A stretch of DNA of 64,000 nucleotides from Herbidospora daliensis (lineage in GTDB: Bacteria; Actinomycetota; Actinomycetes; Streptosporangiales; Streptosporangiaceae). The stretch covers positions 159,353-223,352 of the forward strand of contig NZ_BBXF01000003.1 of assembly GCF_001570585.1 (NCBI RefSeq), read 5' to 3'. How positions within the stretch are numbered: position 1 is the stretch's first letter; each line of letters starts with the position of its first letter. The translations under genes were made by a program, and so were the position numbers. The notes below the pieces were generated by a model. That model was not told where the DNA came from. It saw nothing but the letters and a program-made list of their open reading frames with translations, and did no database searches. Shown one piece after another: positions 1 to 64,000 of the stretch.

Positions 1-49
1 CGGGGGCGGTGACGGAGAGGTTGTTCGTGGCGACGATGGCGATATGCAT
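1..49 (-). CDS. 5' end of an unidentified gene running off the left edge
   Basis: Only 16 codons are present (N-terminus MHIAIVATNNLSVTAP). The ATG at 49 is preceded on the minus strand by GAGGTG at good spacing; an in-frame ATG at 61 is an alternative but would place that ribosome-binding site inside the gene. The hydrophobic strand followed by small residues resembles the first Rossmann strand of family-4-type glycosyltransferases, but 16 residues cannot establish this. A SigB-like promoter and an inverted repeat lie just upstream, so it may belong to the stress regulon next door. Confidence 0.5.
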   Translation of the reverse strand, partial: MHIAIVATNNLSVTAP

Positions 50-85
50 GGCACACCTCATGGCGATAAGCGCGATGAAAGGGGT

Positions 86-104
86 GTGCCTGCGTCTTAG
101 GCAC
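86..104. repeat. Inverted repeat upstream of the left-edge gene
   Basis: GTGCCT (86-91) and AGGCAC (99-104) form perfect 6-bp arms around a 7-nt spacer. The repeat lies between the SigB-like promoter and the start codon of the gene at 1-49, so it would sit in the mRNA leader or act as an operator. No binding factor can be named. Confidence 0.35.
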
Positions 105-120
105 GAACTGTGTTGTGGTC

Positions 121-147
121 TTTACCGTACACCTAAGAGCTTTAAAC
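121..147 (-). promoter_or_regulatory. SigB/SigF-type promoter candidate
   Basis: On the minus strand GTTTAA (147-142) is followed after 15 nt by GGTAAA (126-121). This resembles the GTTT-N(13-16)-GGGTA consensus recalled for actinobacterial SigB/SigF-type sigma factors, and such a sigma factor is encoded at 4045. It points at the gene starting at 49. This is a motif match only. Confidence 0.4.
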
Positions 148-164
148 GCAAGTTTTCAGATGAA

Positions 165-971
165 TCAGGCGTCGATGCGCAGACCCGGAGTGGTGTGCCA
201 GCCGATCAGCCGGATGAGGTGGCCGACGTGGTCGGGCACCGGGCCCAGCACGAGTTCGCGCTGGTCACCGAGGTTCTTGGCGGTGTCGACGAGGGCCCGC
301 AGCCCGGCCAGGTCGATGAAGGTGACCCCGTGGAGGTCGACGTGGAGATCTCCGGGAACCGCCCCGGTCACCGCGGAGAGCTGGCGGGCCAGATCGGAGG
401 AGGAGGTCGCGTCGATCTCTCCCTCGACCTGGATGCCGTCGGGCCCGAAGGTGCGCCGGATGCGCAGCAGGGCCGTTTCGAGCAGCAGGTCGCCGCCGTC
501 GGGCCGGTGCAGCCGGAGCAGGTCGGCCAGCACGCCGGGCGCGAACAGCCGCTTGTCGAACTGGCACACCCCGAGCGCCGCGCCGGTGTCGTAGACGCTC
601 TGGATGCCGCTCTCGAACTCGGCCAGCCGGTCGGTGCCGACCCGCACGGCCCAGCTCATCTCGCCGGTCACCCGCAGCGCCCGATAGCCCTCTGACCTGG
701 CCTGTTCTGCTTCGGCGGCGACTTCGGCGACCATCGTGCCCGGGTCGAACGCCTCCAGGCGGCGGATGTCGAGCCGCCCGGCGGCCACCGCGCCGTCGGT
801 GTCGACGCCCCAGCCGCGCAGCAGCCCCGTCACGACGGCCGGATGGGTCACGTCGGTCAGGTACAGCACCTTGTCCGCGCCGGCCAGCCCTTCGGCGATG
901 AAGGGGGCCAGCACGGGCTCCAACTCGGCCTCGTCGGAGTAGGCGACGGACCTGTGGTCACCGGGCTGCAC
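165..971 (-). CDS. MEDS sensor domain fused to a STAS domain
   Basis: A 268-residue protein with an N-terminal MEDS (DcmR-type sensory) domain over about residues 1-160 and a C-terminal STAS domain over about 170-268. Proteins of this kind feed signals into anti-sigma/anti-anti-sigma partner switching in actinomycetes. The STAS loop reads TFIDLAGLRAL where RsbV-type proteins have Asp-Ser; the Ser is replaced by Leu, so the usual phosphorylation site is missing. It starts with GTG 9 nt after the stop of the PAS-GAF-PP2C gene, so the two are probably cotranscribed. It may bind its kinase constitutively, or act without phosphorylation. Confidence 0.85.
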   Translation of the reverse strand: MQPGDHRSVAYSDEAELEPVLAPFIAEGLAGADKVLYLTDVTHPAVVTGLLRGWGVDTDGAVAAGRLDIRRLEAFDPGTMVAEVAAEAEQARSEGYRALRVTGEMSWAVRVGTDRLAEFESGIQSVYDTGAALGVCQFDKRLFAPGVLADLLRLHRPDGGDLLLETALLRIRRTFGPDGIQVEGEIDATSSSDLARQLSAVTGAVPGDLHVDLHGVTFIDLAGLRALVDTAKNLGDQRELVLGPVPDHVGHLIRLIGWHTTPGLRIDA

Positions 972-980
972 CAGGCAAGG

Positions 981-2756
981 CTAGCGGGAACGACGGAGGG
1001 TGAGAACCGTGACCTCGTCGACGACCTCGTCGTCGCAGAAGGCGCGGTGGTCCTCCTCGATGGCCTTGACGACCGCCGCGGGGGGCTGGTTGACGCAGCG
1101 CGCGAGCACTTCGGTCAGCCGCGCCTCGCCGTAGTTCTCCCCGGCCGAGCTGCGGGTGCCGACCAGGCCGTCGGAGTAGAGCACCAGCGTCTCTCCCGAG
1201 GCCAGCGTCAGTTCCTCGGTGGCCGGCACGGCCCCTTCTTCGAAGCCGAGCGGCACCCCGCCGCCCTCGGTGAAACGCACCCCGCCGTCGGGCTGGAGCA
1301 GCGCCGCCGGGTGGTGCCCGGCGGAGGCCAGCCGGACCTTGCGGCCCCGGACGAACCCGGCGGCGGCCATCACGAACAGGCCGGTGTGCTGGGCCAGCAG
1401 GGCGTCGTTGACCTTGCGCAGGGCCTCTCCGGGGTCGCGTTCGAAGGCGCTGAGCACCCGGATGCCGTTGCGGACCAGCGAGGTCACCGAGGCGGCCTCC
1501 TCGCCGCGTCCGGCCGCGCCGCCGATGACGAAGCCCCAGCCGCCCTTCATCGGGAAGACGTCGTAGAACTCCCCGCCGATCGCCCGCATGGCCGAACCGG
1601 GGTGGTAGATCGCGGCCGTCTCGAACCCGGCCACCTCGGGCAGCGAGCGGGGGAGCACGCCGCTGCGCAGCGCGTCGGCGGCGTTGGAGCTGCGCTGGAA
1701 GCTGCGCTGGGCCCGCAGGGCCAGCCCCAGGTGCGACCCGATCTCCTCCAGCAGGCCCAGGTCGGCCAGGCTGAAGGGCGGGCGGTCGCGCAGCCGTACG
1801 AGGGTCAGCACGCCCGCGACCTCGTCGTCGGACTGGATGGGGACCGACAGCAGCGAGCCGGCCTTCATCTGGGTCAGCACGTCGGCGCCGAGCAGGCTGT
1901 CGTCGCTGAGCATCTCGTGCACGACCCCGCTGCGGGTGGCCAGCACCCGGGCGACCAGCGGCGCGCCGGCCGGGTCGAGGGACTCGATCGCGCGCTGGAG
2001 CTTGGCCACCGGCTGGGTCGAGGGGGCGATCACGGCGGCGCGGTGGAGGCCGCCGTCGCGGACCATGTCGGCGATCACCCAGTCGGCCGTCTCGGCGCCC
2101 AGCAGCCGGGCCGCGCGGATCAGCGCGACCGGCTCGCGGAGGCTCTCGTCGTCGAGCAGCAGCCGGGTGAGCTGGGCCGACAGCTCGTGGCGGCGGGCCG
2201 CTTCGAGGAACAGCGACTCGTCGGGGGTGTCCTTGCCGCTGTCGGGGCCGGTCAGCTGCACGTCGGTCGGCAGGGCGACGGCGGCGACCATCTCCTGCGG
2301 CTCGCCGGGCATGCGCAGGCGGCTCAGCACCAGCCGGACCGTGTGGGCCCGGCCCTGGTGGGCCAGCCGCGTCTCGAAGGTGGTGCTCTCCTCGCTGCGC
2401 AGCGCCTCGGCGAACCTGGCGCGGAAGGTCGCCCGCCGGGACGACTCGATGAGCAGCGGGAACGCGCGGCCGATCAGGTATCCGGCCGGGCTGCCGAGCA
2501 GCCGGGTGGTCTCGTTGTTGATCCGGCGGACGGTCCCGCCGGTGTCCATCACGACCACCGGGATCGGGAGGGTGCGGAAGATCTGCCGGAGCAGTTTCTG
2601 CTCGCGCTGGGGGCCGCCGTCGCGCCGTCGCTTCGCCTTGGACAGCTCGGCCAGGGCGTCGCGGACGAGCCCTTCGGCGGTCTCGAGCTCGTGGCTGCGG
2701 GGCAGGTCGGCGACGCGCGCCGCGAACTCGCCCAGCCGCTGCTCCAGGTCGGTCAC
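981..2756 (-). CDS. PAS-GAF-PP2C (SpoIIE/RsbU-like) protein with degenerate metal site
   Basis: 591 residues: a short coiled N-terminus, a PAS domain (about 55-165), a GAF domain (about 185-345) and a C-terminal SpoIIE-type PP2C domain (about 365-590). Relatives dephosphorylate STAS anti-anti-sigma factors. Here the expected GGD-[FW]-YD reads GGEFYD, the expected GDVxGHG reads GGAAGRG, and the terminal DD motif reads DEVTVLTL; only YSDGL is intact. Several acidic ligands for Mn/Mg are therefore changed. GTG start with GGGAG 8 nt upstream. It is the first gene of an operon with the MEDS-STAS gene and is divergent from the ANTAR gene. Activity could be reduced or lost, leaving a scaffold or sensor role. 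Confidence 0.85.
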   Translation of the reverse strand: MTDLEQRLGEFAARVADLPRSHELETAEGLVRDALAELSKAKRRRDGGPQREQKLLRQIFRTLPIPVVVMDTGGTVRRINNETTRLLGSPAGYLIGRAFPLLIESSRRATFRARFAEALRSEESTTFETRLAHQGRAHTVRLVLSRLRMPGEPQEMVAAVALPTDVQLTGPDSGKDTPDESLFLEAARRHELSAQLTRLLLDDESLREPVALIRAARLLGAETADWVIADMVRDGGLHRAAVIAPSTQPVAKLQRAIESLDPAGAPLVARVLATRSGVVHEMLSDDSLLGADVLTQMKAGSLLSVPIQSDDEVAGVLTLVRLRDRPPFSLADLGLLEEIGSHLGLALRAQRSFQRSSNAADALRSGVLPRSLPEVAGFETAAIYHPGSAMRAIGGEFYDVFPMKGGWGFVIGGAAGRGEEAASVTSLVRNGIRVLSAFERDPGEALRKVNDALLAQHTGLFVMAAAGFVRGRKVRLASAGHHPAALLQPDGGVRFTEGGGVPLGFEEGAVPATEELTLASGETLVLYSDGLVGTRSSAGENYGEARLTEVLARCVNQPPAAVVKAIEEDHRAFCDDEVVDEVTVLTLRRSR

Positions 2757-2775
2757 CGGTGTGTGCTCCCTCTCG

Positions 2776-2791
2776 CATCCGTCATCGGATG
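2776..2791. promoter_or_regulatory. Palindrome in a divergent promoter region
   Basis: CATCCG (2776-2781) and CGGATG (2786-2791) flank TCAT. The palindrome is in the 56-bp gap between the divergent PP2C and ANTAR genes, where a bound protein could affect both. The regulator is unknown. Confidence 0.35.
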
Positions 2792-2812
2792 ATTAGACCC
2801 CAAACTAGGGGA

Positions 2813-3520
2813 ATGGTCTTCCCTGTGATTCCCATTCTCGCCCGTGATCTCGCCGCCCTCGGACGGGTCACCGAGGGAACCTCCGCCGAGAGCGTGCTCC
2901 GCGGGGTTACCGAGGCCATCGCCCGGGGCGTGCCCGGCTGCGCGGGGGGCACCGCCGAGCTCTGGATGGACGACCGGGTCCTGCTGGCGTCCTCCCACAG
3001 CGAACTCATCGCCGTCAGCGACCGGGAGCGCGACCTGCGCGAAGGCCCCTCACGGGAGGCCCTGCGCAGCGGCCGGCCGATCGTGGTCGGCGACGTGATG
3101 CGCGACCAGCGCTGGCCCCGCTACGCCGCCGCGGCCGTGCGCCACGGCGTGCGCTCGATCCTCGTGCTGCCCGTCGAGGTCGACGGCGCGATCGTGGTGA
3201 TCGGGCTCTACGGGGTGCGGCCGGGCGTGTTCGCCGACCACGTGCCGCTGACCGAGCTGCTGCGCGAGCAGGTCACGGTCGCCCTCGCCAACATCTGGGA
3301 GTTCGACGACGTGCTCACCGGCGCCGCCCAGATGCAGGAGGCGATGGCCGGCCGGGCCCTGATCGACCAGGCCAAGGGCATCATCATGCAGGCCAGCGGC
3401 TGCAGCCCCGAAGAGGCCTTCGACGAGCTGCGCCGGATCTCCCAGCACCACCAGGTGAAGGTCGCCGACCTGGCGAAACTGCTGGTCACCGAGCACCAGC
3501 AGAAGAACGCCAAGAACTAG
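2813..3520 (+). CDS. GAF-ANTAR antitermination regulator
   Basis: 235 residues with a GAF sensor domain (about 15-165) and a C-terminal ANTAR domain (about 175-230, containing ALIDQAKGIIMQ). ANTAR domains bind paired RNA hairpins and relieve transcription termination. I chose the ATG at 2813 because it follows a GGGG stretch and earlier in-frame codons encode low-complexity sequence on the shared promoter. It lies within the sigma-factor locus and may extend its output to RNA level. Its stop codon overlaps that of the convergent STAS gene in the tetranucleotide CTAG. Confidence 0.85.
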   Translation: MVFPVIPILARDLAALGRVTEGTSAESVLRGVTEAIARGVPGCAGGTAELWMDDRVLLASSHSELIAVSDRERDLREGPSREALRSGRPIVVGDVMRDQRWPRYAAAAVRHGVRSILVLPVEVDGAIVVIGLYGVRPGVFADHVPLTELLREQVTVALANIWEFDDVLTGAAQMQEAMAGRALIDQAKGIIMQASGCSPEEAFDELRRISQHHQVKVADLAKLLVTEHQQKNAKN

Positions 3521-3858
3521 ACGGCGGCCACGGCCTCGTCGACGGTCTCGAACATGGGCAGCCGCTGCGCGAGGCCGGTCACCCACATCACCTTCGAGGC
3601 CGGGTATTGCACGTTCACCAGCGCGAAGTGCCCGCCGGCCGCGGTCGCCCGCTGCCAGTGATGGACGATCAACCCCAGCGCCCGCGAGTCCATGAACGTC
3701 ACGCCGCCCAGATCGAGGATCATGTCGGGCCCGTGGTCGTCGGCCACCGCGTCGAGGTGGTCGGAGAACTGCTCGCGTGTGGTGGCGTCGAGGATCCCGT
3801 CGATGTGGATCACCACGAAATCCGCCACGGCACTCGATCGCATCGTCAGGGTTGCCAC
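3517..3858 (-). CDS. STAS-domain anti-anti-sigma factor (RsbV-like)
   Basis: 113 residues, a single STAS domain. The loop FMDSRALGLI keeps the conserved Asp-Ser, so this protein, unlike the MEDS-STAS protein, has a phosphorylatable Ser. It would bind the RsbW-like kinase encoded at 4914 and free the sigma factor encoded at 4045. GTG start at 3858 with GGAGG 7 nt upstream. Divergent from the sigma gene; convergent and overlapping by stop codons with the ANTAR gene. Confidence 0.9.
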   Translation of the reverse strand: MATLTMRSSAVADFVVIHIDGILDATTREQFSDHLDAVADDHGPDMILDLGGVTFMDSRALGLIVHHWQRATAAGGHFALVNVQYPASKVMWVTGLAQRLPMFETVDEAVAAV

Positions 3859-3955
3859 CGCCTCGCCTCCTTCGACGCAACCTTACTGTTCTCCAGGGAG
3901 TTGTGTAACGCCCCGATTCGGGGCATTATGGCGGAAGAGGTCCAGCAGAGGGCTT

Positions 3956-4032
3956 CGTCTCGTTTTCTTTGAGCGAGACGTCTGTCTGCGTGGGCCTTGC
4001 CGCGTTTTCAGGGGTCTCGCGTTTTCCCCTGA
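3956..4032 (+). promoter_or_regulatory. Two leader hairpins upstream of the sigma gene
   Basis: Two inverted repeats have the same geometry, 7-bp arms with 11-nt loops. The first is CGTCTCG (3956-3962) with CGAGACG (3974-3980). The second is TCAGGGG (4008-4014) with CCCCTGA (4026-4032), whose 3' arm touches the ribosome-binding site GAGGAGA at 4031-4037. They could tune translation of the sigma factor or be targets of the neighbouring ANTAR protein, which recognises paired hairpins; the loops have not been matched to its known consensus. Confidence 0.4.
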
Positions 4033-4044
4033 GGAGACAGCGAC

Positions 4045-4812
4045 ATGTCTGCCGACCTGATGTCCGCCGAAGTCACCGCCGAAGACCTGCTGGTCGAGCT
4101 GAACGAGCCCGGCACCACCGACGACCGCGCCGCCCGGCTGCGCGAGATCATCGTCGAGATGCACCGCCCGATGGCCCGCGACATCGCCCGGCGTTACCTC
4201 CACCGGGGCGAGCCGATGGAGGACCTCCTCCAGGCCGCCTACGTCGGGCTGATGAAGGCCATCAACGGCTTCGACCCCACCCTCGGCCACAGCTTCCGCG
4301 GCTACGCCATGGTCACCATGACCGGCGAGGTCAAGCGGCACTTCCGCGACCGCACCTGGGCCGTCCGGGTGCCCCGGATCTACCAGGAGCGCCGGTCGGA
4401 GCTGAACCGCCTGGTCGCCGACATGACCCAGGAGAACGGCCGGTTCCCGACGGTGGCCGAGCTGGCCGAGCGGATGGGGATCTCCGAGGAGGACATGCTC
4501 CTCACCCTGGACGCCTCGTCGGCGTACAGCACGCTCTCGCTCGACGCGCCGATGGGCGCCGACGACGACGCGGCCGCCCTGGGCGACGTGATCCCCGACA
4601 GCGACGACAGCCTCGCCACCCTGATCGACCGCGAGGCGGTCAAGCCGCTCATCGACGAACTGCCGGAGCGGGAGAAGAACATCCTGCTGCTACGGTTCTA
4701 TGGCAACATGACGCAGGCGGAGATCGCCGCCGAGTTCGACATCTCCCAGATGCATGTGTCGCGGATTCTGCGGAAGGTTCTCGACCAGCTGCGTGCGGAG
4801 CTTGTCGCCTAA
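4045..4812 (+). CDS. SigB/SigF/SigG-family RNA polymerase sigma factor
   Basis: 255 residues with sigma-70 regions 2 (about 35-110, core-binding motif around EDLLQAAYVGLMKAI), 3 (about 115-180) and 4 (about 195-250, a helix-turn-helix with QAEIAAEFDISQMHVSRIL). The length and region-3 sequence match SigB/SigF-type stress sigma factors held in check by RsbW-like kinases. ATG with GAGGAGA upstream. The kinase gene follows about 100 nt downstream and the antagonist STAS gene is divergent, a typical partner-switching arrangement. Confidence 0.93.
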   Translation: MSADLMSAEVTAEDLLVELNEPGTTDDRAARLREIIVEMHRPMARDIARRYLHRGEPMEDLLQAAYVGLMKAINGFDPTLGHSFRGYAMVTMTGEVKRHFRDRTWAVRVPRIYQERRSELNRLVADMTQENGRFPTVAELAERMGISEEDMLLTLDASSAYSTLSLDAPMGADDDAAALGDVIPDSDDSLATLIDREAVKPLIDELPEREKNILLLRFYGNMTQAEIAAEFDISQMHVSRILRKVLDQLRAELVA

Positions 4813-4817
4813 TGGCG

Positions 4818-4842
4818 GTTTTCGACCCGATTCCCCGGGATA
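4818..4842 (+). promoter_or_regulatory. SigB-like promoter candidate before the anti-sigma gene
   Basis: GTTTTC (4818-4823) is followed after 13 nt by GGGATA (4837-4842), close to the GTTT-N-GGGTA consensus for this sigma family. Placed between the sigma gene and the kinase gene, it would let the sigma factor raise its own inhibitor. A second GGGTAT at 4868-4873 lacks a matching -35. Confidence 0.4.
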
Positions 4843-4913
4843 TCGGGCAACCTGCCGTGATGACCCGGGGTATCTTTCTTCGGAGTGCCGCCACTACGGG
4901 AAGGCGTTAGCGG

Positions 4914-5336
4914 GTGAACGAGGACGGCGTCGCGCCGCCTCCCGCACCGGGTGCCGCGAAGGAGATCACGTTCTCCCTCGCCGATCTGCCCGACGTGCGG
5001 GAGTTCGCGGCTGCGCTGGCCCGACGCGGGGGGATGCCGGAAGACCGGGTGAACGACTTCCTGGTCGCCCTCAACGAGGTCACCACCAACGCCGTCACCC
5101 ACGGCGCCACCAAGGCGCGGCTGAAGATCTCGTTCGAACCCGGTTTCCTCGTCGCCGACGTCCACGACGAGGGCCGCCACTGGCATCTGTCGTCGGAGTC
5201 GCCCCCGGGCTTCACCCCGCCGCGTGAGAACGCGACGAGCGGGATGGGCCTGTGGGTGGCCCGGCGGCTCAGCGCCGACATGCGCGTGGTGACCGGCGAG
5301 ACCGGGTCGACCGTGGTGATGCGTTTCCCCCTCTGA
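4914..5336 (+). CDS. RsbW-like anti-sigma factor serine kinase
   Basis: 140 residues with a GHKL-type ATPase domain over about 18-138. The N-box is in LVALNEVTTNAVTHG (Glu and Asn for Mg-ATP), the G1 box in VADVHDEG and the G2 region in SGMGLWVARRL. Such proteins bind the sigma factor and phosphorylate STAS antagonists. GTG start; a short Pro/Ala-rich N-terminal extension precedes the domain. The partners are the sigma factor (4045) and the STAS proteins (3517 and possibly 165). Confidence 0.9.
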   Translation: MNEDGVAPPPAPGAAKEITFSLADLPDVREFAAALARRGGMPEDRVNDFLVALNEVTTNAVTHGATKARLKISFEPGFLVADVHDEGRHWHLSSESPPGFTPPRENATSGMGLWVARRLSADMRVVTGETGSTVVMRFPL

Positions 5337-5355
5337 GGCGGGGTACGGGTCTGGA

Positions 5356-6690
5356 ATGACCCCTTCATCCAGAATTCTGGTGGTCGGCGGGGGGAACGTC
5401 GGCATGTACGTCGCCCTCCGGCTCCAGCGCAGGCTGCGCAAGGAGCTCAAGCAGGGCCGCGTCGGCATCACCATCGCCGACCTCGACTCGTACATGACCT
5501 ATCAGCCGTTCCTCCCCGAGGCGGCGGCGGGCAACCTGGAGCCCCGGCATGTGGTGGTGTCGCTGCGCCGGGTGCTGCCCCGCTGCCGGATCCTCAGCGG
5601 CCGCATCTGCGACATCGACCTGGCCGGCAGGTCGGCCCGGTTCGCGCCCATGGAAGGGCCCGAGCAGGTGCTCGACTACGACTACCTGGTCTTCTGCCCC
5701 GGGTCGATCACCAAGACGCTGCCGATCCCCGGGCTGGCCGAGAACGGCATCGGCTTCAAGACCGTCGAAGAGGCCACCCACCTGCGCAACCACATCCTCG
5801 GCAAGCTCGACACGGCCGCCTCGACCGACGACCCGGACGTCCGGGCCCGCGCGCTGACCTTCGTCTTCGTCGGGGCCGGCTACGCCGGGGTGGAGGCGCT
5901 GGCCGAGCTGGAGGACATGACGGCCGACGCGTGCCGCTACTTCCACGGCATCAGCCGCGACTCGATGCGCTGGGTGCTGGTCGAGGCCAGCGACCACATC
6001 CTGCCCGAGGTGGGGCCGGAACTGGGCCTGTGGACCACCGACGAGCTGCGCAAACGCGGCATCGACGTGCGGCTGAACACCCGGGTCAAGTCGGTCGAGC
6101 ACGACGTCGTCGTCCTCGACGATGGCGAGTCGATCCCGTGCGAGACGCTGGTGTGGACGGCCGGGGTGAAGGCCAACCCCTTGGTCGAGCACCTGCCGCA
6201 GGGCGACCGGGGCCGGGTGTCCGCCTCGGCCGAGCTGCTGATCGAGGGCACTGACTTCGCCTTCGCGGCCGGGGACTCCGCAGCGGTCCCCGACCTGACC
6301 CGGCCCGGCGAGTTCTGCCCGCCCAACGCCCAGCACGCCGTCAGGCAGAGCAAGCGGCTCGCCGACAACCTGATCGCCACCATGCGCGGCCGCAGGCGCA
6401 CGCCCTACCGGCACAAGAACGCCGGGTCGGTCGCCTCGCTCGGGCTCCACAAGGGGGTCGCGAACGTCTACGGCGTGCAGGTGCGCGGCTTCCCGGCCTG
6501 GTTCATGCACCGGACCTACCACCTGACCCGGATGCCGACCCTCAACCGCAAGGCCCGCATCCTGATGGACTGGACGCTGGCGCTGTTCTTCAAGCGCGAG
6601 GTCGTCGCCCTGGGCGCGCTGGCCCGGCCGCGCGAGGAGTTCGAGTTCGCCACCCGCAGCCAGGAGGAGACCGCTAACGCGCGGCGGTGA
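5356..6690 (+). CDS. NDH-2-like NAD(P)/FAD-dependent oxidoreductase
   Basis: 444 residues with two Rossmann motifs: the FAD site [15 protein letters not shown] near the N-terminus and a second, NAD(P)H-binding, [16 protein letters not shown] at about 170-185. The layout and length fit type II NADH dehydrogenases, single-subunit, non-proton-pumping enzymes that reduce menaquinone at the membrane. A C-terminal segment rich in Trp, Arg and hydrophobic residues (about 375-425) fits membrane association. It overlaps the convergent acireductone dioxygenase gene by 17 nt at the 3' ends. Confidence 0.85.
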
Positions 6691-7225
6691 TCGCGTCGAA
6701 GTCGGGGATGCGCGCCGAGATCGTGTCGCCGGTGAAGTCGCCGACCCAGCCGTCGTCGTCGTGGAAGAACCGCACCGCGCAGAAGTCGGGGCGGGTGCCC
6801 ATGTCGAACCAGTGGGTGGTCTTGGCCGGCACGCTCAGCAGGTCGCCCGCCTCGCAGAGCACGGCGTGCACCTTCCCGTTCAGGTGCAGGTAGAAGATCC
6901 CGGCGCCGCGGGCGAAGAAGCGCACCTCGTCGTCGTCGTGGGTGTGCTCGTTCAGGAACTTCGCCCGCGCCCCGGCCGCGACCTCGGGGTCGGCGTCGGG
7001 ACCGAGCTGGACGACGTCGACGAACGTGTAGCTCTCGTCGGCGTTGACCTTGGCGATCTGCTCGGCGTACGCCGCCAGCACGTCGTCGGCCGACGGGCCG
7101 GTCGGCACGAGGTCCCAGTGGCGCAGGCGCACGCCGATCTCGGCCAGGACGGCGGCGATCTCGGCCGGGTTCTCGGTGCGCTGGAGGAGCTCGGCGTCTT
7201 CGCCGTAGACGGTGAGGTAGGTCAT
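6674..7225 (-). CDS. mtnD: Acireductone dioxygenase (methionine salvage)
   Basis: 183 residues, a cupin. The metal ligands are in [15 protein letters not shown] (His, His, Glu) with a further His in TTHWFDMG. The enzyme cleaves acireductone to the 2-oxo acid precursor of methionine and formate with Fe; the Ni form makes off-pathway products. The ATG at 7225 follows GGGAGG closely and matches the normal family N-terminus. No other methionine-salvage gene is nearby. It is divergent from a GNAT gene across a region with a long palindrome. Confidence 0.92.
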
Positions 7226-7265
7226 GCCTCCCAGGGAACCACCACGGCCCGGTGATCGCCATAGC

Positions 7266-7298
7266 ATGATCACGTCATTTGCTACGCTCCGTGATCAT
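7266..7298. promoter_or_regulatory. 9-bp inverted repeat between mtnD and a GNAT gene
   Basis: ATGATCACG (7266-7274) and CGTGATCAT (7290-7298) are perfect arms around a 15-nt spacer. The site lies in the divergent promoter region, and the right arm overlaps the start of a 13-codon upstream ORF. It is a likely operator for one or both genes; the factor is unknown. Confidence 0.45.
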
Positions 7299-7338
7299 GA
7301 CGACACACTTCACCGACCTGGGAAGACGCATCCGATGA
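7297..7338 (+). CDS. 13-codon upstream ORF overlapping the GNAT start
   Basis: ATG at 7297 opens a reading frame for MTTHFTDLGRRIR, ending with a TGA at 7336-7338 that overlaps the GNAT start codon as ATGA. It could be a leader peptide that couples translation to the GNAT gene. No ribosome-binding site is obvious, so it may be leaderless or fortuitous. Confidence 0.35.
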   Translation: MTTHFTDLGRRIR

Positions 7339-7871
7339 TCGATCTGCACGGACGCGACGTACGACTCCGCAGCCTGCGGCCCGCCGACCTGAAGGTCTAC
7401 ACGCAGGTCTACACGAGCGCCGTCCTCACCCGCTACCTGGGCGTCGACCGCATGGACGAGGACCGGGCGCGGGCCACCTTCCTGGCCGGGCTGCGCTCCG
7501 ACCGGCGCATCACCCTGGCCATCACCGAGCCCGACGGCGAGGCCGTCCACGGGCTGATCGGGCTGCTGCTGGAGGACTACGGCAGCAACGCCATGATCAC
7601 CGGGCTGGTGCTGCTGCCCGGCTCGCCGATCCAGGGGCGCGGCGCGCAGGCGGGCCGCCTGCTCATCGACTACGCCTTCACCCACCTCGGCATCCACCGG
7701 GTCTGGGCCTGCCACCGCCACGACCAGCCGCTGATGGAGGGCATCATGCTCGACGCCGGGCTCCGCCGCGAGGCCACGGTACGGCAGCTGTTCCAGACCC
7801 AGGGCCGCTGGCACGACGTGACCACCTACGCCGCCCTGTCGCACGAGTGGGGCCTGGTTCACGCCCCGTAG
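7335..7871 (+). CDS. GNAT-family N-acetyltransferase (RimJ/RimL-like)
   Basis: 178 residues, of the RimJ/RimL-type acetyltransferase fold (begins DLHGRDVRLRSLRPADL; acetyl-CoA-binding area around SPIQGRGAQAGRLLIDYAF, residues about 96-115). The substrate cannot be predicted. The ATG at 7335 has GGGAAG 9 nt upstream and matches where related proteins begin. Its 3' end overlaps the convergent glycosylase gene by 13 nt. Confidence 0.8.
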   Translation: MIDLHGRDVRLRSLRPADLKVYTQVYTSAVLTRYLGVDRMDEDRARATFLAGLRSDRRITLAITEPDGEAVHGLIGLLLEDYGSNAMITGLVLLPGSPIQGRGAQAGRLLIDYAFTHLGIHRVWACHRHDQPLMEGIMLDAGLRREATVRQLFQTQGRWHDVTTYAALSHEWGLVHAP

Positions 7872-8467
7872 AAGTACCGCCACAACAGGGCGGCGGCGTA
7901 CGTCCGGTAAGGAGCCCACGGCAGCCCTCTGGCCTGCACCTCCGCGATGGAGGGCAGCCCCTCCAGCTGCCAGGCCCGCTCGACGGCCCGCCGGATGCCC
8001 TGGTCGCCGGCCGGCAGCACGTCGGGCCGGTGGAGCTGGGCGATGAGGAACGACTGCGCCGTCCACACGCCGACCCCCTTCACCTCGGTCAGCGCCGCGA
8101 CCACCTCGGCGTCGGCGAGGCCGGCCAGGCCGTCGAGGTCGAGCAGGCCGCGGGCCTGCCGGTGGGCCAGGTCGAGCAGGTAGGCCGTCTTCGCGCCCGA
8201 CAGACCGCACTCCCGCAGCCGCTCGGCGCCCATGGCCAGGATCGCCTCGGGGGTGGGGAAGCCGCCGGCCGCGGCCTTGATCCGGTCGAAGAACGTGAAC
8301 GCCACGGCCGTGGAGATCTGCTGGCTGACGACGTGCAGGACCAGGCCGGAGAAGTGAGTCGGGCCGAACCGCCCGGGGCTGAACCACGCGAACGGGTCGG
8401 GTTCGCCCACCTCGCCGATCAGGCGCGCGAGCACGGGGTCGCCCGCGAGGTGGTCGTACGGCCTCAT
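7859..8467 (-). CDS. AlkA-like DNA-3-methyladenine glycosylase (HhH-GPD)
   Basis: 202 residues of the HhH-GPD superfamily. The helix-hairpin-helix reads LTEVKGVGVWTAQSFL and the catalytic Asp is in LPAGDQGIRRAV (about residues 130-155). Such enzymes excise alkylated bases in base-excision repair. It lacks the N-terminal domain of E. coli AlkA, as many short actinobacterial forms do. Divergent from the GNAT gene at 8485 with a gap of only 17 bp. Confidence 0.85.
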   Translation of the reverse strand: MRPYDHLAGDPVLARLIGEVGEPDPFAWFSPGRFGPTHFSGLVLHVVSQQISTAVAFTFFDRIKAAAGGFPTPEAILAMGAERLRECGLSGAKTAYLLDLAHRQARGLLDLDGLAGLADAEVVAALTEVKGVGVWTAQSFLIAQLHRPDVLPAGDQGIRRAVERAWQLEGLPSIAEVQARGLPWAPYRTYAAALLWRYFYGA

Positions 8468-8484
8468 CAGGCCATTATGGTCGG

Positions 8485-9174
8485 GTGGAAACCGACATCC
8501 TCGCCAACCCCGTCTGGGCCGCGCTGACCGGGCCGCACGCCCGCTTCGCCGTCGTGAGCGGCCGGACCAGGCGTTATCCCCGCGACGTGTCGCCCTTCGC
8601 GGCGGTGCCCGACGCCTTCGGGCCGGACGACTGGGCCGCCTTCGACGGGCAGCTGCTGACGATCAACACCGGCGAGGTCCCCGGCGACTGGGAGACGCTC
8701 TTCGCGCTGCCGGGCGTCCAGATGGAGGGATCCGGGGTGGCGGGGGCCGCCGACCCCGCGCTGAGCGTGCTGGGGCCGGCCGACGTGCCCGAGATGCTCG
8801 ACCTGGTGGCCCGCACCCAGCCGGGGCCGTTCGGGCCGCGGACCATCGAGATGGGCGCCTACCTGGGCCTTCGCGACGAGGGCCGGCTGATCGCGATGGC
8901 GGGGGAGCGGCTGCGGGTGCCCGGGTGGACGGAGATCAGCGCCGTGTGCACCGACCCCGCCCACCGGGGGCGGGGTCTGGCGTCACGGCTGGTGTCGGCG
9001 GTGGTGGCGGGCGTCCGCGACCGGGGCGACCGGCCGTTCCTGCACGCCGCCACCGCCAACGTCAACGCGGTCAGGCTCTACGAGTCACTCGGGTTCACCG
9101 TCTCCCGGAACGTGACGTTCCGGGTGCTGCGGCCTCAGGAGGCCCTGACCCGCGACACCGCCGAGGCGGTGTAG
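8485..9174 (+). CDS. GNAT-family acetyltransferase, paralogue A
   Basis: 229 residues. The C-terminal half (about 105-205) is a GNAT/FR47-like domain: GWTEISAVCTDPAHRGRG carries the acetyl-CoA-binding motif (RGRG), followed by NVNAVRLYESLGF. The N-terminal half is a family-specific extension. A second copy lies at 15856 and shares most of these blocks, including the opening WAALTGPHA. GTG start at 8485. The 3' end overlaps the convergent hydrolase gene by 40 nt. Confidence 0.85.
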   Translation: METDILANPVWAALTGPHARFAVVSGRTRRYPRDVSPFAAVPDAFGPDDWAAFDGQLLTINTGEVPGDWETLFALPGVQMEGSGVAGAADPALSVLGPADVPEMLDLVARTQPGPFGPRTIEMGAYLGLRDEGRLIAMAGERLRVPGWTEISAVCTDPAHRGRGLASRLVSAVVAGVRDRGDRPFLHAATANVNAVRLYESLGFTVSRNVTFRVLRPQEALTRDTAEAV

Positions 9175-11870
9175 CCCGAACCCGCGCCGACGGCGCTGAT
9201 CAGGACCTTCCCGGCGGGGGTGCCCGCCGGGATCGCGACGGTGAAGGCGACCGTGCCCGACGCGTCGGCGACCGCCCGGCCGAGGGCCACGCCGTCGAGG
9301 GTGAACTGCACGCTCTCCCCGGCCCGGTAGCCGCCCGCCGTGACGGGGTTCGAGCCGCCCGCGACCACCGCGTTCGTCACGATGAGGTTGCCCGGCTTGA
9401 GCGAGGCGAGGTACTCGGCGCACGCCTCCCCGGGGGTGCCGTAGGCGGGGGTGGTGACGTTGCCGTCGTCCTCGCGGACGGTGAGGGTGCCGAAGCCCCC
9501 GTCGCCCATGACCGCGCCGGCCGTGTTGGTGACCGAGACCTTGAACGACGTCGACGCCGTGCCGGTCGCGACCGTGTCGCCGAGGGTGCCCGCCTGGACC
9601 GTCACGCAGGTCTGGCCGGGGGCGAAGACCACCTTCTTCATCGAGATCCCGGCGCGGCCGGTGGCCGAGCCGAAGACGCTGACGTAGCCGGTGACCTCGT
9701 GGTCGGCGGGGGCCGAGAGCGCCACAGCGATCGACGCCGTGCCCGGGCCGGAACCTTCGTCGACCCGGGCCGGCGCGACGTCCACCGCGATCTGCCGCTG
9801 GGGGACCCGGGCGCCGACCGCCCGGTTCTCGGCCGACAGGTCGGACAGGTAGACGCCCGTACCGGTGAAGGAGACCTGGCGGACGTCCTTCAGGTTCAGG
9901 CCCGTCGTGCTGAGCGGGATGGTGACCTGCTGGAGGATGATCTTCTTCAGCCAGGCCGAGGTGGAGCCGGGCAGCCGGGTGACGGCCCGGGGGTTGAGCG
10001 CCGAGACCGGCGACGACCAGGTCGTGCCGGCGCCGTCGGTGACGGTGATCGTGACGTCGGTGGAGGTCGCCACGGTCTCGTCGGCGGCGACCTTGACCGA
10101 GAGCTGCTCGTACCCGGACAGATCGGCGCTCGTCGACACGGTGACGGTGCCCGACTTCAGGCGCATCATCGGCGACGACGGGATGTTGAACGCCCACGTC
10201 GCGGGTGACCAGTGGGGCAGCGCGGCCTGGTTGGTCGCGGTCGCGCAGAACGGCTGGTCCTGCGGGATCTGGAGACCGCCCGTGCCGCCCATGCTGGAGC
10301 AGAGCGCGGCCTCACCCGACACCGAGACGTTCGCCTCGGGCTTCTCGAAGGTCGCCAGGTCGGTCCGCGAGGCGGCGGGCTGGGTGGCGGCGCTGGTCAC
10401 GTCGGCGAAGGCGATCGACGGGACCGAGACGGCCGAGCCGTCGAACAGCGGCAGGAAACGCTTCTCGCCGCCGAGCACGAGCCGGAAGAAGCCCGCCATG
10501 TAGACGGCGCCGACCTTCTCCTGCTGCGGCGCGGTCAGGCGCAGAGTCGTGGCCGCCGCCGGGTTGCAGACCGGGTCGTTGGCCCCGCTGCCGCCGACCG
10601 ACCAGTCGTCGCCGGTGCTCGCCGGGAACAGGCCCGGCGTCCAGATCGTGTTGAAGAAGTTGTGGTTGGCGCCCTGCGCCAGCACGGCCGAGCGCAGCAC
10701 GTCGTCGTCGAAGCCGTGCCGGGAGTCGTCCACGATGTGCTGGCCCATGAGGTTCTCCACGTCGCCGTCGCAGTACGGGAGGATCGTGGCCGTCACGGTG
10801 TTGGGCAGCGAGATGCGGTCGTAGTCGACCGGCGCCAGCGGCAGCACCGCCTTGATGCCGAACTGCCGGTGGAGCGGCAGCGCGTCGTTCAGCGTGGCCG
10901 CCGCGACCACGCCCTCGCCGCCGCGCGAGTGGCCCATGATGCCGACGTTCTGGAAGTCGAAGGCCCGCTTCAGGTCGGCCGGGGTGACCGCGCCCGTCAG
11001 CGCCTGGGCCAGCGTGACGTCGCGGCCGGTGAAGGCGTCGTGGTACTCGACCGGGTCGCCGTCGTCGGCGTTCTCCAGCATGGTCAGCGTGTCGAGGACC
11101 AGCTGGCCCCGGGCCTGCGCGCCGTAGTCGGCGGCGAGCTGGTTGTCGTTGGAGTTGATCGCGTTGGCCGAGATCGACACGACGGTGTACCCGTTGCTCG
11201 CCAGGGCGCGGGCGGGCAGGTCGTAGCCGATGTAGCTGGGGATCGTGGCGCGCTGCGAGGTGCTGTCGGGAGACGGCTTGCAGGGCCAGCGGTTGGGGTT
11301 GGTGGCCCCGGTGCCGTAGCAGGAGGTGTGCCGGCCGTGCAGGAAGACCACGAGCGGCTTCCGCTCGCGGGAGACCGGCAGGTAGATCTTGCCGGTGAGC
11401 TCGCCCCGGATGCCGCCGATGTTGAGCAGCGGGACCGCCTGGTCGCCGAAGTCGTACACCCCTTCCTTGACCTGGAACGTTCCCGGCGTCGAGGGGTCGT
11501 CCGGGAGGACGGTCTTCTGGACCTCGGCGAGGGCGGCCGCGGCGCGCGAGGTCGCGGCCGGGGCGGCGTCGAGCACGTCGGCGGTGATCTCGTCGGCCGA
11601 GGCGACGGCCGGGTCGGCGGTGACGAGGAAGAGGGACTTCCCGTCGGCAGACTCGGTGGCCGGGCCGAGCACCTTCCCGTCGGCGAGCAGCGAGGGGGCG
11701 CTCGAGTCGATCGGGAGCTTCTCGTCCAGGTTCAGGGTGACTCGGTAACCGCCCGCCACGCGGTCGACGCTCCAGTCGTCCTCGACGGAGGCGGAGGCGG
11801 GGGCGGCGGTGAACGTGGCGACGCAGGCGAGGGACAGTAATGCGGCCGTGCCGCGGAGGGAGATGCGCAA
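9135..11870 (-). CDS. Secreted multidomain alpha/beta hydrolase
   Basis: 911 residues. A Sec signal peptide covers about 1-27 (cleavage near APASAS). The alpha/beta hydrolase domain (about 150-470) has an oxyanion segment VVFLHGRHTSC, a nucleophile elbow GHSRGGE, a candidate acid in LPYCDGD and a His in QGANHNFFN. The remaining ~400 residues look beta-rich, with a Calx-beta-like stretch (about 690-800) and a C-terminal Ig-like module. It probably hydrolyses an extracellular ester, polymer or peptide; the substrate is unknown. TTG start at 11870. One of three shared palindromes (11964-11980) is in its upstream region. Confidence 0.75.
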   Translation of the reverse strand: MRISLRGTAALLSLACVATFTAAPASASVEDDWSVDRVAGGYRVTLNLDEKLPIDSSAPSLLADGKVLGPATESADGKSLFLVTADPAVASADEITADVLDAAPAATSRAAAALAEVQKTVLPDDPSTPGTFQVKEGVYDFGDQAVPLLNIGGIRGELTGKIYLPVSRERKPLVVFLHGRHTSCYGTGATNPNRWPCKPSPDSTSQRATIPSYIGYDLPARALASNGYTVVSISANAINSNDNQLAADYGAQARGQLVLDTLTMLENADDGDPVEYHDAFTGRDVTLAQALTGAVTPADLKRAFDFQNVGIMGHSRGGEGVVAAATLNDALPLHRQFGIKAVLPLAPVDYDRISLPNTVTATILPYCDGDVENLMGQHIVDDSRHGFDDDVLRSAVLAQGANHNFFNTIWTPGLFPASTGDDWSVGGSGANDPVCNPAAATTLRLTAPQQEKVGAVYMAGFFRLVLGGEKRFLPLFDGSAVSVPSIAFADVTSAATQPAASRTDLATFEKPEANVSVSGEAALCSSMGGTGGLQIPQDQPFCATATNQAALPHWSPATWAFNIPSSPMMRLKSGTVTVSTSADLSGYEQLSVKVAADETVATSTDVTITVTDGAGTTWSSPVSALNPRAVTRLPGSTSAWLKKIILQQVTIPLSTTGLNLKDVRQVSFTGTGVYLSDLSAENRAVGARVPQRQIAVDVAPARVDEGSGPGTASIAVALSAPADHEVTGYVSVFGSATGRAGISMKKVVFAPGQTCVTVQAGTLGDTVATGTASTSFKVSVTNTAGAVMGDGGFGTLTVREDDGNVTTPAYGTPGEACAEYLASLKPGNLIVTNAVVAGGSNPVTAGGYRAGESVQFTLDGVALGRAVADASGTVAFTVAIPAGTPAGKVLISAVGAGSGYTASAVSRVRAS

Positions 11871-11963
11871 GGGGGAGCCTTACTCGTACGAGCCGGGTGT
11901 TGCGATTCGGACGGTATGGGCGGTTTGTTACCGCAGGCTCCTGATCATGTTTCGCCGGAATTT

Positions 11964-11980
11964 CCTATTGACTCTGTAGG
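11964..11980. promoter_or_regulatory. 17-bp palindromic operator, copy 1
   Basis: CCTATTGACTCTGTAGG, with flanking TTT and AAA extending the dyad. It shares the CCTA...TAGG half-sites and exact 17-bp length with two copies at 13241 and 13267. It is 23 nt upstream of the small gene at 12004 and could also affect the hydrolase gene starting at 11870. Confidence 0.55.
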
Positions 11981-12003
11981 AAATATGGGTAAATCTGGCT
12001 GCC

Positions 12004-12381
12004 ATGTCCCCTGAGACCCGGATGCGGACCCTGACGCGGGAGCTGCGCCTCCTCGCCGCCGCCGACCCTGCGGAGGCGCGAAACCGCAGGTCGCGGCTGC
12101 TGGCGGAGTGGCGCGGCGCGTCAGCCGGGCTGCTCGCCCAGGTGCTGTCGGCGGCCATCGAGCTCGGCACGGCCGAAGGCCGCTTGGCCTCCCTCGGGCG
12201 GCAGAGCGGGGAACTGCGGGCCCGGTTGCGGGAGGCGGGGTTGTCGCTCTCGGAGGCCGCGGGCGCGGTCGACGGCGACGCCCCCGTCACCGCCGTGGCC
12301 GAGGCCCGCGCCCGCATCGTCGGCGTCGCCGCCGAGGTGGGGCGGCTGCCGATGGCGCCGCCCCGCCAGGAGTTCGTCTAG
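12004..12381 (+). CDS. Small hypothetical protein
   Basis: 125 residues, Arg- and Ala-rich and probably all-helical with coiled-coil character (about 5-100). No family recognised. Strong third-position GC and the shared palindrome just upstream support it as a real gene. Its stop overlaps the stop of the convergent luciferase-like gene in CTAG. It may belong to the regulon of the ABC importer to its right. Confidence 0.6.
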   Translation: MSPETRMRTLTRELRLLAAADPAEARNRRSRLLAEWRGASAGLLAQVLSAAIELGTAEGRLASLGRQSGELRARLREAGLSLSEAAGAVDGDAPVTAVAEARARIVGVAAEVGRLPMAPPRQEFV

Positions 12382-13217
12382 GACACCCGGGCGTACCGCT
12401 CGGTGAACCGGGCCCGCAGGTCGCCGGCCGGGTAGGCCGAGCGGAACGCGCCCCGGGCGCGCAGCGCCGGAACCACGTGGCGGGTGATCGCCCGCAGGTC
12501 GTGGGGGAGCACGCCCGGCCTCAGCCGGAAGCCGTCGAGCCCGGCCGCCTGCCAGTCGAGCAGCAGGTGGGCCAGGCCGGTCGCCGAACCCGAGTAGACG
12601 TGGGCGTCGCTCTCGAAGGCGGCGCCGTCGAGGTCGTCGAGGCGTTCCTTCAGGCCGGCGCCGTCGAGGAACACGACCAGGTCGGCCAGCACCGTCACGC
12701 CGGGGGCCGCGCGCCGGGCCCGGCCGGCCAGCGCGGCGGCCTCCCTGCGGTCGTGCGGGGTGACGAACACGACGTCGGCGGCGCGGGCCGCCGCCTCCAC
12801 CGGCAGGCCGGGGCCGGCCAGAGTGGTCACGAGGGGGCGTCCGGGCAGCCGGGGGCGCAGCTGGCCGGAGGTGTGCCAGCCCGCCCGGCCGGGGCCGGCC
12901 CGGTCGAGGGCGGCCAGCCCGGCCGCCGCGTCGGCGCCCGCCGCCGCCGGGACCAGTCCGATCCTGGACGTCAGCGGCGCGGTCGCCGTCGCCAGGAGCA
13001 TGGCGTCGAGCGGGCCGGTCACCTCGTCGCCCGGACAGGTGCGCAGCCGGATGACGTCCTCGAAGGTGACGAAGTCGAGCAGCCCTCGCTCGGCCTCCTG
13101 GACCAGGTAGGTCCAGTAGGCGGCGGTGAACAGGGCGTCGGGGCTCGCGCCCTCGGCACGCCAGGCGGCGGGGTGCCACCCGGCGCCGTCGAGGGCGGCG
13201 GCCAGCTGCAGAGTCAT
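12378..13217 (-). CDS. Luciferase-like (LLM) flavin-dependent oxidoreductase, short form
   Basis: 279 residues with features of the bacterial-luciferase superfamily: an N-terminal barrel start, FVTFEDVIRL, and the conserved C-terminal segment DGFRLRPGVLPHDLRAI. Related NtaA/DszA-type monooxygenases use reduced FMN to attack organosulfur or amine compounds and usually exceed 400 residues, so this one is shortened. ATG with GAGGAG 6 nt upstream. Divergent from the ABC importer with two palindromes between, which suggests a role in processing an imported compound. Confidence 0.75.
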   Translation of the reverse strand: MTLQLAAALDGAGWHPAAWRAEGASPDALFTAAYWTYLVQEAERGLLDFVTFEDVIRLRTCPGDEVTGPLDAMLLATATAPLTSRIGLVPAAAGADAAAGLAALDRAGPGRAGWHTSGQLRPRLPGRPLVTTLAGPGLPVEAAARAADVVFVTPHDRREAAALAGRARRAAPGVTVLADLVVFLDGAGLKERLDDLDGAAFESDAHVYSGSATGLAHLLLDWQAAGLDGFRLRPGVLPHDLRAITRHVVPALRARGAFRSAYPAGDLRARFTERYARVS

Positions 13218-13240
13218 GTGGTCTCCTCGAACGGACTTTT

Positions 13241-13283
13241 CCTACATGAATAGTAGGGAATAATTACCTACTTAACAAGTAGG
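13241..13283. promoter_or_regulatory. Paired 17-bp palindromic operators, copies 2 and 3
   Basis: CCTACATGAATAGTAGG (13241-13257) and CCTACTTAACAAGTAGG (13267-13283), centres 26 bp apart, in the divergent gap between the luciferase-like gene and the ABC importer. They match the copy at 11964. The near-integral helical spacing suits cooperative binding. The regulator is not encoded next to them. Confidence 0.65.
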
Positions 13284-13322
13284 ACTTGACGGAAATGCGG
13301 GCGACGTGCTGAGCTTCCGTCC

Positions 13323-14177
13323 ATGACCACAACCGCGCCGGCCGTCCGGCACACCACCGGGCCGAAGGCGGCGCCTGCCCGGCATCCCCTCCGGTGGCCG
13401 GCCGCCGCCGGAGTGGTGCTGCTGCTCGCCATGGCCGCCAACTCGCTGGTCACCAATCCGGCCTGGGAGTGGGAGGTGGTCGGCCAGTACCTCTTCGCGC
13501 CCTCGGTGCTCCGCGCCGTCCTGCTCACGCTGGAGCTGACCGCCCTCGGCACCGTCTTCGGCTTCGCCCTCGGCGGGGTGCTCGCGGTGATGCGGCTGTC
13601 GCCCAACCCGCTGTTGTCGTCGGTCGCCTGGGGGTACGTCTGGGTGTTCCGGGCCGTGCCGCTGATCCTGCAGCTGCTGTTCTGGTACAACCTGGCGCTG
13701 CTCTATCCGCGCCTGTCGTTCGGCATCCCGTTCGGGCCCGCGTTCTTCTCCGTCGGCACGATGGACCTGATCGGGCCGGTCACCGCCGCCGCGCTCGGGC
13801 TGGCGCTGCACCAGGCCGCCTACGCCGCCGAGATCGTGCGCGGCGGGCTGCTCGCGGTCGACCCCGGTCAGCGCGAGGCCGCCGCCGCGCTGGGCATCCC
13901 CCGGGTGCGGCGGTTCTTCCGGATCATCCTGCCGCAGGCCATGCGGAGCATCGTGCCCAACGCCGGCAACGAGATCATCGGCCTGGTCAAGGGCACCTCG
14001 GTGGTCTACATCATGGCCCTGCCCGAGCTCTTCTACCAGGTCCAGGTCATCTACATGCGCAACGGCCGGGTAGTCGCGCTGCTGCTGGTCGCGGCCATCT
14101 GGTACCTCGCGCTGACCACGGTCATGTCGGTGGTCCAGCACTACGTCGAACGCCACTACGGACGGGGCCGGTCATGA
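13323..14177 (+). CDS. Amino-acid-type ABC transporter permease
   Basis: 284 residues of the HisM/TcyB-type permease family, with about five or six membrane helices and the EAA loop EAAAALGIPRVRRFFRIILP (about residues 185-204) that contacts the ATPase. The N-terminus is extended by ~35 polar residues. It overlaps the ATPase gene by 4 nt (ATGA). With the ATPase and lipoprotein it forms a complete importer for a polar amino acid or organosulfur-like compound, under the paired palindromes. Confidence 0.88.
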   Translation: MTTTAPAVRHTTGPKAAPARHPLRWPAAAGVVLLLAMAANSLVTNPAWEWEVVGQYLFAPSVLRAVLLTLELTALGTVFGFALGGVLAVMRLSPNPLLSSVAWGYVWVFRAVPLILQLLFWYNLALLYPRLSFGIPFGPAFFSVGTMDLIGPVTAAALGLALHQAAYAAEIVRGGLLAVDPGQREAAAALGIPRVRRFFRIILPQAMRSIVPNAGNEIIGLVKGTSVVYIMALPELFYQVQVIYMRNGRVVALLLVAAIWYLALTTVMSVVQHYVERHYGRGRS

Positions 14178-14899
14178 TCGAGATCGACGGGGTCCACAAG
14201 AGCTTCGGCGCCCTGCACGTGCTGCGCGGCGTCAGCCTGAAGGTCGCCACCGGGGAGGTCGCGGTCGTCCTGGGTCCGTCGGGCTCGGGCAAGTCGACGC
14301 TGCTGCGTACGATCAACCACCTGGAGAGACCCGACGCCGGCACCGTGCACGTCGACGGGCGGCTCATCGGCCACCGCGGCGAACGGGAGATCCTCCGGCA
14401 GCGTACGGAGATCGGCTTCGTCTTCCAGAACTTCAACCTGTTCCCCCACCTGACCGTACGGGAGAACATCGCCGAGGCCCCCCTGTCGGCCCAGCGCCGC
14501 CCGAAGGCCGAGGTCGCCTTGGCCGTCGACCGCCTGCTCCTGCGGGTGGGCCTGTCCGACAAGGCCGACGCCTATCCGGGCACGCTGTCGGGCGGCCAGC
14601 GGCAGCGGGTCGCCATCGCCCGCGCGCTGGCCCTCGACCCGAAGGTCGTGCTGTTCGACGAGCCCACCTCCGCCCTCGACCCCGAGCTGGTCGGAGAGGT
14701 CCTCGACGTCATGCGCGACCTGGCCCGGTCGGGCACCACCATGGTCGTCGTCACGCACGAGATCGGCTTCGCCCGCGAGGCCGCCGACACCGTCGTCTTC
14801 CTCGACGAGGGCCTCGTCGTCGAGCATGGACCGCCCGGCCAGGTCATCGACCACCCCCAGCACGAACGCACCCGCGCGTTCATCAGCCGCGTCCTCTGA
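14174..14899 (+). CDS. Amino-acid-type ABC transporter ATP-binding protein
   Basis: 241 residues. Walker A GPSGSGKSTLLR, signature LSGGQRQRVAIARAL, Walker B VVLFDEPTSALD and switch His in VVVTHEIGFA are all intact. The family (GlnQ/HisP-like) energises polar-amino-acid uptake. ATG at 14174 overlaps the permease stop. Confidence 0.92.
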   Translation: MIEIDGVHKSFGALHVLRGVSLKVATGEVAVVLGPSGSGKSTLLRTINHLERPDAGTVHVDGRLIGHRGEREILRQRTEIGFVFQNFNLFPHLTVRENIAEAPLSAQRRPKAEVALAVDRLLLRVGLSDKADAYPGTLSGGQRQRVAIARALALDPKVVLFDEPTSALDPELVGEVLDVMRDLARSGTTMVVVTHEIGFAREAADTVVFLDEGLVVEHGPPGQVIDHPQHERTRAFISRVL

Positions 14900-14911
14900 A
14901 GGAGACCTCCC

Positions 14912-15856
14912 ATGCGCCGATTCGCCGTGCCCGCGGCCCTGCTGATCCTCCTCGCCGCCTGCGGCGCGAACGAACCCCCGACCACGACGGCGGCGGGATC
15001 GACGGTGAACACCAGCCCCGACCAGCAGCGCATCCGGGCCCAGAAGGTCGACGCCATCGCCGCCCAGGTCCCGCCCGCCGTCGCCGCCGACGGCAAGCTG
15101 CTCGTCGGGCACAGCGGAGAGGGCGCGCCGCCCCTCGGCTTCCTGGCCGACGACGACACCACCTACATCGGCGTCGAGACCGACCTCGCCCAGCTGGTCG
15201 CCGACGTGCTCGGCCTGGAGTACGCCAGTGAGATCAGCTCCTGGGAGAACCTCTTCGTCGGCGCCAGGTCGGGCAAGCTGGAGGCGGTCTTCAACAACGT
15301 GACCGTCACGGAGGAACGCAAGGACGTCTACGACTTCGCGACCTACCGCGTCGACCAGCTCGCCTGGCAGGTGGCCGCGAACAGCCCGATCACCGCCATC
15401 GCCAAGCCCGCCGACATCGCCGGCCTGAAGGTCTCGGTCGGCTCCGGCACCAACCAGGAGAAGATCCTGCTCGACTGGGACGAGCAGAACAAGGACGCCG
15501 GCCTCAAGCCCGCCGAGATCTCCTACTACAACCTCTACGGCGACGCCCTGCTGGCCCTGAAGTCGGGCCGCATCCAGGCGTACTTCGGCCCGAACCCGAA
15601 CATCGCCTACAACGTCGCCGTCGGCAGGGACACGAAGATCGTCGGCACCGCGTCCGGCGCCGGGCCCGACCTCCAGGGCCTCATCGCCGCCATGACCCTG
15701 AAGGACAACGGCCTGGTCAAGCCGCTCAACGAGGCGCTCAACACGGTCATCGAGGACGGCAGCTACCAGAAGGTGCTCGATCGCTGGGGCCTGGGCAACG
15801 AGGCCATCCCGCAGTCGCAGATCAACCCGCCCGGCCTTCCCCGGCAGGAGGGCTGA
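14912..15856 (+). CDS. Family-3 solute-binding lipoprotein
   Basis: 314 residues. A lipoprotein signal ends with LLAAC (Cys17), so the mature protein is lipid-anchored outside the membrane. The rest is a bilobed family-3 solute-binding protein (for example VGVETDLAQLVADVLG and the hinge region SVGSGTNQEK). Good ribosome-binding site GAAGGAG. The ligand is probably a polar amino acid or a related compound. Its TGA overlaps the ATG of the GNAT gene by one base. Confidence 0.88.
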   Translation: MRRFAVPAALLILLAACGANEPPTTTAAGSTVNTSPDQQRIRAQKVDAIAAQVPPAVAADGKLLVGHSGEGAPPLGFLADDDTTYIGVETDLAQLVADVLGLEYASEISSWENLFVGARSGKLEAVFNNVTVTEERKDVYDFATYRVDQLAWQVAANSPITAIAKPADIAGLKVSVGSGTNQEKILLDWDEQNKDAGLKPAEISYYNLYGDALLALKSGRIQAYFGPNPNIAYNVAVGRDTKIVGTASGAGPDLQGLIAAMTLKDNGLVKPLNEALNTVIEDGSYQKVLDRWGLGNEAIPQSQINPPGLPRQEG

Positions 15857-16533
15857 TGGCCCACGTCCTCGACAACCCGGGCTGGGCGGCGCTGACCGGC
15901 CCGCACGCCCACCTCGCCGAGGTCCGGGGGAACGTGCGCCGCTACCGGCCCGACGTGTCGGTCTTCCTCGGGGTGGCCGGCGAGCCGGAACTCGACGACT
16001 GGGCGGCCATCGCCGCCTTCGCCGGCCCCGGCAGGACCGTCAGCCTGACCTTCGAGGCGCCCGTCCCCGACGGCTGGGAGATCGTGCATGACATCGAGGG
16101 GGTGCAGCTCGACGGCAGCGCGGTCTGGGGCGAGCCCTTCGCCGACGCCGTCGTGCTCACCCCGGACGACGTGCCCGACATGCTCGACCTGGTGGCCCGC
16201 ACCGAACCCGGGCCGTTCCTGCCCCGGACCATCGAGATGGGCGTCTACCTGGGCGTACGCCACGAGGGCAAGCTCGTCGCGATGGCGGGGGAGCGGCTGC
16301 ACCCACCCGGCTGGACCGAGATCAGCGCGGTCTGCACCGACGCCTCGTTCCGCGGGCAGGGGCTGGCCACCCGGCTGGTGCTCGCGGTCGCGGCCGGCAT
16401 CCGGGCACGCGGCGAGACCCCGTTCATGCACGCCTCGGCGTCGAACGTGACCGCCATCCGCCTGTACGAGAAGCTCGGCTTCACCCTCCGGGCGCGGCGG
16501 CTGTTCCGCCAGGTCCGGGCGCCGGGCCGGTGA
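15856..16533 (+). CDS. GNAT-family acetyltransferase, paralogue B, in the ABC operon
   Basis: 225 residues, clearly paralogous to the protein at 8485: shared WAALTGPHA, DMLDLVARTEPGPF versus EMLDLVARTQPGPF, and GWTEISAVCTD. Acetyl-CoA motif RGQGLATRL; C-terminal block AIRLYEKLGF. Translational overlap (TGATG) with the binding-protein gene indicates cotranscription, so it may acetylate an imported compound or its product. The 3' end overlaps convergent nadR by 53 nt. Confidence 0.85.
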   Translation: MAHVLDNPGWAALTGPHAHLAEVRGNVRRYRPDVSVFLGVAGEPELDDWAAIAAFAGPGRTVSLTFEAPVPDGWEIVHDIEGVQLDGSAVWGEPFADAVVLTPDDVPDMLDLVARTEPGPFLPRTIEMGVYLGVRHEGKLVAMAGERLHPPGWTEISAVCTDASFRGQGLATRLVLAVAAGIRARGETPFMHASASNVTAIRLYEKLGFTLRARRLFRQVRAPGR

Positions 16534-17602
16534 ACAGGGCGTCGACCGCGCGCACCGCCGTCTCCAGCCGCTGTGCGGGCGGGCCGGACACCACCAGGTG
16601 CGGCATGCCGCGCGCCGTCAGCAGGTCGCGGAAGCGCGCGTCCATGGCGTGCCGGAGGTGCTCGCCGTCGCGCCAGCCGTCCTGTTCGAAGGGCACGCCC
16701 TCGACGCTGGTGTGGATCCACAGGTCGTGCCGGGAGTGGTCGGCGACGCGCCACACCTCCTCGGTGGTGGTCCCGGCGTACCGCTCCTGCCACAGGGCGG
16801 TCGCGAAGGGGTCGGTGTCGCAGAACAGCACCGGCGAGCCCACCCGCGCCGCGGCGTCCTCCCAGGCCAGCTGGCGTTCGGCGACGACGGTGAACTCCTC
16901 GGGCCGCCACGCGAGGTCGTCCATCCACGGCTCCGGCTCGCCGGCGAGCTTCGCCGCCCGGCGGGCCAGGGCCAGCTTCTCCTCGCAGTAGGTGCGGCCG
17001 TATTCGGGCACCCAGCGGGTCGCCGCCCACACCCCGCCGCGCGCGGCGTAGTGGGCGGTCAGCGCGCGGGTCAGGGTGGTCGTGCCGGTCGACTCCGCGC
17101 CGACGACGACCACCCGCCTCGCCAGGCGGGCCCGGACCGCCGGGCGCAACCACGGCCAGGCCGCGACCGGATTTTCCCTGGCCAGGGTGCCGCTGACCGG
17201 GTGCCGCTCGCGGGCCGGGTCGACCGGCACGTGGACGGCGTCGAAGCGGCGGGCCAGTTCGTCGCCGTAGTCCTCGGAGCTGAACACCGCGTCGACGGTC
17301 ACGCCGGGGCCGTGGGCCAGGGCGAGGGCGAACCGGAAGACGTCCACGTGGGCGGTCCAGATCTCCGGGTCGTCGTAGTCGATCGGGGCGTCGTCCACGA
17401 CCGGCGCGATCACCACGTTGGGCTGGGGGTGCGCCTCGCGCAGCCACGCCGCGCGGTCGGCGAGCGGGATCGTCTCCACCGCGTTGGCCGCCACGACCAC
17501 CGTGACCAGGTCGCAGTGCTCCGCCGCGGTGTCGATGAGGTGGTGGTGGCCGGCGTGCGGGGGATAGAACTTCCCGATGACGAGTCCGTGCGCGTAGCTC
17601 AT
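16481..17602 (-). CDS. nadR: NadR-like NMN adenylyltransferase / ribosylnicotinamide kinase
   Basis: 373 residues. The N-terminal nucleotidyltransferase domain (about 1-165) has GKFYPPHAGHHH. The C-terminal P-loop kinase domain (about 168-350) begins VVVGAESTGTTTLTRAL; the position of the Walker A Lys is Thr (codon ACG). The expected roles are phosphorylation of nicotinamide riboside and NMN to NAD conversion. The ATG at 17602 overlaps the pnuC stop by 4 nt, making a salvage operon. A 20-residue Pro/Gly/Ala tail ends the protein. Lacks the N-terminal HTH of enterobacterial NadR. Confidence 0.88.
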   Translation of the reverse strand: MSYAHGLVIGKFYPPHAGHHHLIDTAAEHCDLVTVVVAANAVETIPLADRAAWLREAHPQPNVVIAPVVDDAPIDYDDPEIWTAHVDVFRFALALAHGPGVTVDAVFSSEDYGDELARRFDAVHVPVDPARERHPVSGTLARENPVAAWPWLRPAVRARLARRVVVVGAESTGTTTLTRALTAHYAARGGVWAATRWVPEYGRTYCEEKLALARRAAKLAGEPEPWMDDLAWRPEEFTVVAERQLAWEDAAARVGSPVLFCDTDPFATALWQERYAGTTTEEVWRVADHSRHDLWIHTSVEGVPFEQDGWRDGEHLRHAMDARFRDLLTARGMPHLVVSGPPAQRLETAVRAVDALFTGPAPGPGGTAAAPGG

Positions 17603-18216
17603 CGGGCCACCGCCGCCACCCGCCAGGCCCGCAGGCCCATGACGCACAGCGCCAGGAACACCACGTAGAGGGCGCTGGTCAGGAACAGGTTCTTGTACGC
17701 GTACAGCGGGATGTAGACCACGTCGGCGGCGATCCAGAGCCACCACGACTCCACCAGCTTGCGGGTCTGCCCGTAGGTCGCCATCAGCGACAACGACGTG
17801 GTCAGCGCGTCCCAGAACGGCACCGAGGAGTCGGTGTAGGCCGACAGCGCCGCCGTCAGCAGGGCCGTGAGCGCGACCCCGGCGAGCCCCAGCCACGCCC
17901 ATTCGGCGGGGGCGGTCCGGGAGACACGCAGGGCGGTGCGGTCGACGCCGCCGTAGGCCCACTGCCACCAGCCGTAGACGCCGAGGACGACGTAGACGAT
18001 CTGCAGGGCGGCGTCGGCGTAGAGCCCGACGGTGAGGAAGACCAGCCCGAGGAGGAGGACGTTGGCGATGCCGAGCGGCCAGTTCCAGATGTTCTGCCGG
18101 GCCACCATCCACACGGTCAGCAGGCCGGTGGCGAATCCGAGGAGTTCCGCCCAGCTCGTGGGCACGCCGCCCAGGGTGAAGGCGGGATCGAGTAACGGTC
18201 CGAGCAGATCGGTCAT
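17599..18216 (-). CDS. pnuC: PnuC-like nicotinamide riboside transporter
   Basis: 205 residues with about seven membrane helices and the PnuC signature WMVARQNIWNWPLG plus the C-terminal WWLWIAADVVYIPLYAYK. It mediates facilitated uptake of nicotinamide riboside, trapped by the kinase activity of NadR. I prefer the ATG at 18216 over the in-frame TTG at 18225, which lies only 3 nt from the AGGAG. A small inverted repeat lies just upstream. Confidence 0.92.
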   Translation of the reverse strand: MTDLLGPLLDPAFTLGGVPTSWAELLGFATGLLTVWMVARQNIWNWPLGIANVLLLGLVFLTVGLYADAALQIVYVVLGVYGWWQWAYGGVDRTALRVSRTAPAEWAWLGLAGVALTALLTAALSAYTDSSVPFWDALTTSLSLMATYGQTRKLVESWWLWIAADVVYIPLYAYKNLFLTSALYVVFLALCVMGLRAWRVAAVAR

Positions 18217-18234
18217 AGTGCCCAAACACTCCTA

Positions 18235-18251
18235 ATCGTCGCCAGGACGAT
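18235..18251. promoter_or_regulatory. Inverted repeat upstream of pnuC
   Basis: ATCGTC (18235-18240) and GACGAT (18246-18251) flank a 5-nt spacer, 19 nt upstream of the pnuC ATG. It could be an operator for an NAD-metabolism repressor; it does not obviously match the NrtR or NiaR sites I remember. Confidence 0.35.
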
Positions 18252-18282
18252 ATCAATTCGGCCCGCCGAATCGGAGTGGGGG

Positions 18283-18311
18283 CCGCCACGGCCCGGAAAG
18301 GGCCGTGGCGG
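18283..18311 (-). terminator. Strong hairpin downstream of the secreted-protein gene
   Basis: Arms CCGCCACGGCCC (18283-18294) and GGGCCGTGGCGG (18300-18311) with a 5-nt loop. It sits 11 nt past the stop of the gene at 18323-18667 and has no U-tract, as is common for actinobacterial terminators. Confidence 0.6.
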
Positions 18312-18322
18312 AGGGCGCCGGA

Positions 18323-18667
18323 TCAGGCGTTCGCGCAGATGGCGAACACGCTGATGCCGACGGTGGCGTTGCCGGGCTGACGGCCGAGGCCGATCCAGCC
18401 GTTGCCGGCCGGGGTCGGGAACGAGCCGACGAGGATCGCCTCGTTGCCCTGGGCCTCGGCGCCGCCGCCGATGACCCGCTTGCCCGCGGGGCAGAGGGCG
18501 GTGCGCCGCTGGAAGTTCGGCACGTTGGCGTTGGGCAGCGTCACGATCTGGTAACCGTCGACGACCGCCGGGGCCGAGACCGGCGTGGTGGTGGCCCCGG
18601 CCGGGGTGGACATGGAAAGGCAGGCTCCCGCCGCGAGCACGGCGAAGGAGATGCTCAGGTAGCGCAT
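18323..18667 (-). CDS. Small secreted protein
   Basis: 114 residues with a Sec signal peptide (about 1-26, cleavage near PAGA). The mature part has two Cys (in TALCPAGKRV and FAICANA) that could form a disulfide, and a Gly-rich core VIGGGAEAQG. Similar small exported proteins of unknown function are common in actinomycetes. The ATG at 18667 has AGGAG 5 nt upstream. Monocistronic, followed by a strong hairpin. Confidence 0.7.
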   Translation of the reverse strand: MRYLSISFAVLAAGACLSMSTPAGATTTPVSAPAVVDGYQIVTLPNANVPNFQRRTALCPAGKRVIGGGAEAQGNEAILVGSFPTPAGNGWIGLGRQPGNATVGISVFAICANA

Positions 18668-18814
18668 CGTCACTCCTGTAGAGAGGGTTTCCAGGGGGGA
18701 GCGCGTCGAGTATTCAGCCCGTGACGGTCCGTGTCCAAGATCGACACGACGAAAACCGTTGGCCTCCCGTTCACCCGCTGCGAAACGATGGATGCGGTCA
18801 GCGATTGGGGGCGC

Positions 18815-20641
18815 ATGTCAATGACGGAATCAGGTGACACACCGGATCCACCGAAATCAGCGGTGAAACTCGTACTCCGCTACTACTTAACGCAGATCCG
18901 CCTCAAGTGGCCCGTGGCCACCCCCGCCCTGTTCCTTCCGGCACTGGGCAACATCTGTCTCTTCTACGTGGCCCCGCTCCTGGTGGCCTCCCTGGTCGGC
19001 CGCCTTGCCGCCGGGGAAAGCGGCATCGGCACGCTCTTCCCGTACGTCCTCGGGTTCGGCGGGATGCTGCTGCTCGGCGAGATCATCTGGCGGGTCGGGC
19101 TCCACTTCATCAACCGCATCGACGCGCGGGGCATGGAGGACCTGGGCGTCATCGGCATGGACGAACTGCTCGCCAAGGACGCCGCGTTCTTCCACGACAA
19201 CTTCGCGGGGTCGCTCACGAAGCGGGTGCTCGGGTTCTCCCGGTCGTTCGAGGGGTTCATCGACACCCTCATCTTCGGGATCATCTCGAAGGTGCTGCCG
19301 CTGGTGTTCGCCGCGGTCGTGCTCTGGCAGTACCACCCGGTGCTGGTGCTCGTGCTGGTCGGCCTGATCGTGCTGACCGGGTTCCTGGCGGCGCCGTTCA
19401 TCGTGCGCCGGCAGCGGCTGGTCAACGTGCGCGAGGGGGCCCACGTCCGGGTGTCCGGGCACGTCGCCGACGTGCTGTCCAACATGGACACGGTCCGGGC
19501 CTTCGCGGCCGAAGACCGTGAGGCGGTCGAGACCCGGAAGAGGCTGGCCGAGCTGCGCCGGGCGCAGTTGCGGTCGTGGGACTACGGCAACCTGCGCGTC
19601 GACGTGGTCGTGGCGCCGATGTCGGTGCTCACCAGCACGATCGGCGTGCTGCTCGCGGTGGTCCTGCACGGCGGGCTCGGCGTCGAGGCGCTCATGGTGA
19701 CCTTCACCTACTACGCCCACGCCACCGGCATCATGTTCGAGTTCAACCAGGTCTACCGCCGCCTGGAGAGCACGCTCACCGAGGCGGCGCAGTTCACCGA
19801 GCTGCTGCTCGAACCGCCGAAGGTCGTCGACCATCCGCAGGCGCAGGCCCTGGGCGCGGCCGACGCCGGAGTGCGGTTCGAACGGGTCGTCTTCGCCCAC
19901 GAGGGCAACCCGCCCTTGTTCGACGGGCTCGACCTCGACGTGCCGAGCGGCACGAAGATCGGCCTGGTGGGCCGGTCGGGCGGCGGCAAGACCACGCTGA
20001 CCCGGCTGCTGCTGCGGCTGATGGACATCCAGGGCGGCCGGATCCTCGTCGGCGGCCAGGACGTCAGCCGGATGCGGCAGGCCGACCTGCGCGGCCTGAT
20101 CGCCTACGTGCCGCAGGACCCGGCGATGTTCCACCGCACGCTGCGGGAGAACATCGCCTTCGCCCGGCCGGGGGCCTCCGAGGCCGAGATCATGGAGGCG
20201 GCCCGCGCCGCCCACGTGACCGAGTTCGTCGAGGGCCTGCCGATGGGCTTCGACACCCTCGTCGGCGAACGCGGCGTGAAGTTGTCGGGCGGCCAGCGGC
20301 AGCGGGTCGCGCTCGCGCGGGCGATCCTGCGCGATGCCCCGATCCTGCTGCTCGACGAGGCCACCAGCGCGCTCGACTCCGAGAGTGAGCTGCTGGTGCA
20401 GGAGGCGCTCTGGCGGCTCATGCGCGACCGGACCGCGCTGGTGGTCGCCCACCGGCTCAGCACGGTCGTGCGGATGGACCGCCTGGTCGTGCTCGACCGG
20501 GGCCAGGTCGTCGAACAGGGTTCCCACGCCGAACTGCTGGCGGGCGAGGGTCCCTACTCGCGGCTCTGGCACCACCAGTCGGGCGGCTTCCTCGTCGAGG
20601 AGGAGGAGCAGACCGTCAGTTCGGGGCGTGGATCTGGATGA
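18815..20641 (+). CDS. ABC exporter, fused membrane and ATPase domains
   Basis: 608 residues from the ATG at 18815. The N-terminal six-helix export domain (about 20-330) is joined to an ATPase domain (about 350-590) with Walker A VGRSGGGKTT, signature LSGGQRQRVALARAIL, Walker B ILLLDEATSALD and switch His in VVAHRLSTV, all intact. A half-transporter that would work as a dimer; the substrate (lipid, peptide or drug) is unknown. The C-terminal tail is acidic. Its 3' end overlaps the convergent VOC gene by 26 nt. Confidence 0.88.
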   Translation: MSMTESGDTPDPPKSAVKLVLRYYLTQIRLKWPVATPALFLPALGNICLFYVAPLLVASLVGRLAAGESGIGTLFPYVLGFGGMLLLGEIIWRVGLHFINRIDARGMEDLGVIGMDELLAKDAAFFHDNFAGSLTKRVLGFSRSFEGFIDTLIFGIISKVLPLVFAAVVLWQYHPVLVLVLVGLIVLTGFLAAPFIVRRQRLVNVREGAHVRVSGHVADVLSNMDTVRAFAAEDREAVETRKRLAELRRAQLRSWDYGNLRVDVVVAPMSVLTSTIGVLLAVVLHGGLGVEALMVTFTYYAHATGIMFEFNQVYRRLESTLTEAAQFTELLLEPPKVVDHPQAQALGAADAGVRFERVVFAHEGNPPLFDGLDLDVPSGTKIGLVGRSGGGKTTLTRLLLRLMDIQGGRILVGGQDVSRMRQADLRGLIAYVPQDPAMFHRTLRENIAFARPGASEAEIMEAARAAHVTEFVEGLPMGFDTLVGERGVKLSGGQRQRVALARAILRDAPILLLDEATSALDSESELLVQEALWRLMRDRTALVVAHRLSTVVRMDRLVVLDRGQVVEQGSHAELLAGEGPYSRLWHHQSGGFLVEEEEQTVSSGRGSG

Positions 20642-21002
20642 GGTTGCCACAGGTGTCGTCGAACACGGCGGTCGTCACCGGCCCCATGTCCGCCGGCTCC
20701 TGGGTGAACCGCACGCCGAGGCCCTTGAGCCGCTCGAACTCCTTGTGGACGTCGCCGACCTCGAAGACGACCACCGGGATGCCGTCGGCGACCAGGGCGG
20801 CCTTCCACGGCTTGGCGGCCGGATGGGCGTCGGGCTCGATCACGAGCTCGGTCCCGTCCGGCTGCTCGGGCGAGACGACCGTGAGCCAGCGGAACTCGCC
20901 CATCGGGATCTCGGTCTTCTTCACGAAGCCGAGGACGTCGGTGTAGAACGCCAGGCCCTTGTCCTGGTCGTCGACCATGACGCTCATCATGGTGATCTTC
21001 AT
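20616..21002 (-). CDS. VOC-family (glyoxalase-like) protein
   Basis: 128 residues with two beta-alpha-beta-beta-beta modules: VMVDDQDKGLAFYTDVLGF and VFDDTCGNLIQIHAP. VOC proteins include glyoxalases, extradiol dioxygenases and antibiotic-resistance proteins; the exact role is unknown. ATG at 21002 with GGAGG upstream, overlapping the ArsR stop by 4 nt, so both form one autoregulated unit. Confidence 0.85.
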   Translation of the reverse strand: MKITMMSVMVDDQDKGLAFYTDVLGFVKKTEIPMGEFRWLTVVSPEQPDGTELVIEPDAHPAAKPWKAALVADGIPVVVFEVGDVHKEFERLKGLGVRFTQEPADMGPVTTAVFDDTCGNLIQIHAPN

Positions 21003-21280
21003 GGTGGTCCCTCCGAAGGAATCCACCGCTCGGCGATCTGCCGCAGCGGCCCGGGGTCGATGAAATGGAACTTGTACCGGCCCTCCCGGCGGACCTCGAC
21101 GAGCCCGGCCGCCTCCAGCACGTCGAGGTGCTGCGAGACCGCTTGGCGCGTCGAGGCGATCTGGTGCTTGGCGCCCAGCCGGGCGCAGATCTCGAACAAC
21201 GTCTGACCGTTCCGGTCGGTCAGCTCGTCGAGGATCTTCCTGCGGGTGGGGTCGGCGAGGGCTTTGTAGATGTCACCCAC
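20999..21280 (-). CDS. ArsR-family transcriptional repressor
   Basis: 93 residues, a winged helix with recognition region around STRQAVSQHLDVLEAAGLV. No Cys-rich metal site of the CadC/ArsR type is seen, so it probably belongs to the non-metal group that often pairs with VOC or START-domain genes. The GTG at 21280 lies about 7 nt from a perfect -10 box, which implies a leaderless transcript; the longer TTG start at 21298 would lie inside the promoter. Confidence 0.88.
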   Translation of the reverse strand: MGDIYKALADPTRRKILDELTDRNGQTLFEICARLGAKHQIASTRQAVSQHLDVLEAAGLVEVRREGRYKFHFIDPGPLRQIAERWIPSEGPP

Positions 21281-21287
21281 CCGCAGG

Positions 21288-21317
21288 AGTATAGGCAAGT
21301 CGCTACTTGCCTATCAA
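21288..21317 (-). promoter_or_regulatory. arsR promoter with palindromic operator between -35 and -10
   Basis: On the minus strand TTGATA (21317-21312) and TATACT (21293-21288) are separated by 18 nt. Perfect 10-bp arms, ATAGGCAAGT (21291-21300) and ACTTGCCTAT (21305-21314), fill that spacer and overlap both boxes. A repressor bound here would block polymerase directly. The element overlaps the last codons of the upstream methyltransferase gene. Confidence 0.75.
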
Positions 21318-22217
21318 GGCGACGACGATCCGCGGATGCCTCCCGGCCACGGTCAGCGGGTGTTCGGCGACGGTCGTCCACCGCCGGTCGAGCCGCTGCT
21401 CCGGCCCCAGGATCGCCACCAGCCTCCCGGCCTCCGGCCACCTCTCCGAAGGGACCACGTCGCCCGGCAGGCGCACCCCCCAGGGCGGATTGGCCAGCAC
21501 CCGGTCGGGTTCTTCCGGTTCTGTACGCCACCCGATCGCCGGATCGTTGAGGCGCGCGGCCTCGATCGCGGCCGGGTCGACGTCCGTGCCGTGATAGCGG
21601 GCGCCGGGAACCTGTATCCGCGCCTCGACGAGCAGCGTCCCGGCCCCGCAACACGGGTCGAAGACCACGTGACCCGGCCGGATGCCGGCGAGGCGGGCCA
21701 TCGCGGCGGCGACCGGCGGATGCAGGCTGCCGACCACCGTGGCCCTCCGCCAGGCCCGCCGGTGCAGCGGCACGGCGTGCGGACGCGCCCCCAGCCACAT
21801 CGCCTTCCCGTCGAGGGTCACCCGCAGATCGGGGGTGCCCGGCGGCGGGGGAGTGCCGTGCCGGCGTGAGAAGTAGGGCCGGCCGAGGCGTGCGCCCACG
21901 GCGTCCTCGACGTCGAACCGGCTGAAGTTCCGGGTTCCGGTGAACGACGCGGTGACGCCGACGGGGCCGTCGGGCGCGAGGCCGGCGGTGAGACGGGCGG
22001 CGGCCCGCCGGAGGCCGTCACGGGTGCGGCCGGGATCGGGGACGACCGCTCGCACGGCGAACAGGTCGTCGGCCAGGCGGGTCGTGATCGGCCCGGCGGC
22101 CGCCACGACGAGCTGGCGTTTGGTGACGTCGACGACGCGGTGACCGGCTTCGGTGAGCTCGGCGGCGGTCAGGTCTTCCAGGCCGGTGACGGTACGGACG
22201 AGGAACTCTGTGGGCAT
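21303..22217 (-). CDS. Trm11/TrmN-like class I RNA methyltransferase
   Basis: 304 residues. The N-terminal ~150 residues are THUMP-like and would bind RNA. The C-terminal Rossmann domain has DPCCGAGTLLVEA for S-adenosylmethionine and the amino-methylation motif LANPPWG. Relatives methylate guanine N2 in tRNA or rRNA. ATG at 22217. Its end contains the arsR promoter. Confidence 0.82.
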   Translation of the reverse strand: MPTEFLVRTVTGLEDLTAAELTEAGHRVVDVTKRQLVVAAAGPITTRLADDLFAVRAVVPDPGRTRDGLRRAAARLTAGLAPDGPVGVTASFTGTRNFSRFDVEDAVGARLGRPYFSRRHGTPPPPGTPDLRVTLDGKAMWLGARPHAVPLHRRAWRRATVVGSLHPPVAAAMARLAGIRPGHVVFDPCCGAGTLLVEARIQVPGARYHGTDVDPAAIEAARLNDPAIGWRTEPEEPDRVLANPPWGVRLPGDVVPSERWPEAGRLVAILGPEQRLDRRWTTVAEHPLTVAGRHPRIVVALIGK

Positions 22218-22271
22218 GACGCAACTCCGGGTCGGCGCCCGGGAACGGCAGAATGGCCGGTTCCCGCTTCG

Positions 22272-22315
22272 CCAGCCGCGGGCTGGGCCTCAGAGTGGCT
22301 GGCGGAGCGCTAGCC
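22272..22315 (-). terminator. Two adjacent hairpins between the exonuclease and methyltransferase genes
   Basis: CCAGCC-GCG-GGCTGG (22272-22286) and an imperfect GGCT...AGCC hairpin (22297-22315) lie in the 149-bp gap downstream of the DEDDh gene. Either could terminate its transcript. No U-tract. Confidence 0.35.
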
Positions 22316-22366
22316 GACTCGGTAGAACGTCGTGACCATGCCGAGGATGGTGCCACGGCCCGCCGG

Positions 22367-23566
22367 TCAGGGGCGACGGGTTTTCCCGGCCGCCAGCATG
22401 CGCTCGAACGACTCCGGCGTCACGATCGGGATGCCGTATTCGCGGGCCTTCCTGGCCTTGCCCGACAGGCTGTCGGGGTCGGCCGCGACCAGCAGGCGGA
22501 CCTTCTTGGTGATGTTCCCGTGGGGCACCATCGACGCCTCCCTGGCCCGGTCCTCCCAGTACTCGCGGCCCCGGTCCATCTCGCCGGTGAAGACCACCAG
22601 GTCGCCGGGGCGGAGCCGGAAACGCTCCCGGACCTCCTCCGGGGCGGCAGTGCTCGCCAGCAGCACGTCGACGCGGGCCCGGGGCAGGTGCAGCAGATCG
22701 GCGACCAGGTCGAGTTCGTGGCGTTCCTCGTCGGTGACCACGCCGTCGGCGCGGGCGGCGGCCGCCAGGGCGGCCAGGTAGTCGTTGTGGAGCCGGTCGA
22801 CGTCGGCCCGCGACAGGTCGAGGCGGGCGGCCAGGTCGACCAGGGAGTCGGCCTCGGAGGCGGAGATGCGGTGGTCGAGCAGGGCGCGGTCGAGCAGGGC
22901 CAGATAGGTGTCGGCCTCGGCCCTGGCGACCGGGCGGGGGAGCCGGTCGACCAGGCGGCCCAGGAAGTGCACGTTCCGCCGGGCCGCCACGCCCCGCAGC
23001 GCCGGCGCCGCTTCGGTGACGGGCAGGTCGGGCCAGGTCAGGGTGGGGTCGGCGGACCAGGGGCCGCCGCCCGCGCGTAAGAAGTGGCGGAGCAGGCCGG
23101 CGGCGGCGCGGGCGTCGGAGAGGGCCTCGTGGTGGTCGCCGAGCGCGATTCCCGCCATTTCGCAGCAGCCCGCCAGGGTGCGGGGCGGGCCGGGGAGATG
23201 ATGCGCCGATTCGCGCATCGTGCAGACGCCGTCGGCGTAGGGGAGAAAGGCGCCCAGGCGCTCGAATTCCGACCGGAGGAAATCCCAGTCGAAACGCAGG
23301 TTGTGGGCCACCGGGACCCGGCCTTCGAGCAGGGTCACCACGGTGCCCGCGACGGCGGCGAAGGTGGGGGCGTGCCGGACGTCGGCCGAGGTGATGCCGT
23401 GGATGTGCTGGGGTCCCAGGTCGCGTTCGGGGTTGATTAATGTGGTCCATTCGGCGGTTATGTCGCCATTCGTGGTGAGGTGGACGACGCCTATTTCCAC
23501 CACCCGGTCGTGCCAGGACGGGCGAAGTCCCGTGGTCTCCACATCGATGACGGCATATCCGCGCAT
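22367..23566 (-). CDS. DEDDh exonuclease with TerB-like and BRCT domains
   Basis: 399 residues. The N-terminal DnaQ-like 3'-5' exonuclease (about 1-165) keeps DVETTG, the Asp in HNLRFDWDFL and the His/Asp of HEALSDARAA. The middle (about 195-310) is helical with acidic repeats (for example RADGVVTDEE) like TerB-like domains. The C-terminus (about 318-395) is a BRCT domain (LVVFTGEMDRGREYWEDR). Probable DNA repair or editing nuclease. ATG with no close upstream partner. Confidence 0.85.
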   Translation of the reverse strand: MRGYAVIDVETTGLRPSWHDRVVEIGVVHLTTNGDITAEWTTLINPERDLGPQHIHGITSADVRHAPTFAAVAGTVVTLLEGRVPVAHNLRFDWDFLRSEFERLGAFLPYADGVCTMRESAHHLPGPPRTLAGCCEMAGIALGDHHEALSDARAAAGLLRHFLRAGGGPWSADPTLTWPDLPVTEAAPALRGVAARRNVHFLGRLVDRLPRPVARAEADTYLALLDRALLDHRISASEADSLVDLAARLDLSRADVDRLHNDYLAALAAAARADGVVTDEERHELDLVADLLHLPRARVDVLLASTAAPEEVRERFRLRPGDLVVFTGEMDRGREYWEDRAREASMVPHGNITKKVRLLVAADPDSLSGKARKAREYGIPIVTPESFERMLAAGKTRRP

Positions 23567-23606
23567 ATGGCAGAGCGTTTCATGGCCGCAGGGCAGGCGG
23601 AGCCGT

Positions 23607-23648
23607 AAAGAAAAAAGAAAGCCGCGCGGCCCTGAGCGGCCGCGCGGC
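23607..23648 (-). terminator. Rho-independent terminator with T-tract
   Basis: Perfect 11-bp arms (23621-23631 and 23638-23648, GCCGCGCGGCC and its complement) with a 6-nt loop. On the minus strand they are followed by a 14-nt T-rich run (23620-23607). It ends the operon 24956-23666 and also faces the 5' region of the exonuclease gene. Confidence 0.85.
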
Positions 23649-23665
23649 GATTCTTCTGGACGGGT

Positions 23666-23857
23666 TTACCTGCGGACCCGGCCCCGGCGCCAGGAGCCGC
23701 CGTTGCCGACGCTCGCGGTGCCGATGCCGGCCTGGTGGAGCGCGAGCAGGCAGAGCCCGAGCGCGATGAGTGCGGTCAGCCCGATGCCGATGTCGGCGTT
23801 GAGCAGATCGAGCAGGAAGGCGATCCCGAAGACGACCGCCGCGGCGATGGCCAGCAT
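23666..23857 (-). CDS. Small membrane protein
   Basis: 63 residues with two membrane helices (about 2-20 and 23-40) and a basic tail ending RRGRVRR. The ATG at 23857 has GGGATAA upstream. Third gene of the operon with the two helical proteins upstream; function unknown. Confidence 0.7.
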   Translation of the reverse strand: MLAIAAAVVFGIAFLLDLLNADIGIGLTALIALGLCLLALHQAGIGTASVGNGGSWRRGRVRR

Positions 23858-23862
23858 GTGAC

Positions 23863-24390
23863 TTATCCCTTCAGCCGGTCGAACAGGTCGCGGTACTCGC
23901 GCAGGGCGAGCCGGAGCTGCTCGGTGTCGTTGGTTCCGGAGTTCTTCCACTGGTCGACCAGCGACTGGCGCTTGTTCGCCAGGGCCGAGACGGCCTCGTC
24001 GATCAGCGCGTCGGCCTTCTCGACCGACTCGCGCGGGTCGTCGACGAACGCGGCCTTGATGTCCCGCCAGCGCTCGTCGAAGTCGATGTCGTCGACGGTG
24101 GTGGCCTCCGTGGTGTCCTGGGTGGGGGCCTCGGCGTCGGACAGGTCGCCCGCGGTGTCGCGGTGGGCCTCGTCGACGGCGTCGGGCGAGGTGACCGAGG
24201 CGCTGCCGGCCACGCCCACCGGGGCGCTCTCGGCGTTGCGGTCGTCGTCGGTCAGGTCGTCGGTGTGCCGGGGCTCCGGGACCAGGTCGGAGGCGACCAG
24301 CTTGTCGTCGTGGTGACGGTCGTCGGCGAGGACGTCGTCCTTGTCGGTCTCGGCCGTCTTGTCACGGTCGTAAGGGTTAAACGTGGTCAT
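23863..24390 (-). CDS. Acidic helical protein paralogous to its neighbour
   Basis: 175 residues. The N-terminal ~100 are acidic and probably disordered. The C-terminal domain (about 103-175) aligns with the C-terminal half of the next protein: RWRDIKAAFVDDPRESVEKA here, KWREVQERFVDAPSFAVTEA there, both ending in an LFDxL motif. Not recognised beyond that. Overlaps the upstream gene by one base (TGATG). Confidence 0.7.
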   Translation of the reverse strand: MTTFNPYDRDKTAETDKDDVLADDRHHDDKLVASDLVPEPRHTDDLTDDDRNAESAPVGVAGSASVTSPDAVDEAHRDTAGDLSDAEAPTQDTTEATTVDDIDFDERWRDIKAAFVDDPRESVEKADALIDEAVSALANKRQSLVDQWKNSGTNDTEQLRLALREYRDLFDRLKG

Positions 24391-24956
24391 CAGTGATCGG
24401 CCTCCTTGCGGGGAGAGTGGGCGTGCACGTCGTCGAGAAGCTCGTCGAACAGGGCGCGGTAGTGGACCATGGCCTGGCGGAGATCCTCGGTGGTGGCCTC
24501 CTGCCGGGCGGCCCGGCCGCTGATCTGGTGGGCCTGGCGGTAGCGGTCGAGGGTCCCGGCGTGCCCGACGGAAAGGACGTTCACCCGCTCCTCGAACTCG
24601 TCCGTCGGGTAGCCGCGATCGGCCATGACGGCGGTGACCAGGGCGTCCGCCTCGGTGACGGCGAAACTCGGCGCGTCGACGAACCGCTCCTGCACCTCCC
24701 GCCACTTCTTCGCGTACGTGTCCCGGGCCTCGGCGTCGAGGGGACGGATGTCGAGGTCGGCGTAGCGGGCCTCACGGGCCAGCAACTCCTGCTCGGCGTC
24801 CCTGCGGTTGTCGGTCTCCTGGACGACGCGGTCGTATTCGGGGCCGAATCGGTCCTGCAGGTGGCGCCGCCGGCTCTGGCCCGCCACGACGTACCCGATG
24901 GCTCCCAGCGCCACGACGACGGCTACGACCACGACCACCCATGCGATGGCGCTCAT
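24390..24956 (-). CDS. Membrane-anchored helical protein
   Basis: 188 residues with one N-terminal membrane helix (about 3-25) followed by a basic stop-transfer RRRH and a soluble, charged helical domain (about 30-180). The domain is paralogous to that of the gene downstream, suggesting a membrane-anchored and a soluble partner that could interact. Function unknown. Confidence 0.72.
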   Translation of the reverse strand: MSAIAWVVVVVAVVVALGAIGYVVAGQSRRRHLQDRFGPEYDRVVQETDNRRDAEQELLAREARYADLDIRPLDAEARDTYAKKWREVQERFVDAPSFAVTEADALVTAVMADRGYPTDEFEERVNVLSVGHAGTLDRYRQAHQISGRAARQEATTEDLRQAMVHYRALFDELLDDVHAHSPRKEADH

Positions 24957-25021
24957 GTCTGCCTCCGGCTGTCTGCTTCGTGTTCGACAGCCCGACTGCC
25001 CGTGAAATGAGGGCGTAACCC

Positions 25022-25282
25022 ATGAATTGCCGGGTAGACGGCATCCTTATGGGATTTGGAGCCAGTTTGGCTTTCGTGGTGGTAGGGGCGGTGCTGGCGT
25101 TCGCCGTGAAGTGGGAGGCGCCCGGCTTCGACCTCCAGGCGATCGGCTGGATCATGATGTGCGTCGGCGTGATCAGCGGCGTGGTGACGGGCCTCCTGGC
25201 CCGGCGACGCCGCACGTCATCGGATCAGGTGGTCGAGGACGACCTGGTCAACGCGGTCGACATGCGGGACCGGACGCTCTAA
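25022..25282 (+). CDS. Small membrane protein of the DUF6458 type
   Basis: 86 residues with two membrane helices (about 12-30 and 40-60) in the pattern GFGASLAFVVVGAVLAFAV...GWIMMCVGVISGVV, as in small actinobacterial DUF6458 proteins. GAGGG precedes the ATG at 25022; an in-frame ATG at 25049 matches the usual family N-terminus. The stop overlaps that of the convergent HTH gene. Confidence 0.75.
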   Translation: MNCRVDGILMGFGASLAFVVVGAVLAFAVKWEAPGFDLQAIGWIMMCVGVISGVVTGLLARRRRTSSDQVVEDDLVNAVDMRDRTL

Positions 25283-25695
25283 CCAAGCCTCTCCTGGGCC
25301 GACCGGAGGACCTTCTCGATGTGCGAGGCCCCATCGGCCTCGACCTCGTGGAAGCCCTTCTCCTGGTCGTAGGCGATGTCGAGACCGTTCTCGACGAGCC
25401 GGGTGGCCCAGCGGATCGCGGTGTTGATCTTCTCTTTCGCCACGGGCCTGCCCTGCGCGGCGGCCGAGAGGTTGCGCAGGTTGGTGGCCGGGCCGGACTG
25501 GGAATGGGGCCTGGCCAGCTTCCAGGGGAGGGCCGCGGAGTGGTCGGTCATGGGCTTCGACAGGCCGGCGGCGCGTTTGGCCTGGAGGATGCCCGACTCC
25601 GTTACGCCGAAGTGGGCTGCGAGGTCGGCGTTGGACCAGCCGTTGGCGGAGAGCCTGGCCAGTTCCTCGTGATCGACCTGTGGGCGCCTTCCCAT
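25279..25695 (-). CDS. Actinophage-like helix-turn-helix protein
   Basis: 138 residues. The N-terminal HTH includes WSNADLAAHFGVTESGI (about 21-37). The C-terminal part, LPWKLARPHSQSGPATNLR through IAYDQEKGFHEVE, matches a pattern I recall from HTH proteins of actinophages and their hosts (PW..., His, LR, W, then YD...GF). ATG at 25695. Lying 83 bp from tRNA-Pro and an integrase scar, it may be part of a former mobile element. Confidence 0.65.
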   Translation of the reverse strand: MGRRPQVDHEELARLSANGWSNADLAAHFGVTESGILQAKRAAGLSKPMTDHSAALPWKLARPHSQSGPATNLRNLSAAAQGRPVAKEKINTAIRWATRLVENGLDIAYDQEKGFHEVEADGASHIEKVLRSAQERLG

Positions 25696-25778
25696 GATCG
25701 CAACACTACGCGTCGGTGCACGCGGGGCGCGAATCTGCGCTAAGGTTGTTCCGTGCCTGAGGGGCACGAAGCAGGGAA

Positions 25779-25855
<77 letters not shown>

Positions 25856-26250
25856 GTTTTGGCTGGTCGTAAGGGGTTTCGGAGATATCCGGAGCCCCTT
25901 TTCCGTTTTTCGGGAGCCAAACGGGGAGCCGGTGGGCTGTGCGGACGTCGTCCGCTTCTTGAAGATCTTGTCCCTGGCCTACCAGGCCGCTGATGTCCTC
26001 CAATCGAATGTCATGGGCGCTGAGGATGGAGACGAAGCTGTGCCGTGACTCTCCCAGTCCCGCACGCTTGGTGATCTTCTGGAACTCCCGCAGGACTGTC
26101 CAGCGGTCGAATGGTGTTCCGCTTTCGCGGCAGAAGACGAGGTTGCCAGGCCCTTGAAGCTTCTGGACGATGACGGCGTCTACGGGTTCCGGAAGGTCTG
26201 GCGGCAGTCGAATTGTGAAGGGATCGGGGTCGCCTCCAGGGTGCCCGGTG
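25856..26250 (-). pseudogene. Remnant of an AICE/phage-type tyrosine integrase
   Basis: An open minus-strand frame, ending inside the antisense of tRNA-Pro at 25818, encodes integrase-like blocks: LVFCRESGTPFDRWTVLREF, KITKRAGLGE, RHSFVSILSAHDIRLEDISG and LVGQ. These match the C-terminal catalytic half of pSAM2-like integrases (RHSF includes the second catalytic Arg). The usual sequence between RAGLG and RHS is shortened, the GHxxT box is lost after LVG, and the Tyr-containing C-terminus and the N-terminal half are missing. The position next to a tRNA 3' end is where such genes sit. I infer a decayed integrated element. Confidence 0.7.
25871..25910 (+). terminator. Terminator after tRNA-Pro
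   Basis: AAGGGG pairs with CCCCTT and an inner TCGGA pairs with TCCGG around GATA, followed by TTTTCCGTTTTT. It is 15 nt past the tRNA and overlaps the integrase remnant on the other strand. Confidence 0.7.
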
Positions 26251-26307
26251 CGGCGGGAAGATCCGCACCACGAGCCGGTGACCTGCTACCAACCGCAACC
26301 GGCAGCG

Positions 26308-29300
26308 TCACCACCGCCAGATTCTGATGGTCCCGTCCGCGCCGCTGGAGGCGAGTGTGGTTCCGTCGGGGCTGAACCGGTAGTCCACTATCTCGCCGGT
26401 GTGGCCGGTCAGTACGGCCAGCCGCTTTCCCGTGGCCACCTCCCAGACCTCCATCGCACGATCGTCGGGTGTCAGGACCACAAGCAGGCTGCGGTCGGGG
26501 CTGAGATCGGCGGGGCCGCGGTGTGGCGGCAGGGAGACGCTCCTCCTCGTCTGAAGATTGAAGACGTCCAGCGTCATCACTTCGCTGTCCCGCTTCTCGC
26601 GGCGCTCCATGAGTACGGTCTGGGCGCCGAAGGACAGGTATGCGTCGCCCCAGTCGAGGTCGGCGATCCGGCGTCGACTCGGCAGGTCCCACAACGACAG
26701 GGTGCGGCCGTCGGCCGTGCTCAGCGCCAGGGTGCGGCCGTCGGGGTGCAGGGTAGGCGTCGGATCTGGACCCAGGCCGGGATCGAAGCGGGTGGTCTCC
26801 TGCCCGGTGAGTATGTCGTACACGCGGACCTCGCCCCGGTCGGTCACACCGGCCAGCGTCGTTCCGTTGAGGGAGTGGGCCCGCAGGTCGTGGAAATGCC
26901 GGATGCCGGGCTCGCCGCGCAGACGCCGGGTCCGGACGCCGTCGGACGCCTGGCTGACGAGGTGGTCGCCCCGCACGCGGTAGACACCGCGAAGCGGGGG
27001 TCCGGCGGGTTGTCCGGTGCGGAGGTTCCACAGCTGGGTGTCGCCCGTTGGCAGGTTCGCCACCAGCAGGTCGCCTCTGGGGTCGTGGTACGGGGTGTCG
27101 CCCCAGCCGTACCGGATCGGATCCCGGTCGAGCCGCTCGCCGGTGCGGGCGTTCCAGATCCGGAGCAGGTTGAGGCCGCTTTGCTCGTCGGAGCGGATGC
27201 CGGAGGTCAGCAGGGCGCTGTCGGCGGTGAAGGTGACACTTTGCGCGTTCTCGGCCAGCCGGCCGCCCAGTTGCCGGCCGGTGCGTACGTCCCACAGGTA
27301 CAGGGTGTAGGTCGGCGTCCGCTGGACGGCCGCCAGAGTGCCGTCGGGGCTGAAGGTCACGAAGTGCGTGTCGACTCCGGACTCTGGAGGAGGCAGTGTC
27401 CAGGTGCTGATCTGCCGGCTCGTCGCGGCGTCCAGAATCGTCACCGACCGCCGCTCGTTGGAGATCAGTGCGAACAGTTTCCCGTCGGGGCTCACGGACA
27501 GTGCGAGGTCTTTCGCGTCCATGCCTCGGAGGGGGAGATCCAGCCAGCGGCCCTCGCCGATGTCCCAGACGCGCAGGTCCTTGCCGTCGGGGGAGGAGGT
27601 GACCAGGGCCCGCCCGTCGTCGGTGAAGTACCAGGGAGGGCGATCACCGACGTAGAGCGTCGCCGTCGAGGTGTCGGAGGGGAGCGAGGCCAAAAGGACG
27701 GCGCCGGTCAGGATCGGCGCGGCGAACAGGGCGGCCGCCGGCAGCCGCAGACGGGGCCTGCGGGTGCCGGGTTCGGTTCCTGTTCTGGTGGCCAGCCACT
27801 CCTGGAGGCGCAGGTGCCGGAACTGGTAGGTCCCTCCGGCGACGCGCAGCAGGCCCGCCTGGTTCGCCTCCTCCAGCGATCGCATCAGCCGCCACGGCAG
27901 GCGCCCGCGGACGGCCAGCACGCATCGCGCCCACAGGAATCGCGGCCAGGCGCGGGTCAGCAGGGTGAGCGCGGCGAGTACCAGGCCCGGCAGCACGACC
28001 ACCGGAAGGCTCCAGCCGGTGCTGTTCTCGATCGCGGCGATCTCGGCCAGGCCGGGTTCTCCGCTCCAGCCGGTCACCACCGACTGGAGTCGTCTGACCG
28101 CCACCTGGCTCGCCACCAGTGCGGGGCCGAGCCCGACCCCCACCACAGCGCCGACGACCAGGGCGCCGGTCAGTGCGGAGCGCCGGTCGCCGGCCAGCGA
28201 CGCGGCCGGGTCGGAGGCCTCTGCGCTGCTCGGCGGGGCGTTCGGCCAGCGGTACGCGGCCAGCGCCACGGCGACCACCGCCGTCAAGGCCATGCCCCTG
28301 GCGAGCCAGGACAGGTAGACGCCGGCGTTGTCGGGCGTCCAGCCGTAGGCGAACGTGATCACCCCGGCCAAGCCGATCAGGACGGGCACCGTCGGGATCG
28401 CCGCCAGGCCCAGACCGGTGACGGCTCCCTGCCGTAGCCGCCTGGCGGAGCCGGTCGTCTGAAAGACAAGCCTGCCGGGCACGCTGACGCCGCCCACGTA
28501 CCAGGCGACCATCACGAGGACGGCGAAACCGGCGCCGATGGCGGCCCCGATCGCCAGGGTCTGGTTGAGGTCGCGTCCGCCGCCGAAGACCAGCATCCAG
28601 GCCGTGGCGAGCGTGGTCAGCAGGGCCCCGCCGCACAGCGCCAGCGCCGTGACCGCCCACGGCGAGACCAGGCGCGGCGCGAGCAGCCACCAGGCCAGGT
28701 CGCGTTCGCCGTGGGCCCGCAGGTGGCGGGCCAAGAAGATCAGCCACGCGTTCGCGCCGGGGGAGGAGGGCTCGGCGACCGCGGAGACCAGTGCGTCCTC
28801 CACCGCCGCCCGCGAGTCGCGGCCGGACAGGTCGATCGCCCGCCGCCGGCCGGCGGTCCGGGCCAGGCTCACCATCAGCGGGGTGGACAGCGCCTGAGCC
28901 GCCGGGCCCTCCGGATTGGCGTCCAGTTCCGCGAGGACGGCGGTGAGCCGGCCGGTGTCGACCTTGCGCAGGTAGGCCTGCGCGTCCTCGCGCCGCAGAG
29001 GATGGATGCGTACGACCGGAGCCCGGCTCAGGATCGGCGAGCCCGGAGTGATCAGTTGATCGTGCTCGGCGGCCCGGCAGGTGATCACGACCGGCCGCTC
29101 GTAGCCGATCGTCTCCCTGATGGCTTCGACGGCGTCGAGCCGCGCGGCCTCCGGGATCTCGTCCAGGCCGTCGATGACCGGCAGGAGGAGACCTCCGTCC
29201 AAGAGGGCCTGCGGGACCCGGCGGTCGCCGGAGTAGTGGGAGGTCGCCAGGGTGCCGACGATCCAGTCGTCCAGGTCCTGCTCGACCGGGTTCCAGGACG

Positions 29301-29838
29301 CCGCCGTGAGCAGGACCGGCACCGGGACGGGGGACTCGCGGTGCAGCAGGCCCATCGTGAGGAGGAGCGCGAGCACGCTCTTACCCGACCCCGGCTCGCC
29401 CAAGACGACGAGTCGGCCGCCGGAGACGCGCAGGTATTCGGCGGCGAGCAGTTCGCCGCTAGCCATGACCCCGCGGCGGAGCCGGTACGTCTGGGTCCCG
29501 TCGTCGCCGGTCCATGACAGGGGCAGCAGATGAGGATTGTTCAGCACCTTGACGTCAGAGCGGCCGACGATCTCCTCCCGCAGCCGTGCGGCCAGGTCCT
29601 GGGCCAGATCGCCGGCGAGTTCTCCGGCCGGCGCCTGCCGAGGCCGGTTGCTGCGGCGATCGGCCACGGTGAGGCCGAGGGTGACGCAGGTGGCGAAGAA
29701 GCTGAGCACGCTCGCGAGCATGTCGCCGGTGGGCAGGTCGACCACCACGAACAGGACGAAAAGAGCAGACATCGCGAGGGCGGTGAGGGGCCAGAGCATG
29801 GGGCGGCGTGACCGTTTGGAGGGCCTCTTCGTGGCCAT
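26308..29838 (-). CDS. Membrane NACHT-type STAND NTPase with C-terminal WD40 repeats
   Basis: 1176 residues. Two membrane helices (about 14-36 and 40-59) precede a NACHT NTPase: Walker A GEPGSGKS at 147-154 and Walker B LLLPVIDGLDEIPE at 217-230. A block of about six or seven more helices follows (393-720), interrupted by the NACHT-typical YQFRHLRLQEWLA (671-683). Residues 730-1176 are WD40-like repeats ending GADGTIRIWRW, likely one propeller. STAND proteins switch on when the repeats sense a ligand; some are antiphage, others regulatory. ATG with GGGAGA upstream. Lies beside an integrase scar and has no obvious effector domain, so output may be through the membrane. Confidence 0.85.
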   Translation of the reverse strand: MATKRPSKRSRRPMLWPLTALAMSALFVLFVVVDLPTGDMLASVLSFFATCVTLGLTVADRRSNRPRQAPAGELAGDLAQDLAARLREEIVGRSDVKVLNNPHLLPLSWTGDDGTQTYRLRRGVMASGELLAAEYLRVSGGRLVVLGEPGSGKSVLALLLTMGLLHRESPVPVPVLLTAASWNPVEQDLDDWIVGTLATSHYSGDRRVPQALLDGGLLLPVIDGLDEIPEAARLDAVEAIRETIGYERPVVITCRAAEHDQLITPGSPILSRAPVVRIHPLRREDAQAYLRKVDTGRLTAVLAELDANPEGPAAQALSTPLMVSLARTAGRRRAIDLSGRDSRAAVEDALVSAVAEPSSPGANAWLIFLARHLRAHGERDLAWWLLAPRLVSPWAVTALALCGGALLTTLATAWMLVFGGGRDLNQTLAIGAAIGAGFAVLVMVAWYVGGVSVPGRLVFQTTGSARRLRQGAVTGLGLAAIPTVPVLIGLAGVITFAYGWTPDNAGVYLSWLARGMALTAVVAVALAAYRWPNAPPSSAEASDPAASLAGDRRSALTGALVVGAVVGVGLGPALVASQVAVRRLQSVVTGWSGEPGLAEIAAIENSTGWSLPVVVLPGLVLAALTLLTRAWPRFLWARCVLAVRGRLPWRLMRSLEEANQAGLLRVAGGTYQFRHLRLQEWLATRTGTEPGTRRPRLRLPAAALFAAPILTGAVLLASLPSDTSTATLYVGDRPPWYFTDDGRALVTSSPDGKDLRVWDIGEGRWLDLPLRGMDAKDLALSVSPDGKLFALISNERRSVTILDAATSRQISTWTLPPPESGVDTHFVTFSPDGTLAAVQRTPTYTLYLWDVRTGRQLGGRLAENAQSVTFTADSALLTSGIRSDEQSGLNLLRIWNARTGERLDRDPIRYGWGDTPYHDPRGDLLVANLPTGDTQLWNLRTGQPAGPPLRGVYRVRGDHLVSQASDGVRTRRLRGEPGIRHFHDLRAHSLNGTTLAGVTDRGEVRVYDILTGQETTRFDPGLGPDPTPTLHPDGRTLALSTADGRTLSLWDLPSRRRIADLDWGDAYLSFGAQTVLMERREKRDSEVMTLDVFNLQTRRSVSLPPHRGPADLSPDRSLLVVLTPDDRAMEVWEVATGKRLAVLTGHTGEIVDYRFSPDGTTLASSGADGTIRIWRW

Positions 29839-30009
29839 GGCCGCATCTCCCTGGCGTCGGAGGACCGCATGGGCTCATCGAGCACCGCACGTGCGACGTT
29901 ACTGTGCCCAGGCGGGGTGCCTCAGAGGGCGACGAGCGATCTGCAAGGAACGGCCGGCCCCGCTTGCCACGGATGCGGGAATGGTGTGCAGCAGGAAGGC
30001 GGCCTCGTT

Positions 30010-30025
30010 GAGTAGGGGGCTACTC
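30010..30025. promoter_or_regulatory. Palindrome upstream of the metalloprotease gene
   Basis: GAGTAG (30010-30015) and CTACTC (30020-30025) flank GGGG, 74 nt upstream of the protease ATG in the 261-bp divergent gap. It could be an operator or leader hairpin. Confidence 0.35.
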
Positions 30026-30099
30026 ATGCGCGCCGGGATCCCCGCGACCACGATGGCGAGCGCGGGTGATCCGCGCCGGGTCGAGGCTGGAGGCGCTCA

Positions 30100-32865
30100 A
30101 TGTTCGCTTGGTCCGCTCTCGGTCGCAGGTGGTCACGGTCGCTTGCCGGGGTCGTCGTGGCTCTCCTGGCGGCCGGGCTGCTGGTCGCTCCGCCCGCCCA
30201 TGCCGCGGTCAGCTATCCGCACCCCGCGCCGGACTTCTCCCACCCGGACCGGCCCCACGCACCCCTGTTCAAGGACCGAGGCGATCTCCCGATCCCGCTG
30301 CTGGTCGTCTACGCGACGTTCAACGACCTGGCCGGCACCACCGAACAGGGCATCGAGGACAGGTTCTTCCCGCACACCACGTTCGGGACGGTCACGAACT
30401 ACTTCTTCGCCAACGTCCAGGCCACCGTCGTCCCGGTGGTGGAGACCTTCGGGAAGCAGAACAACGGCGTCGTGGTGGTCGATCTGGGCGCATCCGGGCC
30501 CGCCCTCGCGCAGGACCCGGCGGAGCGCCGTCGCCGGATGATGGACCTCGCCGACCCGTTCGTCGACTTCGCCCGGTACGACACCGACCGCGACGGCGCG
30601 GTCGAGGACTCCGAGCTGGCCGTCTCCACGATTTTCACCTCCCGCCCCGGCACCGACGGGTGCGGGCAGACCAAGGCTGTCGCGCCGGGCCGCGAGCTGG
30701 ACGGCAAGAGGGTCGCGTTCGAAACCGCGGACTCGGGCACCGCGACCAACCGGCTGACCCTGGCCCACGAGCTCGCCCACCAGGCCTTCGACATGCACGA
30801 CCTGTACGGGTTCGGCGTCGGCAGCCTGGACCTCGCCTCGTCCACCTGTGCTCAGGGCGAAGTGTGGTTCGAACCGAACATCTGGCACAAGATGCACCTG
30901 GGCGGCCAGAAGCCGATCGTGGCCGTCAAGGACGGCTACGTCGACCTGTCCGCCTCCTCCATCGGCCAGGCGTACCTGCTGTACGACCCGGAGAAGGGCA
31001 CCGACGACTACTTCCTGGTGGAGGCGCGTGATCCCGCCCCGGGCACCTACGACACGAACGCCTCCGACAGCGGCGTCGTGGTCTGGCGCATCGACGAGCG
31101 CAACGCCCGGAGCGGCGACGAGTCCAAGCGCGGGGTCGAGCTGATCCGGCCGGACGGCGCGCGCACCCCCGGCTGCTACGACGAGGACCTGGACGGCCGA
31201 TCAGGCGAGGAGGCCGCCAACGGCAGGGACGACGACGGCGACGGACGGATCGACGAGGACCTCATGGAGGTCGACGACGACCAGGACGGCCGATCGGGGG
31301 AGGACCCCGCCAACGGCGCGGACGACGACGGCGACGGGCGGACCGACGAGGACGCCCCGGAGGACGACGGGACCTGCTACGGCGGGAGCGACACCGACGC
31401 CTGGAACCCCACCGACACCCGGACCGTACTGCGCACGATGAACGCCGCCTGGGCCGACGGAAGCCCCGCCAAGGTCGCCGTCAGGGCGATCGGCCGCCCG
31501 TCCTACGCCGACACCTCCAATGAGAAACGTTTCCTGGCCTACCTGGACGTGCGCGGCCCCGGCATCCTCATCGACCCGGCGCGCAGCGACGGCAACGCGC
31601 CCCACCCGACGGTCGCACTCGGCAGCACCTTCGAGTTCACCTTCCCGGTGCGCAACACCGGTGAGGCCAGTGACACCTTCGAGTTCACCGTGTACGGGCC
31701 CGACGGCTGGTCGGCCACCACGGACACGATGACCCTCAGCCCGGACACGCCGTCCACCGCCGTGATCAACGTCACGGTCCCGACCGGCATCCTGTACGAC
31801 CGCACCACCCTGCGGGCCTCCGGCCGCAGCACCACCGACCCCGACGTCCGGACCGACTACACGTTCCTGGCCGACGTCGTGAAACGTCCCCTGGTCCTCA
31901 CCTACACCGGCGACACGTCGAGCGACTACTCCGACCCGGCGCAGCTCGCCGCCACGATCCGCGACGGCATCACCGCCCAGCCCCTGGCCGGCAAACCGGT
32001 GACCTTCAGCATCGGCGGCGAATCCCTAGAGGCCACGACGGACGCGGCCGGGATCGCCGGCGCCACCTGGGCCGGCGACCCCGGTACGGACTTCATGCGG
32101 GTCCACACCCGCGAGGACGCGCTCCACCGCGGCGGCACCGCCATCGTGCCGTTCACCGTGAACCCCGAAAAGGCGACGATCACGGTCACCGGCGCCGGCA
32201 CCCAGGCCGCGTCCGGCGCGACCCTGACCCTCAAGGCGGTCCAGGAGGACGACGGCCACCCCGGCGACCTCACCAAGGCCGGCGTCACCGTCACCCTGAC
32301 CCCCACGCTCGGCGGCGGCTCCCTCGTCCGGACGGCGACCTTCGACGCGGCGGGCGACGCCGCCATCCGGCTCGACGCCCCCGCCGACCTCTGGTCGGTG
32401 AACGTCACCATGGACGGCGGCTTCTTCACCGCCCCCGCGGTCGAGTCGACCCTCGCCCTCTACGACCCCGGTGCCACCCTCACCGGCTCCGCCCTGGGCA
32501 GATCCCGGGAGCCGAACGCCAGGAGCGCCACCCAGCCGGGCACCACCGTCCTGCTCGCCTCCTCCCTCTTCTACCTGGGCGACCGTCCTTTCGGCACGAC
32601 CACCCTCACCTACGGCACCAAGGTCTTCATCGGCGGTAAGGCCAGCTGGATGATCGCCTCCGGGAAGAAGGCCGTCTTGGAGACCACCGGCACCTTCAAC
32701 GGCACCCCCGCCACACTCCGGGCCACCGTGACGGACAACGGCCTGCTCTCCCGGGACGTCTTCACCGCCACCATCACCACGGCCGGCGCCACCTACACCG
32801 CCGACGTCCCGGCCGCCACCGGCACCCTCACGGTCAGAACGTCCACCTCTACTCCGTCGTCTTGA
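30100..32865 (+). CDS. Secreted M6-family (immune inhibitor A-like) metalloprotease
   Basis: 921 residues with a signal peptide (about 1-36). The protease domain (about 60-350) carries HELAHQAFDMHDLYG (zinc site HExxH near residue 224) and an EF-hand-like YDTDRDGAVEDSEL (about 161-174). An Asp-rich, duplicated calcium-binding segment (about 363-425) leads to several Ig-like beta domains (about 480-920). It probably digests extracellular protein with Zn and Ca. GGAGG 7 nt before ATG. The 3' end overlaps the convergent transporter gene by 17 nt. Confidence 0.85.
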   Translation: MFAWSALGRRWSRSLAGVVVALLAAGLLVAPPAHAAVSYPHPAPDFSHPDRPHAPLFKDRGDLPIPLLVVYATFNDLAGTTEQGIEDRFFPHTTFGTVTNYFFANVQATVVPVVETFGKQNNGVVVVDLGASGPALAQDPAERRRRMMDLADPFVDFARYDTDRDGAVEDSELAVSTIFTSRPGTDGCGQTKAVAPGRELDGKRVAFETADSGTATNRLTLAHELAHQAFDMHDLYGFGVGSLDLASSTCAQGEVWFEPNIWHKMHLGGQKPIVAVKDGYVDLSASSIGQAYLLYDPEKGTDDYFLVEARDPAPGTYDTNASDSGVVVWRIDERNARSGDESKRGVELIRPDGARTPGCYDEDLDGRSGEEAANGRDDDGDGRIDEDLMEVDDDQDGRSGEDPANGADDDGDGRTDEDAPEDDGTCYGGSDTDAWNPTDTRTVLRTMNAAWADGSPAKVAVRAIGRPSYADTSNEKRFLAYLDVRGPGILIDPARSDGNAPHPTVALGSTFEFTFPVRNTGEASDTFEFTVYGPDGWSATTDTMTLSPDTPSTAVINVTVPTGILYDRTTLRASGRSTTDPDVRTDYTFLADVVKRPLVLTYTGDTSSDYSDPAQLAATIRDGITAQPLAGKPVTFSIGGESLEATTDAAGIAGATWAGDPGTDFMRVHTREDALHRGGTAIVPFTVNPEKATITVTGAGTQAASGATLTLKAVQEDDGHPGDLTKAGVTVTLTPTLGGGSLVRTATFDAAGDAAIRLDAPADLWSVNVTMDGGFFTAPAVESTLALYDPGATLTGSALGRSREPNARSATQPGTTVLLASSLFYLGDRPFGTTTLTYGTKVFIGGKASWMIASGKKAVLETTGTFNGTPATLRATVTDNGLLSRDVFTATITTAGATYTADVPAATGTLTVRTSTSTPSS
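31191..31353 (+). repeat. In-gene 70-bp direct duplication encoding Ca-binding repeats
   Basis: 31191-31260 and 31284-31353 are near-identical 70-bp units, each encoding DGRSGE...ANG..DDDGDGR.DED. The pattern resembles thrombospondin type-3 or EF-hand-like calcium loops. It lies inside the protease gene as a hinge between catalytic and Ig-like parts. Confidence 0.8.
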
Positions 32866-34174
32866 TCCGCTCGGGCACCACTGCGGACAGGGGCGTCTCC
32901 GTCTCGTGGGGGACCTTCTTCACGCCCAGCACCGCGATCAGGCTGACCAGTCCCAGCCCAGCGATGAACAGCGCGACCGGGGTGGAGGAGCCGTTGGCGG
33001 CGTAGATGGCCGGGAAGGCGGGAGTGGCCGCGCCGGCCACGGTCGCGCCGATGGCGTAGGCGACCGAGATGCCGCTGTAGCGCACCTTCAGGTCGAACAG
33101 CTCGGTGAACAGGCCGCCCTGCGCGCCGGCCATGATGCCCTGGACGATTGCCGCGACCAGGAAGCTGACCAGCGCCAGGCCGGTCTCCCCGGTGTTGACG
33201 AGGGCGAACATCGGGACCGGCCAGATCACGGCGGTGATCGCGCCGATCACGTAGAGCGTCTTGGAGCCGAACCGGTCTGACAGGCGGGCCGACACGACGA
33301 TCGCCAGGATCCACACCGACGTGGAGGCGAGCACCAGCGTCAGCAGCGTGCCGCGCTCGAAGCCGGCCACCTGCGTGCCGTACGTCAGCATGTAGACGGT
33401 GACGGCGTACCCGACGGCGGGCGGGGCGATGGCGGCCAGACCGGCCAGAACGAGGTTGCGCGGGTGGCGCCGCAGCAGTTCCCTGAACGGCACCCGCTCC
33501 ACCGCCTTGGCCCGCTTGACCTTCGCGAACGCCTCCGGCTCCCGCAGCCGCATCCGGATCACGAAGCCGACCACGACCAGGACCGCCGAGAGCAGGAACG
33601 GGATACGCCAGCCGTAGGAGAAGAAGTCCTCGTCGGGCAGCCCGGCCACGGCCAGGAACGCCAGGTTCGACAGCAGCACCCCGACCGGCACGCCGAACTG
33701 CGCGAAGCTGCCGTAGAAGGCCCGGTTGCGCGGGCCGGCGTTCTCCGTGGAGATCAGCAGCGCGCCGCCCCACTCGCCGGCCACGCCGAAGCCCTGGATC
33801 ATGCGCAGCGCCACCAGCAGCAGCGGCGCCCCGAGGCCGATCGCCGCGTACGTCGGCAGGGTGCCGATCAGGAACGTCGCGCCGCCCGTCAGGATCAGGG
33901 TGAGCACCAGCATCGACTTGCGGCCGATGCGGTCGCCGAAGTGGCCGACCACGGCCGCGCCGATCGGGCGTACCAGGAAACCGACCGCGAACGCCGACAG
34001 GGAGGCCAGCGTGGCCGCCTCGGGCGAGGAGTCGGTGAAGAACAAGCGGGGGAAGACCAGCGCGGCGGCGGTGCCGAAGATGAAGTAGTCGTACCACTCG
34101 ATCGAGGTGCCGATGAAGCTGGCCGCGAAGACGCCCTTCATCGAGGTCGGTCTGGTCGTGCTGTGCTGGGCCAT
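32849..34174 (-). CDS. MHS-family MFS transporter
   Basis: 441 residues, 12 membrane helices. The metabolite:H+ symporter signatures are SFIGTSIEWYDYFIFGTAAA and GHFGDRIGRKSMLVLTLIL. Substrates in the family include shikimate, betaine, proline and aromatic acids. It is 12 nt downstream of the SDR gene, forming one unit with an IclR-type operator ahead, so import of the compound handled by that cluster is likely. Confidence 0.88.
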   Translation of the reverse strand: MAQHSTTRPTSMKGVFAASFIGTSIEWYDYFIFGTAAALVFPRLFFTDSSPEAATLASLSAFAVGFLVRPIGAAVVGHFGDRIGRKSMLVLTLILTGGATFLIGTLPTYAAIGLGAPLLLVALRMIQGFGVAGEWGGALLISTENAGPRNRAFYGSFAQFGVPVGVLLSNLAFLAVAGLPDEDFFSYGWRIPFLLSAVLVVVGFVIRMRLREPEAFAKVKRAKAVERVPFRELLRRHPRNLVLAGLAAIAPPAVGYAVTVYMLTYGTQVAGFERGTLLTLVLASTSVWILAIVVSARLSDRFGSKTLYVIGAITAVIWPVPMFALVNTGETGLALVSFLVAAIVQGIMAGAQGGLFTELFDLKVRYSGISVAYAIGATVAGAATPAFPAIYAANGSSTPVALFIAGLGLVSLIAVLGVKKVPHETETPLSAVVPERIKTTE

Positions 34175-34186
34175 TGGCGTCGCTCC

Positions 34187-35020
34187 TCAGGGCAGGGGGG
34201 TGGATGGCGCCGCGACCGGCGTGGCGCCGGAAGGTCCGCCGTCGACGGTGAGGGTGTGTCCGGAGATCCACCGGGCGCGGTCGCTGAGCAGGAAGAGCGC
34301 GGCCTGGGCGACGTCCCACGCGGTGCCCTCGGTACGCAGCCCGGTGGCCTCGCGGCGCGGCTCGCGGTGTTCCTCGGGCAGGTTCGCCGCGGCGAACGAC
34401 CCCCAGATCATGCCGACCCGGACGCAGTTGACCCGGATGCCGCGGGGGCCCAGCGTGGCGGCCGCCCCGTCGGTCAGGTTCTCCAGCCCGGCCTTGGCCA
34501 CGGAGTAGACCATCCCGGGACCCCGGGCGGCCACGGTGACCGAGGAGATGTTCACGATCGCGCCCCCGCGCGGCAGGAGCGGCACGGTGTGCCGCATGAC
34601 CTGCCACGCGGAGGTGAGGTTGACCGTCATCAACGCGGCGAACCGGTCGGGCGTCACGTCGAAGACCCCGTCCGGGTCACCGGCCGCGACGTTGTTGACG
34701 ACCGCGTCGAGCCCGCCCAGCCGCTCCCTCACGGCCGAGACGGCGTCGGCGACCTGCCGGTCGTCGGTGACGTCCGCGAGCACGGCCATGGCCTCGCCGC
34801 CGTCGCGGTCGATCAGCTTCACGGTGCGCGCGGCGGCCTCCGGATCACGGTCCAGGACCGCGACGCGCGCGCCGTGCCCGGCGAGCACCCGGGCCACGGC
34901 GTACCCCACGCCCGGCAGCGCGCCCTGCTGGCCCGCTCCGGTGACCAGGGCGGCCCGGCCGTCCATCCACCGCGCCCCTGAGCCGGTGAAGGGATCGTTC
35001 AGCGGATCGGCGTACGTCAA
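34187..35020 (-). CDS. SDR-family oxidoreductase
   Basis: 277 residues. Cofactor site LVTGAGQQGALPGVGYAVA has an insert within the usual TGxxxGxG. NNVA, the Ser in VNISSVTV and YSVAK (Tyr-x-x-x-Lys) form the rest of the active site. Residues 1-20 are an extra tail. It reduces or oxidises a secondary alcohol or ketone; substrate unknown. Divergent from the iclR gene. Confidence 0.88.
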   Translation of the reverse strand: MTYADPLNDPFTGSGARWMDGRAALVTGAGQQGALPGVGYAVARVLAGHGARVAVLDRDPEAAARTVKLIDRDGGEAMAVLADVTDDRQVADAVSAVRERLGGLDAVVNNVAAGDPDGVFDVTPDRFAALMTVNLTSAWQVMRHTVPLLPRGGAIVNISSVTVAARGPGMVYSVAKAGLENLTDGAAATLGPRGIRVNCVRVGMIWGSFAAANLPEEHREPRREATGLRTEGTAWDVAQAALFLLSDRARWISGHTLTVDGGPSGATPVAAPSTPLP

Positions 35021-35119
35021 CGGAAGCTCCTTTCCGGGAGGGAGGGCCGGCCTCCCCGCTGAGCCTCAGACGTCCGGCTGAGAACCGACTATGACGATCG
35101 GGCGGAGGGCGGTCGAGCC

Positions 35120-35140
35120 GACTTCCGCTGCGTGGAAGTC
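35120..35140. promoter_or_regulatory. IclR-type operator, copy 1
   Basis: GACTTCC (35120-35126) and GGAAGTC (35134-35140) are perfect 7-bp arms around GCTGCGT. It lies between the SDR and iclR genes. A similar 21-bp site at 37356 lies between the CoA ligase and alcohol dehydrogenase genes, so both pairs likely answer to one regulator. Confidence 0.65.
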
Positions 35141-35212
35141 CAGGTATTGCGAGCGGGTGTGTTTGGGTAGCCTCGGTCAACAGGCGCGTAACTTAGACGG
35201 ACAGGTGAGGAC

Positions 35213-36001
35213 ATGACCGTCCTGACGTCGGCGCAGCGGGTGCTCGCCATCCTGGGGGTCTTCGACACCGAGAACCTGGCGTTGTCCCTCAGCGAGATCA
35301 GCCGCCGGACCGGTTTCACGCTCAGCACCACCCACCGGCTGGTGAACGAACTGCGCTGCTGGGGCGCGCTGTCCCGGCACGCCGACGGCAAGTACACCAT
35401 CGGCCTGCGCATCCTCGAACTGGGCACCCTCGCGCCCCAGGGCGGCCAGCTCCGCGAGACCGCGCTGCCGTTCCTGCACGACCTCCAGCACGCCACCCAC
35501 GCCAACATCCACCTCGGGGTGCCCGAGGGCCACGACGTCATCTACGTCGAGTCGCTGCGGGCGCGCGACACCGTGCCGGTGCCGAGCCGCCTGGGCGGAC
35601 GCTGGCCCATGCACGCCACCGGGACCGGCCTGGTGCTGCTCGCACACTCCAGCCAGGAGTTCCAGGAGGAGGTGCTGGCGTCCGAACTGTGCGCGTACAC
35701 CGTCAACACGCTCACCGATCCCGACGCGCTGCGGCACTTCCTCGCCGAGGTGCGCAAGTCGGGCGTGGCGATCGTGGAGAGCCAGCTCACCTACGACGTG
35801 ATGGCGGTCGCGGTGCCGATCCGCGGGGCCCGTGACCGGGTCGTGGCCGCGGTCGGCATCACGCTGCCCAGCGGTTCGGCCTCGCCGCACTCCCTCGTGC
35901 CGGCGCTGACCACGACCGCCCGCGGCATCTCCCGGGCGCTGGGCGCGCCCTCGGCCGCGCACTTCGCGGCCCGCGAGGCCAGGCGCGCGCCGAACCGGTG
36001 A
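35213..36001 (+). CDS. IclR-family transcriptional regulator
   Basis: 262 residues. The N-terminal winged helix (about 1-65) includes SLSEISRRTGFTLSTTHRLV; the C-terminal GAF-like effector domain (about 75-245) binds a small molecule, often an aromatic acid. ATG with AGGTGAGG upstream. A palindrome lies 73 nt ahead. It probably controls the SDR-transporter unit and the ligase-dehydrogenase pair. Confidence 0.9.
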   Translation: MTVLTSAQRVLAILGVFDTENLALSLSEISRRTGFTLSTTHRLVNELRCWGALSRHADGKYTIGLRILELGTLAPQGGQLRETALPFLHDLQHATHANIHLGVPEGHDVIYVESLRARDTVPVPSRLGGRWPMHATGTGLVLLAHSSQEFQEEVLASELCAYTVNTLTDPDALRHFLAEVRKSGVAIVESQLTYDVMAVAVPIRGARDRVVAAVGITLPSGSASPHSLVPALTTTARGISRALGAPSAAHFAAREARRAPNR

Positions 36002-36004
36002 GCC

Positions 36005-37294
36005 TCAGCCGCCGATGCGGGTCAGGCGGGATTTCATCTCGGTACGCTCCAGCGAGCCCGGCGGCACCAGTTCGACCGAGGCCCGCACGCTCAGCCGCGC
36101 CCGGATCAGCTCCTCGATCTCCCGGCGCAGCACGTCGGGGTCGCCGGACGCCTCACCGAGCTCGGCCTCGACCCTGAGCGGCGGCTCCACCCTCGGCCCG
36201 GGACCGGGCAGCACGATCTGCACCACGCCGCTGGTGCGCGGATGCAACGTCTGCACGATGTCGCGGATCGCGGTCGGGAACACGTTCACGCCGAGCACGA
36301 TCAGCATGTCGTCGGTCCGCCCCACGCACCGGATCAGCGGCGCGCCGTCGGCGGCCCGGCCGGTCACCAGCACCCGGTCGCGGGTGCGGAAACGCACCAG
36401 CGGGCAGCATTCACGGTCGACCGACGTGTAGACCAGCTCCCCGGACGCCCCCGGCTCGGGGTCGACGGGCTCGCCGCTGTCGGGGTCGATCAGCTCGACC
36501 ACGACGTGCCGCCCGCCGGTGAAGCGCATGCCGCCCGCGCCGGGCGGCTCGGCGAACAGCACCGGCGCCATGTCGGCGTTGCCGAGCCCCTCGGTGACGC
36601 GCGCCCCCCACTCCCGCTCGATGTGCCGCTGGAACGCCGGCTCCCCGCCGCCCGGCTCGCCGCCCACGAACACCTTCCGCACGCCGAACCCGCGCGGGTC
36701 GCGCCCCTGCTCGCGCAGGTGCTCGCCCAGGTAGCGGATGTAGGACGGGGTCGCGTGCAGGGCGGTGACGCCGAGGGTCTCCAGGGCGAGCACGGCCCGC
36801 TGCGTGGCGCCGGTGCCGATGGGGACCAGCGTGCAGCCGATGCGTTCCAGCGCGTCGCGGATCGGCAGGCCGCCCACGAACAACGTCAGCCCCGCGCCGT
36901 GCAGCACGACGTCCTCGCGCCGGGCGCCCATCGTGACGAAGGCCCGCGCCGTCATCTCCGTCCACGCCTGGGAGTCACGCCTGGTCACGCCGACCCAGCT
37001 CGGGCGTCCGGTGGTGCCGGTGGAGGCGTGCACCCGGATCACCTCGACCATGTCGACACCCGCGTGGCGGCCCAGCGGCGGCGCCTCCGCCTGCGAGTCG
37101 CGCAGCGTCCGCTTGTCGGTGAACGGCAGTTTGCGCAGGTCGTCCAGGCTCACCAGCGTCGCGGGGTCGACTCCGTGCGCGGCGAACAGGTCGGCGTAGA
37201 ACGGCGAGCGCCGGGGCAGCCCCGCCAGGTGCGCGCGGAGCGTCGCGGTGACGGCGTCCCGGTCCTCGTCCGCGACGAAGCCAGTTGTGGTCAC
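36005..37294 (-). CDS. PaaK-like AMP-forming CoA ligase
   Basis: 429 residues of the phenylacetate-CoA ligase type. The nucleotide loop reads HASTGTTGRPSWVGVT; the hinge and C-terminal lid read VRFRTRDRVLV and GRTDDMLIVLGVNVFPTAI. It would activate an aromatic carboxylate with ATP and CoA. GTG at 37294 with GGAAGGA 8 nt upstream; an upstream in-frame ATG lacks this. Convergent with iclR (3-nt gap) and divergent from the alcohol dehydrogenase. Confidence 0.87.
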   Translation of the reverse strand: MTTTGFVADEDRDAVTATLRAHLAGLPRRSPFYADLFAAHGVDPATLVSLDDLRKLPFTDKRTLRDSQAEAPPLGRHAGVDMVEVIRVHASTGTTGRPSWVGVTRRDSQAWTEMTARAFVTMGARREDVVLHGAGLTLFVGGLPIRDALERIGCTLVPIGTGATQRAVLALETLGVTALHATPSYIRYLGEHLREQGRDPRGFGVRKVFVGGEPGGGEPAFQRHIEREWGARVTEGLGNADMAPVLFAEPPGAGGMRFTGGRHVVVELIDPDSGEPVDPEPGASGELVYTSVDRECCPLVRFRTRDRVLVTGRAADGAPLIRCVGRTDDMLIVLGVNVFPTAIRDIVQTLHPRTSGVVQIVLPGPGPRVEPPLRVEAELGEASGDPDVLRREIEELIRARLSVRASVELVPPGSLERTEMKSRLTRIGG

Positions 37295-37355
37295 GTGGGG
37301 GTCCTTCCAGGGAGGTGCACCCATGATGCCCAGCGGCCGCCGCGGCCCGCGATAC

Positions 37356-37376
37356 GACTTTCGCGTCGTGGAAGCC
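37356..37376. promoter_or_regulatory. IclR-type operator, copy 2
   Basis: GACTTTC (37356-37362) and GGAAGCC (37370-37376) around GCGTCGT. Arms are degenerate versions of copy 1 with the same 7-7-7 layout; 17 of 21 positions match. It lies in the 121-bp gap between the CoA ligase and alcohol dehydrogenase genes. Confidence 0.6.
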
Positions 37377-37415
37377 GCGTCGACTTCCCTTCCGGGGCTG
37401 CTCAGGCTGGCGGGT

Positions 37416-38510
37416 ATGGCAGACACAGTGCGCGCGGCCGTCCAGGCCGCCCCCGGCGTCATCGAGGTCCGCGAGTTCCCCCGGCCGGTCGTCGGGCCCG
37501 ACGACGGCCTGCTGCGGGTGGAGGCCAACGGCGTCTGCGGCAGCGACGTCGAGATCTACCGGGGCCATCTGCGCCCGATGGGGCAGGAGGGCGGCGGGCC
37601 GGTGCCGTTCGTGGCCGGGCACGAGGCGATGGGCGTCGTCGAGGAGATCGGCGACCGCGCCGCCGGACGCTGGGGCGTCAGGGCCGGCGACCGGGTGGCC
37701 GTGGAGATCATCGTGCCGTGCCACGCCTGCCGGAGGTGCCTGGCCGGCCATTACCAGTCGTGCCCGAACCGCAGGTACAACCACGGCGCCACCGGGATCG
37801 ACGTCGCGCCGTCGCTCTGGGGCGGCCTGGCCGAGTACATGTACCTGTCACCCGGCACGATCGTGCACCCGATCGACCCCGGGCTCCCGGCCGAGGTCGC
37901 CGCCCTGTTCAACCCGATGGGCGCGGGCGTGCGCTGGGCCTGCCACCTGGGCCGGGTGAGCCTGGGGGACACGGTCCTGGTCTTGGGCGCGGGCCAGCGC
38001 GGCCTGTGCTCGGTCATCGCCGCCCGCGCGGCCGGAGCGGGCCGCGTCATCGTCACCGGCCTGGCCGCCGACGCCCGCAAACTCGCCCTGGCCCGGGAGT
38101 TCGGCGCCGACCACACGATCGTCGCCGACGAGGAGGACACCGTCGCACGGGTGCGCGAGCTCACCGGCGGGGACCTGGCCGACGTCGTACTGGAACTGAC
38201 CCCGATGGCGGCCGAGCCGGTCACCGACGCGCTGCTGTCGGCCCGGCACGGCGGCCGGGTGGTGCTGGCCGGCCTCAAGGGCGACCGCGAGATCCCGCTC
38301 CGCACCGACGTCATCGTCAACCGCGCGCTCACCGTGGTCGGCGCTTACGGCGTCGACCACCGCGCCTACCGCGAGGCCATCGCCCTCATCGAGTCCCGCC
38401 GGTTCGCACTGGAGAAGCTCCACACGCACTCGTTCGGGCTGGAGGAGACGGTGAAGGCCATCGAGACGCTGGCCGGCGGGACGGCGATCCACGTCTCGGT
38501 GCACCCGTGA
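37416..38510 (+). CDS. Zinc-dependent alcohol dehydrogenase
   Basis: 364 residues, MDR superfamily. Catalytic zinc: CGSD and GHEAMG; structural zinc: CHACRRCLAGHYQSC (four Cys). NAD(P) fold near VLVLGAGQRGLCSVIAARAA. ATG at 37416 gives the normal family N-terminus. It may oxidise an alcohol linked to the CoA-ligase substrate. Ends 3 nt before the convergent hypothetical gene. Confidence 0.87.
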   Translation: MADTVRAAVQAAPGVIEVREFPRPVVGPDDGLLRVEANGVCGSDVEIYRGHLRPMGQEGGGPVPFVAGHEAMGVVEEIGDRAAGRWGVRAGDRVAVEIIVPCHACRRCLAGHYQSCPNRRYNHGATGIDVAPSLWGGLAEYMYLSPGTIVHPIDPGLPAEVAALFNPMGAGVRWACHLGRVSLGDTVLVLGAGQRGLCSVIAARAAGAGRVIVTGLAADARKLALAREFGADHTIVADEEDTVARVRELTGGDLADVVLELTPMAAEPVTDALLSARHGGRVVLAGLKGDREIPLRTDVIVNRALTVVGAYGVDHRAYREAIALIESRRFALEKLHTHSFGLEETVKAIETLAGGTAIHVSVHP

Positions 38511-38513
38511 ACC

Positions 38514-39425
38514 TCAGCCCTGCCAGGCCCGCTCGGCGTAGAGCACCCTGGCGGCCTCCATCGGTTCGGCTCCCCGCAGGTCGTACCAGTCGCCGTCGCG
38601 CCGCAGCACGGTCACCAGGGCGGTGACGAAGATCCGTCGGTTGACCACGTCGTGGGCGAGGACCTGGCGGTAGGCCGCCATCGCGCCCAGCGGCCCGTCG
38701 CCGTCGGCGTCGACCCACTGCCACACCCGGCAGGTGGTGCCCGGTTCGGCGTCCAGAGCGGGGGTGAACAGGTGGTTCCGCGAGCCGGTGGTGTGGGCCC
38801 GCTCGGGATTGAGCTCTTCGGCGATCCGGTGCCCGTCGGGCGAGGCCGGAACCACCTGCGGCAGCGGGTGGGGCCGCATCGCCGGCCATTCGGCGGCCTC
38901 CGAGACCGGGACGGGGAACGGCACCGGACCGGGGCCGGGATCGTCGATGCCGCTGCCGTCGGAGGTGTACGGCGCGGGGCGCAGATGCCGTCGCGGATCG
39001 TAGGCGTCGCGCACGGGCCAGAAGCGCAGCAGCCACTTCTCGCGACCGGTCCGCGACAGCAGGAGGTGCGCGTCCTTGGTGTAGACCTCCACCCGGTACT
39101 CGAACAGCGGCGGACCGATCAGGAACAGCGCCTCCTCCGCGCCGACCGGGTCGGGGAGCCGCACGATTCCGGTCTCCGTCTCCAGCGTCGCCGTGCCCAC
39201 CTGCTGCCAGGAGGGGTCGGCGGTGCCGGGTTCGGCGTTCCACGCCTCCAGCCGGACCGACGGCAGATGGTCGTCGTCGGAGCTGTGCACCCGCAGATGC
39301 CCGGCGCGCGCCTCGACCCGGCCGTGCCCCTCGCCGCCCGCCTCCCACTCCTCGCCGAAGACGAGCTCGAACCTCCGGTCGTAGACGTGCACCTCGGCGT
39401 CGAGGCTGCGCACCGCTCGCGCCAC
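38514..39425 (-). CDS. Protein of unknown function in the metF-like operon
   Basis: 303 residues, soluble, rich in Trp, Glu and Pro, without signal peptide, membrane segment or a motif I recognise. The last third (VTALVTVLRRDGDWYDLRGAEPM) looks like a beta-strand pair. GTG at 39425 with GGAGG upstream; 40 nt after the MTHFR-like gene, so probably cotranscribed with it and under the two-component site. A role in C1 or aromatic metabolism is an inference from position. Confidence 0.6.
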   Translation of the reverse strand: MARAVRSLDAEVHVYDRRFELVFGEEWEAGGEGHGRVEARAGHLRVHSSDDDHLPSVRLEAWNAEPGTADPSWQQVGTATLETETGIVRLPDPVGAEEALFLIGPPLFEYRVEVYTKDAHLLLSRTGREKWLLRFWPVRDAYDPRRHLRPAPYTSDGSGIDDPGPGPVPFPVPVSEAAEWPAMRPHPLPQVVPASPDGHRIAEELNPERAHTTGSRNHLFTPALDAEPGTTCRVWQWVDADGDGPLGAMAAYRQVLAHDVVNRRIFVTALVTVLRRDGDWYDLRGAEPMEAARVLYAERAWQG

Positions 39426-39465
39426 GTCGTCCCTCCAGCTGGTGAAGATCCAATGTGGCGCGAAG

Positions 39466-40260
39466 CTACCGTCCGGCTCCGACAGAATCGGGCTCCGGCA
39501 GTGAGCGGCGCCAGGCTTCGGTCTTCGCCAGTTCGTTGAACGTGAACAGGTGGAACCCGGCGATCAGGCCGCCGACGTGTGGTGCGAGCTGGGCGATCAG
39601 CCGGTTCGGGCGGTAGCCGGGCAGCAGGAGACGCCACGCCAGGTTCTGCTGTTTCCGCAGGAACCGGGCCGACCGGCCCAGGCCCAGCCCGGCCGAGATC
39701 CGGATCAGCTTCTGCCGCGTCACCGCCCCGGGCAGGCCCACGACGACCGGCAGGTGCACGTCCCGCGCCCACGCCAACGTCGTCCGGGCGTCGAAGCACA
39801 TCTGGGTGATCACGTGTGTCGCGTGCGGGGTCTTCAGCGCCAAGGCGCGGTCGATCAGTTCCCGATCGATCGTCCCGTGGCCTTCCGGGTAGCCGCCTAT
39901 CCCGACGCGACGGAAGTGGTGTCCCGTCTCCGCCAGCGCCTCCAGCAGGGAGAGCGCGTCAGGGAACCGGCCGGCGGGTTCGGGGGCGTCGCCGCCGATG
40001 ACGAAGACGCCGTCGACGCCGCCGTCCTTCAGGCGGGCCACGATGTCGGTCAATTCCTGTTCGTCGCGGACCAGGCGGGCCGCCAGGTGCGGGGAGACGG
40101 TGTAGCCGCTGCCCGTCAGCCGCACCGCCAGGTCGAGCGTGGGGCCGAGTCCCTTGGCCTCGGTCGCGGTCACCGTCAACGGCACCGCCGGGGGGACGTG
40201 CGTGAGGACCGACTCCTCCGCGTCCCGGAACGGGAGGATCTCGTAGCTGATGGCGTACAT
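39466..40260 (-). CDS. MTHFR-like (MetF-family) protein
   Basis: 264 residues, TIM-barrel related to 5,10-methylenetetrahydrofolate reductase (SYEILPFRD, VFVIGGDAPEP, VGIGGYPEGH, ITQMCFDARTT). It should use FAD and oxidise methyl-THF or methylene-THF carbon. Beside a LigM-like O-demethylase it parallels SYK-6 MetF, which returns methyl-THF to the C1 pool. ATG at 40260 with AGGAAGG upstream. A regulator site lies 90 nt upstream. Confidence 0.82.
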   Translation of the reverse strand: MYAISYEILPFRDAEESVLTHVPPAVPLTVTATEAKGLGPTLDLAVRLTGSGYTVSPHLAARLVRDEQELTDIVARLKDGGVDGVFVIGGDAPEPAGRFPDALSLLEALAETGHHFRRVGIGGYPEGHGTIDRELIDRALALKTPHATHVITQMCFDARTTLAWARDVHLPVVVGLPGAVTRQKLIRISAGLGLGRSARFLRKQQNLAWRLLLPGYRPNRLIAQLAPHVGGLIAGFHLFTFNELAKTEAWRRSLPEPDSVGAGR

Positions 40261-40349
40261 GGGAACCTTCCTGACGGAACGGCGGTTCCCTGCCGACGTT
40301 AGGGAGCGTGGCCGCGCCGGGAACGGCGCGGATGACGGCACTCGCGTGC

Positions 40350-40363
40350 GACAAGTGACGTAG
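40350..40363 (+). promoter_or_regulatory. Two-component regulator site A
   Basis: GACAAGTGACGTAG, upstream of the MTHFR-like gene. It matches site B at 40683 in 13 of 14 positions and the core TGACGTAG is repeated at site C. Confidence 0.6.
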
Positions 40364-40368
40364 GCGCT

Positions 40369-40644
40369 CTACGCCTCCTGCGGGTGTGTGGCCAGCGGTT
40401 CCACCGTCACGTCCATCCACGGCCACTGCGGCAGCGAGGCCAGGGCGTCGTGCAGGGCGGTGGCGTCGGGGGCCTCCCACAGGCCGATCACGGCGCGTCG
40501 TCCGGGCACCCGCCACAGGCGTTTCAGGGCGCCCTCCTCGCGCAGTTCCAGGGCGCGGGCCCGTTCGGCCTGCTTCAGCCGGGTACGTTCGGCCTCGTCC
40601 ATGCCGTCGGGGAGCCGGGTCTCGAAGCGCACCAGGAATTCCAT
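40369..40644 (-). CDS. Muconolactone isomerase-family small protein
   Basis: 91 residues, matching the muconolactone Delta-isomerase (CatC) family across its length: start MEFLVRFETRLPDGMDEAE, middle LWRVPGRRAVIGLWEA, end LPQWPWMDVTVEPLATHP. No other beta-ketoadipate gene is nearby. In this gallate-type cluster it may isomerise or tautomerise an open-chain ring-fission product. ATG at 40644; a regulator site lies 39 nt upstream. Confidence 0.8.
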   Translation of the reverse strand: MEFLVRFETRLPDGMDEAERTRLKQAERARALELREEGALKRLWRVPGRRAVIGLWEAPDATALHDALASLPQWPWMDVTVEPLATHPQEA

Positions 40645-40682
40645 GCGGTCGACGCTAGACCGGCGGCGGAGCCGGCGTATGG

Positions 40683-40696
40683 GACAAATGACGTAG
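40683..40696 (+). promoter_or_regulatory. Two-component regulator site B
   Basis: GACAAATGACGTAG between the divergent isomerase-like gene (start 40644) and histidine kinase gene (start 40733). It would serve both promoters, including autoregulation. Confidence 0.6.
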
Positions 40697-40732
40697 TGCC
40701 TGCCCCGGCGAAGCGCGGCATCATTGGGCGGT

Positions 40733-42229
40733 GTGGACGGCAGACCGGTTTTCGACGCGACCACGCTGCTGGAGCGCGTCCCCGACGGCGTCGCGGTCAT
40801 CGACGAGCGGGGCCGGTTCGTCCAGGCCAACCCGGCCGCCCGCACGCTCTGCGGCATCGCCGACCTGGTCGGGGCCGAGTCCCCCTTCCCCGCCGGGACG
40901 GACGACGGCGTGGTCGGATGGGGGGCGGGGCGCGAGTTCGCGTACCAGATGAGAGAACTGACCGGCCGGGAACGGCTGGTCGTCTTCCGCGACGTCACCG
41001 AGAGCCGCAGGCACCAGCGGCGGCTGGCGGCCATCGCCAGCGCCGCCGGACGGGTCGGCGGCGACCCCTCGCTGCGCAGCACCCTCGACGCGCTGGCCCG
41101 GGAGGTGCTGGAGGCCGACGCGCTGGCCAGCGTGCAGATCATGACGGTCAACGCGGCGGGCGCGCGGTTCCAGGTCATGGGCAGCGCCGGCTTCGCCTAC
41201 GCCGCCAACTTCTTCGACCTGCTGCTCGACTGCGCCGAGGCCGGGGCCGAGTTACGCATGATCGACGCCTTCACCTCGCGGCTGCCGGTCGTGGTGCCCG
41301 GCAGGTACGCGGCCGTGATGGCCGACCCGGCCTGGGAGCCGCTGCGCGAGCACATGCGCCAGCCCGAATGGGACTGGTTCGCCAGCGTGCCGCTGCTGGT
41401 GCGCGGAGAACCGGTCGGCATCCTCAACGCCTTCTACGCCCCCGGCCAGGAGATCAACGGCACCGCCCTGGACTTCCTGCTGGCGATGGCCGACCAGGCG
41501 GCGATGGCGGTGCACTACGCCGCGATGCTGGAGCGCGAACGCGAGGTGGCCCGCCGGGAGGAACGCCAGCGGCTGGCCCGCGACCTGCACGACTCCGTGG
41601 TGCAGCACGTGTTCTCGATGGGCATGCAGGCCGAGTCGCTCGGCATGACGTCGGGGCGCGGGCCCACGGTCGACTCCGGCTACGTGGTGCGGGTGGCGGG
41701 GGAGCTCGGGCAGATCTCCAAGGCGGTGCTCACCGACCTGCGCGTCATGGTGACCGACCTGCATCCGACCCCGTCGGCCGACCAGGGGCTGGCGGCGGCG
41801 CTGTTCCTGCTGGCCGAGTCGACGATGGGGCGTACCGGGCTGGAGGTCGCCGTCACCGTCGACGACCCTCGCCACGACCTCGACGACCTGGCGGCCGAGC
41901 TGCGCGAGGACGCCTACCGGGTGATCGCCGAGGCGCTGCACAACAGCGTCAAGCACTCCCGGGGCGGCCGGGTGACGATCACCGTCGGCCTGTCTGGGCG
42001 CGGCACCCGCAGGCTGCTGGTCTGCGAGGTCGCCGACGACGGACGCGGCCTGGACGCCGCGGCCGAGGGGGAGGGCGGCTTCGGCATGACCACCATGCGC
42101 GAACGCGCCGCCCGCTGGTCGGGACGGCTCACCATCGGCTCGGAACCCGGCGGGGGCACCTCCGTCCGGCTCGAACTCCCCCTCCCGGCCTCGCTGCCGG
42201 CCGAGATACCAGCGCTGAGGATCACATGA
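40733..42229 (+). CDS. PAS-GAF sensor histidine kinase (NarL-type)
   Basis: About 498 residues: PAS (about 8-90), GAF (about 105-260), HisKA_3 dimerisation with the phospho-acceptor His in RLARDLHDSVVQHV (about 286) and a C-terminal GHKL ATPase (VADDGRGLD, GFGMTTMRERA). No membrane helices, so it is a cytoplasmic sensor; the GAF domain could bind an aromatic acid. GTG at 40733 chosen; TTG at 40724 is possible. Overlaps the regulator gene by ATGA. Confidence 0.9.
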   Translation: MDGRPVFDATTLLERVPDGVAVIDERGRFVQANPAARTLCGIADLVGAESPFPAGTDDGVVGWGAGREFAYQMRELTGRERLVVFRDVTESRRHQRRLAAIASAAGRVGGDPSLRSTLDALAREVLEADALASVQIMTVNAAGARFQVMGSAGFAYAANFFDLLLDCAEAGAELRMIDAFTSRLPVVVPGRYAAVMADPAWEPLREHMRQPEWDWFASVPLLVRGEPVGILNAFYAPGQEINGTALDFLLAMADQAAMAVHYAAMLEREREVARREERQRLARDLHDSVVQHVFSMGMQAESLGMTSGRGPTVDSGYVVRVAGELGQISKAVLTDLRVMVTDLHPTPSADQGLAAALFLLAESTMGRTGLEVAVTVDDPRHDLDDLAAELREDAYRVIAEALHNSVKHSRGGRVTITVGLSGRGTRRLLVCEVADDGRGLDAAAEGEGGFGMTTMRERAARWSGRLTIGSEPGGGTSVRLELPLPASLPAEIPALRIT

Positions 42230-42888
42230 GCGAGACCATCGGGGTGCTGGTGGTCGACGACCACGCGGTCGTGCGCCGGGGAGTGGTCGCCTACCTGGAG
42301 GCCCTCGACAACGTCGAGGTCGCGGGGGAGGCCGCCAACGGGCGCGAGGCCCTCGACCTCCTGGAGTCGCTGAAGGTGCGCGGCCGGCCGCTGCCCGGGG
42401 TCGCGCTGATGGACCTGATGATGCCGAAGATGGACGGCGCCGAGGCCACCGCCGAGATCGCCCGGCGCTTCCCCGAGGTGCGCGTCGTCATCCTCACCAG
42501 CTTCGGCGAGGTCGAACGCGTCCAGGCCGCCCTGGAGAACGGCGCGGCCGGCTACCTCCTCAAGGACGCCGGGCCCTCCGAGGTGGCCGCCGCCATCTAC
42601 GCCGCCGCCAACGACGACGTCTTCCTCGACACCGCCGTGGCGCGGCGGCTGGCCCAGAAGATGCGCTCCCCGCAGTCGGGTGTGGCCGCGCTGACCAGCC
42701 GCGAACGCGACGTGCTCGTGCTGGTCGCCAAGGGGCGTTCCAACCGGGAGATCGCCGCCGAGCTGGTGATCAGCGAGCGCACCGCGCGCACCCACGTCAG
42801 CAACCTGCTGGGCAAACTCGGGCTGCGCTCGCGCACCCAGGCGGTCCTGGTGGCGATGCGCGAGGGACTGGTCGCCCCGCCGAGCTGA
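42226..42888 (+). CDS. NarL/LuxR-family response regulator
   Basis: 220 residues. The receiver domain (1-125) has acidic pocket VVDDH, phospho-acceptor Asp63 in LMDLMMPKMDG and Lys in LLKDAGP. The C-terminal LuxR HTH (about 155-212) contains LTSRERDVLVLVAKGRSNRE. Partner of the kinase encoded just upstream. It likely binds the ACGTAG-containing sites A-C that precede each unit of this cluster. Confidence 0.92.
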   Translation: MSETIGVLVVDDHAVVRRGVVAYLEALDNVEVAGEAANGREALDLLESLKVRGRPLPGVALMDLMMPKMDGAEATAEIARRFPEVRVVILTSFGEVERVQAALENGAAGYLLKDAGPSEVAAAIYAAANDDVFLDTAVARRLAQKMRSPQSGVAALTSRERDVLVLVAKGRSNREIAAELVISERTARTHVSNLLGKLGLRSRTQAVLVAMREGLVAPPS

Positions 42889-42889
42889 G

Positions 42890-42906
42890 CTACGTCATTG
42901 GACGTA
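42890..42906. promoter_or_regulatory. Two-component regulator site C
   Basis: TACGTC-ATTG-GACGTA (42891-42906) is a perfect palindrome. Read on the minus strand, its GTCCAATGACGTAG (42903-42890) aligns with sites A and B. It lies 59 nt before the hydratase operon. Confidence 0.65.
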
Positions 42907-42964
42907 GCCGGGCCCCGTCATTAGGGCGATCCCCGTCCGGCCCGGTCTGAGTAACGTCCGTGAC

Positions 42965-43696
42965 ATGAGCGAAACGCGGGCGTCGCGCTCCATCGTCGCC
43001 GTCACCGCCCACTCGGGCGACTTCGTCTGGAGGGCCGGCGGCGCGCTGGCGTTGTCGGCCGCGCGCGGCGACGCGGTGAAGGTGATCTGCCTCAGCTTCG
43101 GCGAACGCGGCGAGTCGCAGGGCCTGTGGGCGCGGCCCGGCATGGAGCTGGAGACGGTCAAGCGGGTGCGCCGCGAGGAGGCCGAGGCCGCCGCCGCGGC
43201 CCTCGGCGTCGCGGTCGACTTCTACGACCTGGGCGACTATCCGCTGGAGGTGCCGCGCGAGGCGCGCGAGCGCATCGTCGCCGACCTGCGGGCGGCCCGG
43301 CCCGACGTGCTGCTCACCCACGTCGCCGACGACCCGTACAACCGCGACCACAACGTCGCCCACGAGACCACGCTGACCACCCGGATGATCGCGCAGGCCA
43401 TGGGGCACGATCCGGCGACCACGCCCATCGGCGCGAGCCAGGTGCTCATGTTCGAGCCGCACCAGCCGGAGATGTGCGGCTTCCAGCCCAATCTGCTGCT
43501 GGACGTCACCCCGGTCTTCGACCGCAAGCGCAAGGCGATGGAGGCCATGTCCGCCCAGGGGCACCTCGTCGACTACTACACCGAGCTGGGCAGACGGCGC
43601 GGCGTGCAGGCCCGCCGCAACGGCGCCGCCGCCGACGTCGTCCACGCCGAGGCCTACCAGCGCGTCTTCCCCGTGGTCGGCGGTGAGCTGGTGTGA
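42965..43696 (+). CDS. galB: GalB-like 4-oxalomesaconate hydratase (LmbE/PIG-L family)
   Basis: 243 residues. The LmbE-type metal site reads AHSGDFVWRAGGALAL (family AHPDD with substitutions usual for the hydratase group) with a second His cluster in DPYNRDHNVAHE. CLSFGERGESQGLW resembles the P. putida GalB type. The reaction hydrates 4-oxalomesaconate to 4-carboxy-4-hydroxy-2-oxoadipate. First gene of a six-gene operon, overlapping the aldolase gene by 4 nt. Another deacetylase-like role is possible if context misleads. Confidence 0.8.
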   Translation: MSETRASRSIVAVTAHSGDFVWRAGGALALSAARGDAVKVICLSFGERGESQGLWARPGMELETVKRVRREEAEAAAAALGVAVDFYDLGDYPLEVPREARERIVADLRAARPDVLLTHVADDPYNRDHNVAHETTLTTRMIAQAMGHDPATTPIGASQVLMFEPHQPEMCGFQPNLLLDVTPVFDRKRKAMEAMSAQGHLVDYYTELGRRRGVQARRNGAAADVVHAEAYQRVFPVVGGELV

Positions 43697-44391
43697 ACCG
43701 GCACGTCATCGTCCGCACGAAGGCGCGCCCGGACGCCGCGGCCGTCAAGGTGCTCGCCGGGGCCGGAGTGGCCACCGTGCACGAGGCCATGGGCCGCCGG
43801 GGGCTGCTCGACCCGGTGCTGCGCCCGGTCTATCCCGGTACGCGCATCGCCGGCCGGGCCGTCACCGTGCTCAGCCACCCGGGCGACAACCTGATGATCC
43901 ACGCCGCGGTCGAGCAGTGCGGCGAGGGCGACGTCCTGGCCGTGGCCACCACCTCGCTCTCCCACGACGGCATGTTCGGCGAGCTGCTCGCCACGTCGCT
44001 CCAGGCCAGGGGGGTGGTCGGCCTGGTCATCGACGCGGGCGTGCGCGACGTCACCGAACTGACGGCGATGGCCTTCCCCGCCTGGGCGCGCGCCATCAGC
44101 GCGCAGGGCACCGTCAAGGCCACCGCCGGCTCGGTGAACGTGCCCGTCGTGCTCGGCGGCGCCTACATCCGCGCCGGGGACGTGATCGTGGCCGACGACG
44201 ACGGCGTGCTGGTCGTGCCCCGCGAGGACGCGCCGGCCGTCGCCGAAGCCGCCGCCACCCGCATGGCGGGCGAGGAGGGCAGACGCTCCCGATTCCGTGA
44301 GGGCGTGCTCGGTCTGGATTTGTACGGCCTGCGCGCCGACCTCGACCGTCTCGGGGTGCGCTACATCGACGCTGAAGGAGACCCGCAGTGA
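43693..44391 (+). CDS. ligK: LigK/GalC-like 4-carboxy-4-hydroxy-2-oxoadipate aldolase
   Basis: 232 residues of the RraA-like class II aldolase family: ATVHEAMGRRGLL, PGDNLMIHAAVEQCGEGDVL and GLVIDAGVRDVTEL (the Arg and Asp contact metal-bound substrate). It would cleave the hydratase product to pyruvate and oxaloacetate, closing the gallate/protocatechuate 4,5-pathway. GTG start; GTGA overlaps at both ends. Confidence 0.87.
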   Translation: MNRHVIVRTKARPDAAAVKVLAGAGVATVHEAMGRRGLLDPVLRPVYPGTRIAGRAVTVLSHPGDNLMIHAAVEQCGEGDVLAVATTSLSHDGMFGELLATSLQARGVVGLVIDAGVRDVTELTAMAFPAWARAISAQGTVKATAGSVNVPVVLGGAYIRAGDVIVADDDGVLVVPREDAPAVAEAAATRMAGEEGRRSRFREGVLGLDLYGLRADLDRLGVRYIDAEGDPQ

Positions 44392-45779
44392 GCAGCCTGG
44401 AAGACGTCCTGAACGATGCCGGGACCGGCGTCGCCGACCATCTCCGCAACCTGCCGACCGGGCCCAACGCCTACCCGGGCGTACCGCCGGAGTTCACCAA
44501 CTGGCGGGAGGAGCAGTGGGCCTGGCAGCACACGTGCGTGCTGTTCAACCAGTCGTTCCACATGGCGGAGCTGCTGGTGGAGGGCCCGGACGCGCTGAAG
44601 CTGCTGTCGCGCCTCGGGGTGAACAGCTTCGCGCGTTTCCCCGTGGACACCGCCAAGCAGTTCGTGCCGTGCACCCCCGACGGCTACGTCATCGGCGACG
44701 TCATCCTGTTCCACCTGGCCGAGAACACCTTCAACCTGGTCGGCCGCATCCCCGCGCTCAACTGGGTGACCTTCCACGCCGAGACCGGCGGCTTCGACGT
44801 CACGGTCACCCTCGACGAACGCTCGGCGGCCCGGCCCGACCCGTTCGACCGGGTGCACTACCGCTACCAGATCCAGGGCCCCCACGCCGCCCAGGTGATC
44901 GAGAAGGCCACCGGGGCGCCCGCGCCCGAACTGAAGTTCTTCCACATGACGTCCATGACCATCGCCGGCCGCCGGGTGCGCGCGCTGCGGCACGGTATGG
45001 CCGGTCAGCCCGGCTACGAGCTGTGGGGCCCGTGGGCGGAGGGCGAGGCCGTGCACGCGGCGCTGGTCGAGGCCGGCGCCGAATACGGCATGCGGCTGGT
45101 CGGCGGCCGGACCTACAGCTCCAACACCCTCGAATCGGGCTGGATCCCCTCGCCCCTCCCGGCCATCTACACCGGCGAGGCGCTCAAGAGCTACCGCCAG
45201 TGGTTGCCCGCCACGAGCTACGAGGCCAACGCCAGCATCGGCGGCAGCTTCGTCTCCGCCGACGTCGAGGACTACTACCTCACCCCGTGGGACCTCGGCT
45301 ACGGCCACATCGTCAAGTTCGACCACGACTTCGTCGGCCGCGAGGCCCTGGAGAAGCTGGCCGAACAGGAGCACCGCGTCAAGGTCACCCTGGCGCTCGA
45401 CACGGCGGCCTTCCTGCGCGCCATGGCCACCCAGCTGGAGCACGGCGACCCGGCCAAGTGGTTCGAGTTCCCCTCGGCGGTGTACGCCATGCACCCGTAC
45501 GACCAGGTGCTCGTCGACGGCGAACCGGCCGGCCTGTCGACCTGGATCGGCTACTCGTGGAACGAGCGCACCATGCTCACCCTGGCCATGGTCGACCCCG
45601 CGCACGCCGCGCCCGGCACCGAGGTCACCCTCGTCTGGGGCGAGCCCGGCGGCGGCAGCCGCAAGCTCACCGTCGAGCCGCACGCCCAGATCGAGGTGAC
45701 CGGCGTGGTCAGCCCGGTGCCGTACTCGGAGGTCGCCCGCCGGGCCTACGCCGACGGCGGCTGGCGGCGGGCCGGATGA
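44388..45779 (+). CDS. ligM: LigM-like tetrahydrofolate-dependent O-demethylase
   Basis: 463 residues with a GcvT (aminomethyltransferase) fold, near the 471 of Sphingobium LigM. His58, Arg120, Tyr243 and Trp252 fall within a few positions of active-site residues I recall for LigM, so transfer of an aromatic O-methyl to tetrahydrofolate is likely. Vanillate or 3-O-methylgallate are candidate substrates; a DmdA-type substrate is an alternative. Context with LigAB supports aromatics. Overlaps both neighbours by 4 nt. Confidence 0.83.
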   Translation: MSSLEDVLNDAGTGVADHLRNLPTGPNAYPGVPPEFTNWREEQWAWQHTCVLFNQSFHMAELLVEGPDALKLLSRLGVNSFARFPVDTAKQFVPCTPDGYVIGDVILFHLAENTFNLVGRIPALNWVTFHAETGGFDVTVTLDERSAARPDPFDRVHYRYQIQGPHAAQVIEKATGAPAPELKFFHMTSMTIAGRRVRALRHGMAGQPGYELWGPWAEGEAVHAALVEAGAEYGMRLVGGRTYSSNTLESGWIPSPLPAIYTGEALKSYRQWLPATSYEANASIGGSFVSADVEDYYLTPWDLGYGHIVKFDHDFVGREALEKLAEQEHRVKVTLALDTAAFLRAMATQLEHGDPAKWFEFPSAVYAMHPYDQVLVDGEPAGLSTWIGYSWNERTMLTLAMVDPAHAAPGTEVTLVWGEPGGGSRKLTVEPHAQIEVTGVVSPVPYSEVARRAYADGGWRRAG

Positions 45780-46111
45780 CCGAGATCCCGGAGACCCCCA
45801 TCCTCGACCGCGCCCACCAGCTGCGCGGCTACCGGATGAACAAGATGGCCATGGGCCTGAGCCGCCCCGAGGGCCGGGCGGCCTTCCTCGCCGACGAACG
45901 CGCCTACCTCGACCGCTTCGACCTCACCGAGGAGGAGATCACGGCCGTCATGTCCCGCGACTGGCGCACCATGATCGGCCTGGGCGGCAACCTGTTCCTC
46001 ATCCTCAAGATCTCCGCCGTCGACCCGGTGCGCATCACCGAGATCGGCGCCCACCAGGTCGGCATGGACCACGAGTCGTTCCTGCGGGACCGGCTCGGGA
46101 AGAAGGAGTAG
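45776..46111 (+). CDS. ligA: Extradiol 4,5-dioxygenase alpha subunit (LigA-like)
   Basis: 111 residues, LigA-type helical small subunit (AHQLRGYRMNKMAMGLSRPE, then DRFDLTEEEITAVMSRDW). It completes the active site of LigB and shapes substrate choice. ATG overlaps the O-demethylase stop; the LigB gene follows after 3 nt. Confidence 0.88.
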   Translation: MTEIPETPILDRAHQLRGYRMNKMAMGLSRPEGRAAFLADERAYLDRFDLTEEEITAVMSRDWRTMIGLGGNLFLILKISAVDPVRITEIGAHQVGMDHESFLRDRLGKKE

Positions 46112-46114
46112 ACG

Positions 46115-46957
46115 TTGGCCACGATCGTCGGCGGCCTGGGCACCTCACACGTCCCCTCGATCGGCGCCGCGCTGGACAAGGGCCTGCGCGACACCCCCGA
46201 GTGGAAGCCCTTCTTCGACGGCTACCTGCCGGCCCGGGAGTGGGTGCGCGAGCAGCGCCCCGACGTCGCGGTCGTCGTCTTCAACGACCACTTCAACGCC
46301 CTGTTCCTGGACCGGGTGCCCACCTTCGCGGTCGGCTGCGCGGCCGAGTACCACCCCGTCGACGAGGGCTGGGGCCCGCGCGCCATCCCGCCGTTCGCCG
46401 GCGCGGCCGACTTCTCCTGGCACCTGGTCGACCACCTCGTGGAGAACAGGTTCGACCCGGAGATCATCCAGGAGATCCGGGTCGACCACGGCCTCCAGGT
46501 GCCGATGGAGCTCTTCTGGGGCCGCCCGGCCGACGCCTGGCCGGTCAAGGTCGTGCCGATCTTCGTGAACGTGCTCCAGTACCCGATCCCGCTCCCGATC
46601 CGCCTGTACGAGCTCGGCCAGGCCCTCGGCCGCGCCATCGAGAGCTACGACGGCGACGAGAGGTTCGTCGTCCTGGGCACCGGCGGCCTGTCGCACCAGC
46701 TCCAGGGCAGCCGGGCCGGCTTCCTCAACCCGGCCGCCGACCGCCGGTTCCTGGTCGACATCGCCGAGAACCCGGCCGAGCTGGCGAGCTGGAGCCGCCA
46801 GAAGTACGTCGAGACCTTCGGCGGCGAAGGAGCGGAGGTCATCATGTGGCTCGTCATGCGGGGCGCGCTCACCCCCGAGGTCGTCGTCCGGCACCGGCAC
46901 TACTTCTCCCCGGCGTCGATGACCGGCGCGGGCATGATCGTGCTGGAGAACGCGTGA
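46115..46957 (+). CDS. ligB: Extradiol 4,5-dioxygenase beta subunit (LigB-like)
   Basis: 280 residues. His12 (LGTSHVPS), His59 (FNDHF) and Glu241 (GAEVIMW) match the iron ligands of LigAB (His12, His61, Glu242), and His194 (GLSHQLQG) the catalytic His195. It would open gallate, protocatechuate or 3-O-methylgallate between C4 and C5 with Fe(II) and O2. TTG start with GGAG upstream. With gallate as substrate, no LigC or LigI is needed, in line with their absence here. Confidence 0.9.
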   Translation: MATIVGGLGTSHVPSIGAALDKGLRDTPEWKPFFDGYLPAREWVREQRPDVAVVVFNDHFNALFLDRVPTFAVGCAAEYHPVDEGWGPRAIPPFAGAADFSWHLVDHLVENRFDPEIIQEIRVDHGLQVPMELFWGRPADAWPVKVVPIFVNVLQYPIPLPIRLYELGQALGRAIESYDGDERFVVLGTGGLSHQLQGSRAGFLNPAADRRFLVDIAENPAELASWSRQKYVETFGGEGAEVIMWLVMRGALTPEVVVRHRHYFSPASMTGAGMIVLENA

Positions 46958-47661
46958 CCGTCTTCGTACTCGTCCACGGCGCCTGGCACGGCGGCTGGGT
47001 CTGGCAGCGGGTCGCCCCGCTGCTGCGCGCCGCCGGGCACGAGACGCACACCCCCACCCTGACCGGCGTCAGCGACCGCGCCCACCTGCTGACCCCCTCG
47101 GTCGGCCTGTCCACCCACGTCGACGACGTCGTCGCCCTGATCGAGGCCTACGACCTCCGTGAGGTCGTCCTCGTCGGCCACAGCTACGCCGGCCAGGTCG
47201 TCACCGGCGTGGCCGACCGCGTCGCCGACCGGCTCGCCCGCCGCGTGCACCTCGACGCGTTCGTCGGCCGCGACGGCGAGGCGGCCATCGACCTGCTGCC
47301 CGCCACGATCGCCCACCACTACCGCGAGTCGGTGGCCGGCCCCGGATTCGGCTGGCTCATCCCGGTCCGCAGCCTGAGCGTGCTCGGCGTGACCGAGGAG
47401 AGCGACGTCGGCTGGCTCACCCCCCGCCTCACGCCGCACCCGTGGCTGACCTACACCGAGCCGCTGCGCCTGACCGGAAAAGGCGACCAGGTGCCCGCGA
47501 CGTTCATCGAGTGCGTCGGCTGGATGCGCGTCTTCACCCCCCAGGCCGAACGGGCCGCCACGCTGGGCTGGCCGGTGTTCGAACTGCAGACCGGTCACGA
47601 GGCGATGGTCACCGCGCCCGCGGACCTGGCCGAACTCCTCCTCCGCGTCGCCGCCGCCTGA
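46954..47661 (+). CDS. Alpha/beta hydrolase at the end of the ring-cleavage operon
   Basis: 235 residues of the plant-esterase/hydroxynitrile-lyase-like group: oxyanion LVHGAWHGGWVW, nucleophile elbow VGHSYAG, C-terminal His in LQTGHEAMV. It may hydrolyse a methyl ester, for example of the product formed by direct cleavage of 3-O-methylgallate, or an imported gallate ester. GTG overlaps the LigB stop by 4 nt. Followed by a GC-rich hairpin. Confidence 0.82.
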   Translation: MTVFVLVHGAWHGGWVWQRVAPLLRAAGHETHTPTLTGVSDRAHLLTPSVGLSTHVDDVVALIEAYDLREVVLVGHSYAGQVVTGVADRVADRLARRVHLDAFVGRDGEAAIDLLPATIAHHYRESVAGPGFGWLIPVRSLSVLGVTEESDVGWLTPRLTPHPWLTYTEPLRLTGKGDQVPATFIECVGWMRVFTPQAERAATLGWPVFELQTGHEAMVTAPADLAELLLRVAAA

Positions 47662-47674
47662 ACCGGCGGCGACC

Positions 47675-47712
47675 GGCCCCCCGCGCCGCACGGCGGCGCG
47701 GTGCGGGGGGCC
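47675..47712 (+). terminator. Hairpin ending the ring-cleavage operon
   Basis: Perfect 10-bp arms GGCCCCCCGC (47675-47684) and GCGGGGGGCC (47703-47712) with inner pairing of CCG-rich sequence. No U-tract. It is 13 nt past the hydrolase stop. Confidence 0.65.
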
Positions 47713-47806
47713 GCGCTCGTGCAACCGTTTCCCGGAGGCCGGGGGCGCTTCAGCGATCTTCCCAACTGGGTGGACGCGAACGGACGCCGTCTCCGGCTGA
47801 TCGTCG

Positions 47807-47831
47807 TTGACAAGATTCTGAAACCGATTCC
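47807..47831 (+). promoter_or_regulatory. LacI-type promoter/operator, copy 1
   Basis: TTGACA (47807-47812) is followed by GAAACCGATTCC (47820-47831), a LacI-like palindrome with central CG. The same arrangement occurs at 51876-51900 and, reversed, 51811-51790. It precedes the first lacI-type gene, suggesting auto- or cross-regulation. Confidence 0.6.
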
Positions 47832-47882
47832 TGACTGAGGTGCGGGCGGATCGGCCGCGTCCGCGTATGGCAGGATCGGCTC

Positions 47883-48869
47883 GTGGTCGTGACAATCAAG
47901 GACGTGGCGAGGCTGGCAGGCGTCTCGGTCTCGTCGGTCTCCCGGACCCTGGCCTCGCCCGAGAGCGTGCGGCCCGGGACCCGGGAGCGGGTGCTGCGGG
48001 CCGCCGCGGAGGTCGGATACTCGCCCAACGCTGCGGCGAGGGCGCTGACCACCGGGCGGACGTACAACGTCGGTCTCGTCGTCCCCGACCTGGCCAATCC
48101 CTTCTTCCCGACCGTCGTCAAGGCGATCCAGTCCCGGGCCCGGGAGTTCGACTACTCCGTCCTGCTCGTCGACACCGACGAAGACCCCAGCGCCGAGGTC
48201 GAGCTGATCCGCAAGCTGGTCAAGCAGGTCGACGGGTTCCTGCTGTGCGGTCCGCGGGCCGCCGACGAAGACCTGCGCTCGTTCATCGGCGAGACGCCCG
48301 TCGTCACGGTGAACCGGCGGGTCGGGCCGATCCCGTCGGTGATCTGCGATCACACCGACGGCGTGCGCCAGGCGGTGGGGCATCTGGCGGCGCTGGGGCA
48401 CCGCGCCATCGCCTACGTCGGCGGGCCGCGCGCCTCGGCGGTCAACCGGGAGCGGGCGCGGGGGTTGCGTTCGATGTGCACGTCGATGGGCATCGAGCTG
48501 GTCGACCTCGGGAACGCGGCGCCCAATTTCGACGGTGGCGCGGCCGCCGCCGACCTGGTGCTGGCCGCGCCCGTCACCGCGGTCCTCGCCTACAACGACC
48601 TCCAGGCGCTCGGGCTGGTGAGCCGGTTCAAGGAGCGCGGGGCGTCCGTGCCGGAGCAGATCAGCGTCGTCGGGTTCGACGACATTCCGCTCGCCGGCCA
48701 GGTCAGCCCGCGCCTGACCACCATCGCCCAGCGCGGCGACCTGCTCGGCCGGGCCGCGGTCGACCTGCTGCTCGACCTGCTCCAGGACCGCGTGGGAGCG
48801 GGCGGCCCGCGCCGGGTCATGCCGACACAGCTGATCGTGCGGGGGTCGACCGGACCGGCGGCCGCCTGA
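47883..48869 (+). CDS. LacI-family regulator, copy 1
   Basis: 328 residues. HTH: TIKDVARLAGVSVSSVSRTL with hinge helix NAAARAL. The effector domain is periplasmic-binding-protein-like (VGLVVPDLANPFFPTVVKA). Closely paralogous to the regulator at 51954, sharing RPGTRERVL, KQVDGFLLC and others. Probably responds to a hexuronate or its intermediate. Convergent with uxuB (12-nt gap). Confidence 0.9.
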   Translation: MVVTIKDVARLAGVSVSSVSRTLASPESVRPGTRERVLRAAAEVGYSPNAAARALTTGRTYNVGLVVPDLANPFFPTVVKAIQSRAREFDYSVLLVDTDEDPSAEVELIRKLVKQVDGFLLCGPRAADEDLRSFIGETPVVTVNRRVGPIPSVICDHTDGVRQAVGHLAALGHRAIAYVGGPRASAVNRERARGLRSMCTSMGIELVDLGNAAPNFDGGAAAADLVLAAPVTAVLAYNDLQALGLVSRFKERGASVPEQISVVGFDDIPLAGQVSPRLTTIAQRGDLLGRAAVDLLLDLLQDRVGAGGPRRVMPTQLIVRGSTGPAAA

Positions 48870-48881
48870 CGGGCCCGGTCG

Positions 48882-50300
48882 TCACAGTCCCGCCAGGGTC
48901 GCCGCCGCGCCGTGGCGGGTGAGGTCGGCGAACGCGGCGACGATCAGCTCGCGGAGCCGGGTGTCGTGGGCGAAGGCGGCCGGGAAGACGGCCCGCAGGC
49001 CGAGCAGGGCCTCCACGACGCCGGCGGGGCCCGGCCGGGCATCGGCGAGCGCGGCCCTGATCCGGCCGGCGAGCGGGTCGTCGAGCGGCAGGGGCCGGCC
49101 GTCGTCGGCCGTGCCCTGGACGAAACGCATCCACGCGGCGACCACCAGCGCCGCCCTCGGGGTGGGCCTGCCCTGTGCCCGGCGGTCGAGCACGGTCCGC
49201 ACGATGCGCGGGGGCAGCTTCTGGCTGCCGTCGGTGGCGACCTGCAGGGTCCGGTGGCGGATCGCGGGGTTGCCGAACCGGTCGAGCACGCTCTGACCGT
49301 ACGCGGCCGGGTCGACGCCCGCCGGGGGAGTGAGCGTGGGCAGGATCTCCTCGGCGAGCAGGAGTTCGGCGAACTCCCGGGCCCCCGGAAGGGCCAGGGT
49401 CTCGGCGATCGTGGCGCGGCCGGCGAGCGCGCCGAGATAGGCCAGCGAGGAGTGCAGGCCGTTGAGGGTGCGGAGTTTGAGCTGGTCGTAGGGGCCGGTG
49501 TCGTCGGTGAGCACCGCGCCGGCGTGCTCCCAGGCCGGGCGGCCGTGCGGGAAGGCGTCCTCGACGATCCATTGCCGGTACGGCTCCGTCTGCACGGCGG
49601 CCAGATCGTGCACCCCGAGCCGGGCCCGCACCAGATCGAGCGTGCCCGGGGTGACGGCCGGGACGATCCGGTCGACCGTCGTACTGGGAAAGGCGACGTT
49701 GCCGGCGATCCACTCCTGTTCTCTGGTGCCGGCGGCGCGGACGGCCTGGCTGACCAGGTCGCGGAGCCGGCCGCCGTTGCCGGGCAGGTTGTCGCAGCTG
49801 ACGACGGCCAGCGGCCCGGCGTCGGCGCGGGCCCGCGCGAGCAGGCCGCGCGCGAGCAATCCGGTGATCACGCCGGGTTCGCCGGCCGCGACGTACGCCT
49901 TCTCCGTCAACGTCAACGTCACCACCCGGATGCGCGGATCGGCGAGCAGCGCGACGACGGCCCCGGGGTCGCCGGCGGCGTACAGGACGCCGGTGAGCGC
50001 CGCCACCACCCGCACGTCGGTGTGGTGCGCGGCCGTGGACGCCACCGCGAACATCAGATCCTGAGCCCGCAGCGCGTCGAAGACCGCGCGGGAACGGGGC
50101 GCGACGGCGACGATCCCCCAGTCGCCGCCCGCCGAGGCCATCGCCTCCTCGGTGTAGACGGCCTGGTGCGCCCGGAAGAAGGCGCCGAGCCCGAGGTGGA
50201 CGACGCCGGGACCCGCCGCGCCCGGCTCGATCAGCGGCCGGCATTCGGCGGGCAGCCCGGCGAGGGCGCTTCGCCGGAGCAGCGCCCCCGGCCCCGTCAT
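48882..50300 (-). CDS. uxuB: Mannitol dehydrogenase-family fructuronate/tagaturonate reductase
   Basis: 472 residues. The NAD fold starts VVHLGLGAFFRAHQAVY; the catalytic Lys/Asn/His block is QLKLRTLNGLHSSLAYLG. It would reduce D-fructuronate to D-mannonate, the substrate of the ManD encoded at 56985. ATG chosen at 50300; the uxaC stop overlaps it by one base. The product choice (fructuronate rather than tagaturonate) rests on ManD. Confidence 0.85.
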   Translation of the reverse strand: MTGPGALLRRSALAGLPAECRPLIEPGAAGPGVVHLGLGAFFRAHQAVYTEEAMASAGGDWGIVAVAPRSRAVFDALRAQDLMFAVASTAAHHTDVRVVAALTGVLYAAGDPGAVVALLADPRIRVVTLTLTEKAYVAAGEPGVITGLLARGLLARARADAGPLAVVSCDNLPGNGGRLRDLVSQAVRAAGTREQEWIAGNVAFPSTTVDRIVPAVTPGTLDLVRARLGVHDLAAVQTEPYRQWIVEDAFPHGRPAWEHAGAVLTDDTGPYDQLKLRTLNGLHSSLAYLGALAGRATIAETLALPGAREFAELLLAEEILPTLTPPAGVDPAAYGQSVLDRFGNPAIRHRTLQVATDGSQKLPPRIVRTVLDRRAQGRPTPRAALVVAAWMRFVQGTADDGRPLPLDDPLAGRIRAALADARPGPAGVVEALLGLRAVFPAAFAHDTRLRELIVAAFADLTRHGAAATLAGL

Positions 50301-51751
50301 CACCACGGCAGCACCGCGGCCGGCGACCGGTCGAGCCGGAAGACCCGTTTGGGCAACCGGTAGGCCAGGTCGACGATGGTCTCCGCGGCCTCGTCCATCG
50401 GCAGGCGGTGCTCGGCCACCAGCCGGGCGAGGTAGCCGGCGTCGATCCGGCGGGCCACCTCGTGGCGGACCGGGATGGAGCAGAACGCGCGGGTGTCGTC
50501 GACGAAGCCGGCGGTGTTGTAGAAGCCGGCGATCTCGGTGACGGTCTCGCGGAAGCGGCGCAGCACGTCGGGCGAGTCGAGGAACCACCACGGCGCGCCG
50601 AGGTACATCGCCGCGTAGCCGCCCGCCATCGGGGCGAGCTCGCGGGTGAAGGTGTCCTCGTCGAGGGTGTAGACCACCAGGCGCAGCCGAGGGTCGTTGC
50701 CGTGCGCCGACAGCAGCGGGGCCAGACCGTGGACGTAGTCGGTCGCCTGCGGGATGTCGCCGCCCACGTCACGGCCGTAGGAGGCGTGCAGCCACCGGTT
50801 GTGGTCGCGCACGGCGCCCGGGTGCAGCTGCATCACCAGGCCGTCGTCGATGGACATCCGGGCCGACTCGACGAGCATGTGGGCGCGGAACGCCTCGGCG
50901 CCGGCGGGGTCGATCCGGCCGCGCAGCGCCGCCGTGAACAGCGCCTCGGCCTCGCTCTCGTCGAGCACGAGGGTCCGGGCGGTCGGGTGGCCGTGGTCGG
51001 CGGACGTGGCGCCCGCGGCGATGAACGCCTCCCGGCGGCCGCGCAGCGCGGCGAGATAGCCCCGATAGGCGCCGGTGTCCTCCCCGGTCAGCTCGCCGAG
51101 CTGGGCCACGTTGCCGGCCCAGTTCTCGAACTCGGGGTCGACCACGTCGTCGGGCCGGAACGTGGTGATGACCCGGCCGCCCGGACCGCCCCAGCCGTCG
51201 GCGGCGAGCCGGGCGTGCCGGCTCAGGTCGTCCAGCGGCGATTCGGTGGTGGCCAGCACCTCGATGTTGAAGCGGTCGAACAGCGCCCTCGGGCGGAACG
51301 CGGGTTCGGCCAGCCGGGCGGCGATCTGGTCGTACACCTCGTCGGCGGTGGCCGGGCCGAGCGTGGTATGCACGTCGAAGACGTCCTGGAGCACCCGTTC
51401 GCTCCACAACCGGGTCGGCGTGCCCCGGAACAGGTGCCAGTGTTCGGCGACCAGCCGCCAGATCTCCCGTCCGTCGGTCTGCGCCGGGCCGGCGTCGGGC
51501 GCCCCCGGGCGCGGGGCCACCCCCAGCAGCGACGGCGCCACCCCCTGGCTCAGCAACATCCGGGTCAGGTAGTGGTCGGGCACGACCAGGAGCTGCGCCG
51601 GATCGGGGAAGGGCAGGTCGTCGGCCAGCAACGACGGGTCGACGTGTCCGTGCGGGGAGATGATCGGCTGGTCGTGGGCGAGCGCGTACAACTCCTGGGC
51701 GATGGCCCTGAGGTACGGATCGGGCGCGAACAGCAGATGGGGGGAGGCCAC
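50300..51751 (-). CDS. uxaC: Uronate isomerase
   Basis: 483 residues, amidohydrolase superfamily. HxH metal motif in SPHGHVDP; later DRFNIEVLATTESPLDDL and GGYAAMYLGAPWWFLDSP are UxaC-like. It converts D-glucuronate to D-fructuronate (or galacturonate to tagaturonate). GTG at 51751 with AAGGAG upstream; upstream codons would lie in the promoter. A LacI-type site precedes it. Confidence 0.92.
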   Translation of the reverse strand: MASPHLLFAPDPYLRAIAQELYALAHDQPIISPHGHVDPSLLADDLPFPDPAQLLVVPDHYLTRMLLSQGVAPSLLGVAPRPGAPDAGPAQTDGREIWRLVAEHWHLFRGTPTRLWSERVLQDVFDVHTTLGPATADEVYDQIAARLAEPAFRPRALFDRFNIEVLATTESPLDDLSRHARLAADGWGGPGGRVITTFRPDDVVDPEFENWAGNVAQLGELTGEDTGAYRGYLAALRGRREAFIAAGATSADHGHPTARTLVLDESEAEALFTAALRGRIDPAGAEAFRAHMLVESARMSIDDGLVMQLHPGAVRDHNRWLHASYGRDVGGDIPQATDYVHGLAPLLSAHGNDPRLRLVVYTLDEDTFTRELAPMAGGYAAMYLGAPWWFLDSPDVLRRFRETVTEIAGFYNTAGFVDDTRAFCSIPVRHEVARRIDAGYLARLVAEHRLPMDEAAETIVDLAYRLPKRVFRLDRSPAAVLPW

Positions 51752-51789
51752 GGAACTCCTTCGGCACGACCGGGGATTTTCACACTGAG

Positions 51790-51811
51790 CCAACCGTTTC
51801 CAGTTTGTCAA
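51790..51811 (-). promoter_or_regulatory. LacI-type promoter/operator, copy 2 (uxaC)
   Basis: On the minus strand TTGACA (51811-51806) then GGAAACGGTTGG (51801-51790), spaced like copies 1 and 3. It directs uxaC-uxuB. Confidence 0.65.
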
Positions 51812-51875
51812 TGCGGCATGCGGCGCTGTTCACAGGGGCGTTTCCGAGGTCCGGCGGTGACGTGGACGTCATCTA

Positions 51876-51900
51876 TTGACAATGTTCCGGAAACGGTTCC
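51876..51900 (+). promoter_or_regulatory. LacI-type promoter/operator, copy 3
   Basis: TTGACA (51876-51881) then GGAAACGGTTCC (51889-51900), the most symmetric copy. It lies 53 nt ahead of the second lacI-type gene, back to back with the uxaC copy. Confidence 0.68.
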
Positions 51901-51953
51901 AGACTGACCGCACGGTTACCGGGTCCGCGTCGAGAGATCGGGAGGGCCCCGTC

Positions 51954-52940
51954 GTGACGGTGACGATCAAGGACGTGGCCCGGCTGGCGGGCGTGTCCCC
52001 GTCCTCTGTCTGCCGCGCGCTGGCCGATCCCGGCCAGGTGCGGCCGGGCACTCGTGAGCGGGTGCTGGCCGCCGCGCGGGAGCTGGCGTACTCCCCGAAC
52101 CGCGCCGCCCGCAGCCTGAGCACGGGCCGCACCGGCAACATCGGCGTCGTCCTGCCCGACATGGCCAACCCCGTCTTCCCGGGCATCGTCAAGGCGGTCC
52201 AGACCCAGGCCCGCAAGGCCGACCACGCCGTGTTCCTCAGCGACGTCGAGGAGGACCCGGCGCTGGAGGTGCACATGATCCGGACGCTGGCCAAGCAGGT
52301 CGACGGTTTCCTGCTCTGCTCGCCCCGGTCATCCGACGGGCATCTGCGGTCGTTCGCCGATCAGACCCCCATCGTCGTGCTCAACCGCCGCGTCGGCCGG
52401 GTCCCCTCGGTCACGGCCGACAACGCCGACGGGATGCTCCAGGCGGTGACGCACCTGCACGCGCTCGGGCACCGCCGGCTGGCCTACGTGGCCGGGCCGC
52501 GCACCTCGTGGTCCAACCGCGAGAGGACCCGGAGCCTGCGCCAGGCGGCCGCCTCCTTCGGCATCGAACTGGTCGAAACGGGCCACGTGCCGCCCGAGCT
52601 GGAAGGAGGCGTCGCGATCGCCGACGTCGTGGTGGCGTCGGGGGCCACCGCGGCGGTCACGTACAACGACCTGATCGCGCTCGGCATGCTGAACCGGCTC
52701 CACGCGCGCGGGATCGGCGTGCCCGGTGAGATGAGCGTGGTCGGCTTCGACGGCATCCTCATGTCCGGGCTGGTGAGTCCCGCCCTGACCACCGTCGCCG
52801 TGCCCATGGAGCAGCTCGGGCGGGTCGGCGTCGACCTGCTGCTGGAACTCCTGGCCGGCCGGCGCACCGGCTCCATCCGCCGGGTTCTCCCCACCCGGTT
52901 GCTGGTCCGGGCCTCCACCGGGCCCGCACCGCACCGCTGA
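51954..52940 (+). CDS. LacI-family regulator, copy 2
   Basis: 328 residues, HTH TIKDVARLAGVSPSSVCRAL, hinge NRAARSL, same effector fold and length as copy 1. GTG at 51954 has GGGAGGG upstream. Leads into the ABC importer and manD genes 31 nt downstream, so it may be the local repressor of the hexuronate regulon. Confidence 0.92.
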   Translation: MTVTIKDVARLAGVSPSSVCRALADPGQVRPGTRERVLAAARELAYSPNRAARSLSTGRTGNIGVVLPDMANPVFPGIVKAVQTQARKADHAVFLSDVEEDPALEVHMIRTLAKQVDGFLLCSPRSSDGHLRSFADQTPIVVLNRRVGRVPSVTADNADGMLQAVTHLHALGHRRLAYVAGPRTSWSNRERTRSLRQAAASFGIELVETGHVPPELEGGVAIADVVVASGATAAVTYNDLIALGMLNRLHARGIGVPGEMSVVGFDGILMSGLVSPALTTVAVPMEQLGRVGVDLLLELLAGRRTGSIRRVLPTRLLVRASTGPAPHR

Positions 52941-52971
52941 ACCCACGCACCCCCCCATGGAGAGCAGAGTC

Positions 52972-54183
52972 ATGCGTACGTACAGACACCCGTTACTCGC
53001 GGTGGCAGCCGCCGCGGCCCTGCTGACCGCCGCGTGCGGAGCGCCCGGCCGCGGCGCCGGACCGGCCCCGACCGGCGGTCCCGTACCGGAGAAGCCGTCC
53101 TCACCGGTGACCCTCAACATCCTCGACGTCGCCGGCAACCTCCAGCTCACCCAGGGGATGATCGAGGAGTTCGCGGCGAAGAACACCGACGTCGTCTCCC
53201 GGGTGACCTTCACCAAGGCCACCTCTCCCGAGCTGGTCGGCAAGATCAAGGCGCAGCAGGCCGCCGATCGCGTCGACATCGACCTGGTCCTGACCGGCGT
53301 CGACGGCCTGGCCGCCGGCATCGAGCAGGGGTTGTGGACGCCGCTGCTGCCGGCCCACGCCGACCGGCTGAGCGGCATGGGCGGCTACCTGCCCGGCGCG
53401 GCGGCGATGCAGAACCTCGCCGGCGACCACGGCGTGACCGTCACCTACTACCCGTCGGGACCGCTGATCGAATACCTGCCGGCGAACGTGCCCAACCCGC
53501 CGACCGACGCCCAGGAACTGCTCGACTACGCCAAGGCCAACCCCGGCGCCGTCCAGTACGCCCGCCCGTCGAACTCCGGGCCCGGCCGCACGTTCCTGAT
53601 GGGCCTGCCCTACCTGCTCGGCGACGAGGATCCGAAGGACCCGGTCGACGGGTGGGACAAGACCTGGGCCTACCTGAAGGAACTGAACAAGCACATCACC
53701 CTCTACCCGTCGACCACCAGCGAGACGATGAAGAACCTGGCCAACGGCTCGGCCAAGATCATCATTTCGACCACCGGCTGGGACATCAACCCGCGGGTGC
53801 TCGGCACGGTGCCCAAGGAAGCGAAGATCGGCACCCTCGACGGCTTCCACTGGGTCACCGACGCCCACTACGCCGTGGTGCCCAAGGGCGTGCCGGCCGA
53901 CCGGCAGGCCGCCGTGCTCGCCCTGGTGAAGTGGATGCTCACCCCAGAACAGCAGGCCAAGGCCTACGACAAGGGCTACTTCTACCCCGGGCCCGCGATC
54001 AAGGACGTACCGCTGTCGATGGCGCCGGCCGAGAGCCGCCAGGCGATCGAGGAGTTCGGGCGGCCGGAGTACGACCAGCTGATCGCCGGCAACCCCCTGG
54101 AGGTGCCGCTGGGATCCAAGGAGCTCGTCGCCGCGTTCGACCGCTGGGACCGCGAGGTCGGTGGGGCCAAGGTGAGGAGATGA
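52972..54183 (+). CDS. ABC-importer solute-binding lipoprotein
   Basis: 403 residues with lipobox LLTAAC (Cys21) and a Pro/Gly-rich linker to about residue 42. The rest is a family-1-type (iron/polyamine/sugar-like) binding protein, with VTLNILDVAGNLQLTQG at the mature start. ATG at 52972 with GGAGA upstream. Presumably binds a hexuronate or an oligouronide. Overlaps the ATPase gene by ATGA. Confidence 0.85.
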   Translation: MRTYRHPLLAVAAAAALLTAACGAPGRGAGPAPTGGPVPEKPSSPVTLNILDVAGNLQLTQGMIEEFAAKNTDVVSRVTFTKATSPELVGKIKAQQAADRVDIDLVLTGVDGLAAGIEQGLWTPLLPAHADRLSGMGGYLPGAAAMQNLAGDHGVTVTYYPSGPLIEYLPANVPNPPTDAQELLDYAKANPGAVQYARPSNSGPGRTFLMGLPYLLGDEDPKDPVDGWDKTWAYLKELNKHITLYPSTTSETMKNLANGSAKIIISTTGWDINPRVLGTVPKEAKIGTLDGFHWVTDAHYAVVPKGVPADRQAAVLALVKWMLTPEQQAKAYDKGYFYPGPAIKDVPLSMAPAESRQAIEEFGRPEYDQLIAGNPLEVPLGSKELVAAFDRWDREVGGAKVRR

Positions 54184-55271
54184 CGACGGGCAGCCGGTTC
54201 GACCGGCTGCGCCTCGACGGGGTGTCGCGCCGCTTCGGCGGCGCCGACGCCCTGGCCGGCCTCGACCTCACGATCGAGCGGGGCGAGTTCATCACCCTGC
54301 TCGGCCCCTCCGGCTGCGGCAAGTCGACCGCCCTGAACTGCCTGGCCGGGCTGCTGCCGCTGACCCGGGGCAGCATCTGGCGCGACGAGACCCGCCTCGA
54401 CACCCTGCCGCCCGAACAGCGCGGCTTCGGCATGGTGTTCCAGAACTACGCGCTGTTCCCGCACATGTCCGTACGGAAGAACATCGCGTTCGGGCTCCAG
54501 ATGCGCAAGGTCGCGCGGGCCGAGGTACGCCGCCGCACCGACGAGGCGATCCGGCTGGTACACCTGGAGTCCCACGCCGACAAGCTCCCCGGTCAGCTCT
54601 CCGGCGGACAGCAGCAGCGGGTGGCGATCGCCCGCGCGGTGGTCGTCGAGCCGTCGCTGGTGCTCATGGACGAGCCGCTGTCCAACCTCGACGCCAAACT
54701 GCGGCTGGAGATGCGTACCGAGATCCGCCGGCTGCACCAGTCGCTCGGCCTCACCACCGTGTACGTCACGCACGACCAGGAAGAGGCGCTGTCCATGTCC
54801 GACCGCCTGGTCGTGCTGCGCGCGGGGCGGGTCCAGCAGATCGGCACCCCCGAACAGGTGCACACCCGGCCGGCGAACCGGCACATCGCCGACTTCATGG
54901 GCTTCCGCAACCTGCTGCCGGTCCGGGTGGGCGAAATGGCGGGCGCGGGCGTCATCGTCGACGGGGGAGGGCTCCACCTCACCGGCAGCCCGGTCGGCGA
55001 GCCGCGTCCGGGCGAACCGGCGGTCGCCGCCATCAGGCCCGAGGACATCCGGATCGCCGCTCACCCCGGTGAGGGCGTCGAGGTGACCGTGGAGGTCGTG
55101 GAGTATCAGGGACGGGAGGTGAGCGCGGAGGTCCGGACCGGCGACGGGACCCTGCTGCACCTGCGCACCGCCCGGCGGCTGGCGCCCAAGGACCGGATCG
55201 AGGTCGTGCTCGATCCCGGCCGCCTGCTCGTCTTCCCGGCCGGCCCCGACGAGCAGGGGAGCGAACCGTGA
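54180..55271 (+). CDS. ABC-importer ATP-binding protein
   Basis: 363 residues. Walker A GPSGCGKSTALN, signature LSGGQQQRVAIARAV, Walker B LVLMDEPLSNLD, switch His in YVTHDQEEAL; the C-terminal ~120 residues form a TOBE/OB regulatory domain. PotA/UgpC-like. ATGA and GTGA overlaps at its ends show tight coupling. Confidence 0.92.
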   Translation: MTTGSRFDRLRLDGVSRRFGGADALAGLDLTIERGEFITLLGPSGCGKSTALNCLAGLLPLTRGSIWRDETRLDTLPPEQRGFGMVFQNYALFPHMSVRKNIAFGLQMRKVARAEVRRRTDEAIRLVHLESHADKLPGQLSGGQQQRVAIARAVVVEPSLVLMDEPLSNLDAKLRLEMRTEIRRLHQSLGLTTVYVTHDQEEALSMSDRLVVLRAGRVQQIGTPEQVHTRPANRHIADFMGFRNLLPVRVGEMAGAGVIVDGGGLHLTGSPVGEPRPGEPAVAAIRPEDIRIAAHPGEGVEVTVEVVEYQGREVSAEVRTGDGTLLHLRTARRLAPKDRIEVVLDPGRLLVFPAGPDEQGSEP

Positions 55272-56149
55272 CCCCCGTCGCGCTCCGGCACCGGCTGGCC
55301 GAACGGGGGATCGACGCGCGGCTCCTGCTGCTCGGCCCGGCGGCCCTGTTCGTCGCCGCCCTGTTCATCTACCCCTTCTGCTATGGCATCGCGGTGTCGT
55401 TGCAGCCCGCCGAGGGCGGTCCGTTCGCCGCCTACCAGTCGTTCTTCGCCGACGCCTACCAGCGCGACACCATCGCCACCACCCTGTGGATCGCCCTGCC
55501 GGCCGCGCTGCTCAACGTGCTGGCCTCGGTCCCGATCGCCTACCGGATGCGCGGCCGGTTCCGCGGGAAACGGGTCCTGACCACCGTCCTGGTCGTCCCG
55601 ATCACCTTGGGCACGGTGCTGACCGCCGAGGGGCTGCTGAACTTCCTCGGCCCGACCGGCTGGTTCAACCGCGTCCTGCTCGGCCTGGGCCTGGTCGACG
55701 CTCCGGTGAGCCTGACCCACAACTACTGGGGCGTGTTCCTCTCCCTGGTCATCACCGGGTTCCCGTTCGCGTTCCTGCTCGTGCTGTCCTACCTGTCCGG
55801 CATCGACCCCAGCCTGGAGAAGGCCGGCGCGGTGCTGGGCGCGGGCTGGGCGCAGCGCTTCTTCCGGATCACGCTGCCGCTGCTCGCGCCGGGGCTGGCC
55901 ACCACGTTCTGCCTGACGTTCGTGCTGGCCTTCAGCGTGTTCCCGTCGGCGATCCTCGTCGGCGACCCGTCGGGAACCACCCGGGTGATCTCCATCGCCG
56001 CGTACGAGGCGGCCTACGTGCGCTACGACTACGCCGGCGGGGCCGCCGCGGCGATCGTCATGGGCCTGGTCGAACTCGTCGTCATCGGCCTGGTGCTCGG
56101 GCTGCGCGGCCTCCTCTACACCGGCTCGACCTCGGGAGGAAAAGGGTGA
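55268..56149 (+). CDS. ABC-importer permease 1
   Basis: 293 residues, six membrane helices, with EAA-loop EKAGAVLGAGWAQRFFRITL (about 180-199). GTG overlaps the ATPase stop. Pairs with the next permease. Confidence 0.88.
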   Translation: MTPVALRHRLAERGIDARLLLLGPAALFVAALFIYPFCYGIAVSLQPAEGGPFAAYQSFFADAYQRDTIATTLWIALPAALLNVLASVPIAYRMRGRFRGKRVLTTVLVVPITLGTVLTAEGLLNFLGPTGWFNRVLLGLGLVDAPVSLTHNYWGVFLSLVITGFPFAFLLVLSYLSGIDPSLEKAGAVLGAGWAQRFFRITLPLLAPGLATTFCLTFVLAFSVFPSAILVGDPSGTTRVISIAAYEAAYVRYDYAGGAAAAIVMGLVELVVIGLVLGLRGLLYTGSTSGGKG

Positions 56150-56988
56150 CGCGCCCGCCGCGACGGATCGTCGCCACCCCCGCCGCCTGGGCGGTGTGGG
56201 GCGCCGTGACCCTGTTCTTCGTCGGCGTCGCCGGCGTCATCGGCTCGGTCCTGGTCAACTCCTTCGGCACCCGCTGGTTCGACACCTGGTTGCCGGAGGG
56301 CTACACCACCGACTGGTACGGGCAGGCGTGGGAGGAGTTCACCCTTCTCCCGGTCCTCGGCGTCACACTCATGGTGTGTCTCCTCGTCACCGGGATCTCC
56401 GTGCTGGTCGGCGTGCCCGCCTCGTACGTGCTGGCCCGCCGGTCCTTCTACGGCCGCCGCGCCGTCTACCTGATGTTCCTGCTGCCGATCCTGATGCCGC
56501 CGATCACCTACGGCATCCCGCTGGCCACCGTCCTGTACGAGTACGGCTTCGCCGGCCACCTGTCGGGCGTCGTGCTGGCCAACCTGGTGCCGTCGATCCC
56601 GTTCGTCATCCTCACCATGACCCCGTTCATCGAGCAGATCGATCCGGCGGTCGAACGCGCCGCCCGCGTGTGCGGCGCCCGCACCCGCCAGGTGTTCCTC
56701 CGGATCCTGGCGCCGCTGCTCATCCCCGGGATCCTCGCCTCGTCGATCCTGGTGGTCGTGCGCACCGTCGGCATGTTCGAACTGACCTTCCTCACCGCGG
56801 GGCCCGACTCGCAGACGCTCGTCGTGGCGCTGTTCTACTCCATGTCCGCCTCGGGCATCCGCGCCCAGCAGTCGGTTGACGCGATGGCCGTCATCTACAC
56901 CGCGATGATGCTGGTCCTGCTGGTCGTCGCGCTCCGCTTCGTCAACCCCACCCAGCTCGTCGCCCGCGTCAAGGAGGATCCCGAGTGA
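56146..56988 (+). CDS. ABC-importer permease 2
   Basis: 280 residues with six membrane helices and EAA loop [20 protein letters not shown] (about 172-191). GTG overlaps the previous stop by 4 nt; its own stop overlaps manD. Completes the importer. Confidence 0.88.
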
Positions 56989-58193
56989 AGATCGAGGACG
57001 CTCGTGTGATCGTCACCAGCCCCGGCCGCAACTTCGTCACCCTCAAGATCGTCACCGACGAGGGGGTGACCGGCGTCGGCGACGCCACCCTCAACGGCCG
57101 CGAACTCGCCGTCGCGAGCTACCTGACCGACCACGTCGTCCCCGCCCTCCTCGGACGCGACCCCAGCCGCATCGAGGACACCTGGCAGTACCTGTACAAA
57201 GGGGCGTACTGGCGGCGCGGCCCGGTCACCATGACCGCCATCGCCGCCGTCGACACCGCCCTGTGGGACATCAAGGGCAAGGTGGCCGGCCTGCCGGTCT
57301 ACCAGCTGCTCGGCGGCCGGTCGCGCGAGGGCGTCACCGTCTACGGCCACGCCAGCGCCCCCGACACCGAATCGGTCCTCGCCGAGGTCGCCCGGTACGT
57401 CGACCTCGGCTACAAGGCCGTCAGGGTGCAGACCGGCGTACCGGGACTCCAGACCACCTACGGCGTCGGCCGAGGCCGGATGTTCTACGAACCGGCCGAC
57501 GCGGCGGTCCCCAGCGAGGCGACCTGGTCGACCGAGCGCTACCTCGCCCACACCCCGCAGGTGTTCGCCCGGGTCAGAGACGAGTTCGGGCCCGACCTGC
57601 GGCTGCTGCACGACGTCCACCACCGGCTGACCCCCATCGAGGCCGCCCGGCTCGGCCGCGACCTCGAACCCTGCCGTCTGACCTGGATGGAGGACCCCGT
57701 CCCGGCCGAGCTGCAGGAGGGCTTCCGGCTCATCCGGAAGCACACCACCACCCCCATCGCGGTGGGGGAGGTGTTCAACACCATCTGGGACTGCCGGCAG
57801 CTGATCACCGAACAGCTCATCGACTACATCCGCACCACCGTCGTGCACGCGGGCGGCATCACCCATCTCCGCCGCATCTTCGACCTGGCGGCGCTCCACC
57901 ACGTGCGCAGCGGCTCCCACGGCGCCACCGACCTGTCACCCGTGTGCATGGCCGCCGCCCTCCACCTGGACGTCAGCATCCCCAACTTCGGCCTGCAGGA
58001 GTACATGCGCCACACCGAGGAGACCGACCAGGTGTTCCCGCACTCCTACCGCTTCGAGGACGGGTACCTGCTCCCTTCGGAGAGCCCCGGTCTCGGGGTC
58101 GACGTCGACGAGACGCTGGCGGCGCGATATCCGTACAAGCCCGCCTCGCTGCCCGTCAACCGGCTGGAGGACGGCACCATGCACAGCTGGTGA
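56985..58193 (+). CDS. manD: Mannonate dehydratase (enolase superfamily)
   Basis: 402 residues of ManD type. Metal ligands in LLHDVHH, WMEDPVP and VGEVFN; ManD-specific loop [12 protein letters not shown] and C-terminal [12 protein letters not shown]. It dehydrates D-mannonate to 2-keto-3-deoxygluconate, completing glucuronate catabolism with UxaC and UxuB. GTG overlaps the permease stop by 4 nt. A low-activity gluconate-type homologue is possible but context favours mannonate. Confidence 0.88.
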
Positions 58194-58194
58194 A

Positions 58195-58292
58195 CCGGTC
58201 ACGACGCAGTCGACCGGCATCGGCCTGCCGTTCGGGAACGAGCCGCCGACGGCGACGCCGAGCAGCAGGAAGTAGCCGTGGTGCGCGGTCAC
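58195..58292 (-). pseudogene. Possible fragment of a GH16-like glycoside hydrolase
   Basis: The minus-strand frame reads TAHHGYFLLLGVAVGGSFPN near 58290-58230, like the C-terminal FYLLLNLAVGG.WP block of family-16 hydrolases, then continues into antisense of manD. No catalytic region is present. Most likely a decayed end of a gene, or coincidence. Confidence 0.35.
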
Positions 58293-58469
58293 GTGCGTAT
58301 TCCCTGGTGGGCGGGCGCCGCTTGTCTCGCGGCGGTCAACAGGTCCTGGACGAAACGCGAGAGCGCTCTTTTCGAGATGGATGCCATCGGCGGTGAGATG
58401 CGCCTCGGGCGGCGCTTCGAGGCTCCCCGGGGGGCAGGGATGCACAGCATTGGCTGAGGCGTGGATGCC

Positions 58470-58638
58470 GTGCCCCGACCCAGCTTCGCCGCGCAAGCCG
58501 CCCTATTGGGGGGCGGCCGTTCCATCCGTTGACGGCGTGGATGCCGGACGAGTCGGATCGCTTCCAGGACGCGGCCCTCGGCGCCGAGGTCGTGCCCCGA
58601 CCCGGGTCCACCGCGTAAGCCGGCCGTTCCATCCGTTG
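58470..58638. repeat. Imperfect direct repeat in a gene-free stretch
   Basis: 58470-58531 and 58592-58638 share GTGCCCCGACCC, CCGCG(C/T)AAGCCG and GGCCGTTCCATCCGTTG; the first copy has about 15 extra bases. GCGTGGATGCCG also occurs twice. The 58194-58702 gap holds these repeats and the GH16-like fragment, and no intact gene. Confidence 0.6.
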
Positions 58639-58702
58639 GGCGTGACCGCTGTGTCGACGGGATGTTCGTAGCGCGCTGCGATGCCGGGAACGGCGACGGC
58701 GG

Positions 58703-59083
58703 TCAGGCGCCCGGGGCGATCGCGCAGGCGGAGACGCAGAACCAGACGCCTTCACGCTTCTGGTACACGTCCGTGTACAGAGCTTCCTGATCCGCTCCAT
58801 CGGCGATCATGGTGTACGTCGCGGTGCCGTGGATCAACGCGACATCGCCGAGGATGCGGATCCTGGCTTCGCGCAGAGCCAGATCCCTGAAGGGCCGGGG
58901 CTTGGCGATGTATTCGAGGTACTCCTCGCGGTTGCGGGTGACACCCGGTGTCTGCACGATGAAATCCTCGGCGAGGAACTCATCGAAGCGCTTGGCGTCG
59001 CTGGCCTGGTCCGAATGGATGTAGTCGAGGTTGAGTTGCTCGAGGATCGCCAGGTCTTCGGCCGACTGCTTGGTCTCGTTCAT
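58703..59083 (-). CDS. NTF2/SnoaL-like protein
   Basis: 126 residues, one NTF2-like cone fold (LNLDYIHSDQASDAKRFDEF, then DVALIHGTATYTM and WFCVSACAI). Members bind or isomerise small molecules; here the role is unknown. ATG at 59083 with AAGGAG upstream. A TetR-type operator lies 217 nt upstream, so it may be in the TetR regulon. Confidence 0.82.
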   Translation of the reverse strand: MNETKQSAEDLAILEQLNLDYIHSDQASDAKRFDEFLAEDFIVQTPGVTRNREEYLEYIAKPRPFRDLALREARIRILGDVALIHGTATYTMIADGADQEALYTDVYQKREGVWFCVSACAIAPGA

Positions 59084-59299
59084 TTCTGGCTCCTTCTTCA
59101 CGCGGATGCACGCCCACCACCGCTGGGTTGTCGTTTCCGCGCGGTGTTGTGTGGCGTCGGCGTGAGTGATTGTTGAGCTGATCCGTCGCCCTGCCTTACT
59201 CCAGGATCGACGCAACCGATTCCACGGTTGGTGGCTCCTGCGTGCCCCGTTCGCGAGTTCCTGCAGGCGGACCGACATAGGTTCAACGCCTTGATGACG

Positions 59300-59313
59300 G
59301 GACTATTTAGTCC
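59300..59313. promoter_or_regulatory. TetR-type operator 1
   Basis: GGACTATTTAGTCC, a near-perfect palindrome matching GGACYATWTRGTCC. Upstream of the NTF2-like gene. Confidence 0.65.
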
Positions 59314-59484
59314 AGATTATGACATCGCGGCAGCGTTGCCAAGTGTGCGCTTGGACTCGGCCGCCCGGCCTGGGACCTGCCTCGACCAGGGCTGACCTGT
59401 GGCGATTCGGCAGTTCTAGATCACCGTTTTCCGTGGCCGCCAACCATCCTCTGGCAGCGTCTTGGACACTCGCACCCTGCCAAC

Positions 59485-59638
59485 GATGTCACTCGCACCT
59501 TGCTCGCAATCTCAGTGACACCTTGCTCATGATCTCAGTGACACCTCGCTCACAATGTCAGTGGCCCTCCGCTCGCGATGCCATTCGCAACCCTGCTCGC
59601 GGTGCCGCTCGCGCCCTGCTCGCGATGTGATGTGCGCC
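59485..59638. repeat. 23-nt tandem repeat array, six units plus a partial
   Basis: Units of 23 (one of 24) nt with a common pattern like GATGTCAGTG.CACC.TGCTCGC run from 59485 to 59623; a partial unit follows and a diverged one precedes. Units differ at several positions, which suggests age. Not CRISPR: there are no unique spacers. Confidence 0.7.
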
Positions 59639-59683
59639 GGCGGCCGCTCTCTCTGTGGGGCCGCCTCCTGGACCTGATAACGT

Positions 59684-59697
59684 GGACTATATGGTCC
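59684..59697. promoter_or_regulatory. TetR-type operator 2 (orphan)
   Basis: GGACTATATGGTCC; with flanks the dyad reads CGTGGAC...GTCCACG (59682-59699). No intact gene begins near it; the next start is at 60417. Confidence 0.65.
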
Positions 59698-59810
59698 ACG
59701 CGGCGGTGCTGGCGGCTTCTCGAAGCATCGTCCTGCTAGGTAGATAGACTGAGTGCTGAGTCGGAATACTGCATCGCAGGTCAGTCAATGCGATGAGAGA
59801 TCGCGGTCCT

Positions 59811-60014
59811 CTATTCGGTCGCCTCTTGAGCCCGAAGGGGTGTCGCGCTGCTGCTTGAACGATTCAACTTGTGCAAGGTCGCCGCAACCATGATCTTGTA
59901 CTGGCCGCAGGCCGCGTTCATCGCGAGAGACAGTCGATCCCCGTTCTTCCGCGGGAGGCCCAAGAATGCCATGTTCTTGTTGACCGCGATATCGCACTGG
60001 ACTGGTTGATTCAT
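59811..60014 (-). pseudogene. Possible transposase C-terminal fragment
   Basis: A 67-codon minus-strand frame with KNGDRLSLAMNAACGQYKIM and VAATLHKLNR reminds me of transposase C-termini, but no catalytic motif or terminal repeats are seen. Low confidence. Confidence 0.25.
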
Positions 60015-60167
60015 GGCGCAGGTCCCGCGAGAAAGTCATCCGCCGCGGCGCCGATGGCCTGTGGCGATTTCTGATCGAATGCTCTTGGGGCGGTAGCGCG
60101 ACAGGCCGCCTGACACGTGCCGCAGCAGCAATTCCCAGCGGTGACCCGCCCTTACGCGTGACGTCGA

Positions 60168-60210
60168 CGATCAAAACCCTCGCGGTCAACGATCAAACCC
60201 TCGCGGTCAA
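60168..60210. repeat. Tandem duplication of 21/22 bp
   Basis: CGATCAAAACCCTCGCGGTCAA minus or plus one A: the unit at 60168-60189 is followed directly by a one-base-shorter copy at 60190-60210. Found 207 nt upstream of the quinone-reductase gene. Confidence 0.75.
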
Positions 60211-60416
60211 ACTGTCGGCATCACGGAAGAAGCCTTGCATGACCGGTGCGGGTCACCGCGCAGGGCGGCGCCATCGATCGGGAGACCGTGCTTCTTCTGG
60301 CCGGCGCGTTCGTAAGGCCGGAGTGCGGTTCCAGGCCGGCGACGACCTTGCGATGGGGCCGGCCCCGAGACGATCTCGACACCGGCGGTCGCAGGATCGC
60401 CCGAAAGGAGTGGATC

Positions 60417-61352
60417 ATGCTTGCTCTACTGGTGGACCACGACGTCCCAGGCGGTTTGCGGCTCGGTGAGACCGCGGATCCCGTTCCCGCGGCCGACGAG
60501 GTGCTCGTCGAAGTGCGCGCCATCTCGCTCAATCACGGCGAGCTGCGTGGCGCGATCTTGAATCACGGTGAGTTGCTCGGCGTCGCCAAGCAGTCCGCCG
60601 GTTACGTTCCCGGGTGGGACGCCGCAGGCGTGGTGCGCAGCCCTGCGGCCAGCGGATGCGGACCGCCGGTGGGGAGCCGGGTCGTCACCTATGGACCGTC
60701 CGGTGCGTGGGCGCAGCTGCGGGCGGTCCCGGTCGGTGAGCTGGCGGTCGTGCCGGAAGAGGTGGACCTCGGCGCGGCCGCGACGCTCCCGGTGGCCGGG
60801 GTCACCGCGCTGCGCGCACTTCGCCGGCTCGGCTTCGTGCTGGGTCGGCGGGTTCTCGTCACCGGGGCGTCAGGGGGCGTCGGGCGGTTCGCGGTGCAGC
60901 TGGGAGCGGCGGCCGGGGCGCACGTGATCGCCTCGGTCGGCAGTGCGGAGCGCGGTGAGGGGCTCGCCGGGCTGGGAGCGGCCGAGGTCGTGGTCGGGCT
61001 CGACGGGGTCGAGTCGGGGCTGCACGGCGTGCTCGACAACGTCGGCGGCCCTCAGCTCGCCCAGGCGTTCGCCCTCCTCGCCGAGGGCGGGTCGGTGCAG
61101 TTGATCGGCGCCGCGTCCGGTGAGCCCACGGTGTTCGAGCCGTATGCGACGGTCGGGGAACTGCGCAGCCTCCAGTCGTTCCTCATGGGCGCGGAGCTGG
61201 CCGGGGACCTCGCCGTCCTCGTGGGGATGCTCGCCTCGGGCCGCCTCGACCCGCAGATCGGCCGGCGCCTGGACTGGACGGACGTCGCCCGCGCGGCGGA
61301 GTCGCTGTTCGCCCGCCGGATCGCGGGCAAGGCCGTGCTCGACGTGAGCTGA
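60417..61352 (+). CDS. Zinc-free MDR quinone oxidoreductase-like protein 1
   Basis: 311 residues. NADPH motif VLVTGASGGVGRFAVQLG (about 140-157); no catalytic zinc Cys set. It may reduce quinones or enones. ATG at 60417 with AGGAG; upstream codons in the same frame look non-coding. Convergent with the GNAT gene. Confidence 0.85.
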   Translation: MLALLVDHDVPGGLRLGETADPVPAADEVLVEVRAISLNHGELRGAILNHGELLGVAKQSAGYVPGWDAAGVVRSPAASGCGPPVGSRVVTYGPSGAWAQLRAVPVGELAVVPEEVDLGAAATLPVAGVTALRALRRLGFVLGRRVLVTGASGGVGRFAVQLGAAAGAHVIASVGSAERGEGLAGLGAAEVVVGLDGVESGLHGVLDNVGGPQLAQAFALLAEGGSVQLIGAASGEPTVFEPYATVGELRSLQSFLMGAELAGDLAVLVGMLASGRLDPQIGRRLDWTDVARAAESLFARRIAGKAVLDVS

Positions 61353-61356
61353 CCGG

Positions 61357-61704
61357 TCAGTCGGCGCGTTCGCGTGGTGCGCGGTCGGGTACGGTCGCGC
61401 GGCCCGGGTGGCGACCGTCGACGAGGTCCCGGTACTCGGGGTGGTCGGCGATGTAGTCGGCCACGAAGGTGCAGTAGTTGGTGAGTTTCAGGCCCTGCGC
61501 TCGCAGGTCGTCGAGGGCGTGCTTGACCAGCCGGGTCGCGATCCCCTGGCCTCGGTACTCCGGCTGGATGATCGTGTGGCTGAACGTCACCCGTCGATCG
61601 CCTCGCTGCGGATGGTAGACGATCATGCCGACGACCTGTCCGCCGACCACGGCGTCGTAGGACTCGCTGTCGCCGTTCTTCAGTACGTTCATCTCAGTGC
61701 TCAC
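61357..61704 (-). CDS. Short GNAT (YjdJ-type) acetyltransferase
   Basis: 115 residues. Core VTFSHTIIQPEYRGQGIATRL holds the acetyl-CoA site, then YCTFVADYIADHPEYRDLV, typical of the short YjdJ group. GTG at 61704 has GAGGAG upstream; ATG at 61719 overlaps the preceding stop. Cotranscribed with the MDR gene. Confidence 0.83.
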   Translation of the reverse strand: MSTEMNVLKNGDSESYDAVVGGQVVGMIVYHPQRGDRRVTFSHTIIQPEYRGQGIATRLVKHALDDLRAQGLKLTNYCTFVADYIADHPEYRDLVDGRHPGRATVPDRAPRERAD

Positions 61705-61715
61705 GTGGTCTCTCC

Positions 61716-62633
61716 TCATGGGCGGACGCGGATGACGGTCTTTCCCTTGGCCCGCCCTGTCGGGTTGAAGGCCGCGACGGCGTCGTCGAGGGTGGCGACG
61801 GTTCCGATGGCCGTGCGCAGCCGTCCGTCTCGCACCCTCTGGACGATCTCCTTCAGCTGGCCGCGATCAGCCTCGACCACGAAGTCGATCGCCCGGCCGT
61901 CGGCGGGCCGTGCTCCGGGCGGGCCGGCGATGGTCACCAGTGTTCCGCCGGCTCGAACCAGACCGGCCGACCGGTTCCCGACGTCTCCGCCGATGACGTC
62001 GAACACCAGGTCGACCGCGCCGACGTCTTCCAGGGTGTCGTTCTCGAGGTCGGCGAACTCCCGCGCGCCGAAGTCGAGCGCCGTCCCGCGGTCGGCGGCG
62101 CGTCCGGTGCCGATGACGTAGGCGCCCGCCTCGCGGGCGAGCTGCGTCGCCATCGAGCCGACCGCGCCGGCCGCACCGTGCACCAGGACACTCTGCCCCG
62201 CCTGGACGCCTCCGTGCTCGAACAGCCCCTGCCACGCGGTCAGGCCGGAGATCGGCAGGCTCGCGCCCACCGTGAAGTCGACGTCGCCCGGCAGCGGCGC
62301 GAGGTTGCGCGCCTCGACGGCCGCGTACTCGGCGAGGGTGCCGTCGCGAGTCCAGTCGGTGAGGCCGAACACCCGCTGGCCCACCGACAGTCCCCGGGTG
62401 CCGTAGCCGAGGGCGCTGACCACCCCGGCCAGCTCGTGGCCGGGGATCGACGGCGTCCGGTCACGGCCGAGGCGGTCGGTCCAGGTCGAGGGCCAGGTCA
62501 GCTCTCCCGGAGTGAATCCCGACGCGTGAACCTCGACCAGCACGTCGTTCCCGGCGGCCTCGGGCCGGGGCCGCTCGGCCAGCCTCATCCCGGCCGTGCC
62601 CGCGGCCTCGTCCGTCACCACGATCGCTTTCAT
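61716..62633 (-). CDS. MDR quinone oxidoreductase-like protein 2
   Basis: 305 residues. GHELAGVV, NADPH motif VLVHGAAGAVGSMATQLA and C-terminal GRAKGKTVIRV. No zinc ligands. TetR-type operators at 62653 and 62728 are directly upstream, so it is a probable direct target of the divergent TetR. Confidence 0.88.
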   Translation of the reverse strand: MKAIVVTDEAAGTAGMRLAERPRPEAAGNDVLVEVHASGFTPGELTWPSTWTDRLGRDRTPSIPGHELAGVVSALGYGTRGLSVGQRVFGLTDWTRDGTLAEYAAVEARNLAPLPGDVDFTVGASLPISGLTAWQGLFEHGGVQAGQSVLVHGAAGAVGSMATQLAREAGAYVIGTGRAADRGTALDFGAREFADLENDTLEDVGAVDLVFDVIGGDVGNRSAGLVRAGGTLVTIAGPPGARPADGRAIDFVVEADRGQLKEIVQRVRDGRLRTAIGTVATLDDAVAAFNPTGRAKGKTVIRVRP

Positions 62634-62652
62634 TCCACAGCTCCTTGATCGA

Positions 62653-62666
62653 GGACTATTTGGTCC
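62653..62666. promoter_or_regulatory. TetR-type operator 3
   Basis: GGACTATTTGGTCC, 20 nt upstream of the MDR gene start. Confidence 0.7.
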
Positions 62667-62727
62667 AGAACGGATCCATAAAGATGCACGCTAGCAGATG
62701 AGTCATGCCTGCAAGCCTTATCAATGG

Positions 62728-62741
62728 GGACCATATAGTCC
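62728..62741. promoter_or_regulatory. TetR-type operator 4
   Basis: GGACCATATAGTCC, 37 nt upstream of the tetR-type gene; supports autorepression. Centres of operators 3 and 4 are 75 bp apart. Confidence 0.7.
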
Positions 62742-62778
62742 ATTCAGTGGCGGCAGTCAAACAGGGTAGCCTGAGCTG

Positions 62779-63408
62779 GTGAGCACGCCGGAGAACGCTC
62801 AGCCGGGGCAGCGGCTGACACCACGCGGGGCCGCCACCCGGGCGCGCATCCTGGCGGCCGCTCTTGAGCTGATGTACGTGAAGGGCGTGAACGCGACCAC
62901 GCTCGACGACGTCCGGGCCGCGAGCAACACCAGCAAATCCCAGTTCTACAACCACTTCCCGGACAAGGAGCGACTGGTCCGCGAAGTCGTCGCGGCGCGC
63001 GCCGCGCAGATCCTCGAACGCGAACGCGGCAACCTCGAGCGCCTGAAGTCGTTCCGCGGCCTGGTCCGCTGGCGCGACGCGCTGGTGCAGCGCAACGCAT
63101 TGAGGAACGGCGCCTACGGTTGTGCGCTCGGCTCGATGGCCAGCGAACTGGCCGACCAGGACGACCAGGCCCGCGCCACGCTCGCCCAGTCGTTCGTGGA
63201 ATGGGAGGGGCTGCTCGCGGCGGGCCTGCGGCGGATGCGGGACGACGGCGTGCTCAGCCCCGACGCCGACCCGGAAAGGCTCGCCACGGGTCTCATGGCC
63301 GCCCTCCAAGGCGGGTACCTCCTCGCCGAGACCGCACACGACATCAAGCCCATGGAGATCGCCCTCGACATGGCGCTCGACCACGTGAAGTCGTTCCTCA
63401 CCACGTGA
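62779..63408 (+). CDS. TetR-family regulator
   Basis: 209 residues. HTH around ATTLDDVRAASNTSKSQFYN; C-terminal domain of the TetR_C_16/YxaF-like type (NGAYGCALGSMASELA). GTG start. Divergent from the MDR-GNAT unit and flanked by matching operators. The inducer is unknown, probably an electrophile or quinone. Confidence 0.9.
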   Translation: MSTPENAQPGQRLTPRGAATRARILAAALELMYVKGVNATTLDDVRAASNTSKSQFYNHFPDKERLVREVVAARAAQILERERGNLERLKSFRGLVRWRDALVQRNALRNGAYGCALGSMASELADQDDQARATLAQSFVEWEGLLAAGLRRMRDDGVLSPDADPERLATGLMAALQGGYLLAETAHDIKPMEIALDMALDHVKSFLTT

Positions 63409-63471
63409 CAGCGCGCGGACGCAGCCTGGTCTGCCACACGTGAGGATCATGCTGGAGTGAGCGGCGAATAC

Positions 63472-63485
63472 GGACTGTAGGGTCC
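63472..63485. promoter_or_regulatory. Weak TetR-type site
   Basis: GGACTGTAGGGTCC keeps GGAC/GTCC arms but not the centre. It abuts the LysR stop and has no promoter role I can see. Confidence 0.2.
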
Positions 63486-64000
63486 TCAGCCGATGCACTC
63501 GGTGGCGGTGCGGATCAGGCCCGCCAGGGCGAGTGAGCGGCTGTGGGCCGGCCAGGCGATGTGCGTGACCACCTGGGGTGCGTCGATCAGCGGGATGGCG
63601 GCGTGTTCGGCCCACAACCAGGCGCGGGCGGAGTCGGGCACGACCGCGAGGGTGCGTCCAAGAGCGATGAGCTGGGCGAGTTGTGTCTGGTCGCGGATCT
63701 CGGGCCCAGGGCCGGGCGGGTAGACGCCGTAGCTGGGCCAGCGGGCGAGCGGCAGGCCGGGCACGTCGGCGACCTCGGCGACCGTCAACGACGCGCGGGC
63801 GGCGAGGGGATGCCGGGCGGGCAGCACGGCGATCTGTCCTTCGGTGGTCAGTTCCTCGCTGTCGAACCCGGCGAGGGAGTTGAACGGCGTGTGCATCAGC
63901 GCCGCGTCGGCGCGGCCGTCCCGCAGCAGGCCCTCCTGGTCGCAGAAGCCGCAGAGCAGCACCTCGATCTCGGCCGCGCCGGGGACCGCCGCGTACGCGT
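63486..64000 (-). CDS. LysR-family regulator, C-terminal effector part
   Basis: The gene continues past the right edge; about 171 C-terminal residues are present, a LysR substrate-binding domain (LRDGRADAALMHTPF, LPARHPLAARASLTVAEVAD, GRTLAVVPDSARAWL). The HTH is outside the window. Convergent with tetR. Confidence 0.85.
   Translation of the reverse strand, partial: AYAAVPGAAEIEVLLCGFCDQEGLLRDGRADAALMHTPFNSLAGFDSEELTTEGQIAVLPARHPLAARASLTVAEVADVPGLPLARWPSYGVYPPGPGPEIRDQTQLAQLIALGRTLAVVPDSARAWLWAEHAAIPLIDAPQVVTHIAWPAHSRSLALAGLIRTATECIG

Follow-up and report, generated by a model that had tools for sequence, protein, structure and literature searches.

A compact operon in the window, by which we mean the whole 64,000-nucleotide stretch of Herbidospora daliensis DNA analysed here, probably degrades syringate by a linear route through 3-O-methylgallate (3MGA), its activities being predicted. 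Syringyl units are a major component of hardwood lignin, and to our knowledge little is known of their use by actinobacteria. In the route we propose, DesA would demethylate syringate once, passing the methyl group to tetrahydrofolate and leaving 3MGA, and a nearby MetF-like enzyme may help to recover tetrahydrofolate by re-oxidising the methyl-tetrahydrofolate that DesA generates. LigAB would then open the ring of 3MGA directly to give CHMOD, a methyl ester, from which an alpha/beta hydrolase would strip the methyl ester to leave 4-carboxy-2-hydroxymuconate, the enol of 4-oxalomesaconate (OMA). A CatC-family protein would, most likely, take over the role of GalD by isomerising 4-carboxy-2-hydroxymuconate or stereoisomers of it, whereupon GalB would hydrate the product and LigK would split it into pyruvate and oxaloacetate. 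Gene identities, a conserved linkage, the lack in the genome of the alternatives tested and an exchange of parts in evolution are the observations from which we infer all substrates, activities and regulation in this route.

Layout of the operon and its neighbours

The six-gene run of the original prediction is present in full at positions 42965-47661, with Pfam cut-offs passed by 6/6 genes, and the description of its junctions as mostly 4-nt overlaps is accurate (4/5 junctions; the LigA-LigB gap is 3 nt). The genes concerned, with their neighbours, are as follows.

39466-40341, minus strand: MetF-like, divergent methylenetetrahydrofolate reductase, start codon uncertain (Pfam MTHFR about 25 bits, 24.2-25.6; cut-off 24)
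40369-40644, minus strand: muconolactone delta-isomerase (CatC) family protein, 91 aa (Pfam PF02426, E 3.3e-32, 110.9 bits, cut-off 26.7)
40724-42229, plus strand: sensor histidine kinase with PAS, GAF, HisKA_3 and HATPase domains (Pfam), start codon uncertain
42226-42888, plus strand: response regulator with a LuxR-type DNA-binding domain (Pfam Response_reg, GerE; ATG start candidate)
42965-43696, plus strand: GalB-type 4-carboxy-2-hydroxymuconate / 4-oxalomesaconate hydratase, PIG-L fold (Pfam PIG-L; 5cgz E 1.4e-68, residues 8-239)
43693-44391, plus strand: LigK/GalC-type 4-carboxy-4-hydroxy-2-oxoadipate aldolase (NCBIfam TIGR02798 306.1 bits, cut-off 304.5; NF006731 336.5, cut-off 179; 3noj E 1.3e-71)
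44388-45779, plus strand: DesA-type tetrahydrofolate-dependent syringate O-demethylase (NCBIfam NF047633 851.6 bits, cut-off 800; LigM model 629.3, cut-off 580; tree)
45776-46111, plus strand: LigA-type small subunit of the ring-cleavage dioxygenase (Pfam LigA E 2e-26; 1b4u chain A E 1.6e-15)
46115-46957, plus strand: LigB-type catalytic subunit, proposed 3-O-methylgallate dioxygenase (Pfam LigB E 4.3e-60; conserved residues; tree; AU test)
46954-47661, plus strand: alpha/beta hydrolase, proposed CHMOD methylesterase (Pfam Abhydrolase_6; predicted fold near SABP2/MES methylesterases; linkage)

The entry 5cgz matched by GalB is a solved 4-oxalomesaconate hydratase structure. In a codon-position G+C screen 4/6 operon genes stand as called; the other two, LigA and the hydrolase, form the end portions of longer mechanical frames, and their calls rest on family matches. 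The sequence supports reading the six genes as one operon for tetrahydrofolate-type O-demethylation of aromatics and extradiol cleavage of the ring, in a route that would end with GalB and LigK.

The MetF-like gene had also been foreseen and is indeed nearby, but it is divergent (25.6 bits, cut-off 24), and a full-length MetF is encoded elsewhere in the genome as well. As expected, the scan of a subset of the frames at 32.8-58.2 kb showed neither LigC nor LigI; the profile scan assigned no family to a 303-aa frame at 38514-39425. We note that three linked genes, those for the kinase, the response regulator and the CatC-family protein, had been left out of the original prediction. The response regulator overlaps the stop of the kinase by 4 nt and ends 76 nt upstream of the operon, and the adjoining two-component system (40724-42888) is the likely operon switch.

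The demethylase and the ring-cleavage dioxygenase

The gene first called LigM-like does pass the LigM cut-off (629.3 > 580), but it passes that for DesA too (851.6 > 800), and its identity is better given as DesA. In a quick tree built without SYK-6 DesA it falls, apart from LigM, in an 8-row clade (98, starred) with Chelativorans and a Sphingobium plasmid copy, and the Chelativorans clade-mate scores 875.7 bits on the DesA model. By score and tree, then, the demethylase is nearest to DesA, which would convert syringate to 3MGA; since the LigM cut-off is also exceeded, it might demethylate 3MGA too. No second DesA/LigM homologue was found in the genome apart from a 28% match of GcvT size (8/14 first-look candidates scored), and the genome search for VanA returned no VanA_C protein. 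The demethylase varies among actinobacterial LigB loci, being DesA, LigM or VanAB (VanAB in Streptomyces), and DesA-like enzymes of Actinobacteria are on record (PMC9296663). A Novosphingobium plasmid region carries two GST-like genes behind LigM.

With regard to LigB, the metal/iron ligands His12, Asn57, His59 and Glu241 and the catalytic His125 and His194 align with those of DesB, and the iron ligands and the catalytic His pair are invariant in 11/11 aligned sequences. The position of DesB Thr13 is Val in the window LigB. The DesB Glu377' position falls on Leu77 in one unsure alignment, which puts Ser in LigA and not Phe, the LigA residue named for this site (PMC3962378).

The window LigB groups with 23 alphaproteobacterial LigB (support 100, starred, in a quick tree; SH-aLRT is the only support for any of our trees) and 15 further LigB from actinobacteria fall outside this group (AU p 1.4e-81). 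The window hydrolase, unlike LigB, remains inside the actinobacterial clade of its tree, in which the outer branches are long and the fork joining the window and Streptomyces has 84, not starred. Because LigB lies in an alphaproteobacterial clade and the hydrolase in an actinobacterial one, the trees indicate that evolution exchanged parts of the operon, the dioxygenase being replaced and the hydrolase retained.

Linkage of the hydrolase and the CatC-family gene

We surveyed the best 80 of 581 LigB matches, which are not independent loci, in three groups set by LigB identity and tree: 18 actinobacterial, 23 alphaproteobacterial and 39 remaining, the last comprising several branches. A gene was scored as present when tblastn matched it above a set bit score (150 for the hydrolase), and, as each gene was sought with one query protein, diverged copies can be missed. 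The original prediction had called such an operon notable in an actinomycete. This is tempered by the 18 actinobacterial loci among the best 80 (named records; 581 matches) and by precedents such as the gallate cluster on record for Rhodococcus opacus PD630 (PMC9942251), but it retains some force, as in an even sampling of 396 genomes across the phylum just 4, counting that of the window, carry LigB at E 1e-50.

Among these best 80 of 581 matches the hydrolase lies near LigAB in 15/18 actinobacterial and 0/62 other loci. For the CatC-family gene the counts are 12/18 and 0/62, for the kinase 13/18 and 0/62, for the response regulator 12/18 and 0/62, and for the MetF-like gene 12/18 and 2/62. 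A Fisher test of hydrolase versus CatC-family gene gives p 7.6e-12 for all 80 loci and 0.025 when confined to the 18 from actinobacteria; the values come from related loci and are not true probabilities. The distance from hydrolase to ligAB, measured between alignment ends, is 0-6082 nt and below 800 nt in 12/15 actinobacterial loci, with L040 at 6 kb. At the 150-bit tblastn cut-off the hydrolase is absent from 3/18 actinobacterial loci (L071, L080, L110) and likewise from L030, L031 and L123, and in the 19 kb of L026, a near relative, DesA, LigAB and the isomerase occur but no hydrolase was found; relatives below the cut-off were left uncounted (L058, 127 bits, 35%, 6 kb away; L084, 46 bits).

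The hydrolase persists while the demethylase changes and while LigAB changes clade, and it is kept near ligAB in L074 and L094, where no tested demethylase adjoins. The prediction that it would be confined to DesA loci failed, as LigM-type genes occur in hydrolase-bearing L070, L078, L079, L082, L095 and L108 and, by tree, in L092; the hydrolase does not mark DesA, because LigM accompanies it in many actinobacteria. Ser77 (the Ser nucleophile) and His215 are invariant in 17/17 sequences. The nearest folds to the hydrolase model (pLDDT 85.5) include 6tj2, MES16, the methylsalicylate esterase SABP2 and a pyrethroid hydrolase, and the modelled protein would fit hydrolysis of CHMOD, the methyl ester from direct 3MGA cleavage.

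A different hydrolase occupies the slot 10-77 nt upstream of ligA in 21 of the 23 alphaproteobacterial loci that share the window's LigB clade, the two misses being L050 (4-kb contig, partial match) and L059. It is PcaD/MenH-like but falls under the cut-offs of those models, and is 25% identical to the window hydrolase over 183 aa; family models typed the Microvirga hydrolase in L045 only, and the other loci were assigned by similarity to that one. Relatives of a Microvirga amidohydrolase, which we took for LigI-like, occur in 0/18 actinobacterial, 7/23 alphaproteobacterial and 23/39 remaining loci, and those of the Microvirga OMA tautomerase in 0/18 actinobacterial and 19/39 remaining loci. 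The slot hydrolase and the LigI-like gene stand together in 7/23 alphaproteobacterial loci, all Microvirga. When genomes of the Marinobacterium order were searched for a hydrolase like MgaC of Pseudomonas sp. NGC7, 9/390 gave matches, at 36-43% identity, with LigAB in the 1.5-kb flanks of 0/11 loci.

The genome behind the window, with a listed completeness of 99.99%, gave no match in a search for the PrpF/GalD tautomerase. Since galD is essential in NGC7 (PMC12314914), the missing PrpF must here be offset by another, putative component, and the CatC-family protein is, by its family, a candidate isomerase/tautomerase for the ring-cleavage product. Sixteen hydrolase-bearing genomes were compared, namely the window's and 15 of 41 genomes picked from the 80 loci. 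PrpF is absent and the CatC-family gene in the cluster in 8/16 (the window, L037, L040, L079, L082, L092, L094, L095), so that every PrpF-less hydrolase-bearing genome carries the gene there (8/8). Both are found in 5/16 (L070, L072, L077, L078, L108; the L077 PrpF match spans 95 positions only), and the prediction that the two would be mutually exclusive was thus only partly borne out. PrpF occurs without a CatC-family gene at the locus in 3/16 (L038, an 8.8-kb contig; L039; L074, an 84-position PrpF fragment), and in L038 and L039 some 5 kb separate PrpF from an additional GalB/LigK pair. Among actinobacterial genomes without the hydrolase PrpF is absent from L080 and L110 and present in L071, and it is found in 22/23 other genomes tested; given this distribution across groups, its lack is partly a matter of phylum. 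The CatC-family search also returned a Nitratireductor match in an unrelated gene context.

Competing explanations and known systems

The original prediction had 3MGA demethylated to gallate and then cleaved, with LigAB giving 4-oxalomesaconate, GalB and LigK finishing and the hydrolase a bystander or ester feeder. This now appears unlikely. The score of the demethylase on the LigM model allows it, as do the more than one substrate accepted by LigAB-type enzymes (PMC8091115) and the LigM found alongside LigAB in some actinobacterial relatives; however, score and tree put the demethylase closer to DesA, no other demethylase of the LigM or VanA kind was found in the genome (8/14 candidates scored for the LigM kind), and Val replaces DesB Thr13. 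Moreover, gallate cleavage yields OMA and GalB accepts the enol only (PMC9942251), yet the genome holds no GalD/PrpF, and the hydrolase, left without a job, would have its linkage unexplained. Somewhat less probable still is that the hydrolase acts upstream, hydrolysing methyl or other esters to release syringate or gallate, with LigAB then cleaving whichever catechol results: its nearest modelled folds, SABP2 and the pyrethroid hydrolase, are aromatic-ester enzymes, but it stays by ligAB in the two loci without tested demethylases nearby, and the other hydrolase fills the same slot by ligA in the alphaproteobacteria. That the operon serves vanillate through 4,5-cleavage of protocatechuate we consider very unlikely; LigA and LigB do have a homologue in protocatechuate 4,5-dioxygenase, but the neighbouring frames scanned showed neither LigC nor LigI, LigI-like relatives are as scarce as given above even in the window's LigB clade, and the demethylase is of the DesA type.

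Direct cleavage of 3MGA, the reading we prefer, has counterparts elsewhere. Ring opening of 3MGA to CHMOD is the major route in Novosphingobium aromaticivorans (PMC8091115). This species and Sphingobium SYK-6 (DesA, LigM, LigAB, DesZ, DesB, DesC/D) share DesA, LigAB and the conversion of 3MGA to CHMOD with the proposed route, but have several branches, LigM and LigI, and scattered genes, as compared to one short unbranched operon in the window. Pseudomonas sp. NGC7 (vanA1B1, mgaABCD, galBCD) likewise has two-subunit LigAB-type 3MGA cleavage, a CHMOD alpha/beta hydrolase, GalB and GalC, and deletion of its hydrolase MgaC gave 95% 2-pyrone-4,6-dicarboxylate (PDC) from syringate (PMC12314914). 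NGC7 employs a VanAB demethylase, SnoaL-like MgaD, the essential GalD, the regulators VanR2 and GalR, and a MenH-domain hydrolase, whereas the window combines DesA and an SABP2-like hydrolase with a CatC-family protein and a two-component system, and lacks GalD. The gal operon of Pseudomonas putida KT2440 (GalA, GalB, GalC, GalD) shares GalB- and GalC-type enzymes, but its GalA is one chain, while the window has separate LigA and LigB, no GalD in the genome, and the demethylase and hydrolase within the operon. The Rhodococcus opacus DSM 44186 plasmid (NZ_CP082159) has LigA, LigB, the hydrolase (77%), the CatC-family gene, kinase and regulator, GalB, LigK and MTHFR; it differs in a LigM-type gene (89.5% to the Lentzea gene) and a second aminomethyltransferase, in a LigB (52%) that, unlike the window's, belongs to the actinobacterial clade, and in extra folate and C1 genes (pabB, folP, folE, purU, folD, fdhD and an FdhF-type oxidoreductase).

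Based on these comparisons we tentatively suggest, at a little under even odds, an actinobacterial linear syringate route with an SABP2-like CHMOD methylesterase, a CatC-family isomerase replacing the PrpF-type GalD/LigU, and two-component control. Its cleavage and demethylation enzymes would be exchangeable cassettes, the pair in the window being alphaproteobacterial-type, and alphaproteobacteria would fill the same two slots with a different hydrolase and a YCII-family protein. This is most likely a variant of a known pathway and not new chemistry, with some enzymes alphaproteobacterial-type and others so far actinobacteria-only. If true, all the steps that take syringate in a straight line to pyruvate and oxaloacetate, with neither PDC nor gallate as a side branch, would be encoded in a single short operon; such a cassette would be convenient for converting lignin, and loss of the hydrolase should make it yield the polymer precursor PDC. 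It would also offer a natural experiment, with different proteins doing the work at each of four steps: ring cleavage, demethylation, ester hydrolysis and isomerisation.

Operon content and the demethylase

All six genes originally predicted (GalB, LigK, a LigM/DesA-type demethylase, LigA, LigB and an alpha/beta hydrolase) are present in that order within contig 3 of the 8.5 Mb, 18-contig genome, with a 4-nt overlap at four of the five junctions. Downstream lie a LacI-type regulator and, farther off, a glucuronate isomerase, an ABC transporter and an MLE-type enzyme, which we do not count as part of the system. Upstream, 32849-38510 carries an MFS transporter, an SDR, an IclR regulator (nearest model PcaR/PobR), an AMP-dependent ligase and a zinc alcohol dehydrogenase, a set through which other aromatics may enter the pathway; four of the five are kept in locus L037, on the opposite side of its operon, and three in the same-genus locus L023, whose sequence ends at the IclR gene. 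A 303-aa frame without any family (38514-39425) separates the alcohol dehydrogenase from a MetF-like gene, and because the flanking matches are about 20 nt apart in L023 we regard it as an additional stretch in the window.

The demethylase had been described as LigM-like; its O-demethylase family stands, but the LigM identity gives way to DesA. Against the syringate O-demethylase (DesA) model it reaches 851.6, above the cut-off of 800, and against the LigM model 629.3, where 580 is required; in the tree it clusters with other DesA (support 98, starred), separate from actinobacterial LigM. By score and phylogeny, then, we assign it to DesA, the enzyme that converts syringate to 3-O-methylgallate (3MGA) in SYK-6 and Novosphingobium (PMC12314914). 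Five loci (L078, L079, L080, L108 and L117) have a second aminomethyltransferase beside LigM, on its own starred tree branch; the four scored (all except L117) reach 531-572 bits on the DesA model, under both cut-offs.

The route of 3MGA and the operon's hydrolase

The gallate route requires one more demethylation and the tautomerase GalD, and the route to 2-pyrone-4,6-dicarboxylate (PDC) requires LigI. The original prediction favored demethylation of 3MGA to gallate followed by cleavage, which the gene content does not bear out: of 14 candidates in the genome, the 8 scored yielded one DesA/LigM homolog and a GcvT-sized match at 28%, and neither a VanA_C protein nor PrpF (GalD) was found in the genome, while no LigI was seen in the neighboring frames scanned. 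PMC12314914 describes a third fate, besides demethylation to gallate and ring cleavage to PDC: opening of the ring to the methyl ester CHMOD, followed by a hydrolase. LigAB plus hydrolase are exactly what the operon holds. LigAB would thus open the 3MGA ring to give CHMOD, whose ester would be removed by the operon's hydrolase.

The predicted hydrolase model (pLDDT 85.5) is nearest in fold to a Paenibacillus SABP2-like hydrolase (TM 0.86), with the methylesterase MES16 and the methylsalicylate esterase SABP2 among its first six matches; all 17 relatives compared retain Ser77 and His215. Among the best 80 of 581 LigB matches, all from named records and with presence set at 150 bits, a relative accompanies LigB in 15 of the 18 actinobacterial loci and in none of the other 62. 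It is kept while the demethylase partner varies: DesA in L037-L040 (L037 and L040 by model score, L038 and L039 by tree), LigM in L070, L078, L079, L082, L095 and L108, and VanA plus reductase in Streptomyces albicerus and, by similarity, L077. Sampling the phylum evenly (396 genomes) yielded LigB (E 1e-50) in 4 and hydrolase relatives (E 1e-40) in 13. The three relatives of at least 52% identity (the window's own, G291 and G315) each lie within 8 kb of a LigB, and G589, the remaining LigB genome, lacks such a hydrolase. The G291 and G315 loci, L119 and L120, combine hydrolase, CatC-family gene, GalB, LigK and LigAB with no LigM/DesA homolog nearby, and L119 includes a TRAP transporter. The near relative L026 has DesA, LigAB and the CatC-family gene without a hydrolase match; a dihydroxy-acid dehydratase and an FAD oxidoreductase come next in its stead.

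A further gene lies between the MetF-like gene and a kinase:

40369-40644, minus strand, muconolactone isomerase (CatC) family protein, 91 aa

Over the same 80 matches, 12 of the 18 actinobacterial loci and none of the other 62 carry this family, often adjoining the hydrolase. A galD deletion mutant of NGC7 no longer grew on syringate (PMC12314914). Because all 8 PrpF-less genomes among the 16 hydrolase-bearing ones examined carry the CatC-family gene, its product is the best tautomerase candidate. GalB accepts only the enol form (PMC9942251), which CHMOD hydrolysis would give, so the isomerase may instead act on a stereoisomer, by analogy with the role supposed for MgaD (PMC12314914).

Regulation and C1 units

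Directly upstream of the operon are a PAS-GAF histidine kinase and a LuxR-type response regulator, with relatives in 13 and 12, respectively, of the 18 actinobacterial loci and in 0 of the 62 others among those 80 matches. Regulators of syringate or gallate genes named in the literature consulted are DesR, of the MarR type, VanR2 (PMC12314914), and GalR, of the LysR type (PMC9942251). The MetF-like gene is likewise conserved in actinobacterial LigB loci, and besides it the Rhodococcus opacus cluster (L117, plasmid NZ_CP082159, 2368-24924) has folate synthesis genes (pabB, folP, folE) and an FdhF-type oxidoreductase. Together with its LigM-type demethylation, MTHFR, purU, folD and fdhD, it is perhaps a self-supplied methyl-to-CO2 module.

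The pathway is already known. Earlier work reports complete syringate pathways predicted by BLAST in some Actinomycetes among vanA1B1-bearing strains (PMC12314914) and DesA-like enzymes in actinobacterial MAGs (PMC9296663), and cites a gallate cluster in R. opacus PD630 (PMC9942251). Searches of open-licence papers turned up no account of the hydrolase, of the CatC-family gene, of the two-component system or of LigAB exchange.

Exchange of LigAB

One clade of the LigB tree (100, starred) unites the window's protein and five relatives with 23 alphaproteobacterial sequences, and within it the six sit with 14 of these (support 94). A separate clade (100, starred) gathers 15 other actinobacterial LigB, and three further LigB from genomes of the phylum are placed elsewhere. 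In the mixed clade 21 of the 23 alphaproteobacterial loci carry, 10-77 nt ahead of ligA, a hydrolase of another kind; 19 have a small gene behind ligB, which proved to encode a YCII-family protein in all 5 genomes tested. The Microvirga slot hydrolase (L045) resembles the PcaD and MenH models, under their cut-offs, and matches the window's at 25% identity across 183 aa. As NGC7 MgaC, a MenH-domain hydrolase, shares 13% identity with DesC (PMC12314914), the slot seems to be occupied by diverse hydrolases. In 7 of the 23 loci, every one from Microvirga, the slot hydrolase is accompanied by an amidohydrolase that we infer to be LigI-like (sole model match 4-sulfomuconolactone hydrolase, under cut-off). 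Among the other 39 LigB loci, by contrast, relatives of this Microvirga amidohydrolase occur in 23, of the OMA tautomerase in 19, and of the hydrolase and the tested demethylases in two each.

Grouping the six with the 15 actinobacterial LigB was rejected (AU test, p 1.4e-81). In contrast, 18 cluster-linked hydrolases form a single actinobacterial clade (97, starred), in which the window's groups with Streptomyces copies (support 84) whose LigB belongs to the other clade; those of L119 and L120 are more distant, outside it. These phylogenies argue that LigAB was exchanged while the hydrolase was kept. DesA shows the same apparent exchange: beyond the six, its closest relatives are two copies from alphaproteobacteria.
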